The position numbers and the translations under genes are program-made. DNA of 64,000 nt from Pseudomonas nitroreducens TX1 (GTDB lineage Bacteria > Pseudomonadota > Gammaproteobacteria > Pseudomonadales > Pseudomonadaceae), in the NCBI RefSeq assembly GCF_000313755.1, contig NZ_AMZB01000121.1, positions 1 through 64,000 on the forward strand, in the 5' to 3' direction. Under the pieces are notes generated by a model. That model searched no databases. It saw only the letters and a program-made list of their open reading frames with translations, and was not told where the DNA came from. Positions 1 to 64,000 of this stretch are shown piece by piece (the first letter of the stretch is position 1; each line of letters opens with the position of its first letter).

Positions 1-501
1 CGCCGCCGCCCACTCTGGCACCAGCACGTCGACCATCGGATCCCCAGCGGTCACCACGTCACCCGGCGCAAGCGAATAGGTGCGCTCGACGAAGCCGCCG
101 GCGCGCGCTTGCAGCACAGCCACATCACGATCATTGAAGGCCAGCACGCCGGAGACCTGCAGCGTGCGGTCGAGCGTGCCGCGGGTGACGCTGGCCAGGC
201 GCACGCCGAGGTTCTGCTGGATGCCTGGCTCGATGCGCACCGCTGGCGTGCTGTCGTCGGCGTTAACAGCGTCGGCGTACCTGGGTACCAGCTGCATATC
301 CATAAATGGCGATTTGCCCGGCGCATCGAAGTGCTGTTGCGGAACCATTGGGTCGTACCAGTAGAGCGGTTTGCCCTCTGGAGTAGCGGAAACTACCGAT
401 GACTGGGCCAGATTCTGAGGTACCAGCCAATAACCGCCAGCGGCCCCAACGGCCAGGGTGAGGATGAGTAGCGCGGAAGTATTCCAAGGGAAACGGCTCA
501 T
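1..501 (-). CDS. cusB: RND efflux periplasmic adaptor, CusB-like (3' end cut by window)
   Basis: Membrane-fusion protein of a tripartite heavy-metal RND pump; it would bridge the inner-membrane pump and the outer-membrane channel. The visible N-terminal 167 residues begin with one hydrophobic membrane segment. They then show a YWYDPM motif followed by a Pro-Gly-Lys-Ser-Pro-Phe-Met-Asp-Met stretch, the short heavy-metal-binding domain (HMBD) found in CusB-type adaptors. The beginning of the barrel-sandwich domain follows. The ATG shares an ATGA overlap with the stop of the upstream outer-membrane factor gene, so the two are translationally coupled. The HMBD favours Cu(I)/Ag(I) export, but a Czc-type substrate cannot be excluded because the pump gene lies outside the window. 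The C-terminal part is missing. Confidence 0.88.
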   Translation of the reverse strand, partial: MSRFPWNTSALLILTLAVGAAGGYWLVPQNLAQSSVVSATPEGKPLYWYDPMVPQQHFDAPGKSPFMDMQLVPRYADAVNADDSTPAVRIEPGIQQNLGVRLASVTRGTLDRTLQVSGVLAFNDRDVAVLQARAGGFVERTYSLAPGDVVTAGDPMVDVLVPEWAAA

Positions 502-1742
502 GCGCGCCCCTCCTCGTAGGTGAAGTAGAGACGAGCAGCGACCTGTGCCAGGGCGCCTTGCAGGTCGATCTGTTTGAGCCTGGCCTCGACTAATTGCTGG
601 CGGGCGCTGACGACGTCATCAAGCCGGGTCTTACCGGAGCGGTAGCTGGCGGTGGCAAGGCGCACCTTCTCCTCGGCCAGCGGTACCAGAGTGGCAGCGT
701 TGCGCTCGACGGCGCGTTGCAGGCGCTGGTATTCGGCCAGATCGTCCTCCAGCGCTTGCTCGTGCTCGCGAGCCAGTGCGTCGCGCTCAGCTTCCAGTTG
801 CCGAACCTGGGCGCGCCGTGCGGCGATTTTCGGGTCTTGGCGGGTACCGGTGAACAACGGCAGGTCGAAGCTCACCTGCAGCGTCATCATGTCGCCGAAG
901 TCGCGGCCCCGGCGCTGGTAGTCCACCTCCCAGCTCCAGTCCGGTTTCTTCTCCGCCACGGCCTCTCGCACTAGGGCTTCGGCCTCGCGGGTCATCGGGC
1001 CGTAGGCGGCAAGTTCAGGGTGCTGATGCAGGTGTTGCAACGAGTGAGAGGCGTCAATGAACCAATGCGGAAAGTCTCCACTCAGGTCTTGCGGGGCGTC
1101 CTGGCCAATCCAGCGCTTGAGCGCTGCCCGTGCTTGGGTAAATTGGCGCAGCAGATCGTCCTTCTGTTCGTCGAGCAGGGCTGCTTCCTGACGCGGGGCC
1201 ACCGCATCGACTGCACTTGCGCTACCACCGGCCAGACGTGCGCGGATGGAAGTGTCGAGGAGGCGATTCTCGCGGTAGAAGTCGTCAAACATCGCCAGCT
1301 TGCGTTGCAACGTATAGGCCGCGATCCAGGCCTGGGCGGACGCGCTGCGAACTTTCAGCCGTTCAACTCCAGCTTCGGCATCAGCGCGTTCAACAGAGGC
1401 CTGTGCGGTTTCTATGCGCGCTTTGCGCTTGTCGCTGTTGGGCATCTCCTGCATCAGGCCGACCACCTGCATGGACATGTTGTCGCGCTGAGTGCTCCAG
1501 CGCTCATCACCCTCAATGGGGACGTTTTGCAAGCCAAGATTGAGCTTGGGGTCGGGAAGCTCTCCGGCGGGAATGGCGGCACTTCTGGCCGCAGAGACTT
1601 TCTCGCTCTGTGCGAGTAAAGAAGGGGCGTTACGTTCAGCCAGCAACAGGGCGTCGTCCAATGACAGGGACGACGCCTGCGCCGACAGACCCGGCAACAG
1701 CGCGAGCAGCAGCCAGCCGGGATGGAGTCGGACGTGAGTCAC
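498..1742 (-). CDS. TolC-family outer-membrane efflux protein (CusC/CzcC-like)
   Basis: Outer-membrane channel of the same RND pump. The GTG start at 1742 is preferred over an ATG at 1772 because an AGAGGAA ribosome binding site lies about 8 nt before it and the product then begins directly with a signal peptide ending near Ala-Gln-Ala-Ser. That gives 414 residues, a normal TolC-family length. The mature protein is rich in long Ala/Glu/Arg/Leu helices with two internal repeats (Leu-Leu-Ala-Glu-Arg-Asn-Ala near the start, YRSGKTRLDDV near the end), the usual OEP repeat pattern. The stop overlaps the adaptor start. No lipobox cysteine is obvious, unlike E. coli CusC. The family is clear; the exact metal is not. 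Confidence 0.87.
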   Translation of the reverse strand: MTHVRLHPGWLLLALLPGLSAQASSLSLDDALLLAERNAPSLLAQSEKVSAARSAAIPAGELPDPKLNLGLQNVPIEGDERWSTQRDNMSMQVVGLMQEMPNSDKRKARIETAQASVERADAEAGVERLKVRSASAQAWIAAYTLQRKLAMFDDFYRENRLLDTSIRARLAGGSASAVDAVAPRQEAALLDEQKDDLLRQFTQARAALKRWIGQDAPQDLSGDFPHWFIDASHSLQHLHQHPELAAYGPMTREAEALVREAVAEKKPDWSWEVDYQRRGRDFGDMMTLQVSFDLPLFTGTRQDPKIAARRAQVRQLEAERDALAREHEQALEDDLAEYQRLQRAVERNAATLVPLAEEKVRLATASYRSGKTRLDDVVSARQQLVEARLKQIDLQGALAQVAARLYFTYEEGRA

Positions 1743-1831
1743 GATGAGGATTCCTCTGGAAAACCAGCGCATGAGCGCAATCCACCCGGCAGCCTTCAGG
1801 GCCGCGGGCAGGGTTCAGGTCGAGAGAGGAA

Positions 1832-2176
1832 TCAGGCGCAGGGAGGTCGCCAGAGATCGGCGGGAGCCTGGCTCAGAACGAGGCCGTTGTAGACGGACGG
1901 GGTCTTGGGGGCGATAGGGTGGTGCGGAGACTTCAGGACGCTGACCTGGAGCAGGCTGCTGGTCTTGCATTCCTGCCCGGTCTTGCAGGTCTTCTTGCCA
2001 TGCTCTGTCATCTTGCCCGAGTCCTGGCAGCAATCCTGTTCCATACCTGCCATTTGGCCCATGCCCTGGCTCTGCATAGGGCAAGGCTCCGCCGGCGCTT
2101 CGAATCCCGCCATCCCCGTTAGGGGAAGCGAGAAAATGAGGAACAAAGCGGTAAGAAATCGGAGGTGACGGAGCAT
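1832..2176 (-). CDS. small exported Cys/His/Met-containing protein at head of efflux operon
   Basis: A 114-residue protein with an N-terminal signal peptide (Leu/Phe-rich core, then Gly-Met-Ala-Gly). The mature part holds CPMQSQGMGQMAGMEQDCC and further Cys, Met and His residues that could bind soft metals. The ATG at 2176 was chosen because the signal peptide starts there; the frame stays open upstream but that extension has no signal-like sequence. It is the first gene on the minus strand before the TolC-family gene. Small periplasmic proteins of this kind are common at the front of copper/RND operons, so a metal-sensing or buffering role is inferred. No named family is recognised. Confidence 0.6.
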   Translation of the reverse strand: MLRHLRFLTALFLIFSLPLTGMAGFEAPAEPCPMQSQGMGQMAGMEQDCCQDSGKMTEHGKKTCKTGQECKTSSLLQVSVLKSPHHPIAPKTPSVYNGLVLSQAPADLWRPPCA

Positions 2177-2463
2177 AGTTCTTTCAGTGTATGTGCACTC
2201 ATTTGCCGCGGCAACAGGAACAAAGATGCGTGTCAATTTGTAGCTAGACTGCACCGTCCGCGAAATCACATCCATTGGTTACGATTGATTGTCTTTACTC
2301 ATGATGAGCCGGCAGCCGTGGGTGTGCAGTATTGGCCTCTACTGGGTGAGGATGTGTGCCGCTCTGGCCGGAGATAGAGCCTGCGGATTTCGCACCCCAA
2401 GGCCTATTAGGCGTTCAAGTAGATTTCATCGAAAACGGCGTCAGAACACGGCAGATTCCGCAC

Positions 2464-4875
2464 TCATTTGCGCAATAGGCGCAGGCCGTTCAGGACAACT
2501 ATCAGGCTGACCCCCATGTCGGCGAATACGGCCATCCACATCGTAGCCTGGCCTGTCAGTGTGACCGCCAGAAAAATAGCTTTGATGCCTAGGGCGAGCC
2601 CGATGTTTTGCATGAGCACGGCGGCGGTATGGCGCGAGAGCCGAATGAAGGCCGGTATCTTACGCAGGTCATCATCCATGATCGCGACATCTGCAGTCTC
2701 GATCGCAGTATCCGTACCGGCAGCGCCCATGGCGAAGCCAACATTGGCTCGAGCCAGCGCAGGAGCGTCATTTATGCCGTCCCCAACCATCCCGACAGTG
2801 TGCCGACGTTTGATGAGGTTTTCTATTGCGTTGAGCTTATCGTTCGGCAGCAGGCTCCCTTTTGCCTCGTCGATGCCAACCTGAGCAGCAATGGTCTCGG
2901 CGGTATGCGGGTTATCACCCGTCAGCATCAAGGTCTTTACCCCCAGATCGTGGAGTTCACCGATTGCCGTACGGCTAGTCTCCTTGACCGTATCTGCTAC
3001 TGCGAACAACGCCAGTGCCTGGGTTTCATCGGACAGAATGACTACCGTTTTTCCTTGTCGCTCCAAGTAGCCAAGCGCGGCCTCGATTGTCGTCGAGCTG
3101 AGACTTAGTTCTTTCAACAATCGATGATTGCCTAAGTGGTAACGATGCCCATCAATCGTGCCGCGGACGCCGCGACCGAGTAGTGCTTCGAAATCCTCTA
3201 CATTCAATAAGGACACGAACTGTTCGGCCGCTTGCATGGCGATGGCCTGTGATACGGGATGATCTGAGCGATCCGCAAGGCTAGCCGCGACGGCGCGATA
3301 GGTTCTAGGTGCTCCGTCAGCTAGAGGCAAGAAATCGGTTTGGACAGGTTTTCCGTGAGTGATGGTTCCAGTTTTGTCCAATGCCAAGTGGGTGATTTTG
3401 CGGCCGATTTCCAGGTACACGCCACCTTTGATCAGAATGCCTTTTCGGGCAGCAGCAGCTAGGCCGCTGACGATGGTAACTGGAGTCGAAATCACCAGCG
3501 CACAAGGACAGGCCACAACCAGGAGTACCAGGGCCCGATAGATCCACTCGAACCACTCGCCGCCTAGCAGTAACGGCGGCAGGATCGCTACAGCCAGAGA
3601 GAAAACGAATACTGCTGGCGTGTAGATACGGGAGAACTGATCAATGAAACGTTGTGTCGGCGCGCGAGCCCCTTGCGCCTCTTCAACCGCATGGATAATA
3701 CGTGCCAGGGTGGAATGGCTAGCTTCTGCCGTTACCCGATATTCCAGCTCCCCGGCCTGGTTGATGGTGCCAGCGAACACCGGATCACCCACGGTTTTCT
3801 CCACGGGCAGGCTCTCGCCGGTGATTGGGGCCTGGTTGATCGTCGAGTTCCCTCTGAGCACTTCGCCGTCCAAACTGATGCGCTCGCCGGGACGCGCCCG
3901 GATCAGACTTCCGATTGCGATACCGACCACTTCCGTTTCTACCCAGCGTCCATCGACCTGCTGAACGGTTGCTGTTTCGGGCGCTAGGTCCATCAGGCCA
4001 CGAATTGCGTTGCGCGCGCGATCCAAGGACTTGGCTTCGATTAGCTCGGCGACTGCAAACAGGAACATGACCATGGCCGCTTCGGGCCACTGGCCGATCA
4101 GAATTGCTCCCGTAACAGCGATGCTCATCAGGGCGTTGATGTTGAGATTATGATTTTTGAGCGCAATCCAACCTTTCTTATAGATCGCCAGCCCGCAGAG
4201 CAGCACGGCTGTAACGGAGATGACAGCTACCACCCATTCGGGCGCCAACTTGGAGAAATGGAGAATCTCTGCCGAGACTGCCGCCCCACCTGACAGCCCC
4301 AGCCGCCACCAATAGCTTTTTTCCGGCGAGTGAGCTTCGGCCGATACTTTTGTCTCTGTTTCCAGTTGGGGGCTGAAGCCGAGTTCTCGGATTGCGCTCA
4401 GGGCCTGCGCAAGCGTGTCCGGATCATGGTTAATCGTTAGGGTGCGTTGCAGCAGGTTGAACTGCAGGGCGGCGATACCTGGCATCCCAGACAGTTTGTC
4501 TGTGATCAGCCGTTCCTCGGTAGGGCAGTCCATCTGGGCGATCATCACCCGTGTACTTACGGTGGTCGCGAGAGGTTCCGCTCGCATGCCCGCAGAGGCG
4601 ATGGCCTCGACAAGGACCTGATGTGCCAGCGGTGCATGTAGAACGTTGAGAGTGCGGTTCAGGAGATTGAACTGCAGCTCCCGCACCTCTGGGAGCTTCT
4701 CCAGCTTGCTGCGGATGAGGGCCTCCTCAGTGGGGCAGTCCATCTGCTCAATGCGAAACGTGCTCAACTGAGCTGCTGGCTCCCCAGGCACGGAGCAAGC
4801 CATGTTGCAGCCACTCGGCGTCGGCGTGCCACCGCAGGAGCCATCCTTAGGGGAAGCAGAACAACAATTGGACAT
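2464..4875 (-). CDS. cadA: Cd2+/Zn2+/Pb2+-exporting P1B-type ATPase CadA
   Basis: Inner-membrane P-type ATPase expelling Cd, Zn, Pb or Co. The 803 residues begin with a Cys-rich tail, then two heavy-metal-associated domains each carrying DCPTEE (near residues 46 and 116). The transmembrane metal site CPC is near residue 455, the phosphorylation motif DKTGT near 499, and GDGINDAP lies in the C-terminal ATP-binding part. DCPTEE in the HMA domains plus CPC is typical of the Cd/Zn/Pb group rather than CopA. The ATG has a GAGGAG ribosome binding site. cadA is divergent from cadR across a 75-bp region with a MerR-type operator, so induction by Cd or Zn through CadR is expected. Confidence 0.96.
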   Translation of the reverse strand: MSNCCSASPKDGSCGGTPTPSGCNMACSVPGEPAAQLSTFRIEQMDCPTEEALIRSKLEKLPEVRELQFNLLNRTLNVLHAPLAHQVLVEAIASAGMRAEPLATTVSTRVMIAQMDCPTEERLITDKLSGMPGIAALQFNLLQRTLTINHDPDTLAQALSAIRELGFSPQLETETKVSAEAHSPEKSYWWRLGLSGGAAVSAEILHFSKLAPEWVVAVISVTAVLLCGLAIYKKGWIALKNHNLNINALMSIAVTGAILIGQWPEAAMVMFLFAVAELIEAKSLDRARNAIRGLMDLAPETATVQQVDGRWVETEVVGIAIGSLIRARPGERISLDGEVLRGNSTINQAPITGESLPVEKTVGDPVFAGTINQAGELEYRVTAEASHSTLARIIHAVEEAQGARAPTQRFIDQFSRIYTPAVFVFSLAVAILPPLLLGGEWFEWIYRALVLLVVACPCALVISTPVTIVSGLAAAARKGILIKGGVYLEIGRKITHLALDKTGTITHGKPVQTDFLPLADGAPRTYRAVAASLADRSDHPVSQAIAMQAAEQFVSLLNVEDFEALLGRGVRGTIDGHRYHLGNHRLLKELSLSSTTIEAALGYLERQGKTVVILSDETQALALFAVADTVKETSRTAIGELHDLGVKTLMLTGDNPHTAETIAAQVGIDEAKGSLLPNDKLNAIENLIKRRHTVGMVGDGINDAPALARANVGFAMGAAGTDTAIETADVAIMDDDLRKIPAFIRLSRHTAAVLMQNIGLALGIKAIFLAVTLTGQATMWMAVFADMGVSLIVVLNGLRLLRK

Positions 4876-4906
4876 ACGGAGTCTCCTCTACCATTGCCTA
4901 GTGAGC

Positions 4907-4927
4907 ACCCTATAGTCACTATAGAGT
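4907..4927. promoter_or_regulatory. CadR/MerR-type operator between cadA and cadR
   Basis: A 21-bp imperfect dyad, ACCCTATAG-TCA-CTATAGAGT, lies between the divergent starts of cadA and cadR. Arms ACYCTATAG separated by 3 bp match operators of CadR/ZntR/PbrR-type MerR proteins, which bind in the long spacer of the promoter they control. It is the only strong dyad in this intergenic region. Confidence 0.85.
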
Positions 4928-4950
4928 CAAGCCTATGTTTGGAGACCGCA

Positions 4951-5397
4951 ATGAAAATCGGCGAGCTGGCTAAGTGGGCAAATTGCCAGGTTGTAACCAT
5001 TCGATACTACGAGAGCGCCGGATTATTGCCACCGCCTGAGCGGACCGGCGGTAACTATCGCATCTATACCCCTACCCATGCCGAGCGCTTAGCGTTTATC
5101 CGTAACTGCCGAACTCTCGACATGACGGTGGAAGAGGTGAGGCGATTACTGAGCTACCGAGATAACCCGGAGGATGATTGTAACGGAGTGAACGAACTGA
5201 TCGATCAGCACATAGAGCTTGTGGCTACCAGAATTGCTGCCCTTCAGGCTCTCAACAAACAGCTGACAGAATTAAGGAAAAGCTGTGCCAAAGGTCGTGA
5301 AGCTGCGGACTGCCGGATACTCCAGCATCTAAATAACAGCGGGCAGCACCTCGTCGAGGAGGTATCACCAACCCCCGCGCATAGCTGCGATGATTGA
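4951..5397 (+). CDS. cadR: MerR-family metal-responsive activator CadR
   Basis: A 148-residue MerR regulator. It begins MKIGELAK, has the MerR signature TIRYYESAGLLPPPERTGGNYR in the winged helix-turn-helix, a dimerisation helix, and Cys residues expected for metal binding (Cys near the dimer helix start, SCAKG, DCRIL). A His-containing tail (HSCDD) follows, as in CadR. The ATG at 4951 has a GGAG site 6 nt upstream; the longer open frame to 4894 would run through the operator and is rejected. It is divergent from cadA and expected to control both itself and cadA. Confidence 0.92.
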   Translation: MKIGELAKWANCQVVTIRYYESAGLLPPPERTGGNYRIYTPTHAERLAFIRNCRTLDMTVEEVRRLLSYRDNPEDDCNGVNELIDQHIELVATRIAALQALNKQLTELRKSCAKGREAADCRILQHLNNSGQHLVEEVSPTPAHSCDD

Positions 5398-5547
5398 TTC
5401 ACTTCGTGAAAAATTCCAGCTGAGGCTCTGTAGCTGGATACGTTGACGAATATCAATCCGTATGCATGGGTCTGATGTAGGTTTCTAGGTGAAACCTCCT
5501 TGCGCAAGCTAGTCGAGTTGCGCAATCCACTCCAGTGGAGCTTAGCC

Positions 5548-6069
5548 ATGACGACGCGAATTCTAAAAGTACTCGTAATCACCACCTCGCTTTTTTCTGC
5601 TCTTGCGTTTTCCGCTGAAGAAAGTGGGCAGGTCTCTCCTTCTCAAATTGAACATCCAGTTGTAGACATCCAACAGTTTGATAAGCAGATGGCTCAGGCG
5701 CAGGATCATCTGAATAAGATGCAGGAGCAAATGAGTCAAATGCAGAAGACCAAGGATCCTCAGCAGCGCCAGAGGTTGCTACAAGAGCATCAAGCAATGA
5801 TGCAGAGCAGCATGGGCATGATGAGCCAAATGTGGGGTGACGGCGTGATGGGCTGCTGGGGAAATAAAGGGATGATGGGGCATCGCATGATGCATAGCGA
5901 AATGATGGGAAATAGCCACATGAACGGGTGGAGCCAGATGCGAGGGCGGTACTCGAACCTCACTCCGGATCAAATGAGAGAGCGCCAGTACATGATGGAT
6001 CAGTACATGGGGATGCAGCAGAGGATGATGGAGCAGATGATGCAGCACCAACGCTATATGGGCATGTAA
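5548..6069 (+). CDS. Met-rich exported protein, probable metal-binding
   Basis: A 173-residue protein with a signal peptide (hydrophobic core then Ala-Phe-Ser-Ala). A Gln-rich helical stretch follows, then a C-terminal half crowded with Met (about 30 in all), often paired with Met, Gln, His or Gly. Such Met/His clusters bind Cu(I), Ag(I) or Cd-like soft metals in periplasmic proteins. The ATG at 5548 has a GGAG site and starts the signal peptide; an upstream in-frame ATG at 5500 gives a poor N-terminus. It follows cadR on the same strand after 150 nt. Function as a periplasmic metal sponge is inferred from composition and context only. Confidence 0.6.
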   Translation: MTTRILKVLVITTSLFSALAFSAEESGQVSPSQIEHPVVDIQQFDKQMAQAQDHLNKMQEQMSQMQKTKDPQQRQRLLQEHQAMMQSSMGMMSQMWGDGVMGCWGNKGMMGHRMMHSEMMGNSHMNGWSQMRGRYSNLTPDQMRERQYMMDQYMGMQQRMMEQMMQHQRYMGM

Positions 6070-6445
6070 CCGTGCCGGGCTGAAAAAAGCTAAGTTGCCG
6101 ATCAGTATTGCCAGTAGGAGCAGCGAAGCCCTGCCGTGAACACTGTCCAGCGAGACCCGCACAAGCCCTGCATAGAAGCCCCTGCCTCAGCCAATGCCGA
6201 GCGGCGCGCTCCCCGCTAGGAAGTGCTGGTCGAACTTACCAGCGGTATGCAGCTGCAGCGACGCGCGCGCGACTCGTTGTTTGTATCGTGAGGCCATGCG
6301 GGGCTCCAAGGATGCAAGAATGTATGGGCGAACGGTGGCGCGAGCATATAGATGGAGCGATTTCGTCTTGGGTCGACGCTGTCGCTCTGATGAGAGATTG
6401 CTACCGATCGCTAGTGGACTTTTGCGAAAAGCCTTGTGGCCGGCT
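6070..6445. other. 376-bp gap without a supported gene
   Basis: Both strands have only short or compositionally poor frames here. On the minus strand a stretch encoding a hydrophobic segment lies directly after the Met-rich gene, but it has no supported start or family match. No insertion sequence end or strong terminator is evident. It may be a decayed remnant. Confidence 0.5.
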
Positions 6446-7261
6446 TCACCTGTATTCGCTATCCGCTTTTCGCGACCTGCAAAAGGGCCACCACAGCTGG
6501 ACACACCACGGATCACCAGGATCATTCGGAATGCCATATCGCTCCGGATATCGGTCGTGAGTGAAATTCGCGGTTCCGAACAGCGTGTCCCAGATGAACA
6601 GCAACTGGGCGAAGTTGTGATGGGGCGGCTTGCCGTGCTCATCAAGCTCGGCGTGATGCGCGCGGTGCGTGCTAGGCAGCTGAACCAGCCGCTCTAGCAG
6701 CCAGGTAAAGGGAACCAGCCAGCGCCATTTGTAGAGCACCTTGTCCCAGGCGAACGCGCTGTGCACCAATACGTTGGCGCAACCGAAAATCAGGTGTGCG
6801 ATGAGCACCGCTTCGCCCAGGCCGAGATAGACGAGAGCCCCGGCGTACCAGATGTCCGGCATGAACAAGAACCAACGCCAGTTCTCCCGGTAGGCAACGC
6901 TGATGCTCATTTCCGTTGCGGTGTGGTGGGTACGGTGCATGTGCCACATGAAAGGAACGGTGTGGCCCAGTCGGTGGTACCAGTAATGCATGAAGTCAGC
7001 AGGGATGATGACCAGCAAAACGGCCTGCCAAAGTGGAACTGAGCCCAGTTGGCCAGCTGCGCCAGGTGCCAGTTGGGCCAGGATCAATGCAGCTCCGGCG
7101 ATGATTGCTGGTTTGATCAGCAGTGCGAACTGGGCAAGGCTGATCGCGTCAACGGCAAGCTCGTCGGATTGGCGCCTGTTGAGCATGCGTCCGGCGAGCA
7201 ACTCGAAGCTTCCCAGTAAAACCAGAAGGCCGCTGACAGCCCAGGTGTCCAGATGTGGCAT
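6446..7261 (-). CDS. membrane fatty acid hydroxylase / sterol desaturase-family protein
   Basis: Di-iron membrane oxygenase family. The three histidine boxes are visible: HYWYHRLGH at residues 92-100, HRTHH at 109-113, and HRAHHAE near residue 200. They lie among several hydrophobic membrane segments in a 271-residue protein, a usual length. A GGGAGA ribosome binding site precedes the ATG. It lies 32 nt downstream of an AraC-type regulator on the same strand, suggesting a co-transcribed or regulated pair. The substrate cannot be told from sequence, and its link to metal resistance is unclear. It may modify membrane lipids under stress (inference). Confidence 0.85.
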   Translation of the reverse strand: MPHLDTWAVSGLLVLLGSFELLAGRMLNRRQSDELAVDAISLAQFALLIKPAIIAGAALILAQLAPGAAGQLGSVPLWQAVLLVIIPADFMHYWYHRLGHTVPFMWHMHRTHHTATEMSISVAYRENWRWFLFMPDIWYAGALVYLGLGEAVLIAHLIFGCANVLVHSAFAWDKVLYKWRWLVPFTWLLERLVQLPSTHRAHHAELDEHGKPPHHNFAQLLFIWDTLFGTANFTHDRYPERYGIPNDPGDPWCVQLWWPFCRSRKADSEYR

Positions 7262-7293
7262 CTAATGTCTCCCTCAAGATGTGAGGGAGAGTT

Positions 7294-8055
7294 TCACCAA
7301 TCCTGCAGCCAGCTTACTTGAAGGATTTTGTTGTTATTCGCCTGTGAAGGGCGAAGCCCGAAAGTCCGCAGGCAAATGCGCGACAGGTGGGCTGAATCGG
7401 CAAAACCTGCTTCATGAGCGACAGTAGTGGCTCCGTTCGGGTCATTGAGCCCCTCTAGCGCACGCCGGAGCTTTCGCCACAGCAGCAACTTGCGCAGTGG
7501 CAAACCGAGCGACTCCTGTAGCCAGTGCGAGCAGTGTGCTTGGGTACTGGAATAGCGAGACCGGAATGCTCCCCAAATCTGCTCAGCTGTGCTGTCCTCG
7601 CCTGACGCCTCGACCAGTGACAACAGATACTCCAGGCGCGGGTTTGGTGTGATCTCTGGCTGCTCATGCAGAGCAAGCAACTCATTCAGCGCGTCATCGA
7701 AGGTCTGCTGCGTGGTTGCGGAGGCCAGCCTGAAGCGAGAGCCAGCTGGTACGTCGACTCGAAGCGCCGCATCAGGGCTGCTACGGGCCCAGCGCAACAT
7801 TCGAAGGTATGACGGGTGGCTTGGCTCTACGGTGATGCTCGTATGCGGCTGCGGGCGCAGGAAACGGCGACGTATTTCGGGTGCCAACAGCCAAGCCTCC
7901 GAGGAGACGGCTGGTAAACCATCGATCTCCAACTCGAGCGGCTCGCCGTCAGCCAGCAACAGGGTCATGCCAGGGCGCTGGTTGTAGCCATTGGGCAGAG
8001 ACTGCGCCCTGACGATGAACGCTGATTTCCCGATCAGAAGCTGGTTTGGTGCCAT
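7294..8055 (-). CDS. AraC-family transcriptional regulator
   Basis: A 253-residue protein whose C-terminal third carries the AraC double helix-turn-helix. The second helix-turn-helix reads TVAHEAGFADSAHLSRICLRTFG followed by LRPSQ, the standard AraC end. The N-terminal part is a divergent sensor domain with no family recognised. It lies immediately upstream of the fatty acid hydroxylase gene on the same strand and probably controls it. The ligand is unknown. Confidence 0.85.
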   Translation of the reverse strand: MAPNQLLIGKSAFIVRAQSLPNGYNQRPGMTLLLADGEPLELEIDGLPAVSSEAWLLAPEIRRRFLRPQPHTSITVEPSHPSYLRMLRWARSSPDAALRVDVPAGSRFRLASATTQQTFDDALNELLALHEQPEITPNPRLEYLLSLVEASGEDSTAEQIWGAFRSRYSSTQAHCSHWLQESLGLPLRKLLLWRKLRRALEGLNDPNGATTVAHEAGFADSAHLSRICLRTFGLRPSQANNNKILQVSWLQDW

Positions 8056-8113
8056 GGTGAAGGTGTCAGCCTGACGATAAGTTGCACATGAAGTTTATGA
8101 CGCCCTCTTGCCG

Positions 8114-8551
8114 CTAGGGCGTACAGCCACTCTTGAGGTAGTTGCTCCGGATAGCGGGAGCTCCATTCTCAATCTCGACATCGGAGGCATACGCTTCCAA
8201 CAGAAGCTCGCAATTGCCTCGTTGGGTTAACACCACGCCAGTCAATGTCGCATCCCTGCTGATGCAATCGAATCCGCCCCTGACGGCATAGGTCGCCTGC
8301 TTTCCATTGATGCTGACCTGTCCGTCGCCAGAGGCCTTGCAGTCCCCCCAGCGCAGCCCCTCTGCAGAGATCGTGAGGAGGGCCGGACTCGATGCGGATG
8401 ATGCTTCGGCCCGCCACTGACCATCGAACCAGCTGCCGGCAATCGGTTGCTCGATGCCGGCAACGGGTTTATGGGCCTCGCTCGGTTTGTCGCACGCAGT
8501 TAGCCACAGCGCTGAGACGAGAAGCGGTAGCAACCCTATCAACCTGTTCAT
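8114..8551 (-). CDS. small lipoprotein of unknown function
   Basis: A 145-residue protein. The N-terminal hydrophobic segment ends in a lipobox (Leu-Thr-Ala-Cys), so it should be acylated and anchored in a membrane. The mature domain has four further Cys, possibly two disulfides, and a beta-rich pattern. The ATG at 8551 has a GGAGG site; upstream in-frame codons do not encode a signal. It sits between the AraC gene and the arsJ end, all on the minus strand. No family recognised. Confidence 0.65.
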   Translation of the reverse strand: MNRLIGLLPLLVSALWLTACDKPSEAHKPVAGIEQPIAGSWFDGQWRAEASSASSPALLTISAEGLRWGDCKASGDGQVSINGKQATYAVRGGFDCISRDATLTGVVLTQRGNCELLLEAYASDVEIENGAPAIRSNYLKSGCTP

Positions 8552-8630
8552 GATGTGCCTCCACATTGCATCAGGTCTTCGGGCCTGCCTTGCCCAGGAA
8601 GGCAGGAGTCTCACGCATTCACACCCCCAG

Positions 8631-9863
8631 TCAGTTCGGGGTAGTCACCGCCTCTGCATGCCTGGGCAAGGCGATTGAAATGAGCGCGGCCAGGAGAACG
8701 AATGCCGCTGAGATCCACAGGCAGGCCACCAGCCCATATGCCTGGAATACCCATCCTGAAAGCACTGTGCCGATCAGGCGGCCCATGGCGTTGGACATGT
8801 AGTAGAACCCCACGTCCAGCGATACGCCGTCTTCCTTGGCATACGAGACGATCAAATAGCTGTGCAGCGAGGAGTTCACGGCGAAGAGCGCCCCGAACAG
8901 CATCAGCCCACCCAGGAGCACGGTCTGCGCGGAGAGGTTCATGTCCAGGCCAAGGGCGATGGCGGCCGGCAGCACCGCAAGCATCAGCGCCCAGATGAAG
9001 GCAGCACGACCGTCAGGGACGTGGCCGCGCTTCTTGCCGGTCAATGCCGGCGCGAAGGATTGGACGATGCCGTAGCCGATCACCCACGCGGCAAGGAAGC
9101 CTCCGACCAGCCAGAAGTCCCAACCCAGCGTCTCGCTCAAATAGACCGGGAGCGCGACGACGAACCAGACATCCCGAGCACCGAACAGGAACATCCGTGC
9201 AGCAGAGAGAATGTTGATTGCTCGGCTTTTGGAGAGCATGTCGCGGAACTTGGGCTTGGCCTTGGCTTTGCCCAGGTCTTTTTTCAGCGACAGCATGCTG
9301 CCGATCCAGATGAGGGCTAGCACCAGGGCCATGGCCAGCACGGCGCCTTTGAAGCCGAGCAAGGCCAGCAGCGCGCCACCCAGGAAGAAGCCCACGCCTT
9401 TGAGCGCATTCTTCGAGCCTGTAAGGATCGCCACCCACTTGTAGAGCTTGCCCTGCTGCGCGTCCGGAACCAGGAGCTTGATCGAGCTCTTGGCGCTCAT
9501 CTTGTTGAGATCCTTGGCAATCCCGGAGAGCGCCTGGGCTCCCATAACCCACGGTATCGTGAGCAAGGCAGACGGCACGGTGAGCATCAGCAGCGCCACG
9601 ACCTGCATGGCGAGTCCGATGTTCATGGTGCGGTTCAGTCCCAGCCGCGCGCCCAGGTAACCGCCAACCAGATTGGTGACGACACCGAAGAACTCATAGA
9701 ACAGGAACAGGGCTGCGATCTGTAGCGGCGAGTACCCCAGAGAGTGAAAGTGGAGTACCACCAGCATGCGCAAGGCGCCATCGGTGAGCGTGAAAGCCCA
9801 GTAGTTGCCCGTTACCAGCAGGTACTGGCGAACTTCTGGTGAGAGCGACGATAGCGCCTTCAT
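8631..9863 (-). CDS. arsJ: ArsJ, MFS exporter of 1-arseno-3-phosphoglycerate
   Basis: A 410-residue major facilitator protein with 10-12 hydrophobic segments. It directly follows a GAPDH gene, and the gapdh-arsJ pair is the published arsenate-detoxification pair: GAPDH builds 1-arseno-3-phosphoglycerate from arsenate and glyceraldehyde-3-phosphate, and ArsJ exports it. The ATG at 9863 has an AAGGAG site and lies 17 nt after the GAPDH stop. It is the last gene of the first ars operon. The family call rests on MFS topology and this context. Confidence 0.88.
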   Translation of the reverse strand: MKALSSLSPEVRQYLLVTGNYWAFTLTDGALRMLVVLHFHSLGYSPLQIAALFLFYEFFGVVTNLVGGYLGARLGLNRTMNIGLAMQVVALLMLTVPSALLTIPWVMGAQALSGIAKDLNKMSAKSSIKLLVPDAQQGKLYKWVAILTGSKNALKGVGFFLGGALLALLGFKGAVLAMALVLALIWIGSMLSLKKDLGKAKAKPKFRDMLSKSRAINILSAARMFLFGARDVWFVVALPVYLSETLGWDFWLVGGFLAAWVIGYGIVQSFAPALTGKKRGHVPDGRAAFIWALMLAVLPAAIALGLDMNLSAQTVLLGGLMLFGALFAVNSSLHSYLIVSYAKEDGVSLDVGFYYMSNAMGRLIGTVLSGWVFQAYGLVACLWISAAFVLLAALISIALPRHAEAVTTPN

Positions 9864-9880
9864 GATCGAGCCCTGCTCCT

Positions 9881-10885
9881 TCAGCCAGCCAGGCCGACCA
9901 GCTTTGCCAGTTCGACAGTGCGGTTGGCGTAGCCCCATTCGTTGTCGTACCACGCATACAGCTTCACCTGCGTGCCGTTAACAACCATTGTCGAGAGCGC
10001 GTCGATGATCGAGGAGCGTGGGTCGGTGCGATAGTCGATGGAAACCAGCGGGCGCTCCTCATAGCCAAGGATGTCCTTCAGCTCATTCTCGGCGGCACGC
10101 TTGAGCAACTGGTTGACCTCGTCCACGCTGGTTTCCCGCTCGACTTCAAAGACGCAGTCGGTCAGCGAAGCATTTGCCAACGGGACGCGAACAGCGTGGC
10201 CATTCAGGCGGCCGCGCAGCTCCGGGAAGATCTCCGCAATCGCGGTTGCGGATCCGGTAGAGGTGGGGATCAGGCTCATACCGGACGCACGAGCACGACG
10301 CAGATCCTTGTGCGGCTGATCCAGGATGCTCTGGGTGTTGGTCAGGTCGTGGATGGTGGTGATCGAACCATGGCGGATGCCAAGGTTTTCGTGGATCACC
10401 TTCACCACCGGCGCGAGGCAGTTGGTGGTGCAGGAGGCCGCCGTCACGATGCGATGCTGTGTCGGGTCGAACAGGTGTTGGTTGACGCCCATAACGACGT
10501 TCAGTGCACCTTTTTCCTTGACCGGCGCACTCACGACAACGCGCTTCACACCTTGATCCAGGTAGGTCTGCAGCACGGCAACGGTCTTCATCTTGCCACT
10601 GGCCTCGATGACCAGATCGCAGCCCGACCAGTCAGTGTCAGCGATGGCCTTGTTCGCCGTGATCTTGATGCGCTTACCACCAATAACCACCGAGTCACCG
10701 TCGGAGCTCGCTTCGTGATGCCAACGACCGTGAACCGAGTCGAAGTTGATCAGGTGGGCGTGCGTGGCAGCATCGCCCGCCGGGTCATTGATCTGTACGA
10801 ACTCAAATTCCGGCCAGTCCCATGCCGCGCGCAGCGCCAGGCGACCGATACGTCCGAAACCATTGATGCCTACTTTGATGGCCAT
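9881..10885 (-). CDS. glyceraldehyde-3-phosphate dehydrogenase of the arsenate (ArsJ) pathway
   Basis: A 334-residue type I GAPDH. It has the N-terminal NAD site [15 protein letters not shown] and the catalytic-Cys motif SCTTNCLAP near residue 152, and a length typical of the family. Its position in an ars operon directly before arsJ marks it as the dedicated arsenate-using enzyme rather than the glycolytic copy. It can use arsenate in place of phosphate to give an unstable arsenoester that ArsJ exports. Confidence 0.93.
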
Positions 10886-10905
10886 GTTTTTGTTCTCGAG
10901 TGCAG

Positions 10906-11427
10906 TTAGCGAGCGTTCGGCGATTTTTTGCCGAGCTGACTGATGTAGTTAATGTGTGCAGGGTGCTGAATCGCACGGGGCCGAAGCGCTTGTACCTGGG
11001 CAACGGCTTCGCGCATGGACATGCCGCACTCGATCAACAGCTGGGCTGCGATCAGGCCTGTGCGACCAGAGCCGCCCTTGCAGTGAATGGCAATCTTCTG
11101 GCCGCCATTGACCAGCTCTTTGAGGCGATCTCGATTGGTTTCCCACGCAGTGGAGAAAGCTTCACCGGGTGCCTGGTCATCCTCAACGGGCAGGTGGAAC
11201 CATTCGATCCCTTGCAGTTGGCATTCCTCGGGAAGTAGATCGACTTCGTTCTGCAGCAGTTCTTCTTCTGGCATCAGGGTCACCAGAGCTACCGCGCCGG
11301 CATCGCGAAGCGTGGCTAGCGCCTCGGACACCGACGTGTCCTTGGTGCCGGGGCATGGGGTGAAGATCAGTTGGCCGCTCATATCGGACGCGGTAAGAAC
11401 GGAATACGGATGCGATTGCACGTTCAA
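10906..11427 (-). CDS. dual-specificity/tyrosine phosphatase-like protein of the ars operon
   Basis: About 173 residues with a P-loop phosphatase signature [10 protein letters not shown] (Cys-X5-Arg) and an upstream loop containing Pro-Val-Glu-Asp-Asp that could supply the general acid. The fold is DSP/PTP-like, distinct from the LMW-phosphatase ArsC proteins upstream. Genes like this recur between arsH and gapdh in Pseudomonas ars operons. The substrate is unknown; arsenate or a phospho/arseno-ester is inferred. The frame starts at TTG 11427 (GAGG site close by) or GTG 11421; the choice is uncertain. Confidence 0.75.
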
Positions 11428-11433
11428 AAAGCC

Positions 11434-12150
11434 TCAGATGGATCGTTGATTGACACGTTTGGATAGTTCTTCCGCCGACTCCTTGCGCTCGGAGTAGCGG
11501 TCGACCAGGTAGTCGGCGCGATCACGCAGTAGCAGGGTGAACTTCACTAGCTCCTCCATCACGTCGACGACTCGGTCGTAGAACGGAGAAGGCTTCATGC
11601 GACCTGCCTCGTCGAACTCCAGGTAGGCCTTGGGCACGGAGGACTGGTTGGGGATGGTGAACATGCGCATCCAACGGCCAAGCACGCGCATCTGGTTAAC
11701 GGCGTTGAACGACTGCGAACCGCCGCAGACCTGCATCACCGCCAGGGTCTTGCCCTGTGTGGGGCGCACGGCGCCCATGCTCAGCGGAATCCAGTCGATC
11801 TGCGACTTGAACACGCCTGTCATGGCGCCATGGCGCTCCGGCGAGCACCAGACCATGCCTTCCGACCAGAGCACCAGGTCACGCAGTTCTTTGACCATGG
11901 GATGGTCATCGGACACGTCATCCGGAAGGGGCAGACCTGACGGATTGAAAATCCGCGTCTCGGCTCCGAAGTGCTCCAGCAAGCGAGCAGCCTCCTCGGT
12001 CAGCAAACGGCTGAAGGAGCGTTCGCGCGTCGACCCGTACAGCAGGAGAATGCGCGGTTTGTGAGTCGATTTCTGCTCGATAGCCAGTTTGTCCGGGGAC
12101 GGCAGATCGATCAGTTCGCTGTCGATATTGGGGATATGGTCATTGGTCAT
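11434..12150 (-). CDS. arsH: ArsH, NADPH-dependent FMN reductase / organoarsenical oxidase
   Basis: A 238-residue flavodoxin-like protein. The phosphate-binding loop [13 protein letters not shown] near residue 40, [20 protein letters not shown] and the GGSQSFN segment are hallmarks of ArsH. ArsH oxidises trivalent methylated or aromatic arsenicals and shows NADPH:FMN reductase activity. The ATG at 12150 with an AGGAG site is used; it lies 4 nt from the acr3 stop, so the two are coupled. Confidence 0.94.
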
Positions 12151-12154
12151 GATT

Positions 12155-13216
12155 TCACTCCTGGGAAAGGGCGCCAGAGGCTTGATCGAACCAGCGACGC
12201 TTGAGCCACCAGGCAACGCCGACCAGAGAGATCAGTACGGGTACTTCAACCAGCGGCCCGATCACGGTCGCAAAGGCGACGGGGGAGGCTAGGCCGAAGG
12301 TGGCGATGGCCACGGCAATGGCGAGTTCGAAGTTGTTGCTCGCGGCGGTGAACGCCAGCGCGGTGGTGCGTGGGTAGTCGGCCTCCAGCAGCTTGCCCAT
12401 CCAGAAGCTGATGAAGAACATCACCACGAAGTAGATGGTTAGCGGGATCGCGATACGCAGCACGTCCAGCGGCAGTTGCAGCACCATGTCGCCCTTGAGG
12501 CTGAACATCGCAACAATGGTCAGCAGCAGAGCTACCAGCGTCAGCGGGCTGATCTTCGGAATGAAGCGATCCTGGTACCAGGCTGCACCCTTGCGGCTGA
12601 TCAGGATTTTCCGGGTCAGGAAGCCAGCCAGGAACGGGACGCCCAGGTAGATCAGTACCGACTGCGCGATGTCGACGAAGCTCGTTTCAATGACGCTGCC
12701 TTCCAGGCCGAACAGGGGCGGCAACACGCCCAGGAAGATCCAGGCGTACACGCTGAAGAACAGAATCTGGAAGATGCTGTTGAAGGCGACCAGGCCCGCA
12801 ACGTACTGGTTATTACCGCCCGCGATCTGGTTCCACACCAGCACCATGGCGATGCAACGCGCCAAGCCGATGAGGATCAACCCCGTCATGTACTCGGGCT
12901 TGTCGGAGAGGAACACCACGGCCAACACGAACATCAGTACCGGGCCGATCACCCAGTTCTGAATCAGTGACAGGGCAAGAATGCGCTTGTCCTTGAAGAC
13001 TTGCGGCAGCTCCTCGTATTTCACCTTCGCCAATGGCGGATACATCATGACGATGAGGCCAATGGCGATGGGGATGTTGGTCGAGCCTATCGACAGGCTG
13101 TTCAGCCAAGCCGGCAGCCCCTGGAAGAAACTGCCGAGCGCTATACCAAGCCCCATGGCGAGAAAGATCCAGATCGTCAGGTAACGATCCAGGAAAGAAA
13201 GACGACTCTTGCTCAT
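12155..13216 (-). CDS. acr3: Acr3-family arsenite efflux permease
   Basis: A 353-residue, ten-segment membrane permease. [13 protein letters not shown] carries the conserved Cys of Acr3 needed for As(III) transport, and the length and the EASNNFEL-like segment ([14 protein letters not shown]) match the bile acid:Na+ symporter-related Acr3 family, not E. coli ArsB. It extrudes arsenite using the proton gradient. A GGAGA site precedes the ATG. It lies between arsC and arsH in the operon. Confidence 0.95.
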
Positions 13217-13233
13217 GATGGGTCTCCGTAGCT

Positions 13234-13704
13234 TCAGAGCGTGCCGATGCGTGCCAGCTCCGCCTTGAGTTGGGCTGCATCGAGTTGTTCAAGGGGCAGT
13301 GCGAGAAGCGCCGAAATGCGCTGCTTGATCTGCTCGAGCGTGGCATCGAAGGCAGCATCCATCTCTACCTCGCTACCTTGCAGGTCGGACGGGTCGGCAA
13401 GTCCCCAATGGGCCTTCACAGCGGGCCCGAAGAACACGGGGCACGCCTCGCCGGCGGCCTTGTCGCAAACGGTGATGACAAAGTCCGGTGCCAGGTCGGC
13501 ATGTGAATCGGTGGACTTGCTGCTCAGGCCATCAGTGGCGATACCGGCGCGCTGCAGGGCTGTGATGGACAGCGGATTCACCTCCCCCTTGGGTTGGCTA
13601 CCGGCGCTGTATGCCTTCATGCCGGCCGGGGCCAAGTGATTGAAGACAGCCTCAGACAAGATGCTTCGGCAACTATTGGCGGTGCAGAGGAACAGGACTT
13701 TCAT
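13234..13704 (-). CDS. arsC: ArsC arsenate reductase (LMW-phosphatase family)
   Basis: A 156-residue protein starting [14 protein letters not shown], giving the Cys-X5-Arg active loop of the low-molecular-weight phosphatase/arsenate reductase fold. A further Cys lies in [17 protein letters not shown], the resolving-Cys region of thioredoxin- or glutaredoxin-linked enzymes. It reduces As(V) to As(III) for Acr3. The ATG at 13704 places the phosphate loop at residues 7-14 as usual. A second paralogue lies two genes upstream. Confidence 0.9.
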
Positions 13705-13723
13705 CGAATCTTCTCGGCAGTCT

Positions 13724-14080
13724 TCAGCAGCAGGCAGCAACGCGCTCGGGGCGGTCGCCCATGGTGTCCAGTCGCTTGGAACTCGTGCTCAACCACTGGC
13801 GGTTAGCCTCAAGCGTCGTCACGAGAATCTCGCGTACCCAGGCGGGTAGGTTTGGATGCAGCCGGTAGTACACCCACTGGCCTTGCCGGCGGTCTTCCAG
13901 TAGCCCACAGGTACGCAGCTGAGCCAGGTGGCGAGACACCTTCGGTTGGCTTTCATCCAGGGCACAGGTCAGTTCGCAGACGCAGAGTTCTTCCTCGCGA
14001 GCGATCAACAGCATCATGCGGATGCGGTTTTCGTCAGCCAGGCATTTGAAAACCTGGGTCGGTGTCAGGGAGTCAGTCAT
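13724..14080 (-). CDS. arsR: ArsR arsenite-responsive repressor
   Basis: A 118-residue ArsR/SmtB winged-helix repressor. The helix carrying ELCVCELTCAL holds the Cys-Val-Cys As(III) site of classical ArsR, followed by the recognition helix QPKVSRHLAQLR. A Cys-Cys pair at the very C-terminus may add metal contacts. The ATG at 14080 was chosen because upstream codons lack similarity. It is second in its operon, after a small arsC, so repression would be autoregulatory through the promoter near 14540. Confidence 0.94.
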   Translation of the reverse strand: MTDSLTPTQVFKCLADENRIRMMLLIAREEELCVCELTCALDESQPKVSRHLAQLRTCGLLEDRRQGQWVYYRLHPNLPAWVREILVTTLEANRQWLSTSSKRLDTMGDRPERVAACC

Positions 14081-14088
14081 GGCGGTTC

Positions 14089-14502
14089 TCAGTGTTTGGT
14101 TTTCACGAGGACGAACATCTTGATGCGCTCGTGAATCTCGTGAAGCGTGTGACGGAAAGCGTCGTGGCGACTGCTGGTCACCGGATCTTCGGAGTTCCAC
14201 GCCAATGCCTCGCCTACCCCTGGAAGGGTTGTGCATTCCTGAGCGGCTTTGTCGCAAAGGGTGATGACGTAGTCGAAACGTTCACCCGTGAACTCTTCGA
14301 TGGATTTGCTGTGCAGCCCGCTGGTATCGATGGCGAGATGATCGAGGGCGGCATAGGTTCGCGGGTCGATCACTCCAGGCTGAGTTCCAGCGCTAAAGGC
14401 CTCGAAGTGCTCACTGTCAGTGTGTCGAAGAAGCGCTTCGGCGAGCTGGGAGCGAGCGGCGTTGGTGGTACAAACAAACAGGACGCGGATCTTGTCAGTC
14501 AT
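14089..14502 (-). CDS. second ArsC-type LMW phosphatase/arsenate reductase
   Basis: A 137-residue protein with VLFVCTTNAARSQ, the Cys-X5-Arg loop at its N-terminus, and TLCDKAAQEC as the downstream Cys region. It is shorter than the other ArsC in this operon and resembles the ArsC copies fused to or next to ArsR in proteobacteria. As the first gene of the operon it has an 8-nt gap to arsR. Arsenate reduction is inferred; a specialised partner reductant is possible. Confidence 0.85.
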   Translation of the reverse strand: MTDKIRVLFVCTTNAARSQLAEALLRHTDSEHFEAFSAGTQPGVIDPRTYAALDHLAIDTSGLHSKSIEEFTGERFDYVITLCDKAAQECTTLPGVGEALAWNSEDPVTSSRHDAFRHTLHEIHERIKMFVLVKTKH

Positions 14503-14864
14503 CTCTGAGTGCTCGAACGCATATGGTTTTTCGAATATACGTTTTTTCGTATAAACTTCAAGTGACAGTTCTGTGAAGAACAATTTGGGCCGACGTCCGG
14601 AGCAAGTCTGCGGGGCGTTTGGGCTGAGTAAGGGGCACTATCCTCCGGGGAGGGCGGCGACCACTGAAGGAGTACTAAGCGCGCTGTACCCGCGTACCTT
14701 GATTCTGCTTCTTCGCGTGAACCCTTCTCCTGAATCCATGCGCTGTTGTGGTGCCTAGACATTCGGTTGCCAGCGGAATAGCGTGCATGGCCGTCGCGCC
14801 ACCCTCTTCGGAGACCTGGCATGAGGGCGCGCAATCCGATGAAGCGAGACGAGGCAGGAGCCGT
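14503..14864. promoter_or_regulatory. divergent ars / TauE promoter region
   Basis: 362 bp between the minus-strand ars operon and the plus-strand permease gene. It contains a perfect inverted repeat ATACG-N6-CGTAT at 14537-14552, about 35-50 nt upstream of the first ars gene. This is the best ArsR operator candidate and lies in an AT-rich patch suited to a promoter. The remaining 300 bp has no supported gene. Confidence 0.6.
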
Positions 14865-15662
14865 ATGAGCGCCGAAAAAGAAAAGAACAAAGTCGCAGTC
14901 TTCTCCGCTGGCTCCTTGATTGGTGCTTTAGGAGGGCTCATAGGCTTAGGTGGCGCAGAGTTTCGGCTTCCTCTGCTGATTGGCCTGTTCGGCTTCGGGG
15001 CTCTTGAGGCAGTTATCCTCAATAAGGCGATGAGTCTCATCGTCGTCGCGACGGCTTTGCCGTTTCGTGCAATGAGCGTCCCCTATGCGGACGTCCTCGA
15101 ACGTTGGGACATCATTGTCACACTCCTTGCCGGAAGCCTTGCAGGAGCTTGGTATGGGGCGGGATGGGCAACCAAACTCAAGAGCCAGACTCTTTACAGA
15201 GTGCTGGCAGTGCTACTGGTAGGAATCGCCGTTGCATTGCTGTTTGGTCATGACGCAAACGCGACGGGTGAGCCACTGTTTCATGGCGCAGCGTTGATTC
15301 TGGTTGGTGTGGTCGTCGGTTTCGGAATCGGCGTCGTGGCTGCACTGATGGGAGTCGCAGGCGGCGAACTACTCATTCCCACTATCGTCCTGTTGTTTGG
15401 AGCCGACATAAAACTTGCCGGTAGCCTTTCACTGGCTGTGAGCCTGCCCACCATGATCGTGGGGTTCACCCGCTACAGCCGTGCCCAGAGCTTTTCGGTA
15501 GTTAGAACACAGCGGACGTTCATCCTGATCATGGCCGCCGGCTCGATTGTTGGAACCTTTATCGGTGGGCAGCTACTTGGACTGATTTCCACCACGTACC
15601 TGCTACCGTTGCTCGCCGCTATTCTGCTGATCTCCTCGGTGAAGGTCTGGCGACATAGCTGA
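14865..15662 (+). CDS. TauE/SafE-family membrane permease
   Basis: A 265-residue integral membrane protein with about eight hydrophobic segments and two similar halves (IGALGGLIGLGGAEFRLPLL and GVVAALMGVAGGELLIP). This repeated Gly-rich signature is typical of TauE/SafE (TSUP) anion exporters. The ATG at 14865 has a GGAG site. Divergent from the ars operon, it is a frequent neighbour of ars genes; a sulfite, organo-anion or arsenic-adduct substrate is possible but unproven. Confidence 0.85.
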   Translation: MSAEKEKNKVAVFSAGSLIGALGGLIGLGGAEFRLPLLIGLFGFGALEAVILNKAMSLIVVATALPFRAMSVPYADVLERWDIIVTLLAGSLAGAWYGAGWATKLKSQTLYRVLAVLLVGIAVALLFGHDANATGEPLFHGAALILVGVVVGFGIGVVAALMGVAGGELLIPTIVLLFGADIKLAGSLSLAVSLPTMIVGFTRYSRAQSFSVVRTQRTFILIMAAGSIVGTFIGGQLLGLISTTYLLPLLAAILLISSVKVWRHS

Positions 15663-15733
15663 CACCGATGTCCCTTGCGGGTGTCGCCGCTTTCCCGAGG
15701 CAATATCCACCCACATACTCATTCGAAGGAGAT

Positions 15734-15775
15734 GCCGAGCACACCAGAAGCCTTTCAGCCTTGGTGGTGCTCGGC
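15734..15775. terminator. bidirectional terminator between convergent genes
   Basis: Stem GCCGAGCAC-ACCA / TGGT-G-GTGCTCGGC with a 15-nt loop lies between the stop of the plus-strand permease and the stop of minus-strand arsA. It has no long U tract on either side, so efficiency is uncertain, but position and stem length support termination. Confidence 0.6.
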
Positions 15776-15782
15776 GCAGCCT

Positions 15783-17540
15783 TTAGCTGTGTCCGACCAG
15801 CGATTGCAGACGATCTATGCCGACAGGTTCGTCTTTCAGCAGCGGGACAACCGCGTAGCGGGAGGAGTGCTTGGTTGCAACCGCATCGATTTCGCGGCGC
15901 TCATTCTCTGCTCTCCTGCGCAGCAACGCGGATCTTGGCGCTGCTGCAGCGACGCTGTTATTGATCACCCAAGCCCATGGCTCGATACCTGCGCGGCGCA
16001 GATCGTCCTGCAGGTTTGCCGCCTCCAGAACTGGAGTGGTTTCGGCAAGCGTTACCAGGAGCACCTTGGTCTGCTTCGGATCCTGCAACTGCATCATCGG
16101 CGTGGTGTAGTCCACCTTCGTGTCGCCCATCTGGCGGACAATCTCGCGGTGATAGGCCCCTGTGGCGTCCAGTAGAAGCAGGGTGTGTCCTGTGGGGGCC
16201 GTATCCATCACGACGAACTTCTTGCCAGCTTCCCGGATGACTCTGGAGAAGGCCTGGAACACGGCGATCTCTTCGGTGCAGGGCGACCGCAGGTCTTCTT
16301 CCAGCAGGGCACGGCCTTCCGCATCGAGACTGGCGCCTTTTGTCTTGAGTACGTGCTGCCGGTATCGCTCGGTCTCAGCCTGAGGATCGATTCTGCTGAC
16401 CGTGAGGTTCTCCATGACGCCTTCAAGCGTCTCCGCGAGATGCGCTGCCGGGTCAGAAGTCGTGAGGTGCACCGGAAGGCCTCGGCGGGCCAGGTCGACT
16501 GCCACCGCTGCGGCCATGGTGGTCTTTCCTACACCGCCTTTGCCCATCAGCATGATCAGACCGTGCCCTTCGGCGGCGATGTCATCAACGAGCGGCGACA
16601 GCTTAGGTAAGTGAAGCTCGGTGTTCGTCCTGGTCTCCGCGACTGGCCCGACGGCCACATCAAGGAACAGGTGCTTCAGTGCATCAAGCCCTACCAGGTT
16701 GAAAGGTTTGAGTGCCACCTGATCGAGCGGAAGGCTACGAAGTACCTCCGGGATCTTCGCTAGTACCTGCTGCTCCCGCTGGTAGATGGCGGCTGCAAGT
16801 TCGTCGCCTTCTGCAGCGGCGGCCGGCAACACACCATTCACCACCAGGTACTGCTGCTTCAAGCCGATATCGGCAAGCTCCTCATGGGTGCGCGCAACTT
16901 CGCGGAGCGCAGCATTTTGGGCTCGTGCAACGAGTATCAGGCGAGTACGTACGGGATCAGCCAGCGCTGCTACAGCCGCTTTGTACTGGGCGCGATGCTT
17001 TTCCAGCCCTGCGAGAGGCCCGAGGCACGAGGCATCGCCCTTACCGCTCTCCAAAAAGCCGCTCCAGGCTCCTGGAAGCTGCAGAAGGCGGATGGTGTGC
17101 CCAGTCGGCGCAGTGTCAAAAATGATGTGGTCGAATTCAGCGATCAGCGCGTCATCGGTGAGTAGTGAGGTGAACTCATCGAAGGCCGCGATCTCAGTGG
17201 TGCAGGCCCCGGAAAGTTGCTCCTCGATACCTTTCACGACATCTTCAGGCAGCACACCTTTCACCGGCCCGACAATTCTGTCGCGGTATGCCTGAGCTGC
17301 CTGCTGGGGATCGATTTCCAGTGCAGCGAGACGGGGGACTTCCTGGATCTCGGTGACCTTGTTGCCGATTTCTGTACTGAAAACTTGGCCCACATTGGAC
17401 GCTGGATCAGTGCTGACCAACAGGACGCGCTTGTTCTCGCCGGCCAGTTGGACGGCAGCAGCGCAGGCGATAGATGTTTTGCCGACGCCGCCTTTGCCAG
17501 TGAAGAAGAGGAAGCGGGGTGGGGATTGAAGAAATTGCAT
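15783..17540 (-). CDS. arsA: ArsA, arsenite pump-driving ATPase (two-domain)
   Basis: 585 residues formed by two homologous halves, each with a deviant Walker A: FTGKGGVGKTS near residue 15 and MGKGGVGKTTM near residue 337. Each also has DTAPTGHT signal-transduction motifs. Cys residues preceding TTEIAAF and TEEIAVF, plus SCLGPL, are the As(III)-binding cysteines. ArsA drives arsenite export through a membrane partner and receives As(III) from ArsD, whose gene is 12 nt upstream. The only arsenite permease visible in the window is Acr3. A strong AGGAGG site precedes the ATG. Confidence 0.96.
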   Translation of the reverse strand: MQFLQSPPRFLFFTGKGGVGKTSIACAAAVQLAGENKRVLLVSTDPASNVGQVFSTEIGNKVTEIQEVPRLAALEIDPQQAAQAYRDRIVGPVKGVLPEDVVKGIEEQLSGACTTEIAAFDEFTSLLTDDALIAEFDHIIFDTAPTGHTIRLLQLPGAWSGFLESGKGDASCLGPLAGLEKHRAQYKAAVAALADPVRTRLILVARAQNAALREVARTHEELADIGLKQQYLVVNGVLPAAAAEGDELAAAIYQREQQVLAKIPEVLRSLPLDQVALKPFNLVGLDALKHLFLDVAVGPVAETRTNTELHLPKLSPLVDDIAAEGHGLIMLMGKGGVGKTTMAAAVAVDLARRGLPVHLTTSDPAAHLAETLEGVMENLTVSRIDPQAETERYRQHVLKTKGASLDAEGRALLEEDLRSPCTEEIAVFQAFSRVIREAGKKFVVMDTAPTGHTLLLLDATGAYHREIVRQMGDTKVDYTTPMMQLQDPKQTKVLLVTLAETTPVLEAANLQDDLRRAGIEPWAWVINNSVAAAAPRSALLRRRAENERREIDAVATKHSSRYAVVPLLKDEPVGIDRLQSLVGHS

Positions 17541-17552
17541 GGAATCCTCCTA

Positions 17553-17915
17553 TCAGCAGCAACGACCGGAAGAGCAGCATCCGCTGCTCTCCGAGTCCGT
17601 AGAGGGTGAGGCTTGAAGGGCGGCCCAGTGAGCCAACTCTGTGCGCGATGGATAGCGCCCTGCCATAGCGATTTCGCCATCTACCAGGGTCAACGGCAGG
17701 CTGCCCTGGCCAGAACGCTGCAGAAATTCACGGACAGCGGATTGCTCGGCAAAGGCCTGAGGCTCATGCGCCAGATTGAAACGCTGAACATTGGCGCCTT
17801 GCCGGATTGCCCACTCGACATCACTCGCGAAGGTGACAAGGGACTGATCCACTTCAACCCCGCAAACGCCGGTGCTACAGCACAAGGCGGGATCGTATAT
17901 CTGGATGAGATGCAT
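17553..17915 (-). CDS. arsD: ArsD arsenic metallochaperone
   Basis: A 120-residue protein with Cys12-Cys13 and Cys18 in DPALCCSTGVCG, the conserved metal-binding triad of ArsD, and two C-terminal Cys pairs (SGCCSSGRCC), as in longer ArsD proteins. It hands As(III) to ArsA, encoded next. The ATG has a GGAG site. Confidence 0.95.
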   Translation of the reverse strand: MHLIQIYDPALCCSTGVCGVEVDQSLVTFASDVEWAIRQGANVQRFNLAHEPQAFAEQSAVREFLQRSGQGSLPLTLVDGEIAMAGRYPSRTELAHWAALQASPSTDSESSGCCSSGRCC

Positions 17916-17986
17916 GCTGGTTCTCCAATGACGACTGATGAAAAGTCAAAGAGCACCAAGGCTTGTGGCTGTTATATGCCAGCTTC

Positions 17987-18023
17987 GCTTCGCCGGTTTT
18001 GATCAAGGGCACGCCGGCGAAGC
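17987..18023. terminator. hairpin between the flavoprotein gene and arsD
   Basis: Inverted repeat GCTTCGCCGG ... CCGGCGAAGC with a 16-nt loop lies 20 nt after the flavoprotein stop. It has no U tract, so it may attenuate transcription or protect the upstream mRNA rather than terminate fully. arsD-arsA would be read through or use a promoter in the rest of this 127-bp gap. Confidence 0.4.
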
Positions 18024-18042
18024 GTCGATGGGAAACGAGTTC

Positions 18043-19407
18043 TTATGAGCGACTCGTTGGTGTGCAGCAGGTCGATTTCTGGGCCACAACTGCAGCGGGA
18101 GACTCTTGCGTACCACAGCAACTGGCCTGCGCCGGTGCTGCGGGTGCACAGCAACTCGACGACTGCTCCTGCTCTTCGAACTGAAGGCTGCAGACTCCCG
18201 TTTCGGGTAGTTCGAGCTCGACACGCCGGGCAGCTTCCCAGTCGCCCGCGAGCCCTGCCGCTACAGAGCGAACTTGCTCATAGCCCGTTAGCATCAGGAA
18301 GGTCGGGGCCCGGCCGTAGCTCTTCATTCCGACAATAAAAATCCCCTCGTCAGGATGAGAGAGTTCATCGATGCCATGTGGGCGAACCGTCCCGCAGCTG
18401 TGCTCGTTCGGATCAATCAGCGGGGCCAGTTGGGTTGGGGCTTGAGTGGCAGGATCAATTGCCAGCCTTAGCTCTCCCAGCAGCTGAAGGTTGGGCCGGA
18501 AGCCCGTGGCTACGATGATTTCGTCGACTTCCGGCAGTGTTTCGCCATTGCTATGGACGACGAGTCCTTGGCCAGTGGTATCAACCCGGTTGATCGATAT
18601 GCCTTGGAACAGAGTGATCTTCTCCTGTTCGAGCAACGCTCGGATGCGAAGGCCCAGGTTGCCGCGCTCGGCGAGCTTGTCGTTGGCACCACCGCCCAGA
18701 ATTTTCTCCAGAGAGTGGCCACGAATGCCCCAGAACACCTTGGTGCCAGGCAGTCCAACCAGATCCTGCAAGGCGTTGAAGGCAGAGTGCCCGCCACCCA
18801 CGACCAGTACGCGGCGGCCCACGTAGCGCTCACGTGCACCACCGGTTACATCGGGAATGCCATAAGCAATATGCGCGCTCGCTTCCAACTCGCCCAATGC
18901 GGGAATGCCTGAGGCGCCCATCCAGTTCGGAGTTTCATAGGTGCCTGAGGCATCGACCACGGCGCGAGCGAGGATGTCCTGCTCACCGTTGGGGCCAGCA
19001 ATGCGCACCAGAAACGGTGAAGCAGTACGACCCTTGGTTTTCAGCGCATCAGCCCCCGACTTGGTCACCGCGAGGACGCGAGTATTCAGACGTGTCCGCT
19101 CCCGGATCAGCGGAAGAGCAGCGAGCGGAAGGAGATAGCGATCCAACAGCTCGCGTCCGGTGGGATATGTGTCAGGACGCGGAGCTTCCCAGCCAGTCGC
19201 GGCCAGAAGCTTGGCCGCCTCCTTGTCCACGTTGTATTCCCAGGGCGAAAACAAGCTGACGTGCCCCCACTGGCTGATGCTTGCTCCAGCCTGATTTCCT
19301 GCCTCAATGACTAGCGGATTCAGATCACGAGCCAGGAGGTGGGCAGCAGCGGCCAGTCCAACTGGGCCGGCGCCAATAACGACAACGGGAAGGTCAGTCA
19401 GGCTCAT
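18043..19407 (-). CDS. FAD/NAD(P)-dependent monooxygenase-like flavoprotein with Cys-rich tail (ArsO-like)
   Basis: A 454-residue flavoprotein. VVIGAGPVGLAAAAHL is the N-terminal FAD Rossmann loop, VLVVGGGHSAFNALQDL the central NAD(P) loop, and DEIIVATGFRPN the ATG motif of class B monooxygenase/thioredoxin reductase-like proteins. The C-terminus has three Cys-Cys pairs spaced through an Ala/Gln/Ser linker, like the ArsD tail, suggesting As(III) binding. It resembles ArsO-type proteins of ars clusters, whose reaction is poorly defined. The ATG overlaps the arsN stop (ATGA). Confidence 0.78.
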   Translation of the reverse strand: MSLTDLPVVVIGAGPVGLAAAAHLLARDLNPLVIEAGNQAGASISQWGHVSLFSPWEYNVDKEAAKLLAATGWEAPRPDTYPTGRELLDRYLLPLAALPLIRERTRLNTRVLAVTKSGADALKTKGRTASPFLVRIAGPNGEQDILARAVVDASGTYETPNWMGASGIPALGELEASAHIAYGIPDVTGGARERYVGRRVLVVGGGHSAFNALQDLVGLPGTKVFWGIRGHSLEKILGGGANDKLAERGNLGLRIRALLEQEKITLFQGISINRVDTTGQGLVVHSNGETLPEVDEIIVATGFRPNLQLLGELRLAIDPATQAPTQLAPLIDPNEHSCGTVRPHGIDELSHPDEGIFIVGMKSYGRAPTFLMLTGYEQVRSVAAGLAGDWEAARRVELELPETGVCSLQFEEQEQSSSCCAPAAPAQASCCGTQESPAAVVAQKSTCCTPTSRS

Positions 19408-19919
19408 GCTGATTCTCCAGAGACAGGTTGATTCGAAGAGATGACCCGCTCGACGATGGCGCAGTCCAGCCAGCGGCCTTCCAGGCAAGCGTGTTTCTCG
19501 TAGACGCCAACCTGTCTGAACCCGCAGGAGCGGCAGAGCGCGAGGCTCGCCTCGTTGAAGGTGAAAATCCGAGAAAGGACTTTCCAGAATCCGCGTGCTT
19601 CTGCCTCCGCCAACAGGGCATTCAAGAGCACTTTCCCGATACCACGACCTCGCGCATCCCGGCGCAGGTAGATCGAGAAATCAGCGATACCGTCATAGCA
19701 GGTGCGCGCGCGATAGCTGCTCAAGTTCGCCCAGGCAACCACCTCACCATCAAGCTCAACCACCAGAACTGGGTAGCGCGACATATCGGCCACCTTGGGC
19801 TGCATGTCCTCGACGGTGCGCGGCTGGGTCTCGAACGTGGAGCTGCGATCTTCGATGCCTTGGTTGTAGATATCGGTGATGGCTTGGCTATCACTGAGCT
19901 TTGCGAGGCGGACTAGCAT
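19404..19919 (-). CDS. arsN: ArsN-type GNAT N-acetyltransferase
   Basis: A 171-residue GNAT acetyltransferase. RDARGRGIGKVLLNAL is the acetyl-CoA pyrophosphate loop and IYNQGIEDRSSTFET near the N-terminus is typical of the phosphinothricin/arsinothricin acetyltransferase group. ArsN1 detoxifies the antibiotic arsinothricin by acetylating its amino group; phosphinothricin is a weaker alternative. It is the first gene of the arsN-flavoprotein-arsD-arsA unit, and a putative MarR operator lies 17 nt upstream of its ATG. Confidence 0.85.
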   Translation of the reverse strand: MLVRLAKLSDSQAITDIYNQGIEDRSSTFETQPRTVEDMQPKVADMSRYPVLVVELDGEVVAWANLSSYRARTCYDGIADFSIYLRRDARGRGIGKVLLNALLAEAEARGFWKVLSRIFTFNEASLALCRSCGFRQVGVYEKHACLEGRWLDCAIVERVISSNQPVSGESA

Positions 19920-19935
19920 CGTGCTTTCCTTTTGA

Positions 19936-19948
19936 TTGGTAGTAACAA
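19936..19948. promoter_or_regulatory. putative MarR operator, arsN promoter
   Basis: A 13-bp site matching TTGTTASNNSCAA (reads TTGTTACTACCAA on the minus strand). The same motif lies upstream of marR and of the MFS gene, so the three promoters are likely one regulon. Confidence 0.55.
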
Positions 19949-19979
19949 CAATATAGTTAAAAAAGGGGGAGCTACCCCC

Positions 19980-20477
19980 TCACTTGTCCTTGGTCTGACC
20001 TGGGCAGCATTCACTGACAAGGCCACAACGAATCTCGGCAGCTCGAGTGAGCTGGCGGAGTAAAGTCAGCGCACCCTGGCGAACCTCGGCCGGCATGCCG
20101 CTAATCATTTCCTTCTCTTCGGCGATCAGGTCGGCTCGAATACGTTCGTACAAGTCTGCGCCGGCTTCAGTAGCTTGAACTCGTACTGCACGGCGGTCTT
20201 CTGGATCTTCAACGCGCGACACGTAGCCCTTGCGCTCGAGGGTATCGACCACCCGGCTCGCAGTGCTCTTGTCCAGGAACATCTCCTCAGCGAGTGCCTG
20301 GAGGCGGAGCGGCCCCTGCTTCACCAAGGTCTCAACGGCGTAGCACTGAGTCACTGAAACGTCGTAGCAGCAAATACGGTCGCGGTCTCTGAACTGGTAG
20401 ACCCGCACCAGTTGGTTCAGCGCTTCATACAGGGCTTCTGCATCCTGGCTCAGGTCGTCGGTACGCTTGTTCGGCAT
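19980..20477 (-). CDS. MarR-family regulator with Cys pairs
   Basis: A 165-residue MarR regulator. The winged helix carries LQALAEEMFLDKSTASRVVD followed by the wing EDPEDRRAVRV. A Cys-Cys pair near residue 36 (RICCYD) and another in the tail (SECCPG) could sense arsenic or oxidants by thiol chemistry. It is divergent from the MFS gene. A near-palindromic 13-16-bp site overlaps its promoter, and copies before arsN and the MFS gene suggest it represses all three. Confidence 0.85.
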   Translation of the reverse strand: MPNKRTDDLSQDAEALYEALNQLVRVYQFRDRDRICCYDVSVTQCYAVETLVKQGPLRLQALAEEMFLDKSTASRVVDTLERKGYVSRVEDPEDRRAVRVQATEAGADLYERIRADLIAEEKEMISGMPAEVRQGALTLLRQLTRAAEIRCGLVSECCPGQTKDK

Positions 20478-20492
20478 GTCATTTCCAATTGG

Positions 20493-20508
20493 TTGTTACA
20501 TGCAACAA
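20493..20508. promoter_or_regulatory. putative MarR operator, autoregulatory
   Basis: TTGTTACATGCAACAA, a 16-bp near-perfect palindrome with one mismatched pair, lies 16 nt upstream of the marR start. Its first 13 bp match the motif found before arsN and the MFS gene. Confidence 0.65.
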
Positions 20509-20582
20509 TATTCCGAGCGAATACTACGGTCAAGCGCCTGCCTCCTTCGATTGACCAGAATGGTCACGTTGGTCTAGCTTGG

Positions 20583-20595
20583 TTGCTACTAACAA
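20583..20595. promoter_or_regulatory. putative MarR operator, MFS gene promoter
   Basis: TTGCTACTAACAA matches the TTGTTASNNSCAA motif on the minus strand (TTGTTAGTAGCAA). It lies 7 nt before the earliest start codon of the MFS gene, where a bound repressor would block initiation. Confidence 0.55.
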
Positions 20596-20601
20596 CTATA
20601 C

Positions 20602-21810
20602 GTGCAGGGTACCGTGACTCAGCTCGAATCACACGTTCCAGCCGCCCCTAATCGTCTCCGGTTGGTGTCCGCACTGGGCATAACCCAGATCTTTGCGTGG
20701 GGCTCCACCTTCTACCTGCCGGCAGTGCTGGCAAGCCCGATTGCACGGGACACTGGCTGGTCTCTATCGGCAGTTGTCGGTGGTCTGTCCTGGGGGATGT
20801 TAGTGGCAGGGCTCTGCTCGCCTGTTGCTGGCCGCCTGCTTGAGCGGCACGGAGGGCGTGTCGTACTCGCCTTCAGTTCGTTGATGCTGAGCGTGGGTCT
20901 CTTGGTGATGTCCACCGCAAGCAGTTTGTGGGTCTACTACTTGTCCTGGTCAATTCTTGGCTTGGGGATGGCCAGTGGTTTGTATGATTCGGCCTTCGCC
21001 ACACTAGGTACGCTGCTGGGAGCGCGCGCTCGTGGGGCGATCACGGGACTCACCCTAATTGGCGGGTTCGCGAGCACTGCCGGGTGGCCCGCCATGGCTG
21101 CACTTGAATCCTGGTGTGGGTGGCGGGAGACCTGCTGGGTGCTCGCAGCGGTACATGCAGTGATCGGCTTGCCGATCCATTGGCTGGCAGTCCCCAAGCC
21201 AGTCAACGTGGCGAAAGAAGTGCCGAAGCAGAGGCAGATTGCCCTCGCTGAGGATCGATCTACTCGCCAGCTCTTCTGGTTAGTGGCTGGCCTGCTGACG
21301 GTCATTGCATTCGTTATGGCAAGCCTTTCGGTTCATCTGCTGACGTCATTGCAGCAGCTTGGGATTCCGACCGTAACAGTGCTGGCAATCGGCATGGTCA
21401 TCGGCCCGGCTCAAGTGGTGGCGAGAGTGCTGGAGTTCTCCCTTGCGCGACATCTCCATCCGACCTGGTCTGCCCGAGTTGGTGTGCTGATAAGCCTGAT
21501 CGGTATCTGCTTACTCATCCCAGGCACTCCATGGCTGGCATTCGTCGCTGCTGCGCTATATGGGGCGGGCGTCGGAATCCTCACTATCGCGAGAGGAACA
21601 CTGCCGCTGGTGCTATTCGGCGCCGAAGGCTATGGAGCGAGGATGGGAGTCTTAGCACGACCAATGCTTCTGGCGCAGGCCGCCGGGCCATTCGCTGCAG
21701 CGTTTGTGCTGAGTGGGCAACGAGCGTCGGTGATGCTCGAGCTGATGGCGGTACTGGTCGCCATCGCATTGTTCGCAAGCCTCAAGCTACCGACAAGGTC
21801 GTTGGTTTGA
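20602..21810 (+). CDS. major facilitator transporter of the arsenic island
   Basis: About 400 residues with twelve hydrophobic segments and the MFS loop VAGRLLERHGGR between segments 2 and 3. No closer subfamily is certain; ArsK-like or other arsenical MFS exporters are plausible given the MarR-arsN context. The start is unclear: GTG at 20602 has no ribosome binding site, and GTG at 20614 has only AGGG 3 nt upstream, so a leaderless transcript is possible. It is the last intact gene before the island boundary. Confidence 0.8.
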   Translation: MQGTVTQLESHVPAAPNRLRLVSALGITQIFAWGSTFYLPAVLASPIARDTGWSLSAVVGGLSWGMLVAGLCSPVAGRLLERHGGRVVLAFSSLMLSVGLLVMSTASSLWVYYLSWSILGLGMASGLYDSAFATLGTLLGARARGAITGLTLIGGFASTAGWPAMAALESWCGWRETCWVLAAVHAVIGLPIHWLAVPKPVNVAKEVPKQRQIALAEDRSTRQLFWLVAGLLTVIAFVMASLSVHLLTSLQQLGIPTVTVLAIGMVIGPAQVVARVLEFSLARHLHPTWSARVGVLISLIGICLLIPGTPWLAFVAAALYGAGVGILTIARGTLPLVLFGAEGYGARMGVLARPMLLAQAAGPFAAAFVLSGQRASVMLELMAVLVAIALFASLKLPTRSLV

Positions 21811-21868
21811 GGGTAGCGCGATGGTCCGCTATTGGCCGTGTTCTGCCTGTCGCCTCTTCTGCGTGATT

Positions 21869-21932
21869 GGTCAAGTCGGATGCAAACGGTGGTCAGCGGC
21901 AATGCAATTGGGCGGTCAAGTGCGATGCAATT
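21869..21932. repeat. three direct repeats resembling a transposon end
   Basis: Three 18-19-bp copies of GGTCAAGTsCGATGCAAtt start at 21869, 21891 and 21914 (spacing 22 and 23 bp); the middle copy is the most diverged. Closely spaced repeats at one end are typical of transposase binding sites in IS21-family and Tn7-like elements. The last copy stops about 10 bp from where a backbone gene is cut off. No transposase remains nearby. Confidence 0.6.
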
Positions 21933-21941
21933 ACGCACGCT

Positions 21942-22139
21942 TTCATGGAGTAGGCGGGAAACAGGACACCTTGGGTCCACGCGAAGCGTTCCCTTTACGA
22001 TGCTGATGTGATTGACGAAGCCTTTTGCACCAGGACTGATTTCTACTGAAAGGCCGATTTCGCGCAGAAAAGCGACAGCCCTCTGAGCGTGCGGGCATTT
22101 CATCGCGAGTGGTGAGGTTTGTTCCACGATTAGTCTCAT
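21942..22139 (-). pseudogene. N-terminal fragment of a probable ImmA/IrrE-like metallopeptidase
   Basis: The first 66 codons from ATG 22139 have the look of a real gene: DPRCPVSRLLHE would be the first half of an HExxH zinc site. After that Glu the sequence changes to repeat DNA and the second His is lost. The frame continues into low-quality sequence antisense to the MFS gene. I infer that an intact gene was cut by insertion or deletion at the island boundary. The family call rests on the LLHE context only. Confidence 0.45.
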
Positions 22140-22143
22140 AGAG

Positions 22144-22165
22144 GCCGTGCCCCTCAGGGCACGGC
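22144..22165 (-). terminator. hairpin after the nuclease gene
   Basis: GCCGTGCCC-CTCA-GGGCACGGC, a perfect 9-bp stem with a 4-nt loop, starts 7 nt downstream of the minus-strand nuclease stop at 22172. There is only a short T run. Confidence 0.65.
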
Positions 22166-22171
22166 TTGCAG

Positions 22172-24862
22172 TCATCGGGTGAGGACGCCCAGGTACTCGT
22201 AACCGATCGGGAGGGGCGTGCCATTTTGCAGCCAGGCGGTGCCATCGGTGAAGCCCGTGCTCATCTCATCCAGCTTTTCCGACCATGCGTCACGCTGTCC
22301 TTCCCAGGCTCCTTCGCTGTTCACTCCACTACCTTTGCCCGCCTTAGGCACAATCGTGTCAGTGAAGTTGGAGCGGGTGTGGAAACCAAGGCTGCGGCTG
22401 TTCACCTGAGCCAGCGCTACACCGTCGATTCGATGTGCCCCTCTGGTGTTGGAATCGATCTTTGTCGCGTAGATCGGCAACTGCGGCTCGGTCAGCGTGT
22501 CAGCGTTCAGGCTCGTCATCCGCATAGTCGCGCCGGATTTGTAGTCGAGCACCAATTCTCTGAAGTCCTTCTCGTCGTCGGACAGGAATACGCGATCCCG
22601 ACGGTCCAGCTTGACCGTAATGCTCACCAGACCGACCGAGATGTCGTGTGGCTCCTCAAACCCGATTACCTTGAATTCGTGGGTGCGCTTCATCTCCAGG
22701 CGCAGCCAGTCCAGCACCAGCGACTCAAGGCGCATACGCTCAAGGGCGATCACCCGTTTGCCATAGCGCCAGATCAGCTTGTTGAGAAGCTGTTCTGAGG
22801 CCTGGGCCACGCAGTCCCGGATTTTCACGGCGAGTTCGGTCGAGCTCATCTTCTTCAGGGCCTTGGAGGTCCTGACCTCCGTCCAGAAGAGCTCCAGCAC
22901 CAGGTGGATCATGGTTCCCTGAATGCGCGGGTCCAGGCCAATGACCGGCTCTGGGAACATCTCTGCGCGGAGTCTGTTGCGGGCGAAGGACAGGAATGGA
23001 GCCTCAGCGTAGTCCTTGAAGATGCGAACGCCGCCCTTGATCCAGGTGAGTTCCTCTGCAGATACCGGGCCCACGGTCTCGGGGACCACCAAGCTACGGT
23101 CGAGATGACCAAGCAACTGGTCGACAAACACACCGTGAGACTGCACAGACGGCGTTGCCGAGGGCCAGGCACCAAACAGTTCGCTGGGGCTCACCGCCGC
23201 GCCCTTATCGTTGTGCGCCGGGCACGACACGGTTACGTCCGGGCTGATGCTGAGGAGCGCAGCTACGACCTTGCTTGCGTACTCCAGCGCACCCTCGCTG
23301 GAGGCTGCCGGGATACCCGAGGAGATCTGCAGGTCGAGCGGGAGGAATGGCGAGGGGTCAATTCGCGCCGGAAGGACAGTGCTGGAGGCCCCGATGATCC
23401 AGACCGAGTCGAATTGCAGGCCTATGGCGTCCTCGTAACCGAGGATCGATACCGGAGCTACGTGGGAGATTCTCGGCTGGAACTGACGGGTATCGACGAC
23501 CTCCCTCAGCCACATGAACGCGCGGGTGTATTCCACGCGGCCCAACTGGGTGTCCAGAGTCCGGAAGAGAGCCAGGGCTTCATCCCATGCCTTGAGCGTC
23601 TGGAAGTTCGCAGAGTCCAACTCTTTGGTACCGGGCCAGCCCATCCCGGTCAGGGCTTGGCTGAAGTGGTCAGCCCATTGAGAGGGATAGCGTTTGGATT
23701 CGCCATTGAGCTGCGCTGCGAGCATGCCGGCGAAGCGCTCACGGAAATCCGGAATCGCGTCCCCCTTGAACACGCCGATCGCTCGGAGGAAGTCTTCACC
23801 ACCCATCGAGAGACCCAAGTTGTCGCGCAACCAGAGATCGACAAGAGCACGGGAGTTACCCTCATTCACATCGCCGGCAATCCACGGCGAACGCAGTACA
23901 CGGCTGAAGGCCTCAGTGTCAGCCTCTTTCGGGGTAATCGAGAGGATATCCATTGCTGCGCGAATCAGCGGTCGGCTTCCCAGGGTGGCACCGCTGGAAA
24001 TATCCCAGGGGGTTCGGCTATCGGCGTCAGACTCGCCGGGAATCAGAGATGCCGGACTGCAGTGGAGAGACAACGCCTCGATCAGCGGCGCTTGGTAGGT
24101 GCGGATGTCCGGCACGAGGATCGCCAGTTGCGGGGCTGCGAGGGGAGTTGCAACGTACGGAGACAGCTGCTGGTTCACCCATTCGGCAACCAGCCCAAAT
24201 TCGTCGCCTTGGTTGCTTGCTTTCATCAGTTTGGGTGTGGATTGGGAGCCACAAAGCTCGACGTCCACCACCTCGGTTCCACGCGCGGTAATGGCATCGA
24301 ACAGGGCCTTCTCGGCCGGGTTCATGTCGATGATGCCAACGATGACGATCTTGCTCGGCAACTTAACCTCACCGGACAGAACGGCCTTACGGAGCAGCTC
24401 AGGGAGCTGAGCGCGGAACACCATTCCTTGGGAAACATTCTCCCGGTTGAGGATGTCTTGGATCTGCCAGAACACCTCCAGCTCACGTTTGAAGCGGAAT
24501 CGATCTTGATCCATCGGGATGCGGTACTTGAGAGCTTGCGAGTAGGCGCTACCGATGCGGCGGGAGGTGGCCATCGACGAAATGAGGGTCGCCGGCATCA
24601 GGCCGGACTGGTCTGCAATGCCCTTCACTACAGCAAGCTCCTGAATCGGATAGAGCAACTGCTCTGCCGGCATCAGTTCGAGCCAGGCGTTTTCAATCCA
24701 GGACGACACGGTCTGGATGTGGCCCTTGTTGAACCAGGCCTTCTTCCCGGTCATGGATTGAAGGAGCGCCGACTGGAGCCTGAGGTGTCGAGCTACGCGC
24801 TCGGTAGAGGTCAACACCAATGTGCTGTCGTTCAGTTCCGCCAGCTCTTTCAGGAATTTCAT
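22172..24862 (-). CDS. PD-(D/E)XK nuclease, probable DNA repair protein (AddB/RecB-like)
   Basis: An 896-residue protein. The C-terminal third carries the RecB-type nuclease motifs GTMIHLVLELFW, LVLDYKSG near residue 771 (catalytic Asp and Lys), and EPQLPIYA. The N-terminal part resembles an inactivated UvrD-like helicase as in AddB (TSTERVARHLR start) but has no Walker A. This matches the family described as probable DNA repair protein TIGR03623. It would process or protect plasmid DNA ends. The ATG has a GGAG site. It is divergent from the EAL gene across a 160-bp region with a tandem operator-like repeat. Confidence 0.8.
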   Translation of the reverse strand: MKFLKELAELNDSTLVLTSTERVARHLRLQSALLQSMTGKKAWFNKGHIQTVSSWIENAWLELMPAEQLLYPIQELAVVKGIADQSGLMPATLISSMATSRRIGSAYSQALKYRIPMDQDRFRFKRELEVFWQIQDILNRENVSQGMVFRAQLPELLRKAVLSGEVKLPSKIVIVGIIDMNPAEKALFDAITARGTEVVDVELCGSQSTPKLMKASNQGDEFGLVAEWVNQQLSPYVATPLAAPQLAILVPDIRTYQAPLIEALSLHCSPASLIPGESDADSRTPWDISSGATLGSRPLIRAAMDILSITPKEADTEAFSRVLRSPWIAGDVNEGNSRALVDLWLRDNLGLSMGGEDFLRAIGVFKGDAIPDFRERFAGMLAAQLNGESKRYPSQWADHFSQALTGMGWPGTKELDSANFQTLKAWDEALALFRTLDTQLGRVEYTRAFMWLREVVDTRQFQPRISHVAPVSILGYEDAIGLQFDSVWIIGASSTVLPARIDPSPFLPLDLQISSGIPAASSEGALEYASKVVAALLSISPDVTVSCPAHNDKGAAVSPSELFGAWPSATPSVQSHGVFVDQLLGHLDRSLVVPETVGPVSAEELTWIKGGVRIFKDYAEAPFLSFARNRLRAEMFPEPVIGLDPRIQGTMIHLVLELFWTEVRTSKALKKMSSTELAVKIRDCVAQASEQLLNKLIWRYGKRVIALERMRLESLVLDWLRLEMKRTHEFKVIGFEEPHDISVGLVSITVKLDRRDRVFLSDDEKDFRELVLDYKSGATMRMTSLNADTLTEPQLPIYATKIDSNTRGAHRIDGVALAQVNSRSLGFHTRSNFTDTIVPKAGKGSGVNSEGAWEGQRDAWSEKLDEMSTGFTDGTAWLQNGTPLPIGYEYLGVLTR

Positions 24863-24936
24863 CTGATCTGATCTCCGTATGAGTTGGAGTCAGATTAACG
24901 AGGCATTTCTGTGCCACCACCCGTCGGAGTTGCCAG

Positions 24937-24963
24937 TTTCGCATCCGAATTTCGCATCCGAAA
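24937..24963. repeat. tandem pair of GCATCC variants of the backbone 14-bp palindrome
   Basis: TTTCGCATCCGAA occurs twice, at 24937 and 24950, sharing one T. Each copy differs by one base (C for G) from the palindrome TTTCGCATGCGAAA that recurs elsewhere in the backbone. It lies 75 nt upstream of the nuclease start and next to the EAL promoter motif. Confidence 0.6.
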
Positions 24964-24969
24964 TCCTGA

Positions 24970-24998
24970 TTTGGAGCAGTCGCTGACCACTATTGGGG
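24970..24998 (+). promoter_or_regulatory. GCAC-N8-CACTATT promoter-like motif before the EAL gene
   Basis: GCAG, then 8 nt, then CACTATT at 24988-24994, read toward the EAL gene. One of five backbone copies (others near 35740, 39905, 59730, 61455), all oriented toward a gene start. Confidence 0.6.
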
Positions 24999-25022
24999 AA
25001 AGAACCCAAGCGATCCCTTCCG

Positions 25023-25766
25023 ATGATGATCAGCCATCCCCGAAGTACCGCTGTTGCTGTGCCAGAGCTTGAGCTTGCGTTGGTTGTCCAGCCTGTGATG
25101 CGGGTTGGTAGTGGCCTTCCCATGCCTGTCGCCTATGAGTGCCTGCTTCGCGTCGTCCAAGCGGGGGAGTTAGCTCCTCCGGCTCGGATCATCGCAGCTG
25201 CCGAAGAGGACGGGTCAATTGTAGGTCTCGACATGTGGGTTGCCTCGCAAGCCGCCCGGATCGCTGGGGCCTTCCCTCACGCATCCCTGTGGGTGAACAG
25301 CTCACAGATCTCCATCGGTGACAGCCGCTTCATTGAGCACGCAATCTCGGAGTTTGATCGACACGGGGTCACTTCGCGTATGACCTTCGAGATCACCGAA
25401 TCGGCAAATGGTGATGCATTCAAGATCATCCAGGGACTCGAGCGCCTGAACCTTCGGGCAATGCCGGTGATGCTGGATGACCTGCGTGACGGGTTCGCAA
25501 AGCGGCAGCTGTTGATGAACAAGGCCGTTACCGGGTGCAAGCTCTCACGGCGAACAACTCAGGAGCTTGCTACGAGTTCCTCTGTCCGAGCAGAGGTTGA
25601 GAGCCTGGTTCGATCTTGCAGGGCCGCGGGTAAGAGGGTGGTACTGGAAGGGATCGAGCATGCGGGAGAACTGGAGTTGGCACTGAACCTCGATATTGAG
25701 CTGTGCCAGGGGTTCTTCTTCGGGCGGCCGGCCCGGCCGGAGATTTTCCTACACGAAAGAGGCTAG
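25023..25766 (+). CDS. EAL-domain (cyclic-di-GMP phosphodiesterase-like) protein
   Basis: About 247 residues, essentially a lone EAL domain. Signature positions are present but altered: YECLLR for EALLR, WVNSS for the VNLS motif, EITES, LDDLRDGF for LDDFGTGY, a Lys in CKLSRR, EGIE, and QGFFFGRP. Most metal and catalytic residues are retained, so activity is plausible, while altered motifs leave open a c-di-GMP-binding role. ATG 25023 (or 25026) is used; an in-frame TTG at 24993 would lie in the promoter motif. No clear ribosome binding site. Its place next to a pilus operon suggests control of pilus or biofilm behaviour. Confidence 0.82.
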   Translation: MMISHPRSTAVAVPELELALVVQPVMRVGSGLPMPVAYECLLRVVQAGELAPPARIIAAAEEDGSIVGLDMWVASQAARIAGAFPHASLWVNSSQISIGDSRFIEHAISEFDRHGVTSRMTFEITESANGDAFKIIQGLERLNLRAMPVMLDDLRDGFAKRQLLMNKAVTGCKLSRRTTQELATSSSVRAEVESLVRSCRAAGKRVVLEGIEHAGELELALNLDIELCQGFFFGRPARPEIFLHERG

Positions 25767-25883
25767 CCAGGTCACCTATCCTCCTCCGCGTCGCGTGGGT
25801 TTGAGACTAATCCTCCACCTTGAATTGCCATTGGCCAATACTCAGCGCAAATTCTGGTTGATGGATCGATCCGCAGGGAGGAA

Positions 25884-25905
25884 TGGATGACGGCGATGTC
25901 ATCCA
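25884..25905. terminator. hairpin between convergent EAL and pilT genes
   Basis: TGGATGAC-GGCGAT-GTCATCCA, an 8-bp perfect stem, lies 19 nt beyond the end of pilT and 118 nt beyond the EAL stop. Likely 3' end of the pilus transcript. Confidence 0.5.
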
Positions 25906-25923
25906 CCGTGCTCCTGGCTTTGG

Positions 25924-26940
25924 TCAGATGTCGTTGATTCGACCTCGGCGTTCTGTGAACTCCCGAACCTCGTCGCGAGTAACCTTGCCTTGCGTTACCA
26001 GGGCCATCGCTGTTTCTGCCATCGACTTCCGCGCCTGACGTCTCATCTCGTTCGCCAACAGGGGGAGACTCTCTGGACCGCCTTGTAGTATCTGGCGCAC
26101 TCCTGTCGTGACCTCGATCGACTCGAATACCGGAAGTGGATCACGAGATCTGTCGGAGAAACGCAGGAGGTGCTGCCAGAACACTCCACGCAGAGTTACC
26201 GGGAGTAAGCGGGCATACCTTGGATCAACCAGGGCTAACAGACGTGTGTAGGTGTCGGGAGCACCGTCGCTATGGATAGTGCCAATCACGCTGTGGCCCG
26301 TCGACGCTGCCAGCACAGCAGCGTTTGCTGTTTCTGGGTCACGGATCTCACTGACCATGATGGTCTTTCGGTTTTGACGGACGAAGTCACGGATGGCTTG
26401 TTCGAAGCTCTCCACGTGCTCTCCGACTTCTCGCTGGATTACGCCGCCCCCCTGGAACAAGTATTCGATGGGGTCTTCGCAGGTTCCCAGGAGACCGCGC
26501 TCACGGCGATCCATGTTCTCCAATGCGGCGAACATGGTGGTGGATTTGCCGGAGTTCATCGCACCAGCAAAGAGGGTCAAACCTGCCCCCTTCAGGAGCG
26601 GCTTGATGATGTTGTAATCGATCTTCAGGTCCTTGTTGAAGCTGGGAACCCCCTGAAGCAGGCGGCGCATGGCGATGACCCAGCCTTCATGACAGTTGGA
26701 GAGGTTGCAGCGGTACCTGAACCCGTTGAACGACTCGGTGAAATCTGAAGACTTCCGCTTATTCCCTTTCCCCTTCTCGGAGACCATTCGGTCATAGAAG
26801 TCCCTCCACATCGGCAAGATGTCTGGGCTTTGCACCTCGCCGAAGTTGTCCACCATCTCCATGACACTCTCATAGAGCGTGATATTGGTGGCCTCTCTGG
26901 AGAAAGCCTCGGCGTTGAACTCCTTGGAATGGTTCTGCAT
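25924..26940 (-). CDS. pilT: PilT-like type IV pilus retraction ATPase
   Basis: A 338-residue secretion ATPase. Walker A GAMNSGKSTT near residue 131, an Asp box/Walker B region (TIMVSEIRDPETANAAVLAA) and His boxes (STGHSVIGTIHSDG) follow the PilT/PilU/GspE pattern. The Walker A has Met-Asn in place of the usual Pro-Thr. It is the last gene of the pilus operon and separate from the assembly ATPase at 29315, so a retraction or accessory motor role fits. Confidence 0.88.
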   Translation of the reverse strand: MQNHSKEFNAEAFSREATNITLYESVMEMVDNFGEVQSPDILPMWRDFYDRMVSEKGKGNKRKSSDFTESFNGFRYRCNLSNCHEGWVIAMRRLLQGVPSFNKDLKIDYNIIKPLLKGAGLTLFAGAMNSGKSTTMFAALENMDRRERGLLGTCEDPIEYLFQGGGVIQREVGEHVESFEQAIRDFVRQNRKTIMVSEIRDPETANAAVLAASTGHSVIGTIHSDGAPDTYTRLLALVDPRYARLLPVTLRGVFWQHLLRFSDRSRDPLPVFESIEVTTGVRQILQGGPESLPLLANEMRRQARKSMAETAMALVTQGKVTRDEVREFTERRGRINDI

Positions 26941-27074
26941 GGGACTCCTTATGCGGCTTTCCGATCAGCACAGGCAGTAGCTGCACCCGACGGCGTGCGC
27001 GATGAATTCTTCGATTGGATTAGTCGCCAGGTGGCGCGAAAGTACGCCCTGCAGTCGCCTTATTCAGGGCCCTT

Positions 27075-27599
27075 CTAGCGGGTTGTCTCGCCCTGTAGGA
27101 CTCGCTTCTGGTAGGTAACCCAGGCGGTTGTCGACTTACCTGCCAGCTTCGTGGTGATGATGATCCTGGTGTTAGACCCGGCTGCCTCGGTCAAGTAACC
27201 GGCGTAGTTGTCCTCCTTGAATGGTAAGTCGACACCGACGTAGCAGCGCTCCGAGTCGAACTTCACAAGAATGTCTGATCCAAGTGGGTTCTTTGCTGGA
27301 ATGCGATAGTCATTGCCCAGAAGGCCTTGCAAAACCGACGTCTTCGACCAACTGGCGAGAGCGCTGTAGGTGTGAGTGGCCTGGAGGTTTGCTCCAATCG
27401 TGGTACCGGTTGCCCTGGTGCGGGCAATCTCACAGATGGGGACCAGGTTCTTTGCCTGCTCGATGGAGGAGAAGATCTTGTGGTGTTGATAGCTCTGCAT
27501 GAGGCTGGGCAGCACGGCGGCTGTGAGTACAGCCGCAATCGCAATGCATACCGCAATCTCGATGAGGGTGAACCCCTTCGTACGTCCCATCGTCTGCAT
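27075..27599 (-). CDS. type IV prepilin-like protein (minor pilin)
   Basis: A 174-residue protein with the class III signal RTKGFTLIEIAVCIAIAAVLTAA: Gly then Phe at the cleavage site, Glu5, and a hydrophobic helix. The globular part has two Cys. The ATG overlaps the stop of the PilC-like gene (ATGA). It differs from the second prepilin at 28779, so one is likely the major and the other a minor or tip pilin. Confidence 0.85.
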   Translation of the reverse strand: MQTMGRTKGFTLIEIAVCIAIAAVLTAAVLPSLMQSYQHHKIFSSIEQAKNLVPICEIARTRATGTTIGANLQATHTYSALASWSKTSVLQGLLGNDYRIPAKNPLGSDILVKFDSERCYVGVDLPFKEDNYAGYLTEAAGSNTRIIITTKLAGKSTTAWVTYQKRVLQGETTR

Positions 27600-28768
27600 C
27601 AGTGTTTCAGCGCCGTGGAGAGGCTTATCAGCGGTAGGTAGAAACCGATCGCGAACATCAAAATGCTCACGGACATTGCAGCAAAACCGATTACTGACGA
27701 CATCTGCGCCACTCTCTCGGTGTACCGCAGGTAGTAGGCCTTGAGCGCCTCGGCCATGTTTACGAGTACAGTGTCCCGCCCCGCCGGGGTTTGGCTATCG
27801 AAGCCTTGAAAGTTCTGGGTGATGAGCGGAGGCCATTCGGGGTTGTCGAACACCTCGGATAATTCTCGGCCCTCGTCAATGAGTTGGGTGTACGCATCTT
27901 TGTAGAGACCGTGTGCCCGGCCACGGGACCGTTGCATCATGAACTTGAAGCTTTGTGGGTTCGTGAAACCGCTACTGAGGAGCAGCTGGTAGGTCTGGAC
28001 AAACTCTAGCCCCATCCTGACTTTGTTCCGCTCGTTCAGGAACGAAAATCCAGGGAGTGTCCGGACCATTTCCCACAGGCGGTTCCGGCCCAGATAGCAG
28101 CCTACGGCCAGTGCTAGCAGGATGTAGAAATACTGGGTGTAGAGCGTATTAAGCCCCATCACCATGTGACTGAACGAGTTCAACGTGAGGTCTAGGCGCT
28201 GAACATTGATGAAGTCGTCGATGGTTCCGCCAGCCCACAACGGAATACCAGTCAGGAACGATAGGCCGAAGCCGGTGTTGATCATCGCCTTGCGCATCAG
28301 GGCCGAGAATTCCTTCTTGGCCTCCAAGCGTTCCGCGATCGACTTTGATGCACGCCTGAGAGACTCCGCCAGGCGGCCAGTTTTGTCCCCAGCTTCGGCA
28401 AGCAGGACTGCGGTTTCATCGAATCGGAGAAGGGTCAGGTAGTCCCGCGGGGTCTGGCAGGCATCTACTTGGGCGAAGGTCAGTTTGAGTTTCTTGTAGT
28501 CAACCGACTCCAGAATTGCTTTGTCGAAGACTTTACCCGACGCGACTTTCGATGCGATCGCCGACAGCATCAGGACCTGCTCGACAAGAGGGAATTTTTT
28601 GTCCAGCAGGGCCGATTTCAATCCACCCAGGTGATCGATTGCCACGCTGTGGACGATCGACTGCGGGATACCCGACATGGCAATGGCCTGCTCTTTGGTT
28701 TCCGCCTCGACGCTGACGGAAACCACTCCACCCGACTCACCGAAATACTTCAGTTGGTAGTAGGCCAT
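27599..28768 (-). CDS. PilC/GspF-family inner-membrane pilus platform protein (PilR-like)
   Basis: A 389-residue membrane protein with two GspF-like domains (AEAGDKTGRLAESLRRASKSIAERLEAK is the typical first-domain motif) and hydrophobic segments near the middle and end. It anchors the assembly ATPase. ATG 28768 is used because the longer frame overlaps the upstream prepilin gene and lacks GspF similarity. It lies between the two prepilin genes. Confidence 0.88.
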   Translation of the reverse strand: MAYYQLKYFGESGGVVSVSVEAETKEQAIAMSGIPQSIVHSVAIDHLGGLKSALLDKKFPLVEQVLMLSAIASKVASGKVFDKAILESVDYKKLKLTFAQVDACQTPRDYLTLLRFDETAVLLAEAGDKTGRLAESLRRASKSIAERLEAKKEFSALMRKAMINTGFGLSFLTGIPLWAGGTIDDFINVQRLDLTLNSFSHMVMGLNTLYTQYFYILLALAVGCYLGRNRLWEMVRTLPGFSFLNERNKVRMGLEFVQTYQLLLSSGFTNPQSFKFMMQRSRGRAHGLYKDAYTQLIDEGRELSEVFDNPEWPPLITQNFQGFDSQTPAGRDTVLVNMAEALKAYYLRYTERVAQMSSVIGFAAMSVSILMFAIGFYLPLISLSTALKH

Positions 28769-28778
28769 TGCCGCGCTC

Positions 28779-29240
28779 TCAGTTGCAGGGGTAGGAAACG
28801 GTGACTTTGGAGTTGCCGGTCGCGGTAGCAGAGTTCGGCACGATGTTGTTGCCCTGGTTGAGGGAAGTGACCATGTCGGCCGCAGTGTTGCTGTCGGCAC
28901 TCGAGAGCGTGTAGCTGATGGTGACCTGGGTGGCGGACACGGAATCAACCGTCCATGCAGTGTTCCAGACAGTCAGCGCTGGAACCCCCCGATCCTGGAG
29001 CTTCTGAGCGGTGATGGTGGTCGTGTTGCAGACATTGGTGCGGGCGACCTGGCGGGAGATTGCGCTGGGGAAGTCTTTCTGGAGCTGGCCGAGTGCGGTG
29101 CTGACCTTGGCGTCATCGCGTTGTTTCAGGAAGCCGGGCAGCAGGAAAGCGACCAGGACCGCCATGATGGCCATGGCAACGCCCAGTTCGACCAGAGTGA
29201 AGCCTTGTTGGCCTTTACGTTTGAATTTGCGTTCGATCAT
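28779..29240 (-). CDS. type IV major prepilin (PilS-like)
   Basis: A 153-residue prepilin with a basic leader KRKGQQGFTLVELGVAMAI (cleavage Gly/Phe, Glu5), an N-terminal helix, and a Thr/Ser-rich globular domain ending in Tyr-Pro-Cys-Asn. An earlier Cys (NVCNTT) could close the C-terminal disulfide loop. Its place just after the assembly ATPase matches pilS of IncI-type thin pili. No prepilin peptidase gene was seen in the window. Confidence 0.88.
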   Translation of the reverse strand: MIERKFKRKGQQGFTLVELGVAMAIMAVLVAFLLPGFLKQRDDAKVSTALGQLQKDFPSAISRQVARTNVCNTTTITAQKLQDRGVPALTVWNTAWTVDSVSATQVTISYTLSSADSNTAADMVTSLNQGNNIVPNSATATGNSKVTVSYPCN

Positions 29241-29292
29241 GGATCGGATTTCCTTCGTCTGTGGTGTATCGGGTGATTGAGCTTTGGGGGCT

Positions 29293-29307
29293 ACCCGCCC
29301 CGCGGGT
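29293..29307 (-). terminator. small hairpin upstream of the major prepilin gene
   Basis: ACCCGC-CCC-GCGGGT, a 6-bp stem with a 3-nt loop, lies in the 74-bp gap between the assembly ATPase stop and the prepilin start. It could attenuate read-through or mark a processing site giving separate pilin mRNA. Confidence 0.35.
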
Positions 29308-29314
29308 CAGGTGA

Positions 29315-31072
29315 CTAGAGCTGCGCCACGAGGCCAGACATGCCCTGAGAGGGCACTCTTGAGCCAGCTGGCGTTTCGGTTCGGTCGGGTCTAGCGCCCA
29401 TACGATGAGAGCTGTACGGACCAAGCTCTTTCTCGAGCTGTTCGAACCCAACAACGCCGTCGGCTACCAGTCGCAAACCGTCGTCCCAGAGGTCCTTGAA
29501 GGTCCCCTCCAACAGTTGTGAGCGTCTCAACTGACTGGCCGTGATTCCACCCAAAACGGCCTCCTGAATTTCCGGGGTCATTTCGAGAATCTCGATGACG
29601 CCACGGCGGCCTTTAAGCCCGCCAGACTGGTGCCCGCTGGTGTTGCAGATTTGGCAACCCTTCGGGTTGGCCCTGTATAGCTTCAGGTCGCCATTGCCGT
29701 TGAACACAGGGTTAGAGCCGTACAGGCTGAAGCGCTGCTCGTCAGATCGGAACAGGTACTCCACACGGCAGCTCTTGCAGAGGCTGCGCACAAGCCGTTG
29801 AGCCATGATCGCCCTGGTGTTGCTGACGATGATGTCGGCCGGGATATCCATGCGCGCGAGACGGTCCAGAGACTCGTGAGAGTTGTTGGTGTGAAGCGTC
29901 GTGAGTACCAGGTGGCCGGTTTGGCCTGCTTTGAATGCGTACTCCGCTGTCTCGTTGTCGCGCATCTCACCAAGCAGGATCACATCAGGGTCTTGCCGGA
30001 GCAGAGCGCGGAGAGCGGCGGCAAATGAGAGATGCTCGCCACACTCGGTGTGGGACATCCCTTCATGCTGCATCTCGACCGGCTCTTCGATTGTGTGGTA
30101 GTTGCGGTTCGGGTCCCGGCCGTAAATGTCCAGCAGCGTGGCATTGAGAGTGGTGGTTTTTCCCGATCCGGTAGGCCCGGTAACGATGATCAGCCCGTTC
30201 GGGGCGTCGGCGATTCTGCGGATCAAGGCAAGGTTTGACTTGGCCATGCCGAGCTTGTTGAGATCCGACAAACTTGAGTCATTGCCCAGCAGACGAACCA
30301 CGATTTTGGGTGTGGCTTCGGAGCCGCGCGAGACGGGCAGTGTGCTCACACGCAGATTGATCTTTTTGTGAGAGGACAGGGAAAAGCTGTATTTGCCGTC
30401 CTGTGGTTTGTTCAGCTCCAATGTGAGGCCACAGTTGTTCTCAACGATCACCCGCAGGATCGCTTCGTGGATGACAGTGCTGTACCGCTTCCGGGTCAGA
30501 AGCTCTCCGTCAAGACGGAAGCGAACCTGGATCTGGTCACCCTGAGTTGGCTGTAGGTGGATGTCACTGGCATTGAGCTTTGCCGCTTCGCGGACGAGGT
30601 CCTCAACCCGTTGAATCGCACGGGCCTTGAGCTGCTCGCTGTCTTGGACCGAGCTGTCGTCATCTTCGGTGTCGATAGCCTTGATGGATTCGAGACGCGA
30701 GTGACTTACAACTCCCACCTTAGGGCTGGGGATGTTGTTCGAGCGTGCGAAGCCTGTCGCCCTTTCGACCATGCGCTTGTGGAAGGGGTTGGCGATGTAA
30801 ATGGTATTGCCGTAGATGAACCACGGCTCACCATCCTGCCCCTGGGTGATCGTGAGGCCCTCCTCCACTTCATGGAACACATCTCGATCCAGTGCCTTCC
30901 CGATGGCATGAGCGACGGCCTCATCGTCCTTACACACGCGCAGGATGTCAGGCACCACCTGCTCCATGGTGTCTGATGCCGGCTGTGTATCTGCCTGCTG
31001 CTGTGTGATCTTCCCAGCTTCAACCAGGTGGCGAAGTATCTTGCGTTGGATTCCAACGATGTTGGCGCTCAC
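29315..31072 (-). CDS. PilB/GspE-type pilus assembly ATPase (PilQ of thin pili)
   Basis: A 585-residue ATPase. It has an N-terminal GspE-N-like region, Walker A GPTGSGKTTT near residue 302, Asp box LLRQDPDVILLGEMRDNETAE, His box LVLTTLHTNNSHE, and a C-terminal zinc tetracysteine (CKSC and CQIC). It powers pilus extension. GTG start at 31072 with a GGGAGAG site; it lies next to the pilP stop. Confidence 0.93.
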   Translation of the reverse strand: MSANIVGIQRKILRHLVEAGKITQQQADTQPASDTMEQVVPDILRVCKDDEAVAHAIGKALDRDVFHEVEEGLTITQGQDGEPWFIYGNTIYIANPFHKRMVERATGFARSNNIPSPKVGVVSHSRLESIKAIDTEDDDSSVQDSEQLKARAIQRVEDLVREAAKLNASDIHLQPTQGDQIQVRFRLDGELLTRKRYSTVIHEAILRVIVENNCGLTLELNKPQDGKYSFSLSSHKKINLRVSTLPVSRGSEATPKIVVRLLGNDSSLSDLNKLGMAKSNLALIRRIADAPNGLIIVTGPTGSGKTTTLNATLLDIYGRDPNRNYHTIEEPVEMQHEGMSHTECGEHLSFAAALRALLRQDPDVILLGEMRDNETAEYAFKAGQTGHLVLTTLHTNNSHESLDRLARMDIPADIIVSNTRAIMAQRLVRSLCKSCRVEYLFRSDEQRFSLYGSNPVFNGNGDLKLYRANPKGCQICNTSGHQSGGLKGRRGVIEILEMTPEIQEAVLGGITASQLRRSQLLEGTFKDLWDDGLRLVADGVVGFEQLEKELGPYSSHRMGARPDRTETPAGSRVPSQGMSGLVAQL

Positions 31073-31074
31073 GC

Positions 31075-31752
31075 TTACTCTCCCGCCAGGCGCTTGGAGT
31101 TGGTCCAGTCAATCACCAGTTCCCTGGTGCCCTTAGGGCCCTTGAGATAAGCCCTGTCGACGCCAAAGCGCAGCAGGGTGTAGCCATTCACCTTCTCGCC
31201 GTTCCGCAGGACCTGGCGACCTTCATTGGTCACCACTACGATGGAGTCCGCTCGAACTTCCACGAGCTGCAGGCGCTTGGTCGATGGGTCCTCTTCCGCG
31301 GGTTTTTCATCCTTGGCAGGTCCACCAGGAAGAGCTGCTGTGGTTTGAGCAGGGGTGCCCGTCGCAGGAGGGGGCGGCGGCGGTGTAGTCATGCTCGCCG
31401 GCGGCTGCTCACCCATGAAGGGCGGAGTTGTCGACATGGGGGTGTTCGGACCAAAGGGCAAATCAGTTTTTTCTGCCCGGCTTCCCGCCGATCGCACTTC
31501 CTCGCCCAAGGTGGCAATGTCTTTAACGCCAAGAGGTTTTCCGTCTTCGTTGACGATGAATCCTGCGTCCGACATTTTCTTGTAGGAGTCTGCCATCTCA
31601 GCTTGAAGTTTCAGCTGGTCACGCTTGTACTCCATGTCACCCAATTGCCGATTACGACTGCGATGAGTATCCGCGTCATCGGTATCGGCAAATGCATGCA
31701 GCGATACTGCAATCTGCGTTGCCAACATGATACTCGTGAAGGATTTATTCAT
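31075..31752 (-). CDS. pilP: PilP-like type IV pilus biogenesis protein
   Basis: 225 residues: signal peptide, a helical charged segment, a Pro-rich linker with a run of six Pro, and a C-terminal beta domain (VEVRADSIVVV ... GEKVNGYTLLRF) like PilP of IncI thin pili. It would link the inner-membrane complex to the secretin in the periplasm. It lies between pilO-like genes and the assembly ATPase gene, the expected order. Confidence 0.75.
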   Translation of the reverse strand: MNKSFTSIMLATQIAVSLHAFADTDDADTHRSRNRQLGDMEYKRDQLKLQAEMADSYKKMSDAGFIVNEDGKPLGVKDIATLGEEVRSAGSRAEKTDLPFGPNTPMSTTPPFMGEQPPASMTTPPPPPPATGTPAQTTAALPGGPAKDEKPAEEDPSTKRLQLVEVRADSIVVVTNEGRQVLRNGEKVNGYTLLRFGVDRAYLKGPKGTRELVIDWTNSKRLAGE

Positions 31753-31754
31753 TA

Positions 31755-32231
31755 TCAGATACCCACTACGACAATATTGAGCTTCATTACTCCATTGGAA
31801 ATAGAGTAATCATAGAGATAGACCGGGATTTCCTTTTGAAGCGCCCGGATGCTGGCGATTAAAACTTGAGGGTCGCCACTAACTTGAGCCGGCCAATTTG
31901 ATATTGGCCCTGTGTAGCTATTGCCCATCTCGGCGATGTTTTTGCCCTCGAAAGGTTCAAATTTCAAACCGTCGAGTGCGAACGTAGAGGCGGCTTTTCT
32001 CCATGAGTTCTCGAGTTTCGGGAGCTTTTCCAGATCCGAGTAATGCTGAAGGTCTTGCCTTGTACTTTCGATAACTGCGTCGATCTGTTCGTAATCGCTT
32101 GGCAGCTTCCGGTTGTCCCCGAATGCCACGGTGAATCTCACCGCCAACAACACAGCTGCTGCGATGGCCAAGAGCATGAGGTTGGAGAAACCAAGCGAAG
32201 AAACCGATACCTTAGCGCGCTTAATTAGCAT
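31755..32231 (-). CDS. bitopic inner-membrane pilus protein (PilO-like position)
   Basis: 158 residues: a short cytoplasmic tail, one membrane helix (SNLMLLAIAAAVLLAVRF), then a periplasmic helical and beta domain. This architecture and the position before pilP match PilO/PilN-like alignment proteins. No family was recognised by sequence. The start overlaps the stop of the preceding gene (ATGA). Confidence 0.65.
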   Translation of the reverse strand: MLIKRAKVSVSSLGFSNLMLLAIAAAVLLAVRFTVAFGDNRKLPSDYEQIDAVIESTRQDLQHYSDLEKLPKLENSWRKAASTFALDGLKFEPFEGKNIAEMGNSYTGPISNWPAQVSGDPQVLIASIRALQKEIPVYLYDYSISNGVMKLNIVVVGI

Positions 32232-33163
32232 CAGTTCTTCCCTCCACTTTCATCGCTCTGAGCAATACGAATTACGTAACTGAGATGAGGGGTTAGCTCA
32301 GACTCCACACCAAGGACTTTCTTGGCGGGGTCAAAACTCAGGTTTTTACTGCTGAGGAATCGGTGCAGGGTAGTGAACCCAACCTTCGTTTCCCCTTCCG
32401 GGGCTGTAGAAAGGCCGCTGTCATACGAAATCAGCGTACTGATCTTAGTGAGCGTGCCCGAGTTATCTGGCCACTTATCCAAGTGTTCACGCTGAAGTTC
32501 TGCAAACTTCGAGTCGAGTTCGTCTCGCTGAGCTTGTTTTGAACGATAGGAAGCCATGTTGGCGTTGTAGAGTGTAAACATGGCGTAGTTGTAAACTGCT
32601 GTGGCGAACACAATCAGGCCACAAATGCTTGCGACGATGTACCACCGCTTTGTTTGATCGTGGCGTTGTTTCTCGAAAAGTTCCTGACGGGTGTAAGCGG
32701 GCTTGGCTGGGAGCACCAGGTCGACGTTATCGATGGAGATCCGCTTCGCATCAGCGAGTTCGTATTGTGGCAGTTCACTGATGAAGTTATCTGCGTACTC
32801 CGAAGAGAGTCGAATACTCCTCGGGTCGTGAAGGTCCCCTTCGGGGTCCAGGCGCAGGAAAAGCCCGCGGTCCTGGCCCAAATCGAAAATGATGACATCC
32901 GTCCCGAGAGGGACAGCGTTATTGGCGAAGAGAAGCTGCCAGAGGCCATAAACCTTGATGCCCGGGTAAGAGTCCCGCATCGACTTGAGTTCTTCTTCGT
33001 CGATGTAGATGGCTGGCCGGCCATCCTCGCGCGGGCCCTCAATGAGCGTGTAGACCTCTGACTCGCGGGAGCTTGTCAGCGCCTGCGAGCCGATAGAGTC
33101 ACGGCAGATGATGACCTCTTCGCCACCAATCTCGATTGGTACGCCAAGAAGTAGCTTGGACAT
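32231..33163 (-). CDS. pilus protein with cytoplasmic domain and one membrane helix (PilM/PilO-like)
   Basis: A 310-residue protein: an N-terminal beta-rich cytoplasmic region of about 170 residues, one membrane helix near 176-196 (WYIVASICGLIVFATAVY), a coiled stretch, and a short periplasmic end. In thin-pilus operons this slot holds pilO. A PilM-N-like fusion is another reading. Coupled by ATGA overlaps on both sides. The role is assigned by position and topology. Confidence 0.65.
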   Translation of the reverse strand: MSKLLLGVPIEIGGEEVIICRDSIGSQALTSSRESEVYTLIEGPREDGRPAIYIDEEELKSMRDSYPGIKVYGLWQLLFANNAVPLGTDVIIFDLGQDRGLFLRLDPEGDLHDPRSIRLSSEYADNFISELPQYELADAKRISIDNVDLVLPAKPAYTRQELFEKQRHDQTKRWYIVASICGLIVFATAVYNYAMFTLYNANMASYRSKQAQRDELDSKFAELQREHLDKWPDNSGTLTKISTLISYDSGLSTAPEGETKVGFTTLHRFLSSKNLSFDPAKKVLGVESELTPHLSYVIRIAQSDESGGKN

Positions 33164-34806
33164 CAGAGGGCGCCTTCAGCCAGAGTGGGGGTTACCACCA
33201 GGACCAGTTCACGACGGTCGAGCTGGTTGTTGATGTCCTGGGTCAGAGGGTTCAGAACAGCCTTGGTGACCAGGTTCTGCCATGGGAGGTGGCGCATAGC
33301 TTGGTTCATCTTCTTGGTAATCAACCCGCCGAGATGAACTGCGCGGCCGGAGCTGGTGATCAGTTGGGTGCTGAATTCCTTCAGGTTCACTCGCGGGGTC
33401 TGGAATTCGTAATCACCAATGGCGATGGTGTCGTTACCACTGAGATTCGAAATGACCGGCCAGATGTCGACAAGCAACTGATCATCGTCCAGGACTCGGA
33501 CAGTCACGCTCAGTGTGACGCCCACCTTCAGACGGCCCAGTTTCGGGGTGACGGTGACGTTTCCGGCCTCATCCTGCGACTGCTCAACGTCGACGATGTA
33601 GGTCAACTCCTCACCAGCGTAGATCTGAGCAGGAACGCCGTTACGGACTGTGATGTTCGGCTGGTCGGTCAACTCCACCCGACCGAAATTCTCAAGGAAC
33701 CGCACCAGAACATCGGCTTTTACATGCTCCGATTCGTACGTGCCCTGCACGTTCCAGAATGGATCGCTGCTGCCATCAGTCTTGGTGTTGAAGAAGTTCA
33801 GGCCCAGGGGGTTGCCGTTGAGAGTGCCTTTGACCAGAAGGTTCCAGTCGACCCCCTTCTGCTTGTCATTGTTCAGGATGACGTCGTACGCCTCGACCTG
33901 GACGTTGACGATCTTGGTTGCTTCTCCGATCGCACGTTTCAGATAACGGTCCAGGATCTTCATCTTGGCTGGCTTGCCGCCGGCAGTGATGATGCCGACT
34001 GAGCGAATGCCTTCGATGTAAGGGGCAGTGCCATCGTTGAACGAGAGCATGCCAAGGTCTGCCGGAGAGGGAGCGTCAAAGTTCAACCCACTCGACATAC
34101 CGTTTTGGCCTGCGCCAATCGGGCTTGGGCTAGTCGCTACTGCTGCACTACCAGTACGACCCGACTTGGCAGTTGCAGAATCCTTCTCTGCTCCAAGGAT
34201 GGTGCGAGCGCCATCCATAACCTTTTGCCACTCGTCCTCGGACAGCTGCAGGCCGATCGTGGTACCTGTGGCGACGTTGGAGTCCTGCTGATTGCCGGAG
34301 TCGGTGTCGCCTGCTTTCGCACCGCGTGTCTGGGTGGATGCGATGACGTTATTAACGTTGCGGGTCGAGGCGAAAGTGGCAAGGTTCCATTCGCGGGTTT
34401 CGAAGTCGCTGACAAGTACACGCTTGCCGACGATTTCGATGTTCAGATCGCTCGTTCCTTCGATGTACTCAATGAAGTCCGCCAGAGACATGCCAGAGGA
34501 TTGGACGTCGACCGGCTGATTCAGATCGACTTTCCCTTTAGGGATGATTGCGTACCCGGGCAACGTCTCTTGCAGGATGCTTCGCAGCGGACTTCCCTTG
34601 ACCGTGAGGAATACCGGTCGTGCTTTAGCCAGGTCCTCAGTCCGAATCTCCCGGACAAAGGTGTTACCACGGGCTGCCTGTAGAGCATCTGCCGCGCCAG
34701 GGCGCAGAGGGGCATTCTTCGCTTCTTCGGAAATGTCGAATGTGTTGGTGCAGCCCAACAGGCCGGTAGCAACCAGCAGGGCCAATGAAATGGATTTCAG
34801 CTTCAT
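33163..34806 (-). CDS. pilN: PilN-family outer-membrane secretin lipoprotein
   Basis: 547 residues. The lipobox LLGC ends the signal peptide. N-terminal N-domains follow, then a secretin core with VELTDQPNITVRNGVPAQI and a C-terminal segment (GGLITKKMNQA) typical of secretins. It forms the outer-membrane pore for the pilus. Being a lipoprotein, it belongs to the PilN/BfpB group of type IVB pili rather than PilQ. Confidence 0.9.
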   Translation of the reverse strand: MKLKSISLALLVATGLLGCTNTFDISEEAKNAPLRPGAADALQAARGNTFVREIRTEDLAKARPVFLTVKGSPLRSILQETLPGYAIIPKGKVDLNQPVDVQSSGMSLADFIEYIEGTSDLNIEIVGKRVLVSDFETREWNLATFASTRNVNNVIASTQTRGAKAGDTDSGNQQDSNVATGTTIGLQLSEDEWQKVMDGARTILGAEKDSATAKSGRTGSAAVATSPSPIGAGQNGMSSGLNFDAPSPADLGMLSFNDGTAPYIEGIRSVGIITAGGKPAKMKILDRYLKRAIGEATKIVNVQVEAYDVILNNDKQKGVDWNLLVKGTLNGNPLGLNFFNTKTDGSSDPFWNVQGTYESEHVKADVLVRFLENFGRVELTDQPNITVRNGVPAQIYAGEELTYIVDVEQSQDEAGNVTVTPKLGRLKVGVTLSVTVRVLDDDQLLVDIWPVISNLSGNDTIAIGDYEFQTPRVNLKEFSTQLITSSGRAVHLGGLITKKMNQAMRHLPWQNLVTKAVLNPLTQDINNQLDRRELVLVVTPTLAEGAL

Positions 34807-34819
34807 GGTTGTGGTTGCC

Positions 34820-35698
34820 TTAGTTCGGGCGATCAGTGAGAAGGATCATGGGCGACGGATTGCCCTGCTCATCCTTCAGGTCCCAGAAATACTGGTAGCG
34901 AACACGTGCGTCGCGGACCGACGCGGTGAGCTTCCGCAGGGCGATGTCGCGGGCATCAGTAGAGATGAACTCGTAACGTCGGGTCTCGAGTTCCGGCTTG
35001 TTGTAGAACGCGGTCTTCACGCGCCAGCCAACCGGCATCATCCCTTCGACGATTTCCTTCAGGGTTGCCCCCTGGTATTCGGCTTCGACCGGCTCATTGA
35101 TCACCACGGTGGGGTCAACACGTTCCAGGGTGACCCGCTTGCGCGCAGCGGTTTCGATCATCTCCGCGTTGTTCTCGGCCATCATCAGGAGCTGTTTGCT
35201 CTCGTGACGGATCTGCTCGATGTCAGTGAGCTGTGCGACTTGGACCTGATCAGCCTTCGCCTGCGCTGCCTTGTTCAGATCCAATGCTTTGCGAATCTCA
35301 GCCTCCTGCGCCAGCAGGTCTTGTTTGCGCTTGGCGGCAGCATCGATAGCCGTTTGCTGGGCTGCGATGAGGTTACGCTCCGCCTCCCCGCGCGCCGCGG
35401 TCAGTGCCTGGCGATTGCTTTCCAGGTCCTCCAGGGTCTTGCGGTACTGACGCTCGGTCGCGGTTTCTTCGATTGAAGCAACCGGGTTGTCGATGGAAAG
35501 GTCGAGCTTCGCAGCCGGCACTTCTGTCGTGCGCTTGTAGTCGATAGGCTGCATGACCTGCTGGGCCCGGCCGGCTTCGTAGGTCCGATCAAACGGTGAA
35601 AGGTTTTCGCTCCGCGCGAGATGCGAGTCATCGTAGGCGGAAGCGAAAGAGCCCTGGCTCAAGAGGCTGATGCCCAGGATGAGAATCGGTTTTTTCAC
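34820..35698 (-). CDS. first pilus-operon protein with TcpQ/PilL-like C-terminal domain
   Basis: 292 residues: signal peptide, a long charged coiled-coil (about residues 80-170), and a C-terminal domain (ATLKEIVEGMMPVGWRVKTAFYNKPE) like the TcpQ/PilL domain that helps localise or stabilise secretins. GTG start at 35698. The GCAC-N8-CACTATT motif lies about 32 nt upstream, so this is the first gene of the ten-gene operon. Confidence 0.72.
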   Translation of the reverse strand: MKKPILILGISLLSQGSFASAYDDSHLARSENLSPFDRTYEAGRAQQVMQPIDYKRTTEVPAAKLDLSIDNPVASIEETATERQYRKTLEDLESNRQALTAARGEAERNLIAAQQTAIDAAAKRKQDLLAQEAEIRKALDLNKAAQAKADQVQVAQLTDIEQIRHESKQLLMMAENNAEMIETAARKRVTLERVDPTVVINEPVEAEYQGATLKEIVEGMMPVGWRVKTAFYNKPELETRRYEFISTDARDIALRKLTASVRDARVRYQYFWDLKDEQGNPSPMILLTDRPN

Positions 35699-35727
35699 TG
35701 CGGAGTCCCGTAGAGGCTTCTGTTACC

Positions 35728-35755
35728 TCAATAGTGGGAAGGCAGTGCTCCAAAT
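35728..35755 (-). promoter_or_regulatory. GCAC-N8-CACTATT promoter-like motif before the pilus operon
   Basis: On the minus strand GCAC, 8 nt, CACTATT (35730-35748) precedes the pilus operon start at 35698. It lies in the divergent region with the HD/TraI_2-like gene. Confidence 0.65.
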
Positions 35756-35832
35756 CCTGGCCTATGGGTTTGGTTGGAAAATCTTTTTTAAAACCCGCAT
35801 CGTGACCTCGTGTTCAAAACGTCGAGATCGTC

Positions 35833-37323
35833 ATGTCTGCTACAACTCCGAAGGTCAAAGCCTCCTCCGGGATCGTTGCTCTGGTTGTCATGCTTGCCGT
35901 GGTGATTCTGGGGTACTCGATCTACCTCGAATCCTCACATAAGGCCCTCGATTTCCAGGCTGAGGCGCTCTCGCCACACCTGTTCATGTTTAAGCCTCAT
36001 GTGGTCATTCAGATCATCGGCGCCGGCGGCTTCAAGGGCACCTTGGTTGCCGTTCTCGTTGAGGTCCTTCACTGCATCTTTGCTGCTGCAATGGCCTACT
36101 CCATCGCCCGGCTCGTTGGTGCTCAATACTTCAGGCCCAGGAACGTAGCTCCTGCAGAGGAGAAACTTCAGGACCCCAACGAGTACGAGTGCGCCATCCC
36201 AGGCTCAAGCATGATGATCCTGCTTCGGGGCAACAAAGATCCTCGCACCGGGGAAGAGATTGAGGGTGTGACTGATACCGACCCCTACAATCAACGCTTC
36301 TTCCGTTGCAACCGAAAAAGCGTTGCTCTGAGCCGCCCTCCGACCACCCCCATTGAACACCTTGAGTTGGCAGTTCACGAGCTCCTTGCAGCGCATGCCA
36401 CGGTGCCTGCAAGCGTCGGTGCTCATCACGCGGATGCCACGCTGCGCGAACATTCAATGGCGATCGCGAAAGAGGTCCGCTCCTACATGAAGCGCCAGCA
36501 AGTTCAGGAGCCACTGGCATACTTGGCTGGGCTTGCCCACGACCTGGACAAACTGCTGGCCTACACCGAGAAGTCCCCCGGTAAGTGGGCGAAGAACAAA
36601 GATGCGACGCACCACAACACGTACAGCGCCTACATCGTCAGGCAGCTCCCTGAGTTCATGAACCTCTCCCCTGAGGATCAGAACGTCCTGACTCTCGCCC
36701 TACGGTACTACCATCACCCAGCCATGTTGCCGGTCCACTCTGGGCCCCGCGTTGAGAAGCTGATCCAGGCTCTTCGTATGGCAGACGGGTTCGTGATCCG
36801 AGCCGAGAAGCAAGACGGAATTCGCGCTGCGAAAGAGAGCAACCAGACGGATGAGCTTATTCGGGAGGCTCTGTTGAAGCTCTTGAATGAGGCAAACATC
36901 AACAACTTCCGTGAGACCGGGAATGCTGAGGGTTGGACCAAGGATGCGATGGAGTTCGTCATCATCCCGATGTCTGGAATTCTCGAGGCCATCGGCGCTC
37001 ACCTTCCTGTCGAACTCAGCCGGCAACTGCAGATGGGGGTGGACACCCGCACCTTCACTCACCCGGCGATTCCTCTGATGCTGGAAACCCTTGAGGGTAT
37101 GAGGCTGCTGATCCATAGCTACAACCAGCATGACAGCGCATCCGGGCTTTTTGACGTAAAGATTGGGGTGGTGAACTTCAATGCCTGCGTACTTCTCGAC
37201 AAGGAGAAGATCCAGGAATTGGTGCCTGGCCTCGTCGAACGCTGGGGGATGTCGACCTACAAGATCCACATCCGGCGGCCGACCAGAGATGGTGCGGCAG
37301 AAACAGAATCGGGCGGTGAGTAA
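35833..37323 (+). CDS. membrane-anchored TraI_2/HD-domain protein (MobH relaxase-like)
   Basis: 496 residues. Two membrane helices (about residues 13-31 and 70-92) precede a cytoplasmic domain. It has PASVGAHHADATLREHS near 192-208 and AGLAHDLDK near 232-240, the His and His-Asp metal ligands of the helical HD domain seen in TraI_2/MobH relaxases, with further HH pairs downstream. Canonical MobH proteins are larger and not membrane-anchored, so this may be a transfer accessory or a nucleotide-cleaving HD hydrolase. GAG ribosome binding site before ATG. Divergent from the pilus operon. Confidence 0.62.
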   Translation: MSATTPKVKASSGIVALVVMLAVVILGYSIYLESSHKALDFQAEALSPHLFMFKPHVVIQIIGAGGFKGTLVAVLVEVLHCIFAAAMAYSIARLVGAQYFRPRNVAPAEEKLQDPNEYECAIPGSSMMILLRGNKDPRTGEEIEGVTDTDPYNQRFFRCNRKSVALSRPPTTPIEHLELAVHELLAAHATVPASVGAHHADATLREHSMAIAKEVRSYMKRQQVQEPLAYLAGLAHDLDKLLAYTEKSPGKWAKNKDATHHNTYSAYIVRQLPEFMNLSPEDQNVLTLALRYYHHPAMLPVHSGPRVEKLIQALRMADGFVIRAEKQDGIRAAKESNQTDELIREALLKLLNEANINNFRETGNAEGWTKDAMEFVIIPMSGILEAIGAHLPVELSRQLQMGVDTRTFTHPAIPLMLETLEGMRLLIHSYNQHDSASGLFDVKIGVVNFNACVLLDKEKIQELVPGLVERWGMSTYKIHIRRPTRDGAAETESGGE

Positions 37324-37331
37324 CCGCCCGA

Positions 37332-37345
37332 TTTAGCATGCGAAA
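37332..37345. promoter_or_regulatory. 14-bp palindrome TTTAGCATGCGAAA (site 1)
   Basis: Lies in the gap between the convergent HD-protein and lipoprotein genes, 9 nt after the HD stop. Matches TTTMGCATGCKAAA; flanks extend the symmetry to GATTT...AAATC. Confidence 0.7.
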
Positions 37346-37364
37346 TCTGGCTTGAAAAGCCGCC

Positions 37365-37838
37365 TTACTCCGTGCCGAGTATTCGCAGAGCGGCCTCGGT
37401 ACGGATAGTCCTCTCAGCGCGGTCTTCATTCCCGATCTTGTTCCAGCAGGCGTACGCTTCCGGGAAGTGAGATTGCCGTTCCGCGAGCCGACACATGGTG
37501 ATCTGGTATTCATCACCGCTCAGATACGCCTTCGCAAACTGAGCAAGTGTCTGGTCCCGACCCGTCTCCCAAAGCAGAGACACCACCGTGTCGATCGCCA
37601 TCTTGCGACTCTTCCCGTTCATCCCCAATTGCTGGATTTTGAGGTCCCCTTCCGGGGTCCGGTACACGAACTTCGACAGGAGCTTCTCAGCGTCTTGGAA
37701 CTGCCCTCGTTGAATTGCCTGTTGAGCCCCTACGATTAGGCTTCGATCCTGCAGATCGGTCTCGGTGACTGGGAGCAACGATCTGCCCCCAGAGCACCCC
37801 GCCAACACCAGGCAGGCGGCAAGCGCGAGAGTCCTCAT
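37365..37838 (-). CDS. lipoprotein of unknown function next to the HerA-like ATPase
   Basis: 157 residues with a signal peptide ending in the lipobox Leu-Ala-Gly-Cys. The mature part is helical with TPR-like spacing (AIQRGQFQDAEKLLSKF and RLAERQSHFPEAYACW). It starts 2 nt after the stop of the ATPase gene, so they are co-transcribed. Possibly a component of a transfer or secretion complex (inference). Confidence 0.7.
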   Translation of the reverse strand: MRTLALAACLVLAGCSGGRSLLPVTETDLQDRSLIVGAQQAIQRGQFQDAEKLLSKFVYRTPEGDLKIQQLGMNGKSRKMAIDTVVSLLWETGRDQTLAQFAKAYLSGDEYQITMCRLAERQSHFPEAYACWNKIGNEDRAERTIRTEAALRILGTE

Positions 37839-37840
37839 CG

Positions 37841-39238
37841 CTACTCCTTGAAGTGGGTGACAAGCGTGAATGCATCGCCGGCACTGAAGAGCACGTTGTG
37901 TCGGTTCTGCAGCTGCCTCAGGAGCGAGGGTTTGACGCCGAACATGCGGCTGACTTCGCCGTATGTGGTTTCGGGAGTCTTCAACAGGAAGTAGGTGGCC
38001 ACGTTCTTCAAAAGGTCAGGAGTTACCTGATCAGGCTGCTGCACACCTGCCCACACCCCTACACCGTAACCACGGCCTTCCGTTGCGATCCGGTTTACTG
38101 GGCTGAGCGGTGAGGAGGATATCTGTTTGACGTGTTTGCCTTCGTCCGCGATCAGGATGTGGCTGGGGTACTCAGGGTTGTAGAGGCCGGTACGGCGGGT
38201 ATCCATCACCCCCATAGCGAATACCCGGCTGGCAACAATCCGCATGATGATCTGCTGATGCTCGGATGAGATGTCGGTGATCACGTATCGGTTGATCTTG
38301 CCCGCGGCCGATCTCGCTGGATTACCCGTGAACAAGCGAGACTTCACCATCCCCTGGATGATGCTACGGAGACCGAAGAGCGAGTCCTTCGACCAGAACT
38401 CCCAGAAGGTCCCATTCCCAGTAGCCTTGTTCTGCAAGGCTTCGAAGTTCAGGTGCTTTACCGCGTACTCATGGAGCTTGTCTTCAAGGTCTTGGCGGAT
38501 GTCGAGCACCTTCTGCTGAATAACCGTCAGATCGTCTCCCTCGGCTTTCATCTTGAAGATGGCTTTCTCAGCTTTCGATTTCGCCTGGCCGTATGCCTTC
38601 ATGATGTCCGAGACGGAACCCGAGTCCATGCTGGCAGAGATCGAGTTGAAGACCAGGTCAATCTCGTCCAGTACCTGGTCAAGAGTCGGTGAGGTGCGGG
38701 CCCAGGAGTCCATGTCATCCTGGGAAATGCCAGCCTTCCTGTACACCTCGGTGAGGATCTCTTCGAGGTAGTCCAATTGCCGCTTACCGGTGTTGGGAGC
38801 AAACACCTTCACCAGTTGCTTCATTCCTTCGATGGTCATGAGGACCCCACCACCTTCTTTGGTCCGAGGAACCTGCAAGGGGTTGAGGGAGCCACCACCT
38901 TCGAAGTAGTCGAAGGTGATGTCATTGAAGTCCTCGGGCCTTACCAAGTGACTGAGGCCGGCTTTCTCGAAGCTCTCGTAAGAAAAGTCGCCCTTGATGT
39001 CCAGGACGTGGAAGGTCATTCCCCGCTCATAGACCCTCGCAAGCAGGTTCTGAATGGTGTGGGACTTACCCGCGCCACTCGCGCCCTCGAACAGGACGTT
39101 GAAGTTGCTGGACTTCGCGACGGTCCAGTCGACGTTTTGACCTTTGCTGTCAGCCCCGATTCGGATTGGATCGTAATGTGAGAGGGAGCCAACTGCCCGG
39201 CTCAACGCTGTAGGGGTGGATGGTGCAGCTTGATACAT
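37841..39238 (-). CDS. HerA/VirB4-like P-loop ATPase
   Basis: 465 residues. Walker A GASGAGKSHT near residue 54, KGDFSYESF after the second strand, Walker B SHILIADEGKH near residue 364, and a C-terminal arginine-finger-like GVWAGVQQPDQV segment place it in the HerA/FtsK superfamily near VirB4/TraC or DNA-pumping helicases. There is no membrane segment, which argues against a TraD-type coupling protein. With the HD/TraI_2-like gene it could form a DNA transfer module. The start overlaps the end of the SprT-like gene by 37 nt. Confidence 0.78.
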   Translation of the reverse strand: MYQAAPSTPTALSRAVGSLSHYDPIRIGADSKGQNVDWTVAKSSNFNVLFEGASGAGKSHTIQNLLARVYERGMTFHVLDIKGDFSYESFEKAGLSHLVRPEDFNDITFDYFEGGGSLNPLQVPRTKEGGGVLMTIEGMKQLVKVFAPNTGKRQLDYLEEILTEVYRKAGISQDDMDSWARTSPTLDQVLDEIDLVFNSISASMDSGSVSDIMKAYGQAKSKAEKAIFKMKAEGDDLTVIQQKVLDIRQDLEDKLHEYAVKHLNFEALQNKATGNGTFWEFWSKDSLFGLRSIIQGMVKSRLFTGNPARSAAGKINRYVITDISSEHQQIIMRIVASRVFAMGVMDTRRTGLYNPEYPSHILIADEGKHVKQISSSPLSPVNRIATEGRGYGVGVWAGVQQPDQVTPDLLKNVATYFLLKTPETTYGEVSRMFGVKPSLLRQLQNRHNVLFSAGDAFTLVTHFKE

Positions 39239-39891
39239 TTGATCCCCTCAAGGAATTTCAGATCCGCAGCTATCCGCTCAGGAAGCTCGGAGCCTGGAGT
39301 AAGGCGGTGGTAAGGAAACTTGCAAGAGGTGCACTCAAGCTCCTCATCTCGGAGTTTTTGCGCACTGCCCGTGGTGTCAGCGATGACTGCGATACCATCT
39401 TCTCCACCACATTCGCACTCGACCGCCAGGCCACCCTTGCTAAGCTTGACCGGCCTCTCGTCGAAGTTGCCTTTCACCTTTGCCGACGGGGTTGCGTCAG
39501 GGGCCAATGTGAACAGCCACTCCTGCCAGTCCTCATCGTGTGCTTTCGCTATCTCCTCATCTTTCTGCTTGGCATCCAGGGCATGAAGGATGTGCGCAAG
39601 CTCATGGGGTACCGCCTCGTTGACGATGGTCTCCATGTCCTGGTGTAGATAGAGGGGCTGGATGCGCAGTACAGCGATGCCGTGGGCTTCGCCGCTGATC
39701 ATCATCAAGTCGGTAGTGGATGAAGTGGGGTCCGTGATCGAGGGGTCGAACCGGAGATCAAGCCAGACACGCTCCGCAGGGAAGTCGACACTAGCTAGCA
39801 GCCGATTTACCTCCTTTGCGACGTAGAGCTCGCGGGGGTACTCGGCGTTGTGCTGCTTGATACGTGTGAAGTTGGGGGTATGGGCACTCAT
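39202..39891 (-). CDS. SprT-like zinc metalloprotease
   Basis: 229 residues. The zinc-peptidase motif HELAHILHA (HExxH) lies near residue 96, and the C-terminal part has a zinc ribbon formed by CECGG and CTSC. This is the SprT/SPRTN layout; such proteases clear proteins crosslinked to DNA. The ATG is only 5 nt after the CACTATT of the promoter-like motif, so the mRNA may be leaderless. The next gene overlaps it by 37 nt. Confidence 0.78.
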   Translation of the reverse strand: MSAHTPNFTRIKQHNAEYPRELYVAKEVNRLLASVDFPAERVWLDLRFDPSITDPTSSTTDLMMISGEAHGIAVLRIQPLYLHQDMETIVNEAVPHELAHILHALDAKQKDEEIAKAHDEDWQEWLFTLAPDATPSAKVKGNFDERPVKLSKGGLAVECECGGEDGIAVIADTTGSAQKLRDEELECTSCKFPYHRLTPGSELPERIAADLKFLEGIKCIKLHHPPLQR

Positions 39892-39920
39892 ACCCCAATA
39901 GTGGTTGTGGAGTGCCCTTT
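39891..39920 (-). promoter_or_regulatory. GCAC-N8-CACTATT promoter-like motif before the SprT-like gene
   Basis: On the minus strand GCAC (39915-39912), 8 nt, CACTATT (39903-39897), then GGGGT and the ATG. If CACTATT is a -10 element, transcription would start at or inside the start codon. Confidence 0.55.
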
Positions 39921-39943
39921 TCGGCCTGGTTGGCCAATGCTGC

Positions 39944-40843
39944 TCAGGAACGATTGTAGGTCGAGGCTATCCGGTCCCAACCAGAGAAATCGCCGGCATT
40001 CCCCTCGCGGATAAGCGTGTCCATCACTTCGATGCTGGCGGTGTCCTGGATGAACTCGATGACATCTCGTGATCCCTTCCAACGGCGGACCCCCACCGCA
40101 AAAATAGCTATGCGGCATCGCTCCAGAGCGGACGGGTCTTCATCATCGAGCCCCCTCTTAGGTGAAGGCTGATACGGCGCCTGGTGGGCGATGGGCGGTT
40201 TAGCATGCGAAATCGGGCTGTCCGGTGGTGAGCACGGCGCCGACGCAGGATGCTTGCTCAGCAGACCTTGTATGGCCACGTCAGAGAAGGTTGGATAGAG
40301 CAACTTGATCAGGCCCAGGCAGTAGAACTGGAGATGAAGTACATCGTCCTCTGACAGCCCTACTCTGATGTCCACCGGATCGGTTCCATCCTGACCGCAC
40401 TCCAAGGCGCTGATCATCTTTCTGAACTGCCCGTCCAATAGCGTGAAGCCCTTGAGGGTTTTGGGGGCTGAGCCTGCCCGGACGACCTCATAGTCACAGC
40501 GTGGTTGCTCGTCTGAGAGCCACCTGTATAGCTCCCGTACAGCACCTGGCCCGAGGTTCAGGCTCAGCTTCTCAGGGTCGTCGTTGAGGAGGTACTTCCC
40601 ACTATTCTTGTGCGTGAAGGTCAGACGTAGTGCCGAGTGGACTGCGGTGCATACGCCGGCGCTATTCACGTCATTGCGCACGTAAATCGCGCAGTTCAAA
40701 CCGTTGTTGCTAAACACCTGGTGTGCCGCCAGGTACTTCCCTTTGGCAGGCATATCCGGATTGGCTGGAGTGAAGCGAAATTCCCTGCCTGATCTCTTGG
40801 GTACCAGGTGCTCCGCGTGGATGCCCTTGAAGTCGATCAGCAT
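39944..40843 (-). CDS. conserved-looking protein of unknown function with a Pro-rich linker
   Basis: 299 residues. An N-terminal domain of about 200 residues, a Pro/Ser/Ala linker (residues 205-235), and a C-terminal domain of about 65 residues. The linker encodes Ser-His-Ala-Lys-Pro exactly where a 14-bp backbone palindrome lies at 40199, as also happens in parB. The ATG has a GAGG site. No family recognised. Confidence 0.65.
   Translation of the reverse strand: MLIDFKGIHAEHLVPKRSGREFRFTPANPDMPAKGKYLAAHQVFSNNGLNCAIYVRNDVNSAGVCTAVHSALRLTFTHKNSGKYLLNDDPEKLSLNLGPGAVRELYRWLSDEQPRCDYEVVRAGSAPKTLKGFTLLDGQFRKMISALECGQDGTDPVDIRVGLSEDDVLHLQFYCLGLIKLLYPTFSDVAIQGLLSKHPASAPCSPPDSPISHAKPPIAHQAPYQPSPKRGLDDEDPSALERCRIAIFAVGVRRWKGSRDVIEFIQDTASIEVMDTLIREGNAGDFSGWDRIASTYNRS
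40199..40212. promoter_or_regulatory. 14-bp palindrome TTTAGCATGCGAAA (site 2, intragenic)
   Basis: Inside the linker codons of the 299-residue protein. Same sequence and encoded Ser-His-Ala-Lys-Pro as site 5 within parB. Confidence 0.7.
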
Positions 40844-41041
40844 GGTCTGCGACCTCTGAGAATCTGTCTGAAAATTTGGTAGGCGAGCGGAAGCCCTCCG
40901 CGGGTGCCTGTGGCACGCAGAGTCGTTTGAAATTGAGGGTGGACTTGGCTTGGTTCAGACATGACAGGGCTTCTTGAGTCGATGCCCTAGAGATTACCGG
41001 GAGACGCGATGCCTTCCAGTCAAACTTGCAGGGAGAGCGCC

Positions 41042-41066
41042 AGGGGGCTGCAGAGCAACCCCCTTC
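41042..41066 (-). terminator. terminator-like hairpin after the 124-residue gene
   Basis: AAGGGGG-TTGCTCTGCAG-CCCCCT on the minus strand, starting about 53 nt after the stop at 41119. No U tract. The 275-bp gap up to 40843 holds no supported gene. Confidence 0.45.
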
Positions 41067-41118
41067 AGCGTGACCAGGTTCACGCGCGTCCCTTATCCGA
41101 GTTGCGCTGCCGCGGCAG

Positions 41119-41493
41119 TTACCGCAGCAGCTGAACATTGGAGTCGAAGTCCCACAGTGAAGTGAGTACGTCGATCTTCTGGACGCCGCCCATGAAGGCT
41201 TCGAAAAAGGTGTCATCGGCGAAGAGAACCAGCACGTGGTTCCCCGGGTTTGCCATCTCATCCATAGGACTGAATGCGTAGTAGCCCATGCCAGGGAACT
41301 GCTGCTGCAGCTTCTGATTCCAGCCCTCGATGTGATCGCGAACGAGTTCAAGCGGCATGGAGTCTGGAAACATCAGCTTCGGCGCAGTATGGCGGGCTAC
41401 GTTGCCCTCAACCCCTCGGGGGAAATGACTCTCGAGAGTGAGACCTTTGAAGGATTTCAGCTGGTCAAAGGCTCTGTTCGATACACCGTTCAT
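41119..41493 (-). CDS. protein of unknown function (124 residues)
   Basis: A soluble protein of mixed composition with an aromatic-rich centre (PGMGYYAFSPMDEM) and an acidic C-terminal half. Preceded by a large leader hairpin. No family recognised. Position and spacing match the cassette-like layout of the 41-53 kb array. Confidence 0.6.
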   Translation of the reverse strand: MNGVSNRAFDQLKSFKGLTLESHFPRGVEGNVARHTAPKLMFPDSMPLELVRDHIEGWNQKLQQQFPGMGYYAFSPMDEMANPGNHVLVLFADDTFFEAFMGGVQKIDVLTSLWDFDSNVQLLR

Positions 41494-41519
41494 GATTCAC
41501 CTCTCGATTTCGGATTTGG

Positions 41520-41573
41520 GCGGGCGCCACCTCCAAACGCCCTCATTGAGGAGGCTTGGAGGTGACGCCCGCC
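41520..41573 (-). ncRNA. leader hairpin upstream of the 124-residue gene
   Basis: A long stem: GGCGGGCG and CCACCTCCAA pair with TTGGAGGTG and ACGCCCGCC around a 19-nt loop. It ends about 26 nt upstream of the start at 41493. Unlike the GC-repeat leaders in sequence but in the same position. Confidence 0.5.
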
Positions 41574-41595
41574 TTCCCCCGAAAGGGAAAGGCGG
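41569..41595 (-). terminator. UUCG-type hairpin after the 200-residue gene
   Basis: CCGCCTT-TCCC-TTTC-GGGGG-AAGGCGG on the minus strand, 14 nt after the stop at 41609. One of several 3' hairpins with a UUCG-like loop in this array. Confidence 0.5.
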
Positions 41596-41608
41596 TGTCA
41601 CTGCAGGC

Positions 41609-42211
41609 TTAGAACATGTTGAGCACCGCTGTAACCAGTCCTTCGACGGTTGCAGCAATGGACCAGCCGATACCGGCCATGAACAGGTACCAGCCGAGCG
41701 CGCGGGCGCTTCGACTTGATGCGTCGTGGTCGGTGTACATGTGGAAGTATTCGCGGTCACCGAGGTTGGCTTCGCCAACGATCAGGTCCACGTTTTCTTC
41801 CTTGGAGATACCCAGGGCAAGTTTGGCGTCGTAGTCGAGGGCCACCGAATCTTTCTTCAGCGGACGGCCCTGATTTGCACCCATGGCGTAGAGGATCACG
41901 AAGTGACCATTCGCCGGGTTGAACAACTTCACCAGCTTTTTACGGCCGACGATACCCGAGGGTTTGTTCTCCGATTGGATGTGCTGCCAGCCCAACCGAA
42001 CAATCGACTGCCCAACATCAGCATCAGGGAGACTGAAGACGTTGGTGAACATCACCCCATTTACCGGCGGGCGTGCAGCGAAGTGCTCCTGGATCGGGCG
42101 CGGGTCAAAGACCTTTACCAGCTTCCAGATGGCACCAGCCACAGTCAGAACTACCGAGTCGGCAAAGTGGGTGAGTTTGGATTTCAGGTTGGCTTTCAGT
42201 ACATGAGTCAT
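41609..42211 (-). CDS. protein of unknown function with C-terminal membrane segment
   Basis: 200 residues. A soluble N-terminal and central domain precedes a hydrophobic segment (ARALGWYLFMAGIGWSIAATVEGLVTAV) near the C-terminus, so it is probably tail-anchored. AGAGGAG site before the ATG. The leader contains two GC-rich hairpins around 42225-42300. No family recognised. Confidence 0.62.
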   Translation of the reverse strand: MTHVLKANLKSKLTHFADSVVLTVAGAIWKLVKVFDPRPIQEHFAARPPVNGVMFTNVFSLPDADVGQSIVRLGWQHIQSENKPSGIVGRKKLVKLFNPANGHFVILYAMGANQGRPLKKDSVALDYDAKLALGISKEENVDLIVGEANLGDREYFHMYTDHDASSRSARALGWYLFMAGIGWSIAATVEGLVTAVLNMF

Positions 42212-42309
42212 GGTCTATCTCCTCTGGGGGCCGGGCCCAGCTCGCACACACGAAGGTGGCTAAATGAATTTGCAGATCCCCGCCGGCGCTGGGGTCTGTT
42301 CACAGTGAG

Positions 42310-43077
42310 TTACTCGGTGTCGTCAAAGGCGTAGTCGTCGCTCTCCATGTCGCGCATCAGCGCTTTGGAGACCGGCTTTTCCTCCTTCGTTTTCCGCGCC
42401 GCTGCACGCTTCTCCCGCATCTGGTCCCTTCGGGTCAGGTTGCGGATCGTTTCCCCCTTGCGGGAGTTGTCGATGAAGTCGTGTTGCGTCATGACCTGCA
42501 AAAACGCCTGCAGGCATGCAAACGGATCTTCGTCCTCATCCATCATGCGCAGCCGAATCGACAGCACGTAGACAGAGTTGGAGATCAACCAGCAGCAGGG
42601 GTCGGTAAACATCGGCTCCAGTGCTTCCCTCGCAGAGGACAGCACGCAGTTCCGATTGAGCTCCCAAACCATGGAGCCCCGTTTGCCTAAAACACGCTTC
42701 CCTGTGAAGGGCTTGCCAACGCGGCGATACACGTATCCGAGCTCATCGGTTTGCCACTTGCCATCCTTGATGACAGGCGACAACCCTAGGGCCTTCTCGA
42801 GTCGCTCGATGGTGGAGTTGTCCGAACGAGTGTCAGAGGTCGTAGTTACCTCGGCCACATCATCGTCCTCGTCCAGTTCCTTCAACCCAGCCAGATAACC
42901 GGAGGTCGACCAGAGGGCCTTCCTGTCGATCACTATCTTGGTGGTTGGCTTCCGTGCTGCTTTGGGTTTCTCAACTGTGGGATTGCTGATGGCGTTGCCA
43001 AACAGATCAACCTGAGCACCCATTTCTGGTGTGCTGGTGTCGACCAGGTCGGCGTAGCCAAAGAGATTTGCTTGCAT
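42310..43077 (-). CDS. protein of unknown function, acidic tail
   Basis: 255 residues from ATG 43077, favoured over ATG 43089 because GGAG lies 6 nt before it. The N-terminal third is low-complexity, a central folded domain follows (LGYVYRRVGKPFTGKRVLGKRG), and the tail is Lys- then Asp/Glu-rich. It sits directly downstream of the DUF3150 gene and may act with it. No family recognised. Confidence 0.6.
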   Translation of the reverse strand: MQANLFGYADLVDTSTPEMGAQVDLFGNAISNPTVEKPKAARKPTTKIVIDRKALWSTSGYLAGLKELDEDDDVAEVTTTSDTRSDNSTIERLEKALGLSPVIKDGKWQTDELGYVYRRVGKPFTGKRVLGKRGSMVWELNRNCVLSSAREALEPMFTDPCCWLISNSVYVLSIRLRMMDEDEDPFACLQAFLQVMTQHDFIDNSRKGETIRNLTRRDQMREKRAAARKTKEEKPVSKALMRDMESDDYAFDDTE

Positions 43078-43097
43078 CGTGCGCTCCATAAGGGCGC

Positions 43098-43135
43098 ACC
43101 ACTCCCCTGACGGGGTGTGGTGAGCCCGTCAGGGG
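43098..43135 (-). ncRNA. leader with mutually exclusive hairpins
   Basis: Two exclusive pairings: CCCCTGACGGG (43104-43114) with CCCGTCAGGGG (43125-43135), or CACCAC (43098-43103) with GTGGTG (43117-43122). It lies 20 nt upstream of the preferred start at 43077. A switch-like leader is possible. Confidence 0.5.
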
Positions 43136-43152
43136 TGGGAGGGAGGTAGTTC

Positions 43153-44418
43153 TTAGAGGAACAGCGCGAAGTTCTGCGTCATGGAGTCTTTCGACTCTTC
43201 CTGCACAACAGGCGCGGAATCGACCTCGTCCGGGACCGAGGTTTCTTCCACTTCGTCAGTAGCCTGGGCCACCACGGCCGGAGCCAGGATGGTTTGAGCT
43301 ACAGCTGCTGCGGGAGCAGCAGTACCGGCCTGAACGGTGCTGACAGCCGAAGCTGCCGGCACAGTTGCCGCGGCCACCGGAGCGGTCGTGGCAGGCTGGT
43401 TCGAAGTTGCTTGTTGGGGTTGAACCGGGGAGGCCCCGGTGATCGCAAGAGCTTGCTGCGCGGCGTTACTTGCCGCAGGGGCGGTGGTCACCAGTACCAG
43501 TGCTTGGCCCTTCTTCAAGCGATCCCAAACAACGGTCTGGTCACGCATGGATTTCAGGCATTCGCACAGATTCTGGAACTCCACACCGGTGAGGACGCCA
43601 GTTGTCGGCACCTTGTCCAGTCCGCTTTTCAGGGCGTCATGGAGGGGCCGAATCAGCGGGTGAATGAAAGCCAGAGAATCCAGCTTCACGCACATCGCTT
43701 GAGCACGACGGACGGTGCGGGGGTTAACCTTCACCTCGCCCGAGTTGCTCCCAGCTTCCTTCGTTTCCAGGGTCTCCATAATTTCCTTGGATTCTTTGCA
43801 GACATGCTGAATGACTGCACCCAAGACCCCTTCCCGCAAAGCCACAACGCTGTCGCGCTGGGCTTCGTACAGTTCAGCATCGAACTCGCTGTCCTCCATC
43901 GTTACCGGAGTGACCACGAACGCGAATTTGAACCGTGCGGCTACCTCTTCCCAAGTCGGTTGGCGTTTACGCAGATGCTCCACCAGCAGATTTACCTGCG
44001 TCTGGTCGGCACCTTTGTTGATCGCCTTTTGGCTTTCATCGAGCAGGTGCTTGTCGCACATTGCCTGATAGCCAGGTTCATCTGCAGCGAGTTGCTGAGC
44101 CCACTCTTCCTGGATCTCTTTCAGCTGGCGAAGCTTGATAACCGCTTCGCTACGGCTCATCACGGCCCCAATGGGGCACAGGACAGAACCGTCTTGCTTC
44201 AGGATGGTCTCGCCGTTTTCACGGAGACGAGCGTAGTTACGGAGGAACTCCTTCGGAAAGATTTTCCCCGTTACCAGTTTGCGGATCTCATCGTGCAACT
44301 CTTCAACCTTGATGTTCAGCACATCGAAGTCGACCTGACGATCGGCTGCCATGGCGGAAACCAGGAGGTTGATCACTACAACTTTGTTGTCGCCTACAGC
44401 GTTGATTACTTGAGTCAT
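43153..44418 (-). CDS. DUF3150-family protein of the CobS/CobT module
   Basis: 421 residues. The N-terminal 300 residues are helical and match my recollection of DUF3150 proteins, which sit beside CobS- and CobT-like genes in phages and plasmids. The C-terminal 120 residues are an Ala/Pro/Thr-rich linker ending in an acidic segment and a short hydrophobic end (FALFL). ATG 44418 has a GAGGAAA site; an apparent N-terminal extension to 44544 is the structured leader read as protein and is rejected. Confidence 0.72.
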   Translation of the reverse strand: MTQVINAVGDNKVVVINLLVSAMAADRQVDFDVLNIKVEELHDEIRKLVTGKIFPKEFLRNYARLRENGETILKQDGSVLCPIGAVMSRSEAVIKLRQLKEIQEEWAQQLAADEPGYQAMCDKHLLDESQKAINKGADQTQVNLLVEHLRKRQPTWEEVAARFKFAFVVTPVTMEDSEFDAELYEAQRDSVVALREGVLGAVIQHVCKESKEIMETLETKEAGSNSGEVKVNPRTVRRAQAMCVKLDSLAFIHPLIRPLHDALKSGLDKVPTTGVLTGVEFQNLCECLKSMRDQTVVWDRLKKGQALVLVTTAPAASNAAQQALAITGASPVQPQQATSNQPATTAPVAAATVPAASAVSTVQAGTAAPAAAVAQTILAPAVVAQATDEVEETSVPDEVDSAPVVQEESKDSMTQNFALFL

Positions 44419-44419
44419 G

Positions 44420-44549
44420 GTATTTCCTCGCACCCGCCGCGCACCGGGGCAATGTTTTGAACACCCGGGCGCGGAGCCGGGTGGTTTGAGATCAATGACC
44501 TCGAGCAACCACCCGGCATGAGCCGGATGGTTGGTCCAGCTCACTGAGC
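44420..44549 (-). ncRNA. structured leader A (upstream of DUF3150 gene)
   Basis: A full copy of the array leader: from 5' on the minus strand, hairpin ending CCGGGTGGTT, a spacer with CTCGAGGTCAT, hairpin CCACCCGG-loop-CCGGGTGT, and a third hairpin CCCC-GGTGCGCGG-CGGG directly before the GAGGAAATACC ribosome binding site. Copies C and E share most of the sequence over about 130 bp. Confidence 0.75.
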
Positions 44550-44557
44550 AAGGTTTT

Positions 44558-44571
44558 GCCCCCGAAGGGGC
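44558..44571 (-). terminator. UUCG hairpin after the 90-residue gene
   Basis: GCCCC-TTCG-GGGGC on the minus strand, immediately after the stop at 44573. Stable tetraloop; no U tract. Confidence 0.5.
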
Positions 44572-44572
44572 G

Positions 44573-44845
44573 TTACAGCAGACGCAGAATCGTGCCTTCT
44601 CCCAGTGGTGTACGTTGGGAGTAGCCGTACTCTGTTTTGTCCAGCACGTAGGAGTGGGTCTGACGCATCCAGACGAAGCTCAGGATGAGGGCGTTGCCTT
44701 CCTCCCGAAATCGCAGGTCGCGTGCAAACGTCCCGACCTCGTCGATGTATCCCTGGAGCTCAGCTTGGGTAAGCCGAACACCAGTGGATTCCCGGCGAAA
44801 GTGAAGAACGCTGTCTACTGACTGCCCATTGACTTGAGTTTCCAT
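44573..44845 (-). CDS. small protein of unknown function (90 residues)
   Basis: Starts at ATG 44845 with a GGGAGGG site. A soluble alpha/beta protein containing LTQAELQGYIDEV and a beta-rich end. It lies between the CobT-like and DUF3150 genes with its own leader and 3' hairpin. No family recognised. Confidence 0.58.
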   Translation of the reverse strand: METQVNGQSVDSVLHFRRESTGVRLTQAELQGYIDEVGTFARDLRFREEGNALILSFVWMRQTHSYVLDKTEYGYSQRTPLGEGTILRLL

Positions 44846-44913
44846 TGAATTGCCCTCCCCCGCCGCGCACGGGGTATTCATGAGAACACCCGGGCGCGGA
44901 GCCGGATGGGTTC
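44846..44913 (-). ncRNA. structured leader B (partial copy, upstream of 90-residue gene)
   Basis: Keeps the SD-proximal hairpin CCCC-GTGCGCGG-CGGGG and the neighbouring CCGG-CTCCGCGC-CCGGGTG arm; the rest of the 130-bp element is missing. Confidence 0.65.
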
Positions 44914-44934
44914 CGGCCGTAGCGGGGAGAAGAA

Positions 44935-44950
44935 CCGCCCCGAAGGGCGG
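44935..44950 (-). terminator. UUCG hairpin after the CobT-like gene
   Basis: CCGCCC-TTCG-GGGCGG, 10 nt after the stop at 44960. Same loop type as other 3' hairpins here. Confidence 0.55.
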
Positions 44951-44959
44951 CTTCGATGG

Positions 44960-46951
44960 TTACATCAACAGCTGTTTGGCTTGCTCCAGCAGAGCTGGGC
45001 CAACGTCATCAGCGGTCGCTGCTTGGGCGAACGGAATACCTTCCTGCGCCAGCCAGTCCGTGCGGACGTGCTGACCAATGAGGAGGTACACCACCTTGAT
45101 GCCAGCTTCGACTGCAGAAGCGGTCTGCTGGACAGCAAGTTCTACACACGAGGGTGCGCCATCGGTGAGGACGAACATCAGTTTCCTCTGTGCCGGATGA
45201 GCAGCCAGGCGTTGAGCAGCTTGGAAAACAGCTTCGCCGATGGGGGTGTGATTCCCGCCGGTGATGCTGTCGAGACCGCCTATACGTTCCACCGCAGTCT
45301 GGTGCGAGTCCCCGAAGGTACGCACCAGGGTATTGAGGTGGCCAGTTTTTGGAGCGAACCCCAGAAACTCACGGGGCGTGTTGATACGTTCGAAAACCTT
45401 CTCCATTACCAGCATGGACTGCTGGATGGACTTGGCCACAGTGAGTACCTCGAACTGTTTCTCATCAATCGCCACTCCGGCTTTAAGAGCCTCAGACTTC
45501 TCTTTGGCTTTGGCCAGGAGCAGTGCCTCGTCAACATAGTTCGTTGAGCTCGACAGATCTCCGAGTACGGAAACAGCGGCAGTAGGAAGGATCGCCTCTT
45601 CTTTACGTTCAAAGATTCGACCATCCCCCATTCCTGCACGGTAGAGGTGCGACTGTCCGAGTGTTCCGCGGCGCGCCGAGTAGACGTCCGCTTCCTCTCG
45701 GTTCAACAGGTAGGCCTGCAGCTTCGTGGCCAGCACGTTGACCTTGCGGTCGAGTGCATCAGCCAGTTCGCGAGCACGGTCCTTGTTGGAGGGACAAACC
45801 AGCATCCCCTCAACCAGGCCCTGTACCTTTCCTGCCCCAAGTGAGGGCTTGAACTCCACGTCACCAGGCTCGACCTCGAAGGCCGGGACCGGAACAGCAT
45901 CCTTGTAGTCCGGGTTGGTCCCGTTCTGAATGCTGGCCGCGAGTTGTTGGAGAACTTTTCCCATGTCCATGACTTCGGAGTCATCCCCGCCATCGCTGCT
46001 GAGCATCTGCTCAATCAGTTCAGCCAGGTCGACGCTGTTTTTCCCCTGGCCTTGGCCCTGGGAGTCATCGGACGTGTTTTCTGCATCGCCATCATTGCTA
46101 CCCTGACTTCCGGATTTACCGTCGTCAGGTTCCTGATCGTCATCTTGGCTCTGGCCTTGACCAGCATCTTGATTCTGATCTTCTTCCTCATCGCCCTCCC
46201 CTTCTCCTTCCGGATCAGGTTGAGCGTCCTGGTCTTCCCCCTCGTTTTCCTCCGACTGTTCGTCTTCAGGCTCGTCTTGGGGTTGATCATCCTGCTGGTC
46301 ACGCTGCTGCTTCAGCATCTCAATGAGCCGAAGGGTGAGAAGCCCGGCGTCCTCAGTGGAGCGAACGTTCGGGTACTCAGCCAACAGAATGGTTTCCAGG
46401 TTTTCGCGAATCTGATCGGCGTGCTCACCGAAGTGGGCATCAAAGTTTTCCCTGATCAGCTCTACAGCTGGCAGGTACTCGCTCCACCGGCGACTGCGAA
46501 GGAAGCACAGGGTGTAGCTTGCGAAGGCTTCTTGGGGGCTTTGGCTACCGTCACGGAAGATCTGACGATCAATCATGATCGCCGCTCCACGACGGAAGTA
46601 GTGCTCAGAACGGCGCGAAGCAACCGTCTGCGCATACTCCATGTACACGTCGTCTACCGCATTCAACAGCATGCCCGCGAACGGACCATGCTCTGCGTTG
46701 AATTGCTGGTAGTACGGGACATTGCTGTGCATGCAATGCCCTACTTCGTGATAGCCCGTACGTTTGAACAGGGTGAGGTCGTCGTCAGTCAGCTTTGCCG
46801 GCAGAGCAGGCAGGTAGACAGTCTTTCCGTCCGTTCGTGGTGCTTCATTTGGACGTACAACGAATTTGAGCCCTGAATTTCTGGCCAGTACACGGAGGAA
46901 CGAAATCCAACCGTCCTGGAACTTTTGTGTGGCGCGTTGCAACTTGCTCAT
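44960..46951 (-). CDS. CobT-like VWA-domain protein with HExxH motif
   Basis: 663 residues. The N-terminal region has GYHEVGHCMHS (HExxH) near residue 68, the centre (about 225-320) is a long Asp/Glu/Gln/Ser-rich tract, and the C-terminal third is a VWA domain: SVLGDLSSSTNYVDEA gives the MIDAS DxSxS and FVLTDGAPS its second Asp. This is the layout of the CobT subunit and of CobT-like phage/plasmid proteins. No cobalamin gene is nearby, so a role as substrate adaptor for the CobS-like AAA+ ATPase is more likely than cobalt chelation. Starts 2 nt after the preceding gene. Confidence 0.83.
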   Translation of the reverse strand: MSKLQRATQKFQDGWISFLRVLARNSGLKFVVRPNEAPRTDGKTVYLPALPAKLTDDDLTLFKRTGYHEVGHCMHSNVPYYQQFNAEHGPFAGMLLNAVDDVYMEYAQTVASRRSEHYFRRGAAIMIDRQIFRDGSQSPQEAFASYTLCFLRSRRWSEYLPAVELIRENFDAHFGEHADQIRENLETILLAEYPNVRSTEDAGLLTLRLIEMLKQQRDQQDDQPQDEPEDEQSEENEGEDQDAQPDPEGEGEGDEEEDQNQDAGQGQSQDDDQEPDDGKSGSQGSNDGDAENTSDDSQGQGQGKNSVDLAELIEQMLSSDGGDDSEVMDMGKVLQQLAASIQNGTNPDYKDAVPVPAFEVEPGDVEFKPSLGAGKVQGLVEGMLVCPSNKDRARELADALDRKVNVLATKLQAYLLNREEADVYSARRGTLGQSHLYRAGMGDGRIFERKEEAILPTAAVSVLGDLSSSTNYVDEALLLAKAKEKSEALKAGVAIDEKQFEVLTVAKSIQQSMLVMEKVFERINTPREFLGFAPKTGHLNTLVRTFGDSHQTAVERIGGLDSITGGNHTPIGEAVFQAAQRLAAHPAQRKLMFVLTDGAPSCVELAVQQTASAVEAGIKVVYLLIGQHVRTDWLAQEGIPFAQAATADDVGPALLEQAKQLLM

Positions 46952-46953
46952 GA

Positions 46954-47169
46954 TCAGACTCCCTTCCGGATCGCATGGGCTTTCAGGGTGTGCTCCTCGG
47001 CTTTCCCACGCAGGTCACGGAGATCCTGAGTGGGCACTTCGAAGCGGGTGTAGATCACTTGGTCTGCAACGTGCGCTGCCCATTTCAGGTACACGCGGGC
47101 GGCAACCCGGTGGTACTTGATCAGGACTTTGTTTTTGGCTGCATTGATTGCTTTCTGGAACATATTCAT
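46954..47169 (-). CDS. small basic protein upstream of the CobT-like gene
   Basis: 71 residues from ATG 47169, preceded by GAGGGAATACCC. Lys/Arg-rich helices (AINAAKNKVLIKYHRVAARVY). It runs 2 nt into the CobT-like gene, so they are co-translated; leader C precedes it. No family recognised. Confidence 0.58.
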   Translation of the reverse strand: MNMFQKAINAAKNKVLIKYHRVAARVYLKWAAHVADQVIYTRFEVPTQDLRDLRGKAEEHTLKAHAIRKGV

Positions 47170-47170
47170 G

Positions 47171-47302
47171 GGTATTCCCTCGCTCCCGCCGCGCACGGGG
47201 CATTTGAAAAACACCCGGGCGCGGAGCCGGGTGTGTGTGAGATCGATGACCTCGAGCAAACACCCGGCTTGTGAGCCGGATGTTTGGTCCAGCTCACTGA
47301 GC
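47171..47302 (-). ncRNA. structured leader C (upstream of 71-residue gene and CobT-like gene)
   Basis: Full copy with hairpins CATCCGG-loop-CCGGGTG, ACACCCGG-CTCCGCGC-CCGGGTGT and CCCC-GTGCGCGG-CGGG before GAGGGAATA. The middle hairpin has an 8-nt loop and 8-bp stem. Confidence 0.75.
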
Positions 47303-47307
47303 GGTGG

Positions 47308-47329
47308 TGACTACCCCGAAGGGCAGTCA
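47308..47329 (-). terminator. UUCG hairpin after the 86-residue gene
   Basis: TGACTGCCC-TTCG-GGGTAGTCA, 8 nt after the stop at 47338. The stem is complete over 9 bp with one mismatch. Confidence 0.55.
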
Positions 47330-47337
47330 CCTTGGGA

Positions 47338-47598
47338 TCAGCAGGATTTCCCGCGGATCAAATCGGCTTCCAGGTCATGACGCAGAACCTGGTGACGATG
47401 ACTCCAGAACTGCTCCTTGCTCCGCACGTGGATCGCGGGGCTATGGCGCTGTTCATTGGCGCGAGCCAACACCTTCTTGGCAAGCCTTTTGGCCTTGCGG
47501 CCGTGGAGCTTGCTCATCAAGCGGTGATACGCATGGAGCACGTAGCCAATCCAGAACATGTCCAGAGCAGCATCAGCTTTTGCGAAAGCAGCTTTCAT
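47338..47598 (-). CDS. small basic protein of unknown function (86 residues)
   Basis: A Lys/Arg/His-rich helical protein (LMSKLHGRKAKRLAKKVLAR). GAGAGG site before the ATG at 47598; leader D precedes it. Resembles the 71-residue neighbour in basic helical character, so nucleic-acid binding is possible. No family recognised. Confidence 0.55.
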   Translation of the reverse strand: MKAAFAKADAALDMFWIGYVLHAYHRLMSKLHGRKAKRLAKKVLARANEQRHSPAIHVRSKEQFWSHRHQVLRHDLEADLIRGKSC

Positions 47599-47600
47599 AT

Positions 47601-47710
47601 GAATTACCTCTCACCCGCCGCGCACGGGAAATGAAGAAATTAAGCCCGGGCGCGGTGCCGGGCTTGTTGGTACAAACCCAGCTAAGCCGGATCAGATCCA
47701 GCTCTAGTGG
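47601..47710 (-). ncRNA. structured leader D with compensatory changes
   Basis: Diverged copy. The middle hairpin reads AAGCCCGG-CACCGCGC-CCGGGCTT where other copies read ACACCCGG-loop-CCGGGTGT: both arms changed together, preserving pairing. The SD-proximal hairpin CCCG-TGCGCGG-CGGG is intact. Confidence 0.72.
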
Positions 47711-47713
47711 AGG

Positions 47714-47733
47714 GATAGGCCGAATGGCCTGTC
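47714..47733 (-). terminator. hairpin after the 273-residue gene
   Basis: GACAGGCC-ATTC-GGCCTATC directly after the stop at 47734. Confidence 0.5.
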
Positions 47734-48555
47734 TTATAGGAACAGGGACATTCCGAGGTCGATCACCGTCTCGACTTTCATCTTGACGGGACCGAGCAGG
47801 TCGGCATTTTCGAGCGCCTTCAGAACCTGCGGCGATCCCCGGTACCAGTCCATCTCTTCGATGTCCTGGCGTTGGAAAGGTCGCATTGGGTCCAGGGTGT
47901 ACTCAGCATCACTCTCAACCTCGAATTCCGCTCCAGCTTTCTTGAGTTCGGCAAGAAAAGCCCGAACACAGACATCCAGAACAGTCTCCTCGGTTTTGAG
48001 TCTCCACAGCCCCTTCCCGCACGGAAGCAGTATTGAACTGTCGATGAAGCCTCGCTCCTCGAAAATCTCGCGCGCCTTCGGGGACATGGTTGCCCACTCC
48101 TGTTCAGACGCGATGCCTATGCGAATGGCTGTCCCATTGAAGGCGACTTCCACTGCATTCCCTGCCATCCGGAAGCCCAGGGGAAATCCCGCATCGATCA
48201 GCACCCGAACAACCTCCTCCAGCTGGGCAAGCCCACTGTTGAATTGGCTGGTCGTGCAACCTTTGACGCGGGCGTATAGCCCCCGGTGCTTAAGAGCGAA
48301 CTCCATGACTACTGCGTTAGCCAGGTTGAGCTTCAGTTGGGAAGTCTCAATCGGTTGAGGCGAATAGCCATTGCTGCGAGCTTCGGTGACTTGGGCACAT
48401 ACGTGATCCCAGGCCTCATCTGCTGAACTGCATTGGAGCTCTTTCTTTCCGGACACACCATGACCGACGTTCCCCTCCCACACTGTCATGAGGAAGGAGT
48501 TGACGTCGGCCTGGACTGCTTTGAATCGACCGGCTTCGTTGGTCAGGTAGTACAT
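47734..48555 (-). CDS. protein of unknown function with a WGR-like N-terminus, coupled to the CobS-like gene
   Basis: 273 residues. Residues 1-65 resemble a WGR domain: a short strand, VWEGNVGHGVSGKKELQ, then a helix and NGYSPQ. The remaining 200 residues show no family match. The start is 12 nt after the CobS-like stop, so it belongs to the same transcript. WGR domains bind nucleic acid in other proteins; here the assignment is tentative. Confidence 0.6.
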   Translation of the reverse strand: MYYLTNEAGRFKAVQADVNSFLMTVWEGNVGHGVSGKKELQCSSADEAWDHVCAQVTEARSNGYSPQPIETSQLKLNLANAVVMEFALKHRGLYARVKGCTTSQFNSGLAQLEEVVRVLIDAGFPLGFRMAGNAVEVAFNGTAIRIGIASEQEWATMSPKAREIFEERGFIDSSILLPCGKGLWRLKTEETVLDVCVRAFLAELKKAGAEFEVESDAEYTLDPMRPFQRQDIEEMDWYRGSPQVLKALENADLLGPVKMKVETVIDLGMSLFL

Positions 48556-48567
48556 CTTCTGACCCCC

Positions 48568-49686
48568 TTAGGCCGCCTGAGTAGCAGGCTTAACTGCCGA
48601 CTTGATCGCATCCAGTTGATCCGCCACCGAAGTGGTGTACTCCTCTGGAAGCTCAAGCTGGCGACCGAACGTTTCCTCAAAGAGCTCAACAGCAAGCTGC
48701 TGGTCTGCTTCCTCAAGGTTGGCGTAGATCGCGTCAGTGAACGACTCGTGCAGGTCCCCATAGATCGCAAGCTTGTTGACCCAGCGCTTCAGCTCCCGGA
48801 AGGAGATGTTGTCAAACGCCTCCTCTTGCGAGAACGCAACGCGGAACCGGAATGCGAACTCGACCATCATTTGGATGGAGAGATCATCAACGCTGGTGTT
48901 CAGACCGCGCAGTGCTGCCATCTCCTTCTCCGCCGACATGAAGTTGGCTTTGAACGAGGTGAAGCGGCTGCGAACAGCGGCGTTCTGTCCCTTTGTGCCG
49001 GCGTACCGGGGATCACGAGAGGACTTGCCACCAGTGTTGTCGGTTGCGAACAACCGGAACGACGGGTGACGAACGATGTTCATCCCACCTTCGAGGCCAA
49101 GCAGATGCTTGGGGTCCAGTTCAGGGTCAATCCCATGGTGCTTCAGCGTCACGACCTCATCACCTTGGAGGATGTCGTTCAGACTGAGCAGCACGCCGGG
49201 ATTCAAGCTGCAGATTTCGTCGATGGTGCAGCTCAGGCCATGCCGGTAGGCATAGCTCAGAACTCCATCAACGCTCTTCACACCGTCCTTCCCGAGGGTA
49301 CGGAACCCTACGAGATAACCTTCGTCTACGCCGGGACCGGCGTTGATTGCGATCGAAGGACGGTTCAGTCGCCCATTGATCTGGTTGATGAGGGAGGACT
49401 TACCGGTCCCCTTCTCACCCACCAGCATGATGGAGTCCTTAGTTGCGATGCTCAGGAGAATCCGGCGAACCAGGCTCTCGTTGAACACGTAACTGCTGTC
49501 GATGCTCGGCGCGAGCGGATGACGCTCTGCCGGTACCGGAATTGGCTTCTCGAAGCCCTTGAGGGGCTTATTGAAACCGAACAGCTCGTGGACCATGACC
49601 GACTCAAATTTCTGGCTAGTAACAGCCTTGATGTGAGCCTCTTTGATCTCTGCGACGGTGATGTTTTTGTTGGTTACGTTGGTCAT
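48568..49686 (-). CDS. CobS-like MoxR-type AAA+ ATPase
   Basis: 372 residues. Walker A GEKGTGKSSL near residue 94, Walker B SCTIDEICSLN, and a sensor-1 like FRLFATDNT place it in the CobS/MoxR AAA+ group. It pairs with the VWA protein at 44960, as CobS pairs with CobT. With DUF3150 and no vitamin B12 genes, it is probably a chaperone or remodelling ATPase. ATG 49686 with a GAGGAAA site; an in-frame extension to 49815 is leader sequence. Confidence 0.85.
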   Translation of the reverse strand: MTNVTNKNITVAEIKEAHIKAVTSQKFESVMVHELFGFNKPLKGFEKPIPVPAERHPLAPSIDSSYVFNESLVRRILLSIATKDSIMLVGEKGTGKSSLINQINGRLNRPSIAINAGPGVDEGYLVGFRTLGKDGVKSVDGVLSYAYRHGLSCTIDEICSLNPGVLLSLNDILQGDEVVTLKHHGIDPELDPKHLLGLEGGMNIVRHPSFRLFATDNTGGKSSRDPRYAGTKGQNAAVRSRFTSFKANFMSAEKEMAALRGLNTSVDDLSIQMMVEFAFRFRVAFSQEEAFDNISFRELKRWVNKLAIYGDLHESFTDAIYANLEEADQQLAVELFEETFGRQLELPEEYTTSVADQLDAIKSAVKPATQAA

Positions 49687-49689
49687 TTG

Positions 49690-49821
49690 TGTTTCCTCGC
49701 ACCCGCCGCGCACGGGGCAATATTTGATGACACCCGGGCGCGGAGCCGGGTGTGTTTGAGATCGATGACCTCGAGCAAACACCCGGCAATGAGCCGGATG
49801 TTTGGTCCAGCTCACTGAGCA
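49690..49821 (-). ncRNA. structured leader E (upstream of CobS-like gene)
   Basis: Full copy nearly identical to leaders A and C in the arms, the spacer with CTCGAGGTCATCGATCTC, and the SD-proximal CCCCGTGCGCGGCGGG. Confidence 0.75.
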
Positions 49822-49826
49822 AGGAA

Positions 49827-49842
49827 GGCCCCTTTCAGGGCC
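49827..49842 (-). terminator. hairpin after the 144-residue gene
   Basis: GGCCC-TGAAAG-GGGCC, 5 nt after the stop at 49848. Confidence 0.45.
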
Positions 49843-49847
49843 AGGAT

Positions 49848-50282
49848 TTAGACAGCTACACGCATGTGCATGGGGACCGAGTCCGGGTCGAAGAACCCGA
49901 AGATCATCATCCGCTCACACAGCTGCTCTTCCGACACTCCAGCTCGCCGAGCGAGCTGGGTTACCGTCAGGCTGCAATCGATCTGCAGGTTATTCAGAAC
50001 GGCCCAGAAGGACCGCTCAGGAAGCACTTGCACCTCAATGGTCGGCAGGAAGCCGATCATCTCGATTTTCTCAACCACACCTTCAGATTTCTGGTCGGTG
50101 ACTGATCCATGCACAAACCCCTTCTTCCACTCATCGTGGTTGACGGTGTCTGGTTCCTCTGGGTTGTCCCCTAAGGTCATCCCGCGGAGCGCAGCCAGGC
50201 GGCCTTGCTCCCACGTAGTACCGAAGTAGATCCCATCGATAACCATGAGCAGTTCACTGTCTTCGTATTGGCGATGTTTCAT
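49848..50282 (-). CDS. protein of unknown function with a possible helix-turn-helix
   Basis: 144 residues from ATG 50282 with a GGAG site. Residues 105-127 (SLTVTQLARRAGVSEEQLCERM) read as a helix-turn-helix. The N-terminal half is acidic. It may regulate the CobS/CobT array (inference). No family recognised. Confidence 0.6.
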   Translation of the reverse strand: MKHRQYEDSELLMVIDGIYFGTTWEQGRLAALRGMTLGDNPEEPDTVNHDEWKKGFVHGSVTDQKSEGVVEKIEMIGFLPTIEVQVLPERSFWAVLNNLQIDCSLTVTQLARRAGVSEEQLCERMMIFGFFDPDSVPMHMRVAV

Positions 50283-50350
50283 TGCAAAGCTCCTACCCGC
50301 TGCAGCCGGGAGATTGAATTGAGAACTCCCGCCTGCAGGTCGGGAGGTGC
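50283..50350 (-). ncRNA. structured leader F (diverged copy)
   Basis: Two hairpins in the same layout: CTCCCG-ACCTGCAGG-CGGGAG and CCCGG-CTGCAG-CGGG before GGAGC. The loop and stem sequences differ from leaders A-E but the order and SD proximity match; it resembles leader G. Confidence 0.6.
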
Positions 50351-50359
50351 CGACCTGGC

Positions 50360-50533
50360 TTAGCCTGGTTGGTCTTCGTACCGGCGGGCGATGTCGGACC
50401 AGTTGCCTGGTTCCTTCGCTACCAGCCACCCCATGCACCAAGCCCTGCCCTCTTGGGACATGACTGGATATGGGTTTTGCTGACTGGTAATACCGGCTTG
50501 AAAAGCTTCTTTGCCTTCTTGAAACGCCTTCAT
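50360..50533 (-). CDS. RMF/CrpP-like small protein
   Basis: 57 residues. The pattern EGKEAFQAGITSQQNPYP followed by RAWCMGW matches the Gly-X3-Tyr/Phe-X-Ala-Gly, Asn/Cys-Pro-Tyr and Trp-X2-Gly-Trp spacing of ribosome modulation factor and the related CrpP proteins of Pseudomonas plasmids. A ribosome-linked or CrpP-like role is inferred from this pattern only. Its ATG overlaps the stop of the upstream 107-residue gene (ATGA), so the two are co-translated. Confidence 0.6.
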   Translation of the reverse strand: MKAFQEGKEAFQAGITSQQNPYPVMSQEGRAWCMGWLVAKEPGNWSDIARRYEDQPG

Positions 50534-50853
50534 TTCTGCTCTCCGCCTGAACCCGTTTGCCGGGCCGGCTCACCGATGTGCTTCATCTCCACATGACTGG
50601 CCGCAAGGGCCAGGTCCAACGCAAACCTCGTTACGAGGAATGCGATACCCAGAGGGGTATGGAGAAGGATCGGTTTGAGCAAGTTTCTTATGATGTTCGT
50701 GGTGCTCAGCACGCGGTCAGCCATACGAACCGACCAATACAGCGCCGGAACTATTGCTTTGGGTGCAGGCACATCTCCACCGCATCTAACAAATAGAGCG
50801 AACCCTATCGAGAGTCTTAGGTTGGAAACGAACTTCGGTTTATTTTTCTTCAT
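50530..50853 (-). CDS. small membrane-associated protein (107 residues)
   Basis: From ATG 50853 with an AAGG site. A basic N-terminus and weakly hydrophobic stretches (LGIAFLVTRFALDLALAA) suggest membrane association. Coupled to the RMF-like gene by ATGA. No family recognised. Confidence 0.5.
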   Translation of the reverse strand: MKKNKPKFVSNLRLSIGFALFVRCGGDVPAPKAIVPALYWSVRMADRVLSTTNIIRNLLKPILLHTPLGIAFLVTRFALDLALAASHVEMKHIGEPARQTGSGGEQK

Positions 50854-50961
50854 GGTGTTCACCTTTGAGTTGTTTGTTAGGACATAGATTTCTCCTGTGC
50901 TAACCCCGAAGGTGATTCTTCCCCTAGGGGAGTTCACACCCCCAGGGTTATCCATGGAAAG

Positions 50962-51084
50962 TTACATCGTGCTGCTTCGTGTTCCGCCCACGTGTTCTCC
51001 GGCATGCCGGCGTTCAACGTAGTCACAGACCCAGTAAATGGCGAATGCCAACACCAGTATTCCGATCGTCACACTGAAAGACAT
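50962..51084 (-). CDS. 40-residue single-span membrane protein
   Basis: Begins MSFSVTIGILVLAFAIYW, one membrane helix, followed by a charged tail with several Arg and His. A GAGGAT site precedes the ATG. Supported by the start context and helix only. Confidence 0.45.
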   Translation of the reverse strand: MSFSVTIGILVLAFAIYWVCDYVERRHAGEHVGGTRSSTM

Positions 51085-51136
51085 AGTCGCATCCTCGCGA
51101 TAGGGAAAAAGAGTTTCTTTCGAACCTCATATCACC

Positions 51137-51382
51137 TTAAGGGCTGCGTGCACGTTTCTTAGCTCGACGCGATTTTCGTTTTACCGTGCGCGTCGGCGTC
51201 TGTTTCGGACGCTTCTTTCGACCCTGAACCGTTGAGTTCAACGTAATGAGTGCAGTCATCAGTATGGAAACCATAAAGACTATGCGGAGTTCATTAGTAG
51301 ACCATCCTACGAACAGAGAAGAGGCAGAAGCACCCATGATGGACGCGATGATCACGACCATCAGGTTTTTGATATAGCTCAT
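51137..51382 (-). CDS. 81-residue two-span membrane protein with basic tail
   Basis: Two hydrophobic helices (about residues 5-25 and 33-51) and a C-terminal tail of about 25 residues rich in Lys and Arg. A weak GGAGG site lies near the ATG. Function unknown. Confidence 0.5.
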   Translation of the reverse strand: MSYIKNLMVVIIASIMGASASSLFVGWSTNELRIVFMVSILMTALITLNSTVQGRKKRPKQTPTRTVKRKSRRAKKRARSP

Positions 51383-51464
51383 TTTGCCTCCAAAGTTCCG
51401 CCGTCGCGTGTTGGGTTAAAACACGTCCAGGGCGTCCCGCCGGAAGTGTTGAACTTCCGGCCCG

Positions 51465-51488
51465 GGAGGGCTGGAAAATTAGCCCTCC
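51465..51488 (-). terminator. hairpin overlapping the 165-residue gene stop
   Basis: GGAGGGCT-AATTTTCC-AGCCCTCC, 8-bp perfect stem that includes the stop codon at 51479-51481. Confidence 0.55.
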
Positions 51489-51976
51489 GGTTGGAGGAAA
51501 AGCGGCGGTTGATCGTCGAAGCCCAGGGAGAAATCGAGTGCCCCTTGCTTACGCAGTTCGACTCGTTCTTTGACTCGTGCTTCTAAACGACATTTGATTT
51601 CGTCTCGAAGATCCTCGTGTTTCCACATAGGCATCGAACGGGACCAGGAGCCAAGATAATGCGCACCGTGAAACTCACTCCGAATCCTCGGAGAGAGCAG
51701 CCTGTGCGTCAGTACCTGCTTGTTTGAGCCCCAAACCACATTTACGCCTTCTTCCCCATCGGAACTGATGATCAGCTCGGAGGAGTTGGCGATGAATTTC
51801 AGACGCTCGTGGTGGGATAGATTCGAATACTCCTCAGCGAGCAAGGAGCCCTCGGCCAGATAGTTCTGCATGAGGAAGTTGCCAATCTTGCGACTGGCCA
51901 GATCTTCAGCTTCCTTGGTCTGACGTATACCTACTGCACGTTGAGCGTAGCGCTCCATTCGATAAGACTCACGCAT
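51479..51976 (-). CDS. protein of unknown function (165 residues)
   Basis: From ATG 51976 with a strong GAGGAGG site; an earlier ATG at 52006 is less likely. Mixed composition with a charged C-terminal helix (EIKCRLEARVKERVELRKQ). A nested hairpin lies in the upstream gap. No family recognised. Confidence 0.6.
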   Translation of the reverse strand: MRESYRMERYAQRAVGIRQTKEAEDLASRKIGNFLMQNYLAEGSLLAEEYSNLSHHERLKFIANSSELIISSDGEEGVNVVWGSNKQVLTHRLLSPRIRSEFHGAHYLGSWSRSMPMWKHEDLRDEIKCRLEARVKERVELRKQGALDFSLGFDDQPPLFLQPEG

Positions 51977-52041
51977 GTAGCCTCCTCGAGGGCGCACCAA
52001 CCCCATCGGGGCTGTTCCGCCCCACAGGGTTGATTTCTATT

Positions 52042-52992
52042 TCAGATTAGGTCTGCCAATGTCAGACCATTCTTGACGCTGTATCCAGACAAACAGCCTT
52101 CGAGGCACACGTCCGCCATGTCGCACCGTTTGGATTGACTTTCGCAGGGTGAGTCGTAGGCCATATGGGGGGCTCTGAAGAACTCTCCAGCACGCAGCCG
52201 TTTGGCTACAACGCGGGCGAAGTCGAGGGCCTCCTCTATGTCAGCTGCCGTCCGCTTCACCCAGGTAACCGGGTGCCAGATGGCGTTTACAACTTGTTCG
52301 GAGTCCGGCTTCGAGATATTCGGCTTCCGCCCTGAGGCAAAGCCGCATAGCTTCGGTTCCTTGATTCCCAACTGAGCACAAGCCAGTTTCACGGCAAGCC
52401 AGTAGTAGGTCAGCTGCAGCGAGTAGCGTGCAAACATCTTCCCTTCTGGTTGTGCCGCGGTTTTCCAGTCCAGGATCACCACGTCGCCTACATCAGCCAA
52501 CATCTTCCCGCTAGGGTCGAAGATAGGCCTGGTGCATTCACCGACGAAGTCGATTACTAGCTTGATGAAGACTCGGTCAGCGATTTTCATCCTGAACTCC
52601 CCTTCGATAATCAGAGGCTTGAGCCCAAGATTACGGAAGTAAGCAGGAAAGCCTGATGCCAATTGTTTACCGATCACCTCAGCCGTTTCCCGAGACTTTG
52701 ATTTAGCCATGCTGATGAGCTTGCCCGACGATGACTCGTCAAACTTGCTCATGAACGAATTAGCCATTTCATCGTCCGAGATATACCCCTTAATGAAACC
52801 CTCAATCACCCAGTGCAAGGCAGTGCCAAACAGCAGGTTAAGTGGAGTCGCTTGGGGGGTTACACGAGCTCGGTAGTATCCCAACAGTCGTGTGCAAACC
52901 ATGGCTTTCATGATTTGCGTAGGAGACAGCGTTATTTCTTCAGATTCCGGGACCGGATTGAAGATGTAGTGAGGATTCACGAACGAAGTCAT
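52042..52992 (-). CDS. Cas4/RecB-like PD-(D/E)XK nuclease with Fe-S cysteines
   Basis: 316 residues. LSPTQIMKAMVCTRLLGYYR near residue 22 gives the first Cys, and the C-terminal CESQSKRCDMADVC gives three more, the 4Fe-4S pattern of Cas4 and AddB nucleases. VILDWKTA near residue 173 supplies the catalytic Asp and Lys; YSLQLTYYWLAV is the QxxxY motif. No CRISPR genes are present, so this is probably a plasmid or phage-type exonuclease for DNA processing. Confidence 0.82.
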   Translation of the reverse strand: MTSFVNPHYIFNPVPESEEITLSPTQIMKAMVCTRLLGYYRARVTPQATPLNLLFGTALHWVIEGFIKGYISDDEMANSFMSKFDESSSGKLISMAKSKSRETAEVIGKQLASGFPAYFRNLGLKPLIIEGEFRMKIADRVFIKLVIDFVGECTRPIFDPSGKMLADVGDVVILDWKTAAQPEGKMFARYSLQLTYYWLAVKLACAQLGIKEPKLCGFASGRKPNISKPDSEQVVNAIWHPVTWVKRTAADIEEALDFARVVAKRLRAGEFFRAPHMAYDSPCESQSKRCDMADVCLEGCLSGYSVKNGLTLADLI

Positions 52993-53061
52993 GTAATCAC
53001 CTTTTCAGGCGCACACGACTACCCGAGGGCAACGTGTCGCCCTCGTGGGTTCTTGAATGGA

Positions 53062-53202
53062 TTAGAAGTCTACGACTTCAGGTTCCTTTTCAGGTTGGTC
53101 ATCTTCTCCCTTGAGAAAACGCTCGCGCGCTTTTTCGAGGGCTTCTCCTTCTGGTTGTTCCCACAAGGAAGGTGCGTTGAGAAGTTCAACTTGGCCTGAC
53201 AT
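53062..53202 (-). CDS. 46-residue acidic protein
   Basis: From ATG 53202 with a perfect GGAGGAAATACC context, identical to the DUF3150 gene's. Glu/Asp-rich C-terminal half (LKGEDDQPEKEPEVVDF). It precedes the Cas4-like gene and may be its partner. Preceded by leader G. Confidence 0.6.
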   Translation of the reverse strand: MSGQVELLNAPSLWEQPEGEALEKARERFLKGEDDQPEKEPEVVDF

Positions 53203-53265
53203 GGTATTTCCTCCTATATCCCCGCTGCACCGGGAATAAGCTCACGAAGAGTTCCCGTGCAGGGG
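53203..53265 (-). ncRNA. structured leader G (upstream of 46-residue gene)
   Basis: CCCCTGCAC-GGGAA ... TTCCC-GGTGCAG-CGGGG forms a long interrupted stem immediately before GGAGG. Resembles leader F. Confidence 0.6.
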
Positions 53266-53686
53266 TAAGCGCTAGCGCTGGAGGTGTGCCTTGAAATGGG
53301 TCGCGTGAGAACACACTGACCTATATGGCGGTGAGATACACGTTCCTGGTGACACATCTACCCAGCTGAGTTCAGCAAGGGACGTGCCTGGTATCTCGAG
53401 GATGTGGACAGGTCAGAAGACCGTCCGATTTGTTCCAACGATGTCTGTGCTCACCGGACTCGAGTTCGAGTTTCGATTAGCACCCCGGAAAACCTCAGTG
53501 AGTTCACTGACGTAGTCTGGGTTTGCTCTTTCAAAGAGAAAGGCAATTAGGACGCCACATTTTTATCTGACCCCCTCCCCTCTCGTCAAGTGATCTTGAT
53601 GAATTCGATTCCACCGCTCCTATCTCAGTTTCGCATGCAAAAAAAACCCCAGACCAGCAAAACGCTGGACTGGGGTTCTTGTGCGC
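53266..53686. other. 421-bp intergenic region with promoter and palindrome site 3
   Basis: No gene is supported. On the minus strand a sigma70-like promoter TTGACG-16 nt-GATAAA lies at 53589-53562, pointing to the 46-residue gene. Site 3 of the GCATGC palindrome (TTTCGCATGCAAAA, one mismatch) is at 53629-53642, just upstream of that promoter, so a bound protein could control it. Confidence 0.5.
53641..53680 (-). terminator. rho-independent terminator of the Toprim gene
   Basis: AACCCCAGTCCAGC-GTTTT-GCTGGTCTGGGGTT followed by TTTTT on the minus strand, 7 nt after the stop at 53687. Strong stem and U tract. Confidence 0.9.
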
Positions 53687-54925
53687 TCACGCGCAGGCCT
53701 TTTCCAAGCCGGTCACTACGGCTGGCTTGAATCCGACGAAGGCGCCACCGTCACAGGCTTTCGCCCGAAGAAGGTGGAACCGCTCAGGTAACGGCTGATC
53801 AAGGACCTTCTCCGCCACGATGATGTCTTCCCAGTCCTGGCCCTTGGCTCCAGGAACGTGGATCACATCAGGCAGCATGAGGGCAACCTCGAAACCCTTG
53901 CGCGTCAGCTCAACAAAGAGCTTCCAGGCGTAGGTTTGACCATCACCATGCTTCCCACGCGCTTCGTTGTACGGGTCGTTATCTGACCAGATAACGACTC
54001 GGTCGAACTCAGCGCGATCGACATGCAATGTCGCCAGAGTGGTACAGGCATGCGCCACTCGAACAGACTCACCAGTGGCTAGGTGGATCGACCATCCTTT
54101 CTCTACGCCTTCGGTCACATGCAGCGTCCTGCAACCTTCGACGTTAGCTACTCGGATCGAGGAACCATTGAAACCCGACAACGGGGAATCGATCTTCTTC
54201 ACTTTCGACACACCATCCAGCTTATGTCCATCCGGGGTCAGGTAGATCTTGTGGACGTTCACCACACGACCTGTCCTGCTCCGGAATGCCGACACAATGG
54301 CCGGGAAGCGACCGATGCATTCCTTTACCTTCTCGCCTCCTTTCGTACGAGTTTCGTAATACTCGAGGGCAGGATGGAATTTCACGTCACCGATGTTGCT
54401 ATTGAGCGGGATACCGCGGTGTTGAAAGTACAGACGGCCAGGTTCAGCAGCTGGATCGGTCAGCTCGAGTAGACCGCGAACGGTCCTCAGGTGCTTTTCC
54501 TTTCTCTTCTGCTCATCCTCCGGGCTGATACCACGCCGTTCACTGACCACTACAGGAGTGATCTTGCGGGTGTGGTTATGGCCGGCTGTGAGCGCGTTTC
54601 TGACCTTGAACATTACGTCGGTATAGTCTCTACCGACGCCGTCCAGGATCAGCAGGCTGATCGGATCACGGCCTCCGTCCTGCAAGCAGGAGCAGATTGC
54701 CCGATCTTCATAGCCAGCCTTGTTTGAAAACCTGAAGTCGTCTTTCCCTCCACCATTCCGGTGACGGTTTGGGAAAGGGCAGTCGACCAGGTGTCCATGG
54801 TTCTTGAGCGCTTCATCAAACGAGCTGGTCATACGTGGGATCACGTTTAGCCAGCCGCCATTCTGCTTCACCAGATCCAGGACTTCTTCAGACAGTTTCG
54901 GGCGATTATTGTCTTGACGATCCAT
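53687..54925 (-). CDS. Toprim/primase-like protein
   Basis: 412 residues. An N-terminal Cys/His cluster (HLVDCPFPNRHRNG ... AICSCLQDGG) resembles the CHC2 zinc finger of DnaG-like primases. The C-terminal part has VTEGVEKGWSIHLATG (Toprim Glu) and FDRVVIWSDNDPYNE (Toprim DxD). This is the layout of plasmid and phage primases. It may prime the lagging strand during replication or transfer. ATG 54925 with GGAGG. Confidence 0.75.
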   Translation of the reverse strand: MDRQDNNRPKLSEEVLDLVKQNGGWLNVIPRMTSSFDEALKNHGHLVDCPFPNRHRNGGGKDDFRFSNKAGYEDRAICSCLQDGGRDPISLLILDGVGRDYTDVMFKVRNALTAGHNHTRKITPVVVSERRGISPEDEQKRKEKHLRTVRGLLELTDPAAEPGRLYFQHRGIPLNSNIGDVKFHPALEYYETRTKGGEKVKECIGRFPAIVSAFRSRTGRVVNVHKIYLTPDGHKLDGVSKVKKIDSPLSGFNGSSIRVANVEGCRTLHVTEGVEKGWSIHLATGESVRVAHACTTLATLHVDRAEFDRVVIWSDNDPYNEARGKHGDGQTYAWKLFVELTRKGFEVALMLPDVIHVPGAKGQDWEDIIVAEKVLDQPLPERFHLLRAKACDGGAFVGFKPAVVTGLEKACA

Positions 54926-55065
54926 AGCTACCTCCAAAAACGAGACAGCCATGTCCCCTAAGGGATTGGCTTGCCCTTAGGGTGGGATTTGCGCGAGCGC
55001 GAGTTTTTAAAGAGCCCATCTGCAGAGTTCTGCGGACGGAACCTTCTCCATACTTCCGAGCGGAA

Positions 55066-55079
55066 TTTCGCATGCGAAA
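55066..55079. promoter_or_regulatory. 14-bp perfect palindrome TTTCGCATGCGAAA (site 4)
   Basis: The only fully symmetric copy. It lies 141 nt upstream of the Toprim gene start. Confidence 0.75.
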
Positions 55080-55154
55080 GTTGGCGGAAAGATCACCGTC
55101 AACGCTAAGGATGGCTCTAGGGGAAATCAAGGACTCTAAGTCCACAAAAGCAGA

Positions 55155-55184
55155 AAGGCCCGACGCCGTGAAGCGCCGGGCCTT
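55155..55184 (-). terminator. terminator after the 45-residue gene
   Basis: AAGGCCCGGCGC-TTCACG-GCGTCGGGCCTT on the minus strand, followed by TCTGCTTTTG. Confidence 0.7.
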
Positions 55185-55200
55185 GCTGTTTGTTCCGTCG

Positions 55201-55249
55201 AGGGCACCTCTAATGCTACCGGTGGGGCGGGTAGCATTAGGGGTGCCCT
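55201..55249. repeat. 20-bp inverted repeat
   Basis: AGGGCACCTCTAATGCTACC pairs with GGTAGCATTAGGGGTGCCCT around an 8-nt loop, with one G-T pair. It starts 23 nt after the stop of the 45-residue gene. It is too long and lacks a U tract for an ordinary terminator. Confidence 0.7.
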
Positions 55250-55272
55250 AGACAAAGTCATAGGGCACATGA

Positions 55273-55410
55273 TCAGCAATCAACGCCGGCGGCTGCAAAC
55301 GCAGCGCAACGGTCGTGGTTAGCCTTCGTCACAGCGTTACGCGCATCATCTCCCTGGAACAGGAAGAGAGCTGCAGTAACGGCAATGGCAAAAGTGAATG
55401 CATATTTCAT
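55273..55410 (-). CDS. 45-residue exported protein
   Basis: From ATG 55410 with a GAGG site. Signal peptide (MKYAFTFAIAVTAALFLF), then a 25-residue acidic/basic tail with two Cys (ANHDRCAAF ... GVDC) that could form a disulfide. Function unknown. Confidence 0.5.
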   Translation of the reverse strand: MKYAFTFAIAVTAALFLFQGDDARNAVTKANHDRCAAFAAAGVDC

Positions 55411-56016
55411 GGTGTGGTCCTCAATGTGAATTGAGACGACCACTACCCTCCCGAAGGCGATGTGGATCGCCCAAGGGGTCGAGTGAGATAGCTTTGGAAA
55501 CAGTCTGCGACGGGATAGCGAATGATGAGGCCAAGGGGGCACACACCAAACACCAAACCGAGCGAATGTCACCACAACGCAGCAACTAGCTCAGCAAAAT
55601 GGCGAATGGATGTGTTCACACCAAAACGCGAAATCGCAGAGATGAGTCCATTACGAACCCACTCAACACTGACTTGTTAAAGAACGGTGGTACGGGTTGA
55701 GCTCGATGAGCAAGATGCAATGCACCTGGAACATCGAAACGATGAACCAGGAGAAAAGCACCAGGTTCATCGCAAAGCAGGTGATCAGAACGACGACTGA
55801 GTTCAGTCGTTGAACCAATCTCCCACCAAAACCCTTGAATACAAGAGTTGGGGCGGGGTGTGATCAGCTATCAGTGAGTTCACCGACAGCGGGAGATCAC
55901 GAGAAAACGCCCTCACGATAGGTCTGGAAAACACGCCATTCAAGTACACGGTGTCCTGAAATGAAAAAGGCGCCTCAGTTGCCTGAAGCGCCTTTAGATT
56001 GTGGATCTGGCGGTCG
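55411..56016. other. 606-bp noncoding region with several inverted repeats
   Basis: No gene is supported. Notable dyads: CGATGAACC ... GGTTCATCG (55740-55772) and the palindrome ACGACTGA-GT-TCAGTCGT (55793-55810). Direct AT/GC-mixed repeats around gatcagc/gagttcac follow. The region lies beside parAB and could be a centromere or origin segment, but no iterons or DnaA boxes were clearly seen. Confidence 0.4.
55964..55995 (-). terminator. rho-independent terminator of the parAB operon
   Basis: AAAGGCGC-TTCAGGCAACTGAG-GCGCCTTTTTC on the minus strand, 21 nt after the parB stop, with a U tract. Confidence 0.85.
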
Positions 56017-57150
56017 TCAGTTGGTCTCGGCCATCGCTGCTACGCTGACGATCTCAATCTGATCTACCTTAACCAGCTTCTGCTGTTGGCTTCCACCGAC
56101 CAGCAATACGGTCCAGGCTTTGGAGGGATCATCGTGGACGCGATCGTTGGCCAGATATCCATTTACGATCGTGTCGTCCAAGGCCACGCGGATTCCAATT
56201 ACCTGCCGGTCCGCGGTGATGGGGGTATACCCCTTCCCGTTTGCCTTTTTGGCAGCTGCAGGGGCCGGAGCTGCTTGAGCCCCATTTATCGGCTGGCTTT
56301 GGGGCGCTTGTGGTGGCTGATGACCGCTGCCATTGACCGGCACATCTTTCCCTGCCGGTTTAGCATGCGAAACCGGGACTTGATCGGGAGACGCAGGCGG
56401 AGGTGGGGGAACTTCCGCCCCCTTCCCTGCCTCTTTACCACCTACTGGCTTACCCTTCGCTAGCCGAACGGCATCACGCACCAATTGACGGCTGATCGAT
56501 CCTTCCGCATTAGCTTTTTCGATGAAAGCGTTGAAGGTCTCCGGCTGGAGAGTCTTCAACTGCTTCATTTCGCGCAATACCTCCGGGTCCGAAGTAATCC
56601 CAAACTTGATGAGGTCAACCAGCTCCCCTGGCAGATCCGCAAAGCCCAAATGGATCGATACATAGGACTCGCTTCGGCCGAGATATTTGGCGATGGCCTG
56701 GTTGCTCAAATGCTCACCCGCTGCCTTTGCTTCTGCTTTAGCGTCAGCAATTGCACGGCCCATCTCGTAAGGATTCAGACCTTGGCGCTGATCGTTTTCG
56801 ATAACTTGGGCGAGAATGCCCTTGGCCTTCGAACGTTGCTTTGCATCGACGATTGCCTTTAGTTTGAAGCCCGGACGAAGCACCGCAGCAGCGTAGCGCC
56901 GGCCACCCATTTTTAGTGGGTACTTTCCAGTGTTTGGGTCTTTGGGCCCAACAATGATCGCTGTTTGCTGCCCTTCTTCGTCAAAGCTAGCAGCGAGTTC
57001 CTCAATGTCTTTGAAGTCCTTTCGGACCTGAGGTTTGACCTCAATCTGGTCAACGGTCAGCAGAATGACCTGATTTTCTTGCGAGGCATCAGCGAGATCG
57101 GTGAGATCCTTCAACCGCTGCAGGCTCGACATATCAAGGCTTTTGACCAT
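56017..57150 (-). CDS. parB: ParB/KorB-like centromere-binding protein
   Basis: 377 residues. The N-terminal ParB domain has EVKPQVRKDFKDIEELAASF and GGRRYAAAVL (ParB GERRxRA box variant) and NDQRQGLNPYEMG. A helix-turn-helix follows (SNQAIAKYLGRSESYVSIHLG). A Pro/Ala-rich linker of about 80 residues leads to a C-terminal beta domain (VRVALDDTIVNG...), an arrangement like KorB. Its start overlaps the parA stop by one base (TAATG). It is the best candidate to bind the recurrent TTTMGCATGCKAAA sites. Confidence 0.87.
   Translation of the reverse strand: MVKSLDMSSLQRLKDLTDLADASQENQVILLTVDQIEVKPQVRKDFKDIEELAASFDEEGQQTAIIVGPKDPNTGKYPLKMGGRRYAAAVLRPGFKLKAIVDAKQRSKAKGILAQVIENDQRQGLNPYEMGRAIADAKAEAKAAGEHLSNQAIAKYLGRSESYVSIHLGFADLPGELVDLIKFGITSDPEVLREMKQLKTLQPETFNAFIEKANAEGSISRQLVRDAVRLAKGKPVGGKEAGKGAEVPPPPPASPDQVPVSHAKPAGKDVPVNGSGHQPPQAPQSQPINGAQAAPAPAAAKKANGKGYTPITADRQVIGIRVALDDTIVNGYLANDRVHDDPSKAWTVLLVGGSQQQKLVKVDQIEIVSVAAMAETN
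56359..56372. promoter_or_regulatory. 14-bp palindrome TTTAGCATGCGAAA (site 5, inside parB)
   Basis: Within the linker codons of parB, encoding Ser-His-Ala-Lys-Pro. Same as site 2. Confidence 0.7.
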
Positions 57151-58052
57151 TAGTTAATCCCCACTTTTTTCGCGCGTGCTTTGCTCTTGGTTGCGAGCGC
57201 TTTGGTTGGCGTCTTGGCAACCGGAGTGGTCACAGCCGGCTTCACTTCTACCCCCGCCAGGTGTGCCATTTCCTCCATCAATTTTCTCATCTCTTTGCCT
57301 GCTTCACGGTCAGCCCCCGCGCGCCGCAACGTCCAAACGGGGCGGCACTGCTTCAACGCTTTGTCGATAGCCCCTTTGATGGAAAGGCTGCTCTGAAGGA
57401 TCTTAGGCCCAACGACCTTACGAAGGTCCTCAAGGGACTCTCGGTGATCTTCCAGCCGAGTATTGAATTTGTTGCAGATGATCCCGGTTGGAGAGATTCG
57501 GGTGCCCATCTGCGGGCCAACCATGTCGAAGGTCTCGATCAGCGAGATCACACCATCAACGGCAAAAGCTGCCAGTTCTACCGGGACAAAAATGTGATCG
57601 GAGATTACGGAGGCCGCAATCATCCGAACTCCGTTAGTCGGCGGCGTGTCGATGATTATGTAGTCGTAGTCTTCTGCCAGCTTCTGGATGTGCTTGGCGA
57701 AGTTCGGCACTACAGACAAGCCCATTTGCTCTACCGAGCTCAGTGCGTCGTCCTTGTTAAGGGCGTAGATCAGGTCAATGCCGAGCTCAGTTTTGAGCGG
57801 CTGAAGATCTGGCAGCTCTTCCTGGAACAGGTAGGCACTACGGAGGCCACCGACACGTCCATCGCGAGAGAAACGGCTCGAGAAGTTACCCTGAGCATCG
57901 AGGTCGATCCCCAGCACTCGATAACCCTCTTCAACCAGGTACAACGCCCAATGGAAATCAATGGTTGTTTTGCCAACGCCGCCCTTCTGGTTCGTTACCG
58001 AGTGAACGTCGGCGGGTTGCTTTCTCTTCTTAAACGGGACGACGACGGCCAT
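57150..58052 (-). CDS. parA: ParA partition ATPase
   Basis: 300 residues from ATG 58052, with AAGGAG 7 nt before it; the longer frame to 58103 has no such site. The deviant Walker A QKGGVGKTTI is near residue 23, Walker A' LGIDLDAQGNFSS near 56, and DYIIIDTPPTNG is Walker B. There is no long N-terminal DNA-binding domain, so it is a type Ib-sized or intermediate ParA. The basic tail (KSKARAKK) may bind DNA. Confidence 0.93.
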   Translation of the reverse strand: MAVVVPFKKRKQPADVHSVTNQKGGVGKTTIDFHWALYLVEEGYRVLGIDLDAQGNFSSRFSRDGRVGGLRSAYLFQEELPDLQPLKTELGIDLIYALNKDDALSSVEQMGLSVVPNFAKHIQKLAEDYDYIIIDTPPTNGVRMIAASVISDHIFVPVELAAFAVDGVISLIETFDMVGPQMGTRISPTGIICNKFNTRLEDHRESLEDLRKVVGPKILQSSLSIKGAIDKALKQCRPVWTLRRAGADREAGKEMRKLMEEMAHLAGVEVKPAVTTPVAKTPTKALATKSKARAKKVGIN

Positions 58053-58080
58053 TTGTGGCTCCTTATCTGAGATGGGAACC

Positions 58081-58108
58081 ACTCTAACCGCATTGCTACC
58101 CAATTCAA
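58081..58108 (-). promoter_or_regulatory. sigma70-like promoter of parAB
   Basis: TTGAAT (58108-58103), 16 nt, TAGAGT (58086-58081) on the minus strand, giving a leader of about 20 nt that includes the ribosome binding site. Confidence 0.5.
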
Positions 58109-58157
58109 GTCAAAATGTCTGCTTTGCGAAAATAAATCTATTGGGAAGCTGCAATGC

Positions 58158-58189
58158 AAAAGGGGAAGGATTCTCACCCCTCCCCTTTC
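58158..58189 (-). terminator. terminator of the coiled-coil lipoprotein gene
   Basis: AAAGGGGA-loop-TCCCCTTTT on the minus strand, 40 nt after the stop at 58228. Confidence 0.65.
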
Positions 58190-58195
58190 GCTTGA

Positions 58196-58209
58196 TTTCG
58201 CATGCTAAA
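58196..58209. promoter_or_regulatory. 14-bp palindrome TTTCGCATGCTAAA (site 6)
   Basis: Lies 88 nt upstream of the parA promoter -35 and 19 nt after the lipoprotein gene stop, in the gap between the two genes. Confidence 0.75.
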
Positions 58210-58227
58210 CCAGCTTCTGGTTAACCC

Positions 58228-59637
58228 CTACATCGCCACCTCTTGTGGATGCACAGTGGCGTGGTTGGTATTGGTTGTACGGTTTAGGAAATCCACGCGT
58301 CGAGCGGCGGCCAGCTTGTCGTAGAACCGACCCATGTAGAGGTAGAAAGAACCATCCTTGTGAACCGGCTCGTAGTCATTGATCCCATAAGCCTCCAGAT
58401 AGCGCTGAAACTTCTTCCAGCTCCCCTCGTCCTTGTAGACGTATAGGACGTCGTAGATCATCCGAGATTTTGGTGCTACTACGATTGGAGCCGGGCTCTG
58501 AACTGCGGTTGTCACCGGTCCACCTGCAAGCATTGCACTGCCGGTGTCGGAGCCCCGCTGAATTACAACTGGCGAAATCCTCGGTTCGAACTTGCTGACC
58601 GTGGCGATCGCCTCTTGTTTGACTGGGGCAGCAAAGGGTTTAGCAAGTGGTTTTTGTTGGGGTGGATCTGCCTTCACAAAGGTGGTGGGTTTCTCGCCAT
58701 AAGAGCCAGCGTACACTGCACGGCCAGTCACTACTGGCGCAACTACGCTAGCCTTGATGATCTCAGAGCCAGCGGTAATCCCAGCGACCTCAGTCCGCGC
58801 CCTGGTGGTGATCTCGGTTTTTTCCTTAGCCAGCCTCGCCTTGATTTCAGCGATTCGGGCTTCAGTCTTGGCATCAGTACCGGGTTCATTGGCGCTAGCA
58901 ACCGCAATTGGAGCTTGTAGCTGCTTAGATAGCTCGGCCAACCTCTGATGTTCTTTCTGGGCCTGAGCGAGGCTCGCTTCCAGACCAGCAAGCTGTCCCT
59001 TCACTTCCGAGATTCGGGCGTTGATCTCCTCAACGGTCAGTGCTGCCTTGCGCTCAGCTTCGGCATTCGCCACGGCCATAGCGAATCGTTGCTTTTCCAA
59101 CGTACGTGCACTTTCCGCTTTCTCGGCCGCTGCTTTGGCTTGCAGAGTGGCGGTGTTGGTCCTCAATTGTTCGATTTCAGCCGCTGCCCGTGTTTCTGCT
59201 TCGAGGACAGCCCGATCACGGTCGTTCTCAATGATGGACTGACGGATTGTTGCCTTGGACTTCTCTTCTGCTACGCGAGCTTGTGAAGCCTGGGTTGCAG
59301 CTTGAAATTCCTGCATGCGACCGGCTTCAGTAGACGGGGCATGGCCGGAGTTGATGTCCTGCTCATATGCAGTAGTAGACAGCGATGCTTCAAGGGCCTT
59401 CTTCTGGCGTTCAAGCGAGTCGATCTGATCTTTGAATTCGTTCAGCCGCCGCATGTAGAGGATCTGAGACTCGGTGTACTTCTGCCCACCAAGGCTGTCC
59501 TGCATGCGCTGATCGTATTGAGACGTTGGCTCGATCGTCGCCAGCTCTGCCGGCTCATGTGTAGAGCTGCAGCCGGACAACACCGCGGCCAAGGCTATGG
59601 CCAGCAGGGTAGGAACCGGAAATGGTCGGTTTAGCAT
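58228..59637 (-). CDS. coiled-coil lipoprotein with SPOR-like end
   Basis: 469 residues from ATG 59637. The lipobox LSGC lies after the signal peptide. Residues 60-290 form a long Ala/Glu/Lys/Arg coiled coil, a Pro/Ala/Val linker follows, and the C-terminal 75 residues (MIYDVLYVYKDEGSWKKFQRYLEAYG) resemble a SPOR-type repeat. A cell-envelope anchor or spacer role is inferred, perhaps linked to the pilus or chemosensory array. A GCATGC palindrome overlaps its start codon. Confidence 0.68.
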   Translation of the reverse strand: MLNRPFPVPTLLAIALAAVLSGCSSTHEPAELATIEPTSQYDQRMQDSLGGQKYTESQILYMRRLNEFKDQIDSLERQKKALEASLSTTAYEQDINSGHAPSTEAGRMQEFQAATQASQARVAEEKSKATIRQSIIENDRDRAVLEAETRAAAEIEQLRTNTATLQAKAAAEKAESARTLEKQRFAMAVANAEAERKAALTVEEINARISEVKGQLAGLEASLAQAQKEHQRLAELSKQLQAPIAVASANEPGTDAKTEARIAEIKARLAKEKTEITTRARTEVAGITAGSEIIKASVVAPVVTGRAVYAGSYGEKPTTFVKADPPQQKPLAKPFAAPVKQEAIATVSKFEPRISPVVIQRGSDTGSAMLAGGPVTTAVQSPAPIVVAPKSRMIYDVLYVYKDEGSWKKFQRYLEAYGINDYEPVHKDGSFYLYMGRFYDKLAAARRVDFLNRTTNTNHATVHPQEVAM

Positions 59638-59643
59638 GCGAAA
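59630..59643. promoter_or_regulatory. 14-bp palindrome TTTAGCATGCGAAA (site 7, over a start codon)
   Basis: The ATG of the lipoprotein gene (59637-59635) lies inside it. Binding here could block translation start or transcription elongation. Confidence 0.75.
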
Positions 59644-59717
59644 TTTACCTTGAGGCCCAATGCACCCCGCGAGCAACGCGGTCAAAAGAAGGCAGGGCCA
59701 TGAAAATGGCTTTCTGA

Positions 59718-59745
59718 CTAAATAGTGGGAGGGGAGTGCTCAATA
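59718..59745 (-). promoter_or_regulatory. GCAC-N8-CACTATT promoter-like motif before the lipoprotein gene
   Basis: GCAC (59739-59736), 8 nt, CACTATT (59727-59721) on the minus strand, about 84 nt upstream of ATG 59637. Confidence 0.65.
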
Positions 59746-59761
59746 TCGGGAGTGAGGCCAA

Positions 59762-60619
59762 TCACTCGTCGACTTTGATCCCAAGGCGCTCGATGAGGCC
59801 TACAAACTGGTCGTCGCCAGTCATGATGAATCCCATCTGCCAGTTGCCACTCGGTGTCTTCTTGATAACGCAGGGATAGCCGGTGTGTTCTGAGATGAGC
59901 CGGGTAAGACGCTCAATATCAGCGTCCTGACGTGGAAGCCCTACCTTGGGTTTGGGCTTACTGAGGTGGCGGGAAACCTCATCCTCGATCCGCTTAACGC
60001 TCCAGCCAAGTCGGACAGCCTGGGTGGCAATCTGGCGCTGTAGGGCTTTGGCCTCAAGCGAGCAGAGCGGACGGGCCTGGGTAGCGGTGAGCTTTCCGTG
60101 AATCAGGAAATCCTTGACTGTGAAATCGAGGGAAAGCAGGCGGATGTAGTTGGACACATGGGACCGGCTTTTACCCAACTCCTTGCCGATCAGGTCATGC
60201 GAAAGGCCGGTCTCTTGGATGTCCGCGTAGGATTGGGCTTCTTCGATAGGGTTCAGTTGAACCCTCTGGAGATTCTCAACCGCGCAGATGAAGCGGGCTT
60301 GGTCATGCGTGTAGTCGCCGATAATGCAGCGGAGACGCGGAATCATCTTGAGTTGGGCGGATCTCCAGCGCCGCTCGCCACAGATGATGTAGAACCCGCC
60401 TTGAGCGCGAGGGCACAGTACCAGCGGGATGGCGTTACCGCCTCCTTTCACCATGCTGTCGCCAAGCTCTTCCAACTCAGCAGGATGGAAGCTGCGACGG
60501 GTTTGCCAAACCCCAGGGTGCATGAGGTCTACATCAACATCCCGGTGCTCAACCGGGACCAAGTTGATCCCTAAGCACTCTGATGTTTCTGGAGTGATTC
60601 TGGCCTCAGATTGATACAC
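59762..60619 (-). CDS. second ParB-like protein
   Basis: 285 residues from GTG 60619, chosen for its GAGGGG site; the frame remains open upstream. CGERRWRSAQL is the ParB GERR box, ENLQRVQLNPIEEAQSYAD follows, and GLSHDLIGKELGKSRSHVSNYIRLL is the helix-turn-helix. It lacks a nearby parA of its own and differs from the KorB-like ParB, so it may be a transcription regulator or a second segregation factor. Confidence 0.83.
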   Translation of the reverse strand: MYQSEARITPETSECLGINLVPVEHRDVDVDLMHPGVWQTRRSFHPAELEELGDSMVKGGGNAIPLVLCPRAQGGFYIICGERRWRSAQLKMIPRLRCIIGDYTHDQARFICAVENLQRVQLNPIEEAQSYADIQETGLSHDLIGKELGKSRSHVSNYIRLLSLDFTVKDFLIHGKLTATQARPLCSLEAKALQRQIATQAVRLGWSVKRIEDEVSRHLSKPKPKVGLPRQDADIERLTRLISEHTGYPCVIKKTPSGNWQMGFIMTGDDQFVGLIERLGIKVDE

Positions 60620-60656
60620 GTGAAACCCCTCGCGTCTGCGTGAAACATGATACACG
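60612..60656. repeat. direct repeats at the second ParB-like gene start
   Basis: TGATACACG occurs at 60612 and 60648, and TGAAAC at 60621 and 60641. The combined CACGTGAAAC and CGTGAAACA sequences resemble half-sites of the common bacterial parS (TGTTTCACGTGAAACA). Position over the start suggests autoregulation. Confidence 0.5.
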
Positions 60657-60681
60657 AGGGATAACATCCTGCACCTGTTTT

Positions 60682-61347
60682 TCAATCCCCCAAGGATCGG
60701 GATGCCCGAATCGTCTCTTCCGATATCAGGCCCCAGGGGTGCTCGGTTGGCCGGAAGGAAATCACAAGCCCAGGCGTTTCCCCTCGCTCAGTGTAGGGCA
60801 GAGGCTGGGCAATATGCTTTTGATCGTCATCTGGAAGAAACCCGTTGGATACGAAGGCATCAATAACGGGTTTGCAAGCAGCTGTGACGCTCTCATGGTC
60901 AAGTAAGCGGGCTTCGCCGGTGATGTAGATCTCCTCGACGAGTAGGGGGTAGCCCGCTGTTCGCCGCCACTCGTCGTAGATCTCCCGATTCTCATACATC
61001 AGGGCTTCGATGCGCTTGAACCATGTCGCCTTGAGCCTGGTGGCTTTTGCATCGTGAAGCCTGAGCATGGTGTTGAGGGAAAGCAACTTTGCCCCCGGGA
61101 ATGAAACGGTCAGCACACGGTTATCCCTGTCGAGTATCAGTGAGTCGCGCCTCCCGTCTTGGTTCGCATGCTGAACTCGCTTGAGCCGCTCTGCAGCCTT
61201 GCTTGGTTTCCGCTCGGTAGCTGGTGGCTGATCCGCTACATCTTTCGATGGCAGGGAAGGGGAGTGGGCTCCCTGAAGTTGACGCGCGATGCGTTCTTGA
61301 AATTTTGGGTCTTGAGCAAATGCAGCTCGATGATTTGATCTGCGCAT
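60682..61347 (-). CDS. possible RusA-like Holliday-junction resolvase
   Basis: 221 residues from ATG 61347 with AGGAGG. The C-terminal half has a charged ITGEARLLDHESVTAACKPVIDAF then GFLPDDDQKHI, similar in order to the RusA pattern of an Asp-containing strand, a Lys-X3-Asp-Ala helix, and Gly-X2-Asp-Asp. The N-terminal 80 residues are low-complexity and basic. The call is tentative. Confidence 0.45.
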   Translation of the reverse strand: MRRSNHRAAFAQDPKFQERIARQLQGAHSPSLPSKDVADQPPATERKPSKAAERLKRVQHANQDGRRDSLILDRDNRVLTVSFPGAKLLSLNTMLRLHDAKATRLKATWFKRIEALMYENREIYDEWRRTAGYPLLVEEIYITGEARLLDHESVTAACKPVIDAFVSNGFLPDDDQKHIAQPLPYTERGETPGLVISFRPTEHPWGLISEETIRASRSLGD

Positions 61348-61440
61348 GGGTCCTCCTATTGGCCAGAGGACCATAACCGCGATGCTTGAAATACCTAGTT
61401 GGCCGGCATCCAGGCGCAATTGGAACCCACCTCCCTGAAA

Positions 61441-61466
61441 GGGGGCACCTCCTGACCACTATTAGG
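61441..61466 (+). promoter_or_regulatory. GCAC-N8-CACTATT promoter-like motif before the chemosensory operon
   Basis: GCAC (61445-61448), 8 nt, CACTATT (61457-61463). An AGGAG ribosome binding site at 61476 and the ATG at 61490 follow, so the spacing fits a promoter with a short leader. Confidence 0.65.
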
Positions 61467-61489
61467 ACAAGAATCAGGAGTTGTTCCGT

Positions 61490-61876
61490 ATGACCAATAT
61501 TCGATCCGTCTGCATCGTCGACGACTCCCCAGGCATGCGAAAGATGGGGGCCAGCTTTCTGCAGAAGGCGGACGTAGAGGTCCACCTGGCGAAAGATGGT
61601 TATGAGGCGCTGCACGTAATCCGAGAGGCACGCCCAGACGCCTGCTTCATCGACATCGAGATGCCAAATCTGGATGGGCTGAAGCTCGTCTCAATTCTTC
61701 GCGCTTCGCCGCTGTTCAAGAGCATGCCGATCGCCGTGCTCTCCAGTGCTAGCTCCCCATTTGACGTTCAGAAAGGGCTATTGGCGGGGGCCGATCGCTA
61801 TCTGACGAAGCCTTTCACTGGAGACAAGATCGCCCAGGCGCTGGCTGATATGGAAGCGATCATCGATGAGCAATGA
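61490..61876 (+). CDS. CheY/PilG-like response regulator
   Basis: 128 residues, a single receiver domain. VCIVDDSPGMRK carries the acidic pair, FIDIEMPNLDGLKL contains the phospho-Asp, VLSSAS the Thr/Ser position, and YLTKPF the conserved Lys. Without an output domain it probably signals to a pilus motor or flagellum. ATG 61490 with AGGAG; it overlaps the CheW-like gene by 11 nt. Confidence 0.92.
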   Translation: MTNIRSVCIVDDSPGMRKMGASFLQKADVEVHLAKDGYEALHVIREARPDACFIDIEMPNLDGLKLVSILRASPLFKSMPIAVLSSASSPFDVQKGLLAGADRYLTKPFTGDKIAQALADMEAIIDEQ

Positions 61877-62354
61877 CATCAACAGCGGGCGGTATCGCTG
61901 CATCGGATACCGGATCGGAAGCACCTACTGCTTGAGCCCTTCGCTTGCGGTGAACGCCATCACTCAGGTCCCAGATAGCCCCACGCAAGTCCCTGGAACC
62001 AAACCTTGGCTGTTCGGTGCAACCAAGATGGACGGAGACATCATCCCTTTCGTGAACATCGCCAGGTTCCTCTCAATCCCCCAGCAGGGTGGGGTAGGGG
62101 AGTCGGACAAGCCAGTGGCGTTGATCGTTCGCGGGGGAGCTGACGTCGGGGATGTTGGAGTGATCGTGGACCAGGTGGTGGGTTTTATCCCATCTGGAGA
62201 GCTGGAAGACGCACCCAACTCCGAACTGAAGATTCCTCCTGGCCTTGGGGCCTGCCTAGTCGGTGTAGTTGCGGACTCCGAGAGAGCCTGGGCTGTTATC
62301 GACATTCAGGCCCTGATAGCTGACCCCAAAATGCAATCGATTGACCTCACTTGA
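61866..62354 (+). CDS. CheW/PilI-like coupling protein
   Basis: 162 residues, a single CheW domain: YRIGSTYCLSPSLAVNAI, LFGATKMDGDIIPFVNIARFL and GVIVDQVVGFI are typical. It couples receptors to a CheA-type kinase, which must lie outside the window. It lies between the CheY-like gene and the receptor gene. Confidence 0.88.
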   Translation: MSNDINSGRYRCIGYRIGSTYCLSPSLAVNAITQVPDSPTQVPGTKPWLFGATKMDGDIIPFVNIARFLSIPQQGGVGESDKPVALIVRGGADVGDVGVIVDQVVGFIPSGELEDAPNSELKIPPGLGACLVGVVADSERAWAVIDIQALIADPKMQSIDLT

Positions 62355-62365
62355 GAAAGGACCGC

Positions 62366-64000
62366 ATGAGCAACAATTTTTCCTTCGTTCCCCTTACTGC
62401 GGTCCTTCTGATCGCAACCGGTGGCGCGGCTGGGTGGACGGGGTACAGCCTTCTCCAGGACAGCAAAGCCGACTCCTTCTACATGTCCGAAAGCTACGAG
62501 TTGAGAGCGGCAGCCATGCAGACGATCTATCTGTCCGATAAGGCAGCGGTCGATGGTTCATTTGCCACGCAACTGTCTGATGCCGAAAGTCAGGTAGAAC
62601 GAGCCTTAATGCATCTTCGCAATGGCGATCCTGTGAAGGGGATTCCAGGTGCCCCTGAGTCTGTTCTTCGCAGTCTCGAAGCACTGAGCGTGTCGTGGGA
62701 TGGCATTGCCCCGTCGATCGCCAAGCTTCTCAGTGGTCAGTCCGGAACTGAAGCATTCAGTCGCGCGGCCAAGGACGCCAAGGTCTCCATCCAGAAGGCC
62801 ATCGACAGTGGCAGGGCGGCGGAGACATTGTTGGCTGGCTTGAATGCCTCCACACAACAAAAAGGACAACTTACCCAGGCCCTCAATGATCTTGAGGCGG
62901 ATGTTGCGGGGGTGGTCTCTGCGACGGTTGTTGATTCGGCGGCACTGCAGGGTGCTGAGGCCGGGGTTAGCAAATATCTGGGCGCACTCACTGCATTCGG
63001 AAACTCGTTGCCTCGTGACAAGACAATGATGGACGAGTTGGTTAAGAGCTACCGCGGCGCAACCGCTGCCCAAGGGCTCATTGATCAAGCAAGCCGGCTC
63101 TCCACTGGTTCGGCCCAGAATCTTCCGCATGCGAAAGAAATCTGGCAGGCCCGGGACAAGATTGTGTCTTCCACCGACGCACTTTTGGCATCTGTGAAGG
63201 CATTGCCTGATTCGCGGGCAATCACACCGTTGACTGTTGCAATCCTGGGCTCGATGACGATCGCCCTAGCCATCCTCAGCATGCTCCTGGTTACCCGCGT
63301 TTCCGTGTCGCGTGCACAAGCCGTGGAAAATCGCGGAAGCACCATTGAAGGAAGCCAGCGAGAGCGTTCGAAAGAGCTGAGCTTGCTGTTGGCTGAAATC
63401 GAACGGGTAGGGCGGGGCGAGCTCGACCTGGAGCTGACCGATGACCGCGACTCGACAAAGGACATCGCCCAGCGCCTGAACACTGTGTTCTCACGTTTCC
63501 ACGAGATCTTCACTGAGACCAGTGAAACGGTAATGGGCCTGGCCGCAGCCACTGAGCAAACCATCACCACGGCTCGGAACGTCGATCGTAACCGTGATGA
63601 ACAGTTCCAGGCGATCGAGCACATCAGCTCGCTGATCGCAGAGATGGGTACCTTCATCAATCTTATCCAACAGCTTATGGGCGACACCCAGCGAGTTGCC
63701 AATGGCGTTGCCCATAAAGTCCATGCCGGAAGTGACTCGGTGAATGGGGTGCACGAAGGCATCCTTGTACAGACCCAGCACCTCAATCAGATTCAGCATC
63801 GCAACAAACACCTGATTGAGCGCTTCCAGATGCTAGAGCGCATCAGCGAATTCGTGAAACTGGTGGCCACGAAGTCTCAGATCGTTGCCTACAACGCTTA
63901 CCTACTGGCGGATCAGATCGAAGGTAATTCTGAGATTTCGCGTGCGATGGCGAAGAGCGGTGAGGCTGTCCAAGACCTCAGCATTCAATCCCAAGCAGTT
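62366..64000 (+). CDS. methyl-accepting chemotaxis protein, PilJ-like (3' end cut by window)
   Basis: 545 codons are visible, open to the right edge. An N-terminal membrane helix (residues 7-28), a long periplasmic helical region of about 260 residues, a second membrane helix near 293-313, a HAMP-like stretch (LLAEIERVGRGELDLEL), and the start of the signalling coiled coil (LAAATEQTITTARNVDRN; VKLVATKSQIVAYNAYLLADQIEG). AAGGA site before the ATG. It should report to the CheW and CheY proteins of this operon. Confidence 0.88.
   Translation, partial: MSNNFSFVPLTAVLLIATGGAAGWTGYSLLQDSKADSFYMSESYELRAAAMQTIYLSDKAAVDGSFATQLSDAESQVERALMHLRNGDPVKGIPGAPESVLRSLEALSVSWDGIAPSIAKLLSGQSGTEAFSRAAKDAKVSIQKAIDSGRAAETLLAGLNASTQQKGQLTQALNDLEADVAGVVSATVVDSAALQGAEAGVSKYLGALTAFGNSLPRDKTMMDELVKSYRGATAAQGLIDQASRLSTGSAQNLPHAKEIWQARDKIVSSTDALLASVKALPDSRAITPLTVAILGSMTIALAILSMLLVTRVSVSRAQAVENRGSTIEGSQRERSKELSLLLAEIERVGRGELDLELTDDRDSTKDIAQRLNTVFSRFHEIFTETSETVMGLAAATEQTITTARNVDRNRDEQFQAIEHISSLIAEMGTFINLIQQLMGDTQRVANGVAHKVHAGSDSVNGVHEGILVQTQHLNQIQHRNKHLIERFQMLERISEFVKLVATKSQIVAYNAYLLADQIEGNSEISRAMAKSGEAVQDLSIQSQAV

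Follow-up and report, generated by a model that had tools for sequence, protein, structure and literature searches.

Five leaders (A to E) in the window, the 64,000-nucleotide stretch of DNA analysed here, are probably cis-acting RNA switches of translation initiation in a conserved megaplasmid operon, and two more, F and G, appear to share their core. The most likely form of such control, judging from sequence comparison, is a strand-exchange RNA switch of translation initiation. If this is true the leaders would be cis-regulatory RNAs of a new class, borne by megaplasmids of a family that spans many Pseudomonas species, and would offer a direct handle on the control of a conserved, uncharacterised backbone operon. 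It is unusual for sequence comparison to back a kissing helix and mutually exclusive switch helices together.

Leaders of the window and their relatives

The leaders lie at the following positions (bits are scores with covariance model R1; "scan" marks recovery by the kissing-hairpin scan described below; SD, Shine-Dalgarno sequence):

44416..44555, minus strand: leader A, before the DUF3150 gene (start 44418); full-length copy; 140.9 bits; scan
44843..44952, minus strand: leader B, before a 90-aa gene (start 44845); core P2-K-P3 only; 51.4 bits; scan
47167..47308, minus strand: leader C, before a 71-aa gene (start 47169), with a CobT-like VWA gene next; 137.4 bits; scan
47596..47717, minus strand: leader D, before an 86-aa gene (start 47598); compensatory P2 (AAGCCCGG/CCGGGCUU); 85.4 bits; scan
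49684..49826, minus strand: leader E, before the CobS-like AAA ATPase gene (start 49686); 146.6 bits; scan
50283..50346, minus strand: leader F, before a 144-aa gene (start 50282); putative A-E core, loops CUGCAG:CUGCAG; scan
53203..53270, minus strand: leader G, before the gene at 53202; putative A-E core, loops CUGCAC:GUGCAG
43090..43136, minus strand: leader H, before a 259-aa gene (start 43089); loop CACCAC able to pair with GUGGUG

On the evidence of their letters, leaders A to E are one structured-RNA family of the minus strand. Sequence and repeat search placed these copies where the original prediction had put them, with A, C and E aligning along almost their entire length (about 140 nt) and the upstream half of leader B differing from the other copies. 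The 15-nt core of the last hairpin, said to recur in all five, is exact in B to E and carries one mismatch in A; one further exact genome copy lies on contig C81. Leaders F and G, credited before with the layout only, appear to keep the family core in different letters, both retaining P2, P3 and the loop pairing; relatives keep leader F with a compensatory P2, and the P3 stem of leader G is re-lettered in relatives.

Leader H is an additional loop-pairing leader outside the range covered earlier (44420..53265). Its GUGGUG also lies within the predicted hairpin that holds the SD, and in relatives UAGUG (L012) and ACGUGG (L071), read by eye, look compensatory.

The scan is independent of letters, seeking two hairpins with complementary loops ahead of a start codon with an SD. 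In the 64-kb window its minus-strand matches were exactly A to F, against 1 match in total on 10 dinucleotide shuffles of that strand, while the 3 plus-strand matches were mirror images of A, C and E. Leader G has the A-F plan and escapes the scan (first stem 3 bp). When the SD and start condition was dropped, the counts resembled those of shuffles (8 and 7 matches vs 1-8), so that placement before starts is what stands out. A chromosomal control (300 kb of contig C136, both strands) gave 4 matches, with stems of 4+4 three times and 7+4 once and four different sets of loop letters. The distance from the end of P3 to the ATG has a median of 14 nt, and window copies A to E have a GC hairpin after the upstream stop codon. 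Among 53 non-redundant leaders the MFE z-score had a mean of -5.45 (least extreme -1.4), for which reason the folds are not taken as chance.

With the covariance model the host genome gave five strong copies, each of them before a start in the window, and every one of 8 related plasmids gave 5-11 matches (E up to 1). The same operon holds 56 of the 61 plasmid matches (11 of the 56 being opposite-strand echoes), in keeping with the earlier view that this is not a mobile repeat, and the few outside it lie at outside genes. The 89 strong matches, in 20 loci, all end in ATG, which is included in the model; in annotated loci 54/58 end at an annotated start, as expected of the cis-acting RNA first proposed, and the remaining 4 lie before one small ORF, unannotated or differently annotated. 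Plasmid pQBR103 (L070) carries these leaders, and on pQBR57 the layout recurs before a second gene cluster in other letters, with K reading UAGAGCA:UGCUCUA. Such re-lettered copies appear to keep the core and amount to natural mutate-and-compensate experiments; an established laboratory host exists for pQBR57 and pQBR103.

No leader was found by model or scan in L064-L067 (Nitrospirae/Nitrospirales MAGs and Dethiosulfatibacter) or in the AAA-VWA operons of pCP7-41 (L126), Kosakonia (L127) and Erythrobacter (L128), two of which have DUF3150; the model search there gave matches only in L064 (E 0.04) and L128 (E 0.25). A phage collection searched in distant mode gave no match, and viral contigs searched with the ATPase profile gave no relative. 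Weak family matches in L054 (E 2.1e-4) and L055 (E 6.8e-4) were taken as chance; their surroundings, read by eye, comprise a cold-shock-gene area and an aconitase-like gene.

The CobS/CobT naming of the operon proved loose, with the AAA ATPase far below the TIGR01650 cut-off (86.7 bits vs 558.55) and the VWA protein just over that of CobT_C (22.4 vs 21). No metabolic theme is evident among the genes.

Covariation in the hairpin core

The predicted core of a leader consists of hairpins P2 and P3, with loops that would pair as helix K, beside the ribosome binding site. In leader E, with loops of 7-8 nt and a K of ~6 bp, its parts are:

49730..49753, minus strand: hairpin P2; arm 3 ACACCCGG, loop with CCGCGC, arm 4 CCGGGUGU
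49702..49717, minus strand: hairpin P3; CCCG / CGGG with loop UGCGCGG, directly ahead of the SD
49706..49743, minus strand: helix K; P2 loop CCGCGC (49738-49743) with P3 loop GCGCGG (49706-49711)

Covariation was tested on a sequence-only alignment of 53 leaders with 200 null alignments, an R-scape-like null made for the analysis standing in place of R-scape; the covariance model, related megaplasmids and covarying pairs by which the original prediction was to be judged came out in its favour. Columns 112-146 of K are paired in 53/53 leaders (CG 30, GC 14, UA 9) and score above every score of the null alignments, and 113-145 pairs in just 36/53. Two pairs, 113-142 (second-highest covarying, E 0.000) and 113-141 (E 0.2), fit no proposed helix. 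The letters of K, CCGCGC:GCGCGG, are elsewhere CCGUGC:GCACGG, CCGCCA:UGGCGG and more; against a drift in the rest of K, its CCG:CGG pairs are present in 69, 70 and 69 of 70 distinct rows. P2 covaries at columns 98-122, 99-121, 102-118 and 103-117, and P3 at 139-153 and at 141-151 (paired in just 28/53); the share of paired cells is 97.9% for P2 (arm 3 with arm 4) and 89.0% for P3 (alignment A5). The best-pair p values are 4e-5 for P2, 1e-4 for P3, and 3e-4 and 4e-4 for the competing helices Pa and Pb. In leader D the change of ACACCCGG/CCGGGTGT to AAGCCCGG/CCGGGCTT preserves the hairpin by compensation, as had been pointed out.

Even when the alignment had been fitted to the other fold, helices Px, P2, P3 and K were 92.2% paired with 185 double-change cells, compared with 51.4 in shuffles (0/500) and 7-45 when slid; among five measures taken for these helices on the first alignment, one (further pair types) was not above shuffles (111/500). 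G-U cells outnumber A-C cells in Pb (53 to 4), Px (61 to 11), Pa (45 to 18) and P2 (15 to 3), which points to a minus-strand leader RNA, whereas K, with 0 G-U and 9 A-C cells, counts against this strand argument.

A proposed strand-exchange switch and its rivals

Arm 3 has mutually exclusive partners, arm 4 in P2 and arm 2 in Pb, and both pairings appear to be conserved (98.9% of cells paired in Pb), which upholds the alternative pairings suggested at the outset. The upstream strands of leader E are:

49777..49801, minus strand: arms 1 and 2, AUCCGGC / GCCGGGUGUUU; their pairing is Px
49819..49826, minus strand: anti-SD strand P0; UUCCUUGC pairs with GCGAGGAA at the SD, an 8-bp duplex of -12.2 kcal/mol

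In this leader two helices compete with Px: Pa, in which arm 1 pairs with GUGAGCUGGA, and Pb, formed by arms 2 and 3. Arms 2 and 4 co-change, columns 63/100/120 reading GCG in 42/53 leaders and AUA in 6/53. Among the helices, support is weakest for Px (best p 4e-3; outer extension 1.6e-3). The 5′ strand appears to fit its own leader's SD better than those of others, with a mean of -6.78 kcal/mol vs -5.53 permuted (0/5000; 51 leaders, relatedness uncorrected), and the P0 columns covary weakly. The unpaired probability of the SD is 0.16 vs 0.27 with the upstream sequence shuffled and is lower in 41/53 leaders; removal of the anti-SD strand raised SD exposure by >0.3 in only 18/53, and in window leader C exposure fell. 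Helix K, the anti-SD strand and the strand-exchange design all go beyond the original prediction.

Two RNA states may be envisaged. In the first, Pa, Pb and a long hairpin containing K, closed by anti-SD:SD, would mask the SD, and it is a guess that this masking is the OFF state. In the second, arm 3 would swap arm 2 for arm 4, and P2 and P3 would form and kiss with a change in SD access. Nested folding, with the kissing energy left out, favours Pa+Pb+K over Px+P2+P3 by 10.4 +/- 6.5 kcal/mol, and as such the second state may be rare. A common trigger on all copies could be a plasmid protein, a small molecule or ribosomes arriving from the upstream gene; one trigger acting on every copy would cause the products to be made in step. 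Transcription attenuation, also put forward originally, found no support: the one terminator-like hairpin of the minus-strand leaders is P2 of D, whose tail is weak, U-run terminators were not convincing and a consensus scan found no minus-strand sigma-70-like site. Terminator-like sites in the whole stretch number 14 vs 9.4 (sd 3.1) in shuffles.

More speculatively, and with the odds well against it, the leaders may belong to a multi-channel RNA control system on Pseudomonas megaplasmids, in which a plasmid-encoded factor would throw each set's switches together. The kissing-hairpin leaders of each operon would have private loop letters, CCGNNN in the AAA/VWA/DUF3150 operon and UAGAGCA:UGCUCUA in the second pQBR57 cluster, with CUGCAG, CUGCAC and CACCAC before neighbouring genes. 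Rop recognises the kissing shape rather than letters, and the factor could perhaps be Rop-like in this respect, a role for which the small basic proteins were considered; if true, a multi-protein machine would be built in fixed proportion.

A form of the main reading that names its trigger, somewhat unlikely in itself and with odds that overlap those of the main reading, is an RNA operator, one plasmid protein binding the kissing-hairpin shape and repressing or activating all copies. The near-constant CCG:CGG pairs could serve as its contact amid the drift of the rest of K, and the matches are concentrated in one operon plus a few outside genes, but the CsrA/RsmQ motif AnGGA occurs in only 3/53 leaders. 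Static elements are an unlikely reading, in which stable structures without a switch would set the stability or processing (RNase E/III) of mRNA segments and a fixed translation per cistron. The very stable folds, the GC hairpin after the upstream stop codon in A to E and the failure to see a minus-strand promoter-like site or convincing terminator would suit them; the keeping of mutually exclusive Pb and P2 with co-changing arms, and the match of the 5′ strand to the SD, would be left unexplained. A small-molecule riboswitch of an undescribed class is improbable given that there is no Rfam match and the genes have no evident metabolic theme, even though guanidine-II and corrinoid riboswitches are described as using kissing hairpins near the SD (PMC7544219; PMC10653944). 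A repeat acting at the DNA level, as a protein binding site or an element of recombination or replication, would account for repeated palindromes on a plasmid and a K without G-U excess, yet is highly improbable in view of the G-U excess in Pa, Pb, Px and P2, the ending of strong matches at annotated starts and the re-writing of letters with pairing kept.

Comparison with known systems

Searched against Rfam 15 at gathering score, the whole window gave 0 matches, and with E up to 5 positions 44000-53600 gave 4, all far below their own gathering scores and none credible. RsmQ, encoded on pQBR103, is described as a plasmid-encoded translational control that binds GGA/AnGGA, best in hairpin loops (PMC9928087). 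Like that system the leaders are carried by pQBR103, the source of RsmQ; unlike RsmQ/CsrA targets they have conserved loops CCGCGC/GCGCGG, and such targets were set aside by the AnGGA count, plain GGA occurring in 51/53 leaders and at the SD in 18/53.

In the pyr operon of B. subtilis, PyrR attenuators with alternative pairing are reported before genes in three copies, with the consensus ARUCCAGAGAGGYU (PMC7430163). The leaders resemble these as similar alternative-pairing elements repeated before several genes of one operon, but PyrR sites act via terminators whereas the leaders abut the SD, and the PyrR consensus is found in 0/53 leaders.

The B12 box of corrinoid riboswitches, GCCACUG, is found in 0/53 leaders, and no corrinoid Rfam match arose with E up to 5. 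In corrinoid (cobalamin) riboswitches an L5-L13 kissing loop is described as stabilising the stem that decides RBS access, the functional kissing pairs in one studied case being CCG:CGG (PMC10653944). The near-invariant K pairs are likewise CCG:CGG, a three-pair likeness that may be chance.

The guanidine-II motif consists of two hairpins with ACGR tetraloops; two such hairpins occur in 0/53 leaders and one in 1, and leader E differs further in its loops of 7-8 nt, variable K of ~6 bp, upstream exchange domain and unrelated genes. Guanidine-II (mini-ykkC) is described as a pair of neighbouring hairpins with a proposed kissing interaction between their loops and a proposed anti-SD/SD alternative (PMC7544219). 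Like guanidine-II, the leaders appear to have adjacent hairpins with covarying loop-loop pairing next to the SD.

Leaders of a plasmid operon

The window's leader-bearing genes are transcribed from its minus strand and belong to an operon encoding a CobS-like AAA ATPase, a CobT-like VWA protein, a DUF3150 protein and small proteins, the last without a family match in Pfam, PHROGs or NCBIfam. The original prediction described a repeated leader family before at least seven genes; for leaders A-E (genes starting at 44418, 44845, 47169, 47598 and 49686) this was borne out by a repeat search of the window, which grouped them together, and by a covariance model (R1) trained on 30 leaders from the window and seven other loci. 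Searched against the whole host genome, R1 gave five convincing copies, A-E, all inside the window (E 9.6e-45 to 3.7e-13); the remaining seven of the 12 matches at E<=10 had E>=0.06, three being the opposite strand of the A-E repeats. The leaders are a real structured-RNA family, undescribed as far as the literature was searched and, judging from sequence comparison, most likely a translation switch recurring along the operon. Their elements run 5' to 3' as follows, with the helices listed last.

Anti-SD strand: 5'-most part of the full leader
Arm 0: GUGAGCUGGA, 3' of the anti-SD strand
Arm 1: AUCCGGCUCA, between arm 0 and arm 2
Arm 2: GCCGGGUGUUU, followed by a small inner hairpin
Arm 3: ACACCCGG, between the inner hairpin and a CCGCGC-bearing loop
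Arm 4: CCGGGUGU, 3' of the CCGCGC loop, followed by an A/U-rich linker
P3: hairpin CCCG / loop UGCGCGG / CGGG after the linker, then SD and ATG
P0: anti-SD strand with SD
Pa: arm 0 with arm 1
Px: arm 1 with arm 2
Pb: arm 2 with arm 3
P2: arm 3 with arm 4
K: P2 loop with P3 loop

The 3' end of P3 lies 11-16 nt (median 14) from the ATG. Pb is incompatible with P2 and Px, and Pa with Px.

Two short basic proteins of 71 and 86 aa (46954-47169 and 47338-47598; 31% identity) each have a family leader, a pattern that would fit joint duplication of each gene with its leader. A near-perfect hairpin of ~20 bp (41494-41608, minus strand; MFE -77 kcal/mol including flanks) lies 5' of the gene at 41493, with re-lettered hairpins of similar size at the matching place in L009, L012, L017, L018, L071 and L072. 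A 22-bp pair (40196-40217 and 56356-56377) is 95% identical over a distance of 16 kb.

Distribution and predicted kissing loops

There is a 100% match between window positions 44400-50300 and a P. nitroreducens plasmid. Some match to this segment is shown by 133 plasmid records, 131 of them Pseudomonas. The search of related megaplasmids proposed in the original prediction gave 61 R1 matches (E<=1) in eight plasmids (5, 5, 5, 8, 8, 9, 10 and 11), of which 11 were opposite-strand echoes and five lay outside the operon (best E 2.5e-10); matches with E <1e-10 were confined to the operon. Leaders are also present in Halopseudomonas (L012) and an Oceanospirillaceae MAG (L063). Among the 25 genus and 398 family genomes sampled, convincing copies were restricted to the host's own genome, with a single weak R1 match in each of two others. 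Across 20 loci there were 89 matches with E <=1e-13, all terminating in ATG, the start codon being part of the model. In annotated loci 54 of 58 strong matches terminate at an annotated start; the other four, mutually orthologous, lie 5' of a small ORF whose annotation is missing or displaced by 12 nt.

A letter-independent scan for two hairpins with complementary loops 5' of an SD and start codon found A-F (F, gene starting at 50282) on the window's minus strand and three mirror images on the plus strand, against one match in 10 shuffles; without the SD/start condition the contrast vanishes (8 and 7 matches vs 1-8 in shuffles). With an open-frame condition added, pQBR57 gave seven matches, all on the + strand, and contig C121 eight (A-F, one mirror image and one whose stems are 4 bp long); the background count was four in 300 kb of chromosome. 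Over 28 loci the same scan gave 61 matches. All but one of the 19 operon loci contributed, with 58 matches in total and on the operon strand only; the other three were in L073 and L122, and L062, L064-L067 and L126-L128 had zero. These counts are underestimates because bulged K helices escape detection.

Four pQBR57 leaders, with starts near 4748, 5237, 5891 and 6325, carry K as UAGAGCA:UGCUCUA, the annotation table having no gene at the third. This loop pair occurs once on pJBCL41 and once on a P. brassicacearum plasmid, and was not found in the other eight of 11 plasmids. The pQBR57 leaders mark a second gene cluster (4690-6325) near a DNA cytosine methyltransferase gene. In G leaders (window gene at 53202) CUGCAC:GUGCAG is constant and the P3 stem, judged by eye, is re-lettered (UUCCCG/CGGGGA, AUCCUUG/CAAGGAU, AUUCCUG/CAGGGAU, ACCCAUGA/UCAUGGGU, AUCCCCA/UGGGGAU). 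H leaders (window 43090-43152, minus strand; gene at 43089) have a loop CACCAC complementary to GUGGUG, a strand alternatively placed in a predicted hairpin containing the SD; the variants UAGUG in L012 and ACGUGG in L071 look compensatory by eye. At leader B, an IS21-family ISPpu23 lies upstream in the Stutzerimonas plasmid L009 (10604-13146), and the P2 5' arm is present in L010 and absent in L009.

Covariation and the two helix sets

Since several loci are near-identical plasmids, the set was cut to 53 leaders with <93% identity to each other and aligned by sequence only (MAFFT). The covarying-pair test that had been proposed was run with our own implementation of the R-scape idea, each column's own changes being scattered over a FastTree tree (200 nulls), and gave pairs in K, P2 and P3. 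Nine of 9,316 column pairs reached E<=1, six inside proposed helices: 112-146 (53/53 paired) and 113-145 (36/53) in K, 98-122, 99-121 and 102-118 in P2, and 141-151 (28/53) in P3. Pair 63-120 (GG 42, AA 9) links arm 2 to arm 4, and as these arms are not paired with each other but are rivals for arm 3, its covariation is the signature that would be expected of strand exchange. Pairs 113-142 (second highest overall, E 0.000) and 113-141 lie outside every proposed helix and may be caused by loop-length shifts. The best p values among named pairs were 4e-5 for P2, 1e-4 for P3, 3e-4 for Pa, 4e-4 for Pb and 4e-3 for Px (1.6e-3 in its outer part). An earlier 30-sequence run (E <0.5) gave 102-135 in K, 89-111 in P2 and 103-131 in no helix.

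Pair counting on the first alignment supports both folds in all but one of five measures, further pair types for Px/P2/P3/K being matched or beaten by 111 of 500 shuffles. On the 89-match alignment (70 distinct rows), Pa/Pb/K/P0 was 92.1% paired with 178 double-change cells (45.6 in shuffles) and Px/P2/P3/K 92.2% with 185 (51.4); none of 500 shuffles equalled either fold and slid helices were 33-47% paired. Arms 2, 3 and 4 co-vary as triplets (e.g., GCG 42, AUA 6, ACA 3; n=53). G-U cells outnumber A-C cells in Pb (53 v 4), Px (61 v 11), Pa (45 v 18) and P2 (15 v 3), a bias that K reverses (0 v 9).

Predicted Shine-Dalgarno masking and known systems

In the 51 leaders possessing it, the 5' strand pairs with its own SD at a mean of -6.78 kcal/mol, against -5.53 (sd 0.23) when strands were dealt among leaders (0/5000 as good), a test in which relatedness is still present; P0 columns covary weakly. 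The SD is unpaired in the nested ensemble with probability 0.16 vs 0.27 with upstream letters shuffled, and is less exposed than in shuffles in 41 of 53 leaders (p 1.6e-6). Removal of the 5' strand raises the mean to 0.38, with a rise of >0.3 in 18 of 53 leaders; for leader C of the window, exposure drops from 0.40 to 0.24 and for leader B it is unchanged at 0.01. With the kissing energy left out, Pa+Pb+K lies below Px+P2+P3 by 10.4 +/- 6.5 kcal/mol (53 leaders), a gap that could be largely offset by a GC-rich kissing helix of six pairs. Comparison thus shows conservation of both helix sets; that both are populated does not follow from the thermodynamics.

Among the top-ranked papers in a library with few subscription papers and preprints, judged by titles and abstract openings, none describes such an element on plasmids or in Pseudomonas, and term look-ups in PMC8544851, PMC9928087, PMC7070040 and PMC13391042 returned no passage on it. 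Within that part of the literature the nearest designs to the leaders are the guanidine-II riboswitches, the corrinoid riboswitches and the PyrR attenuators.
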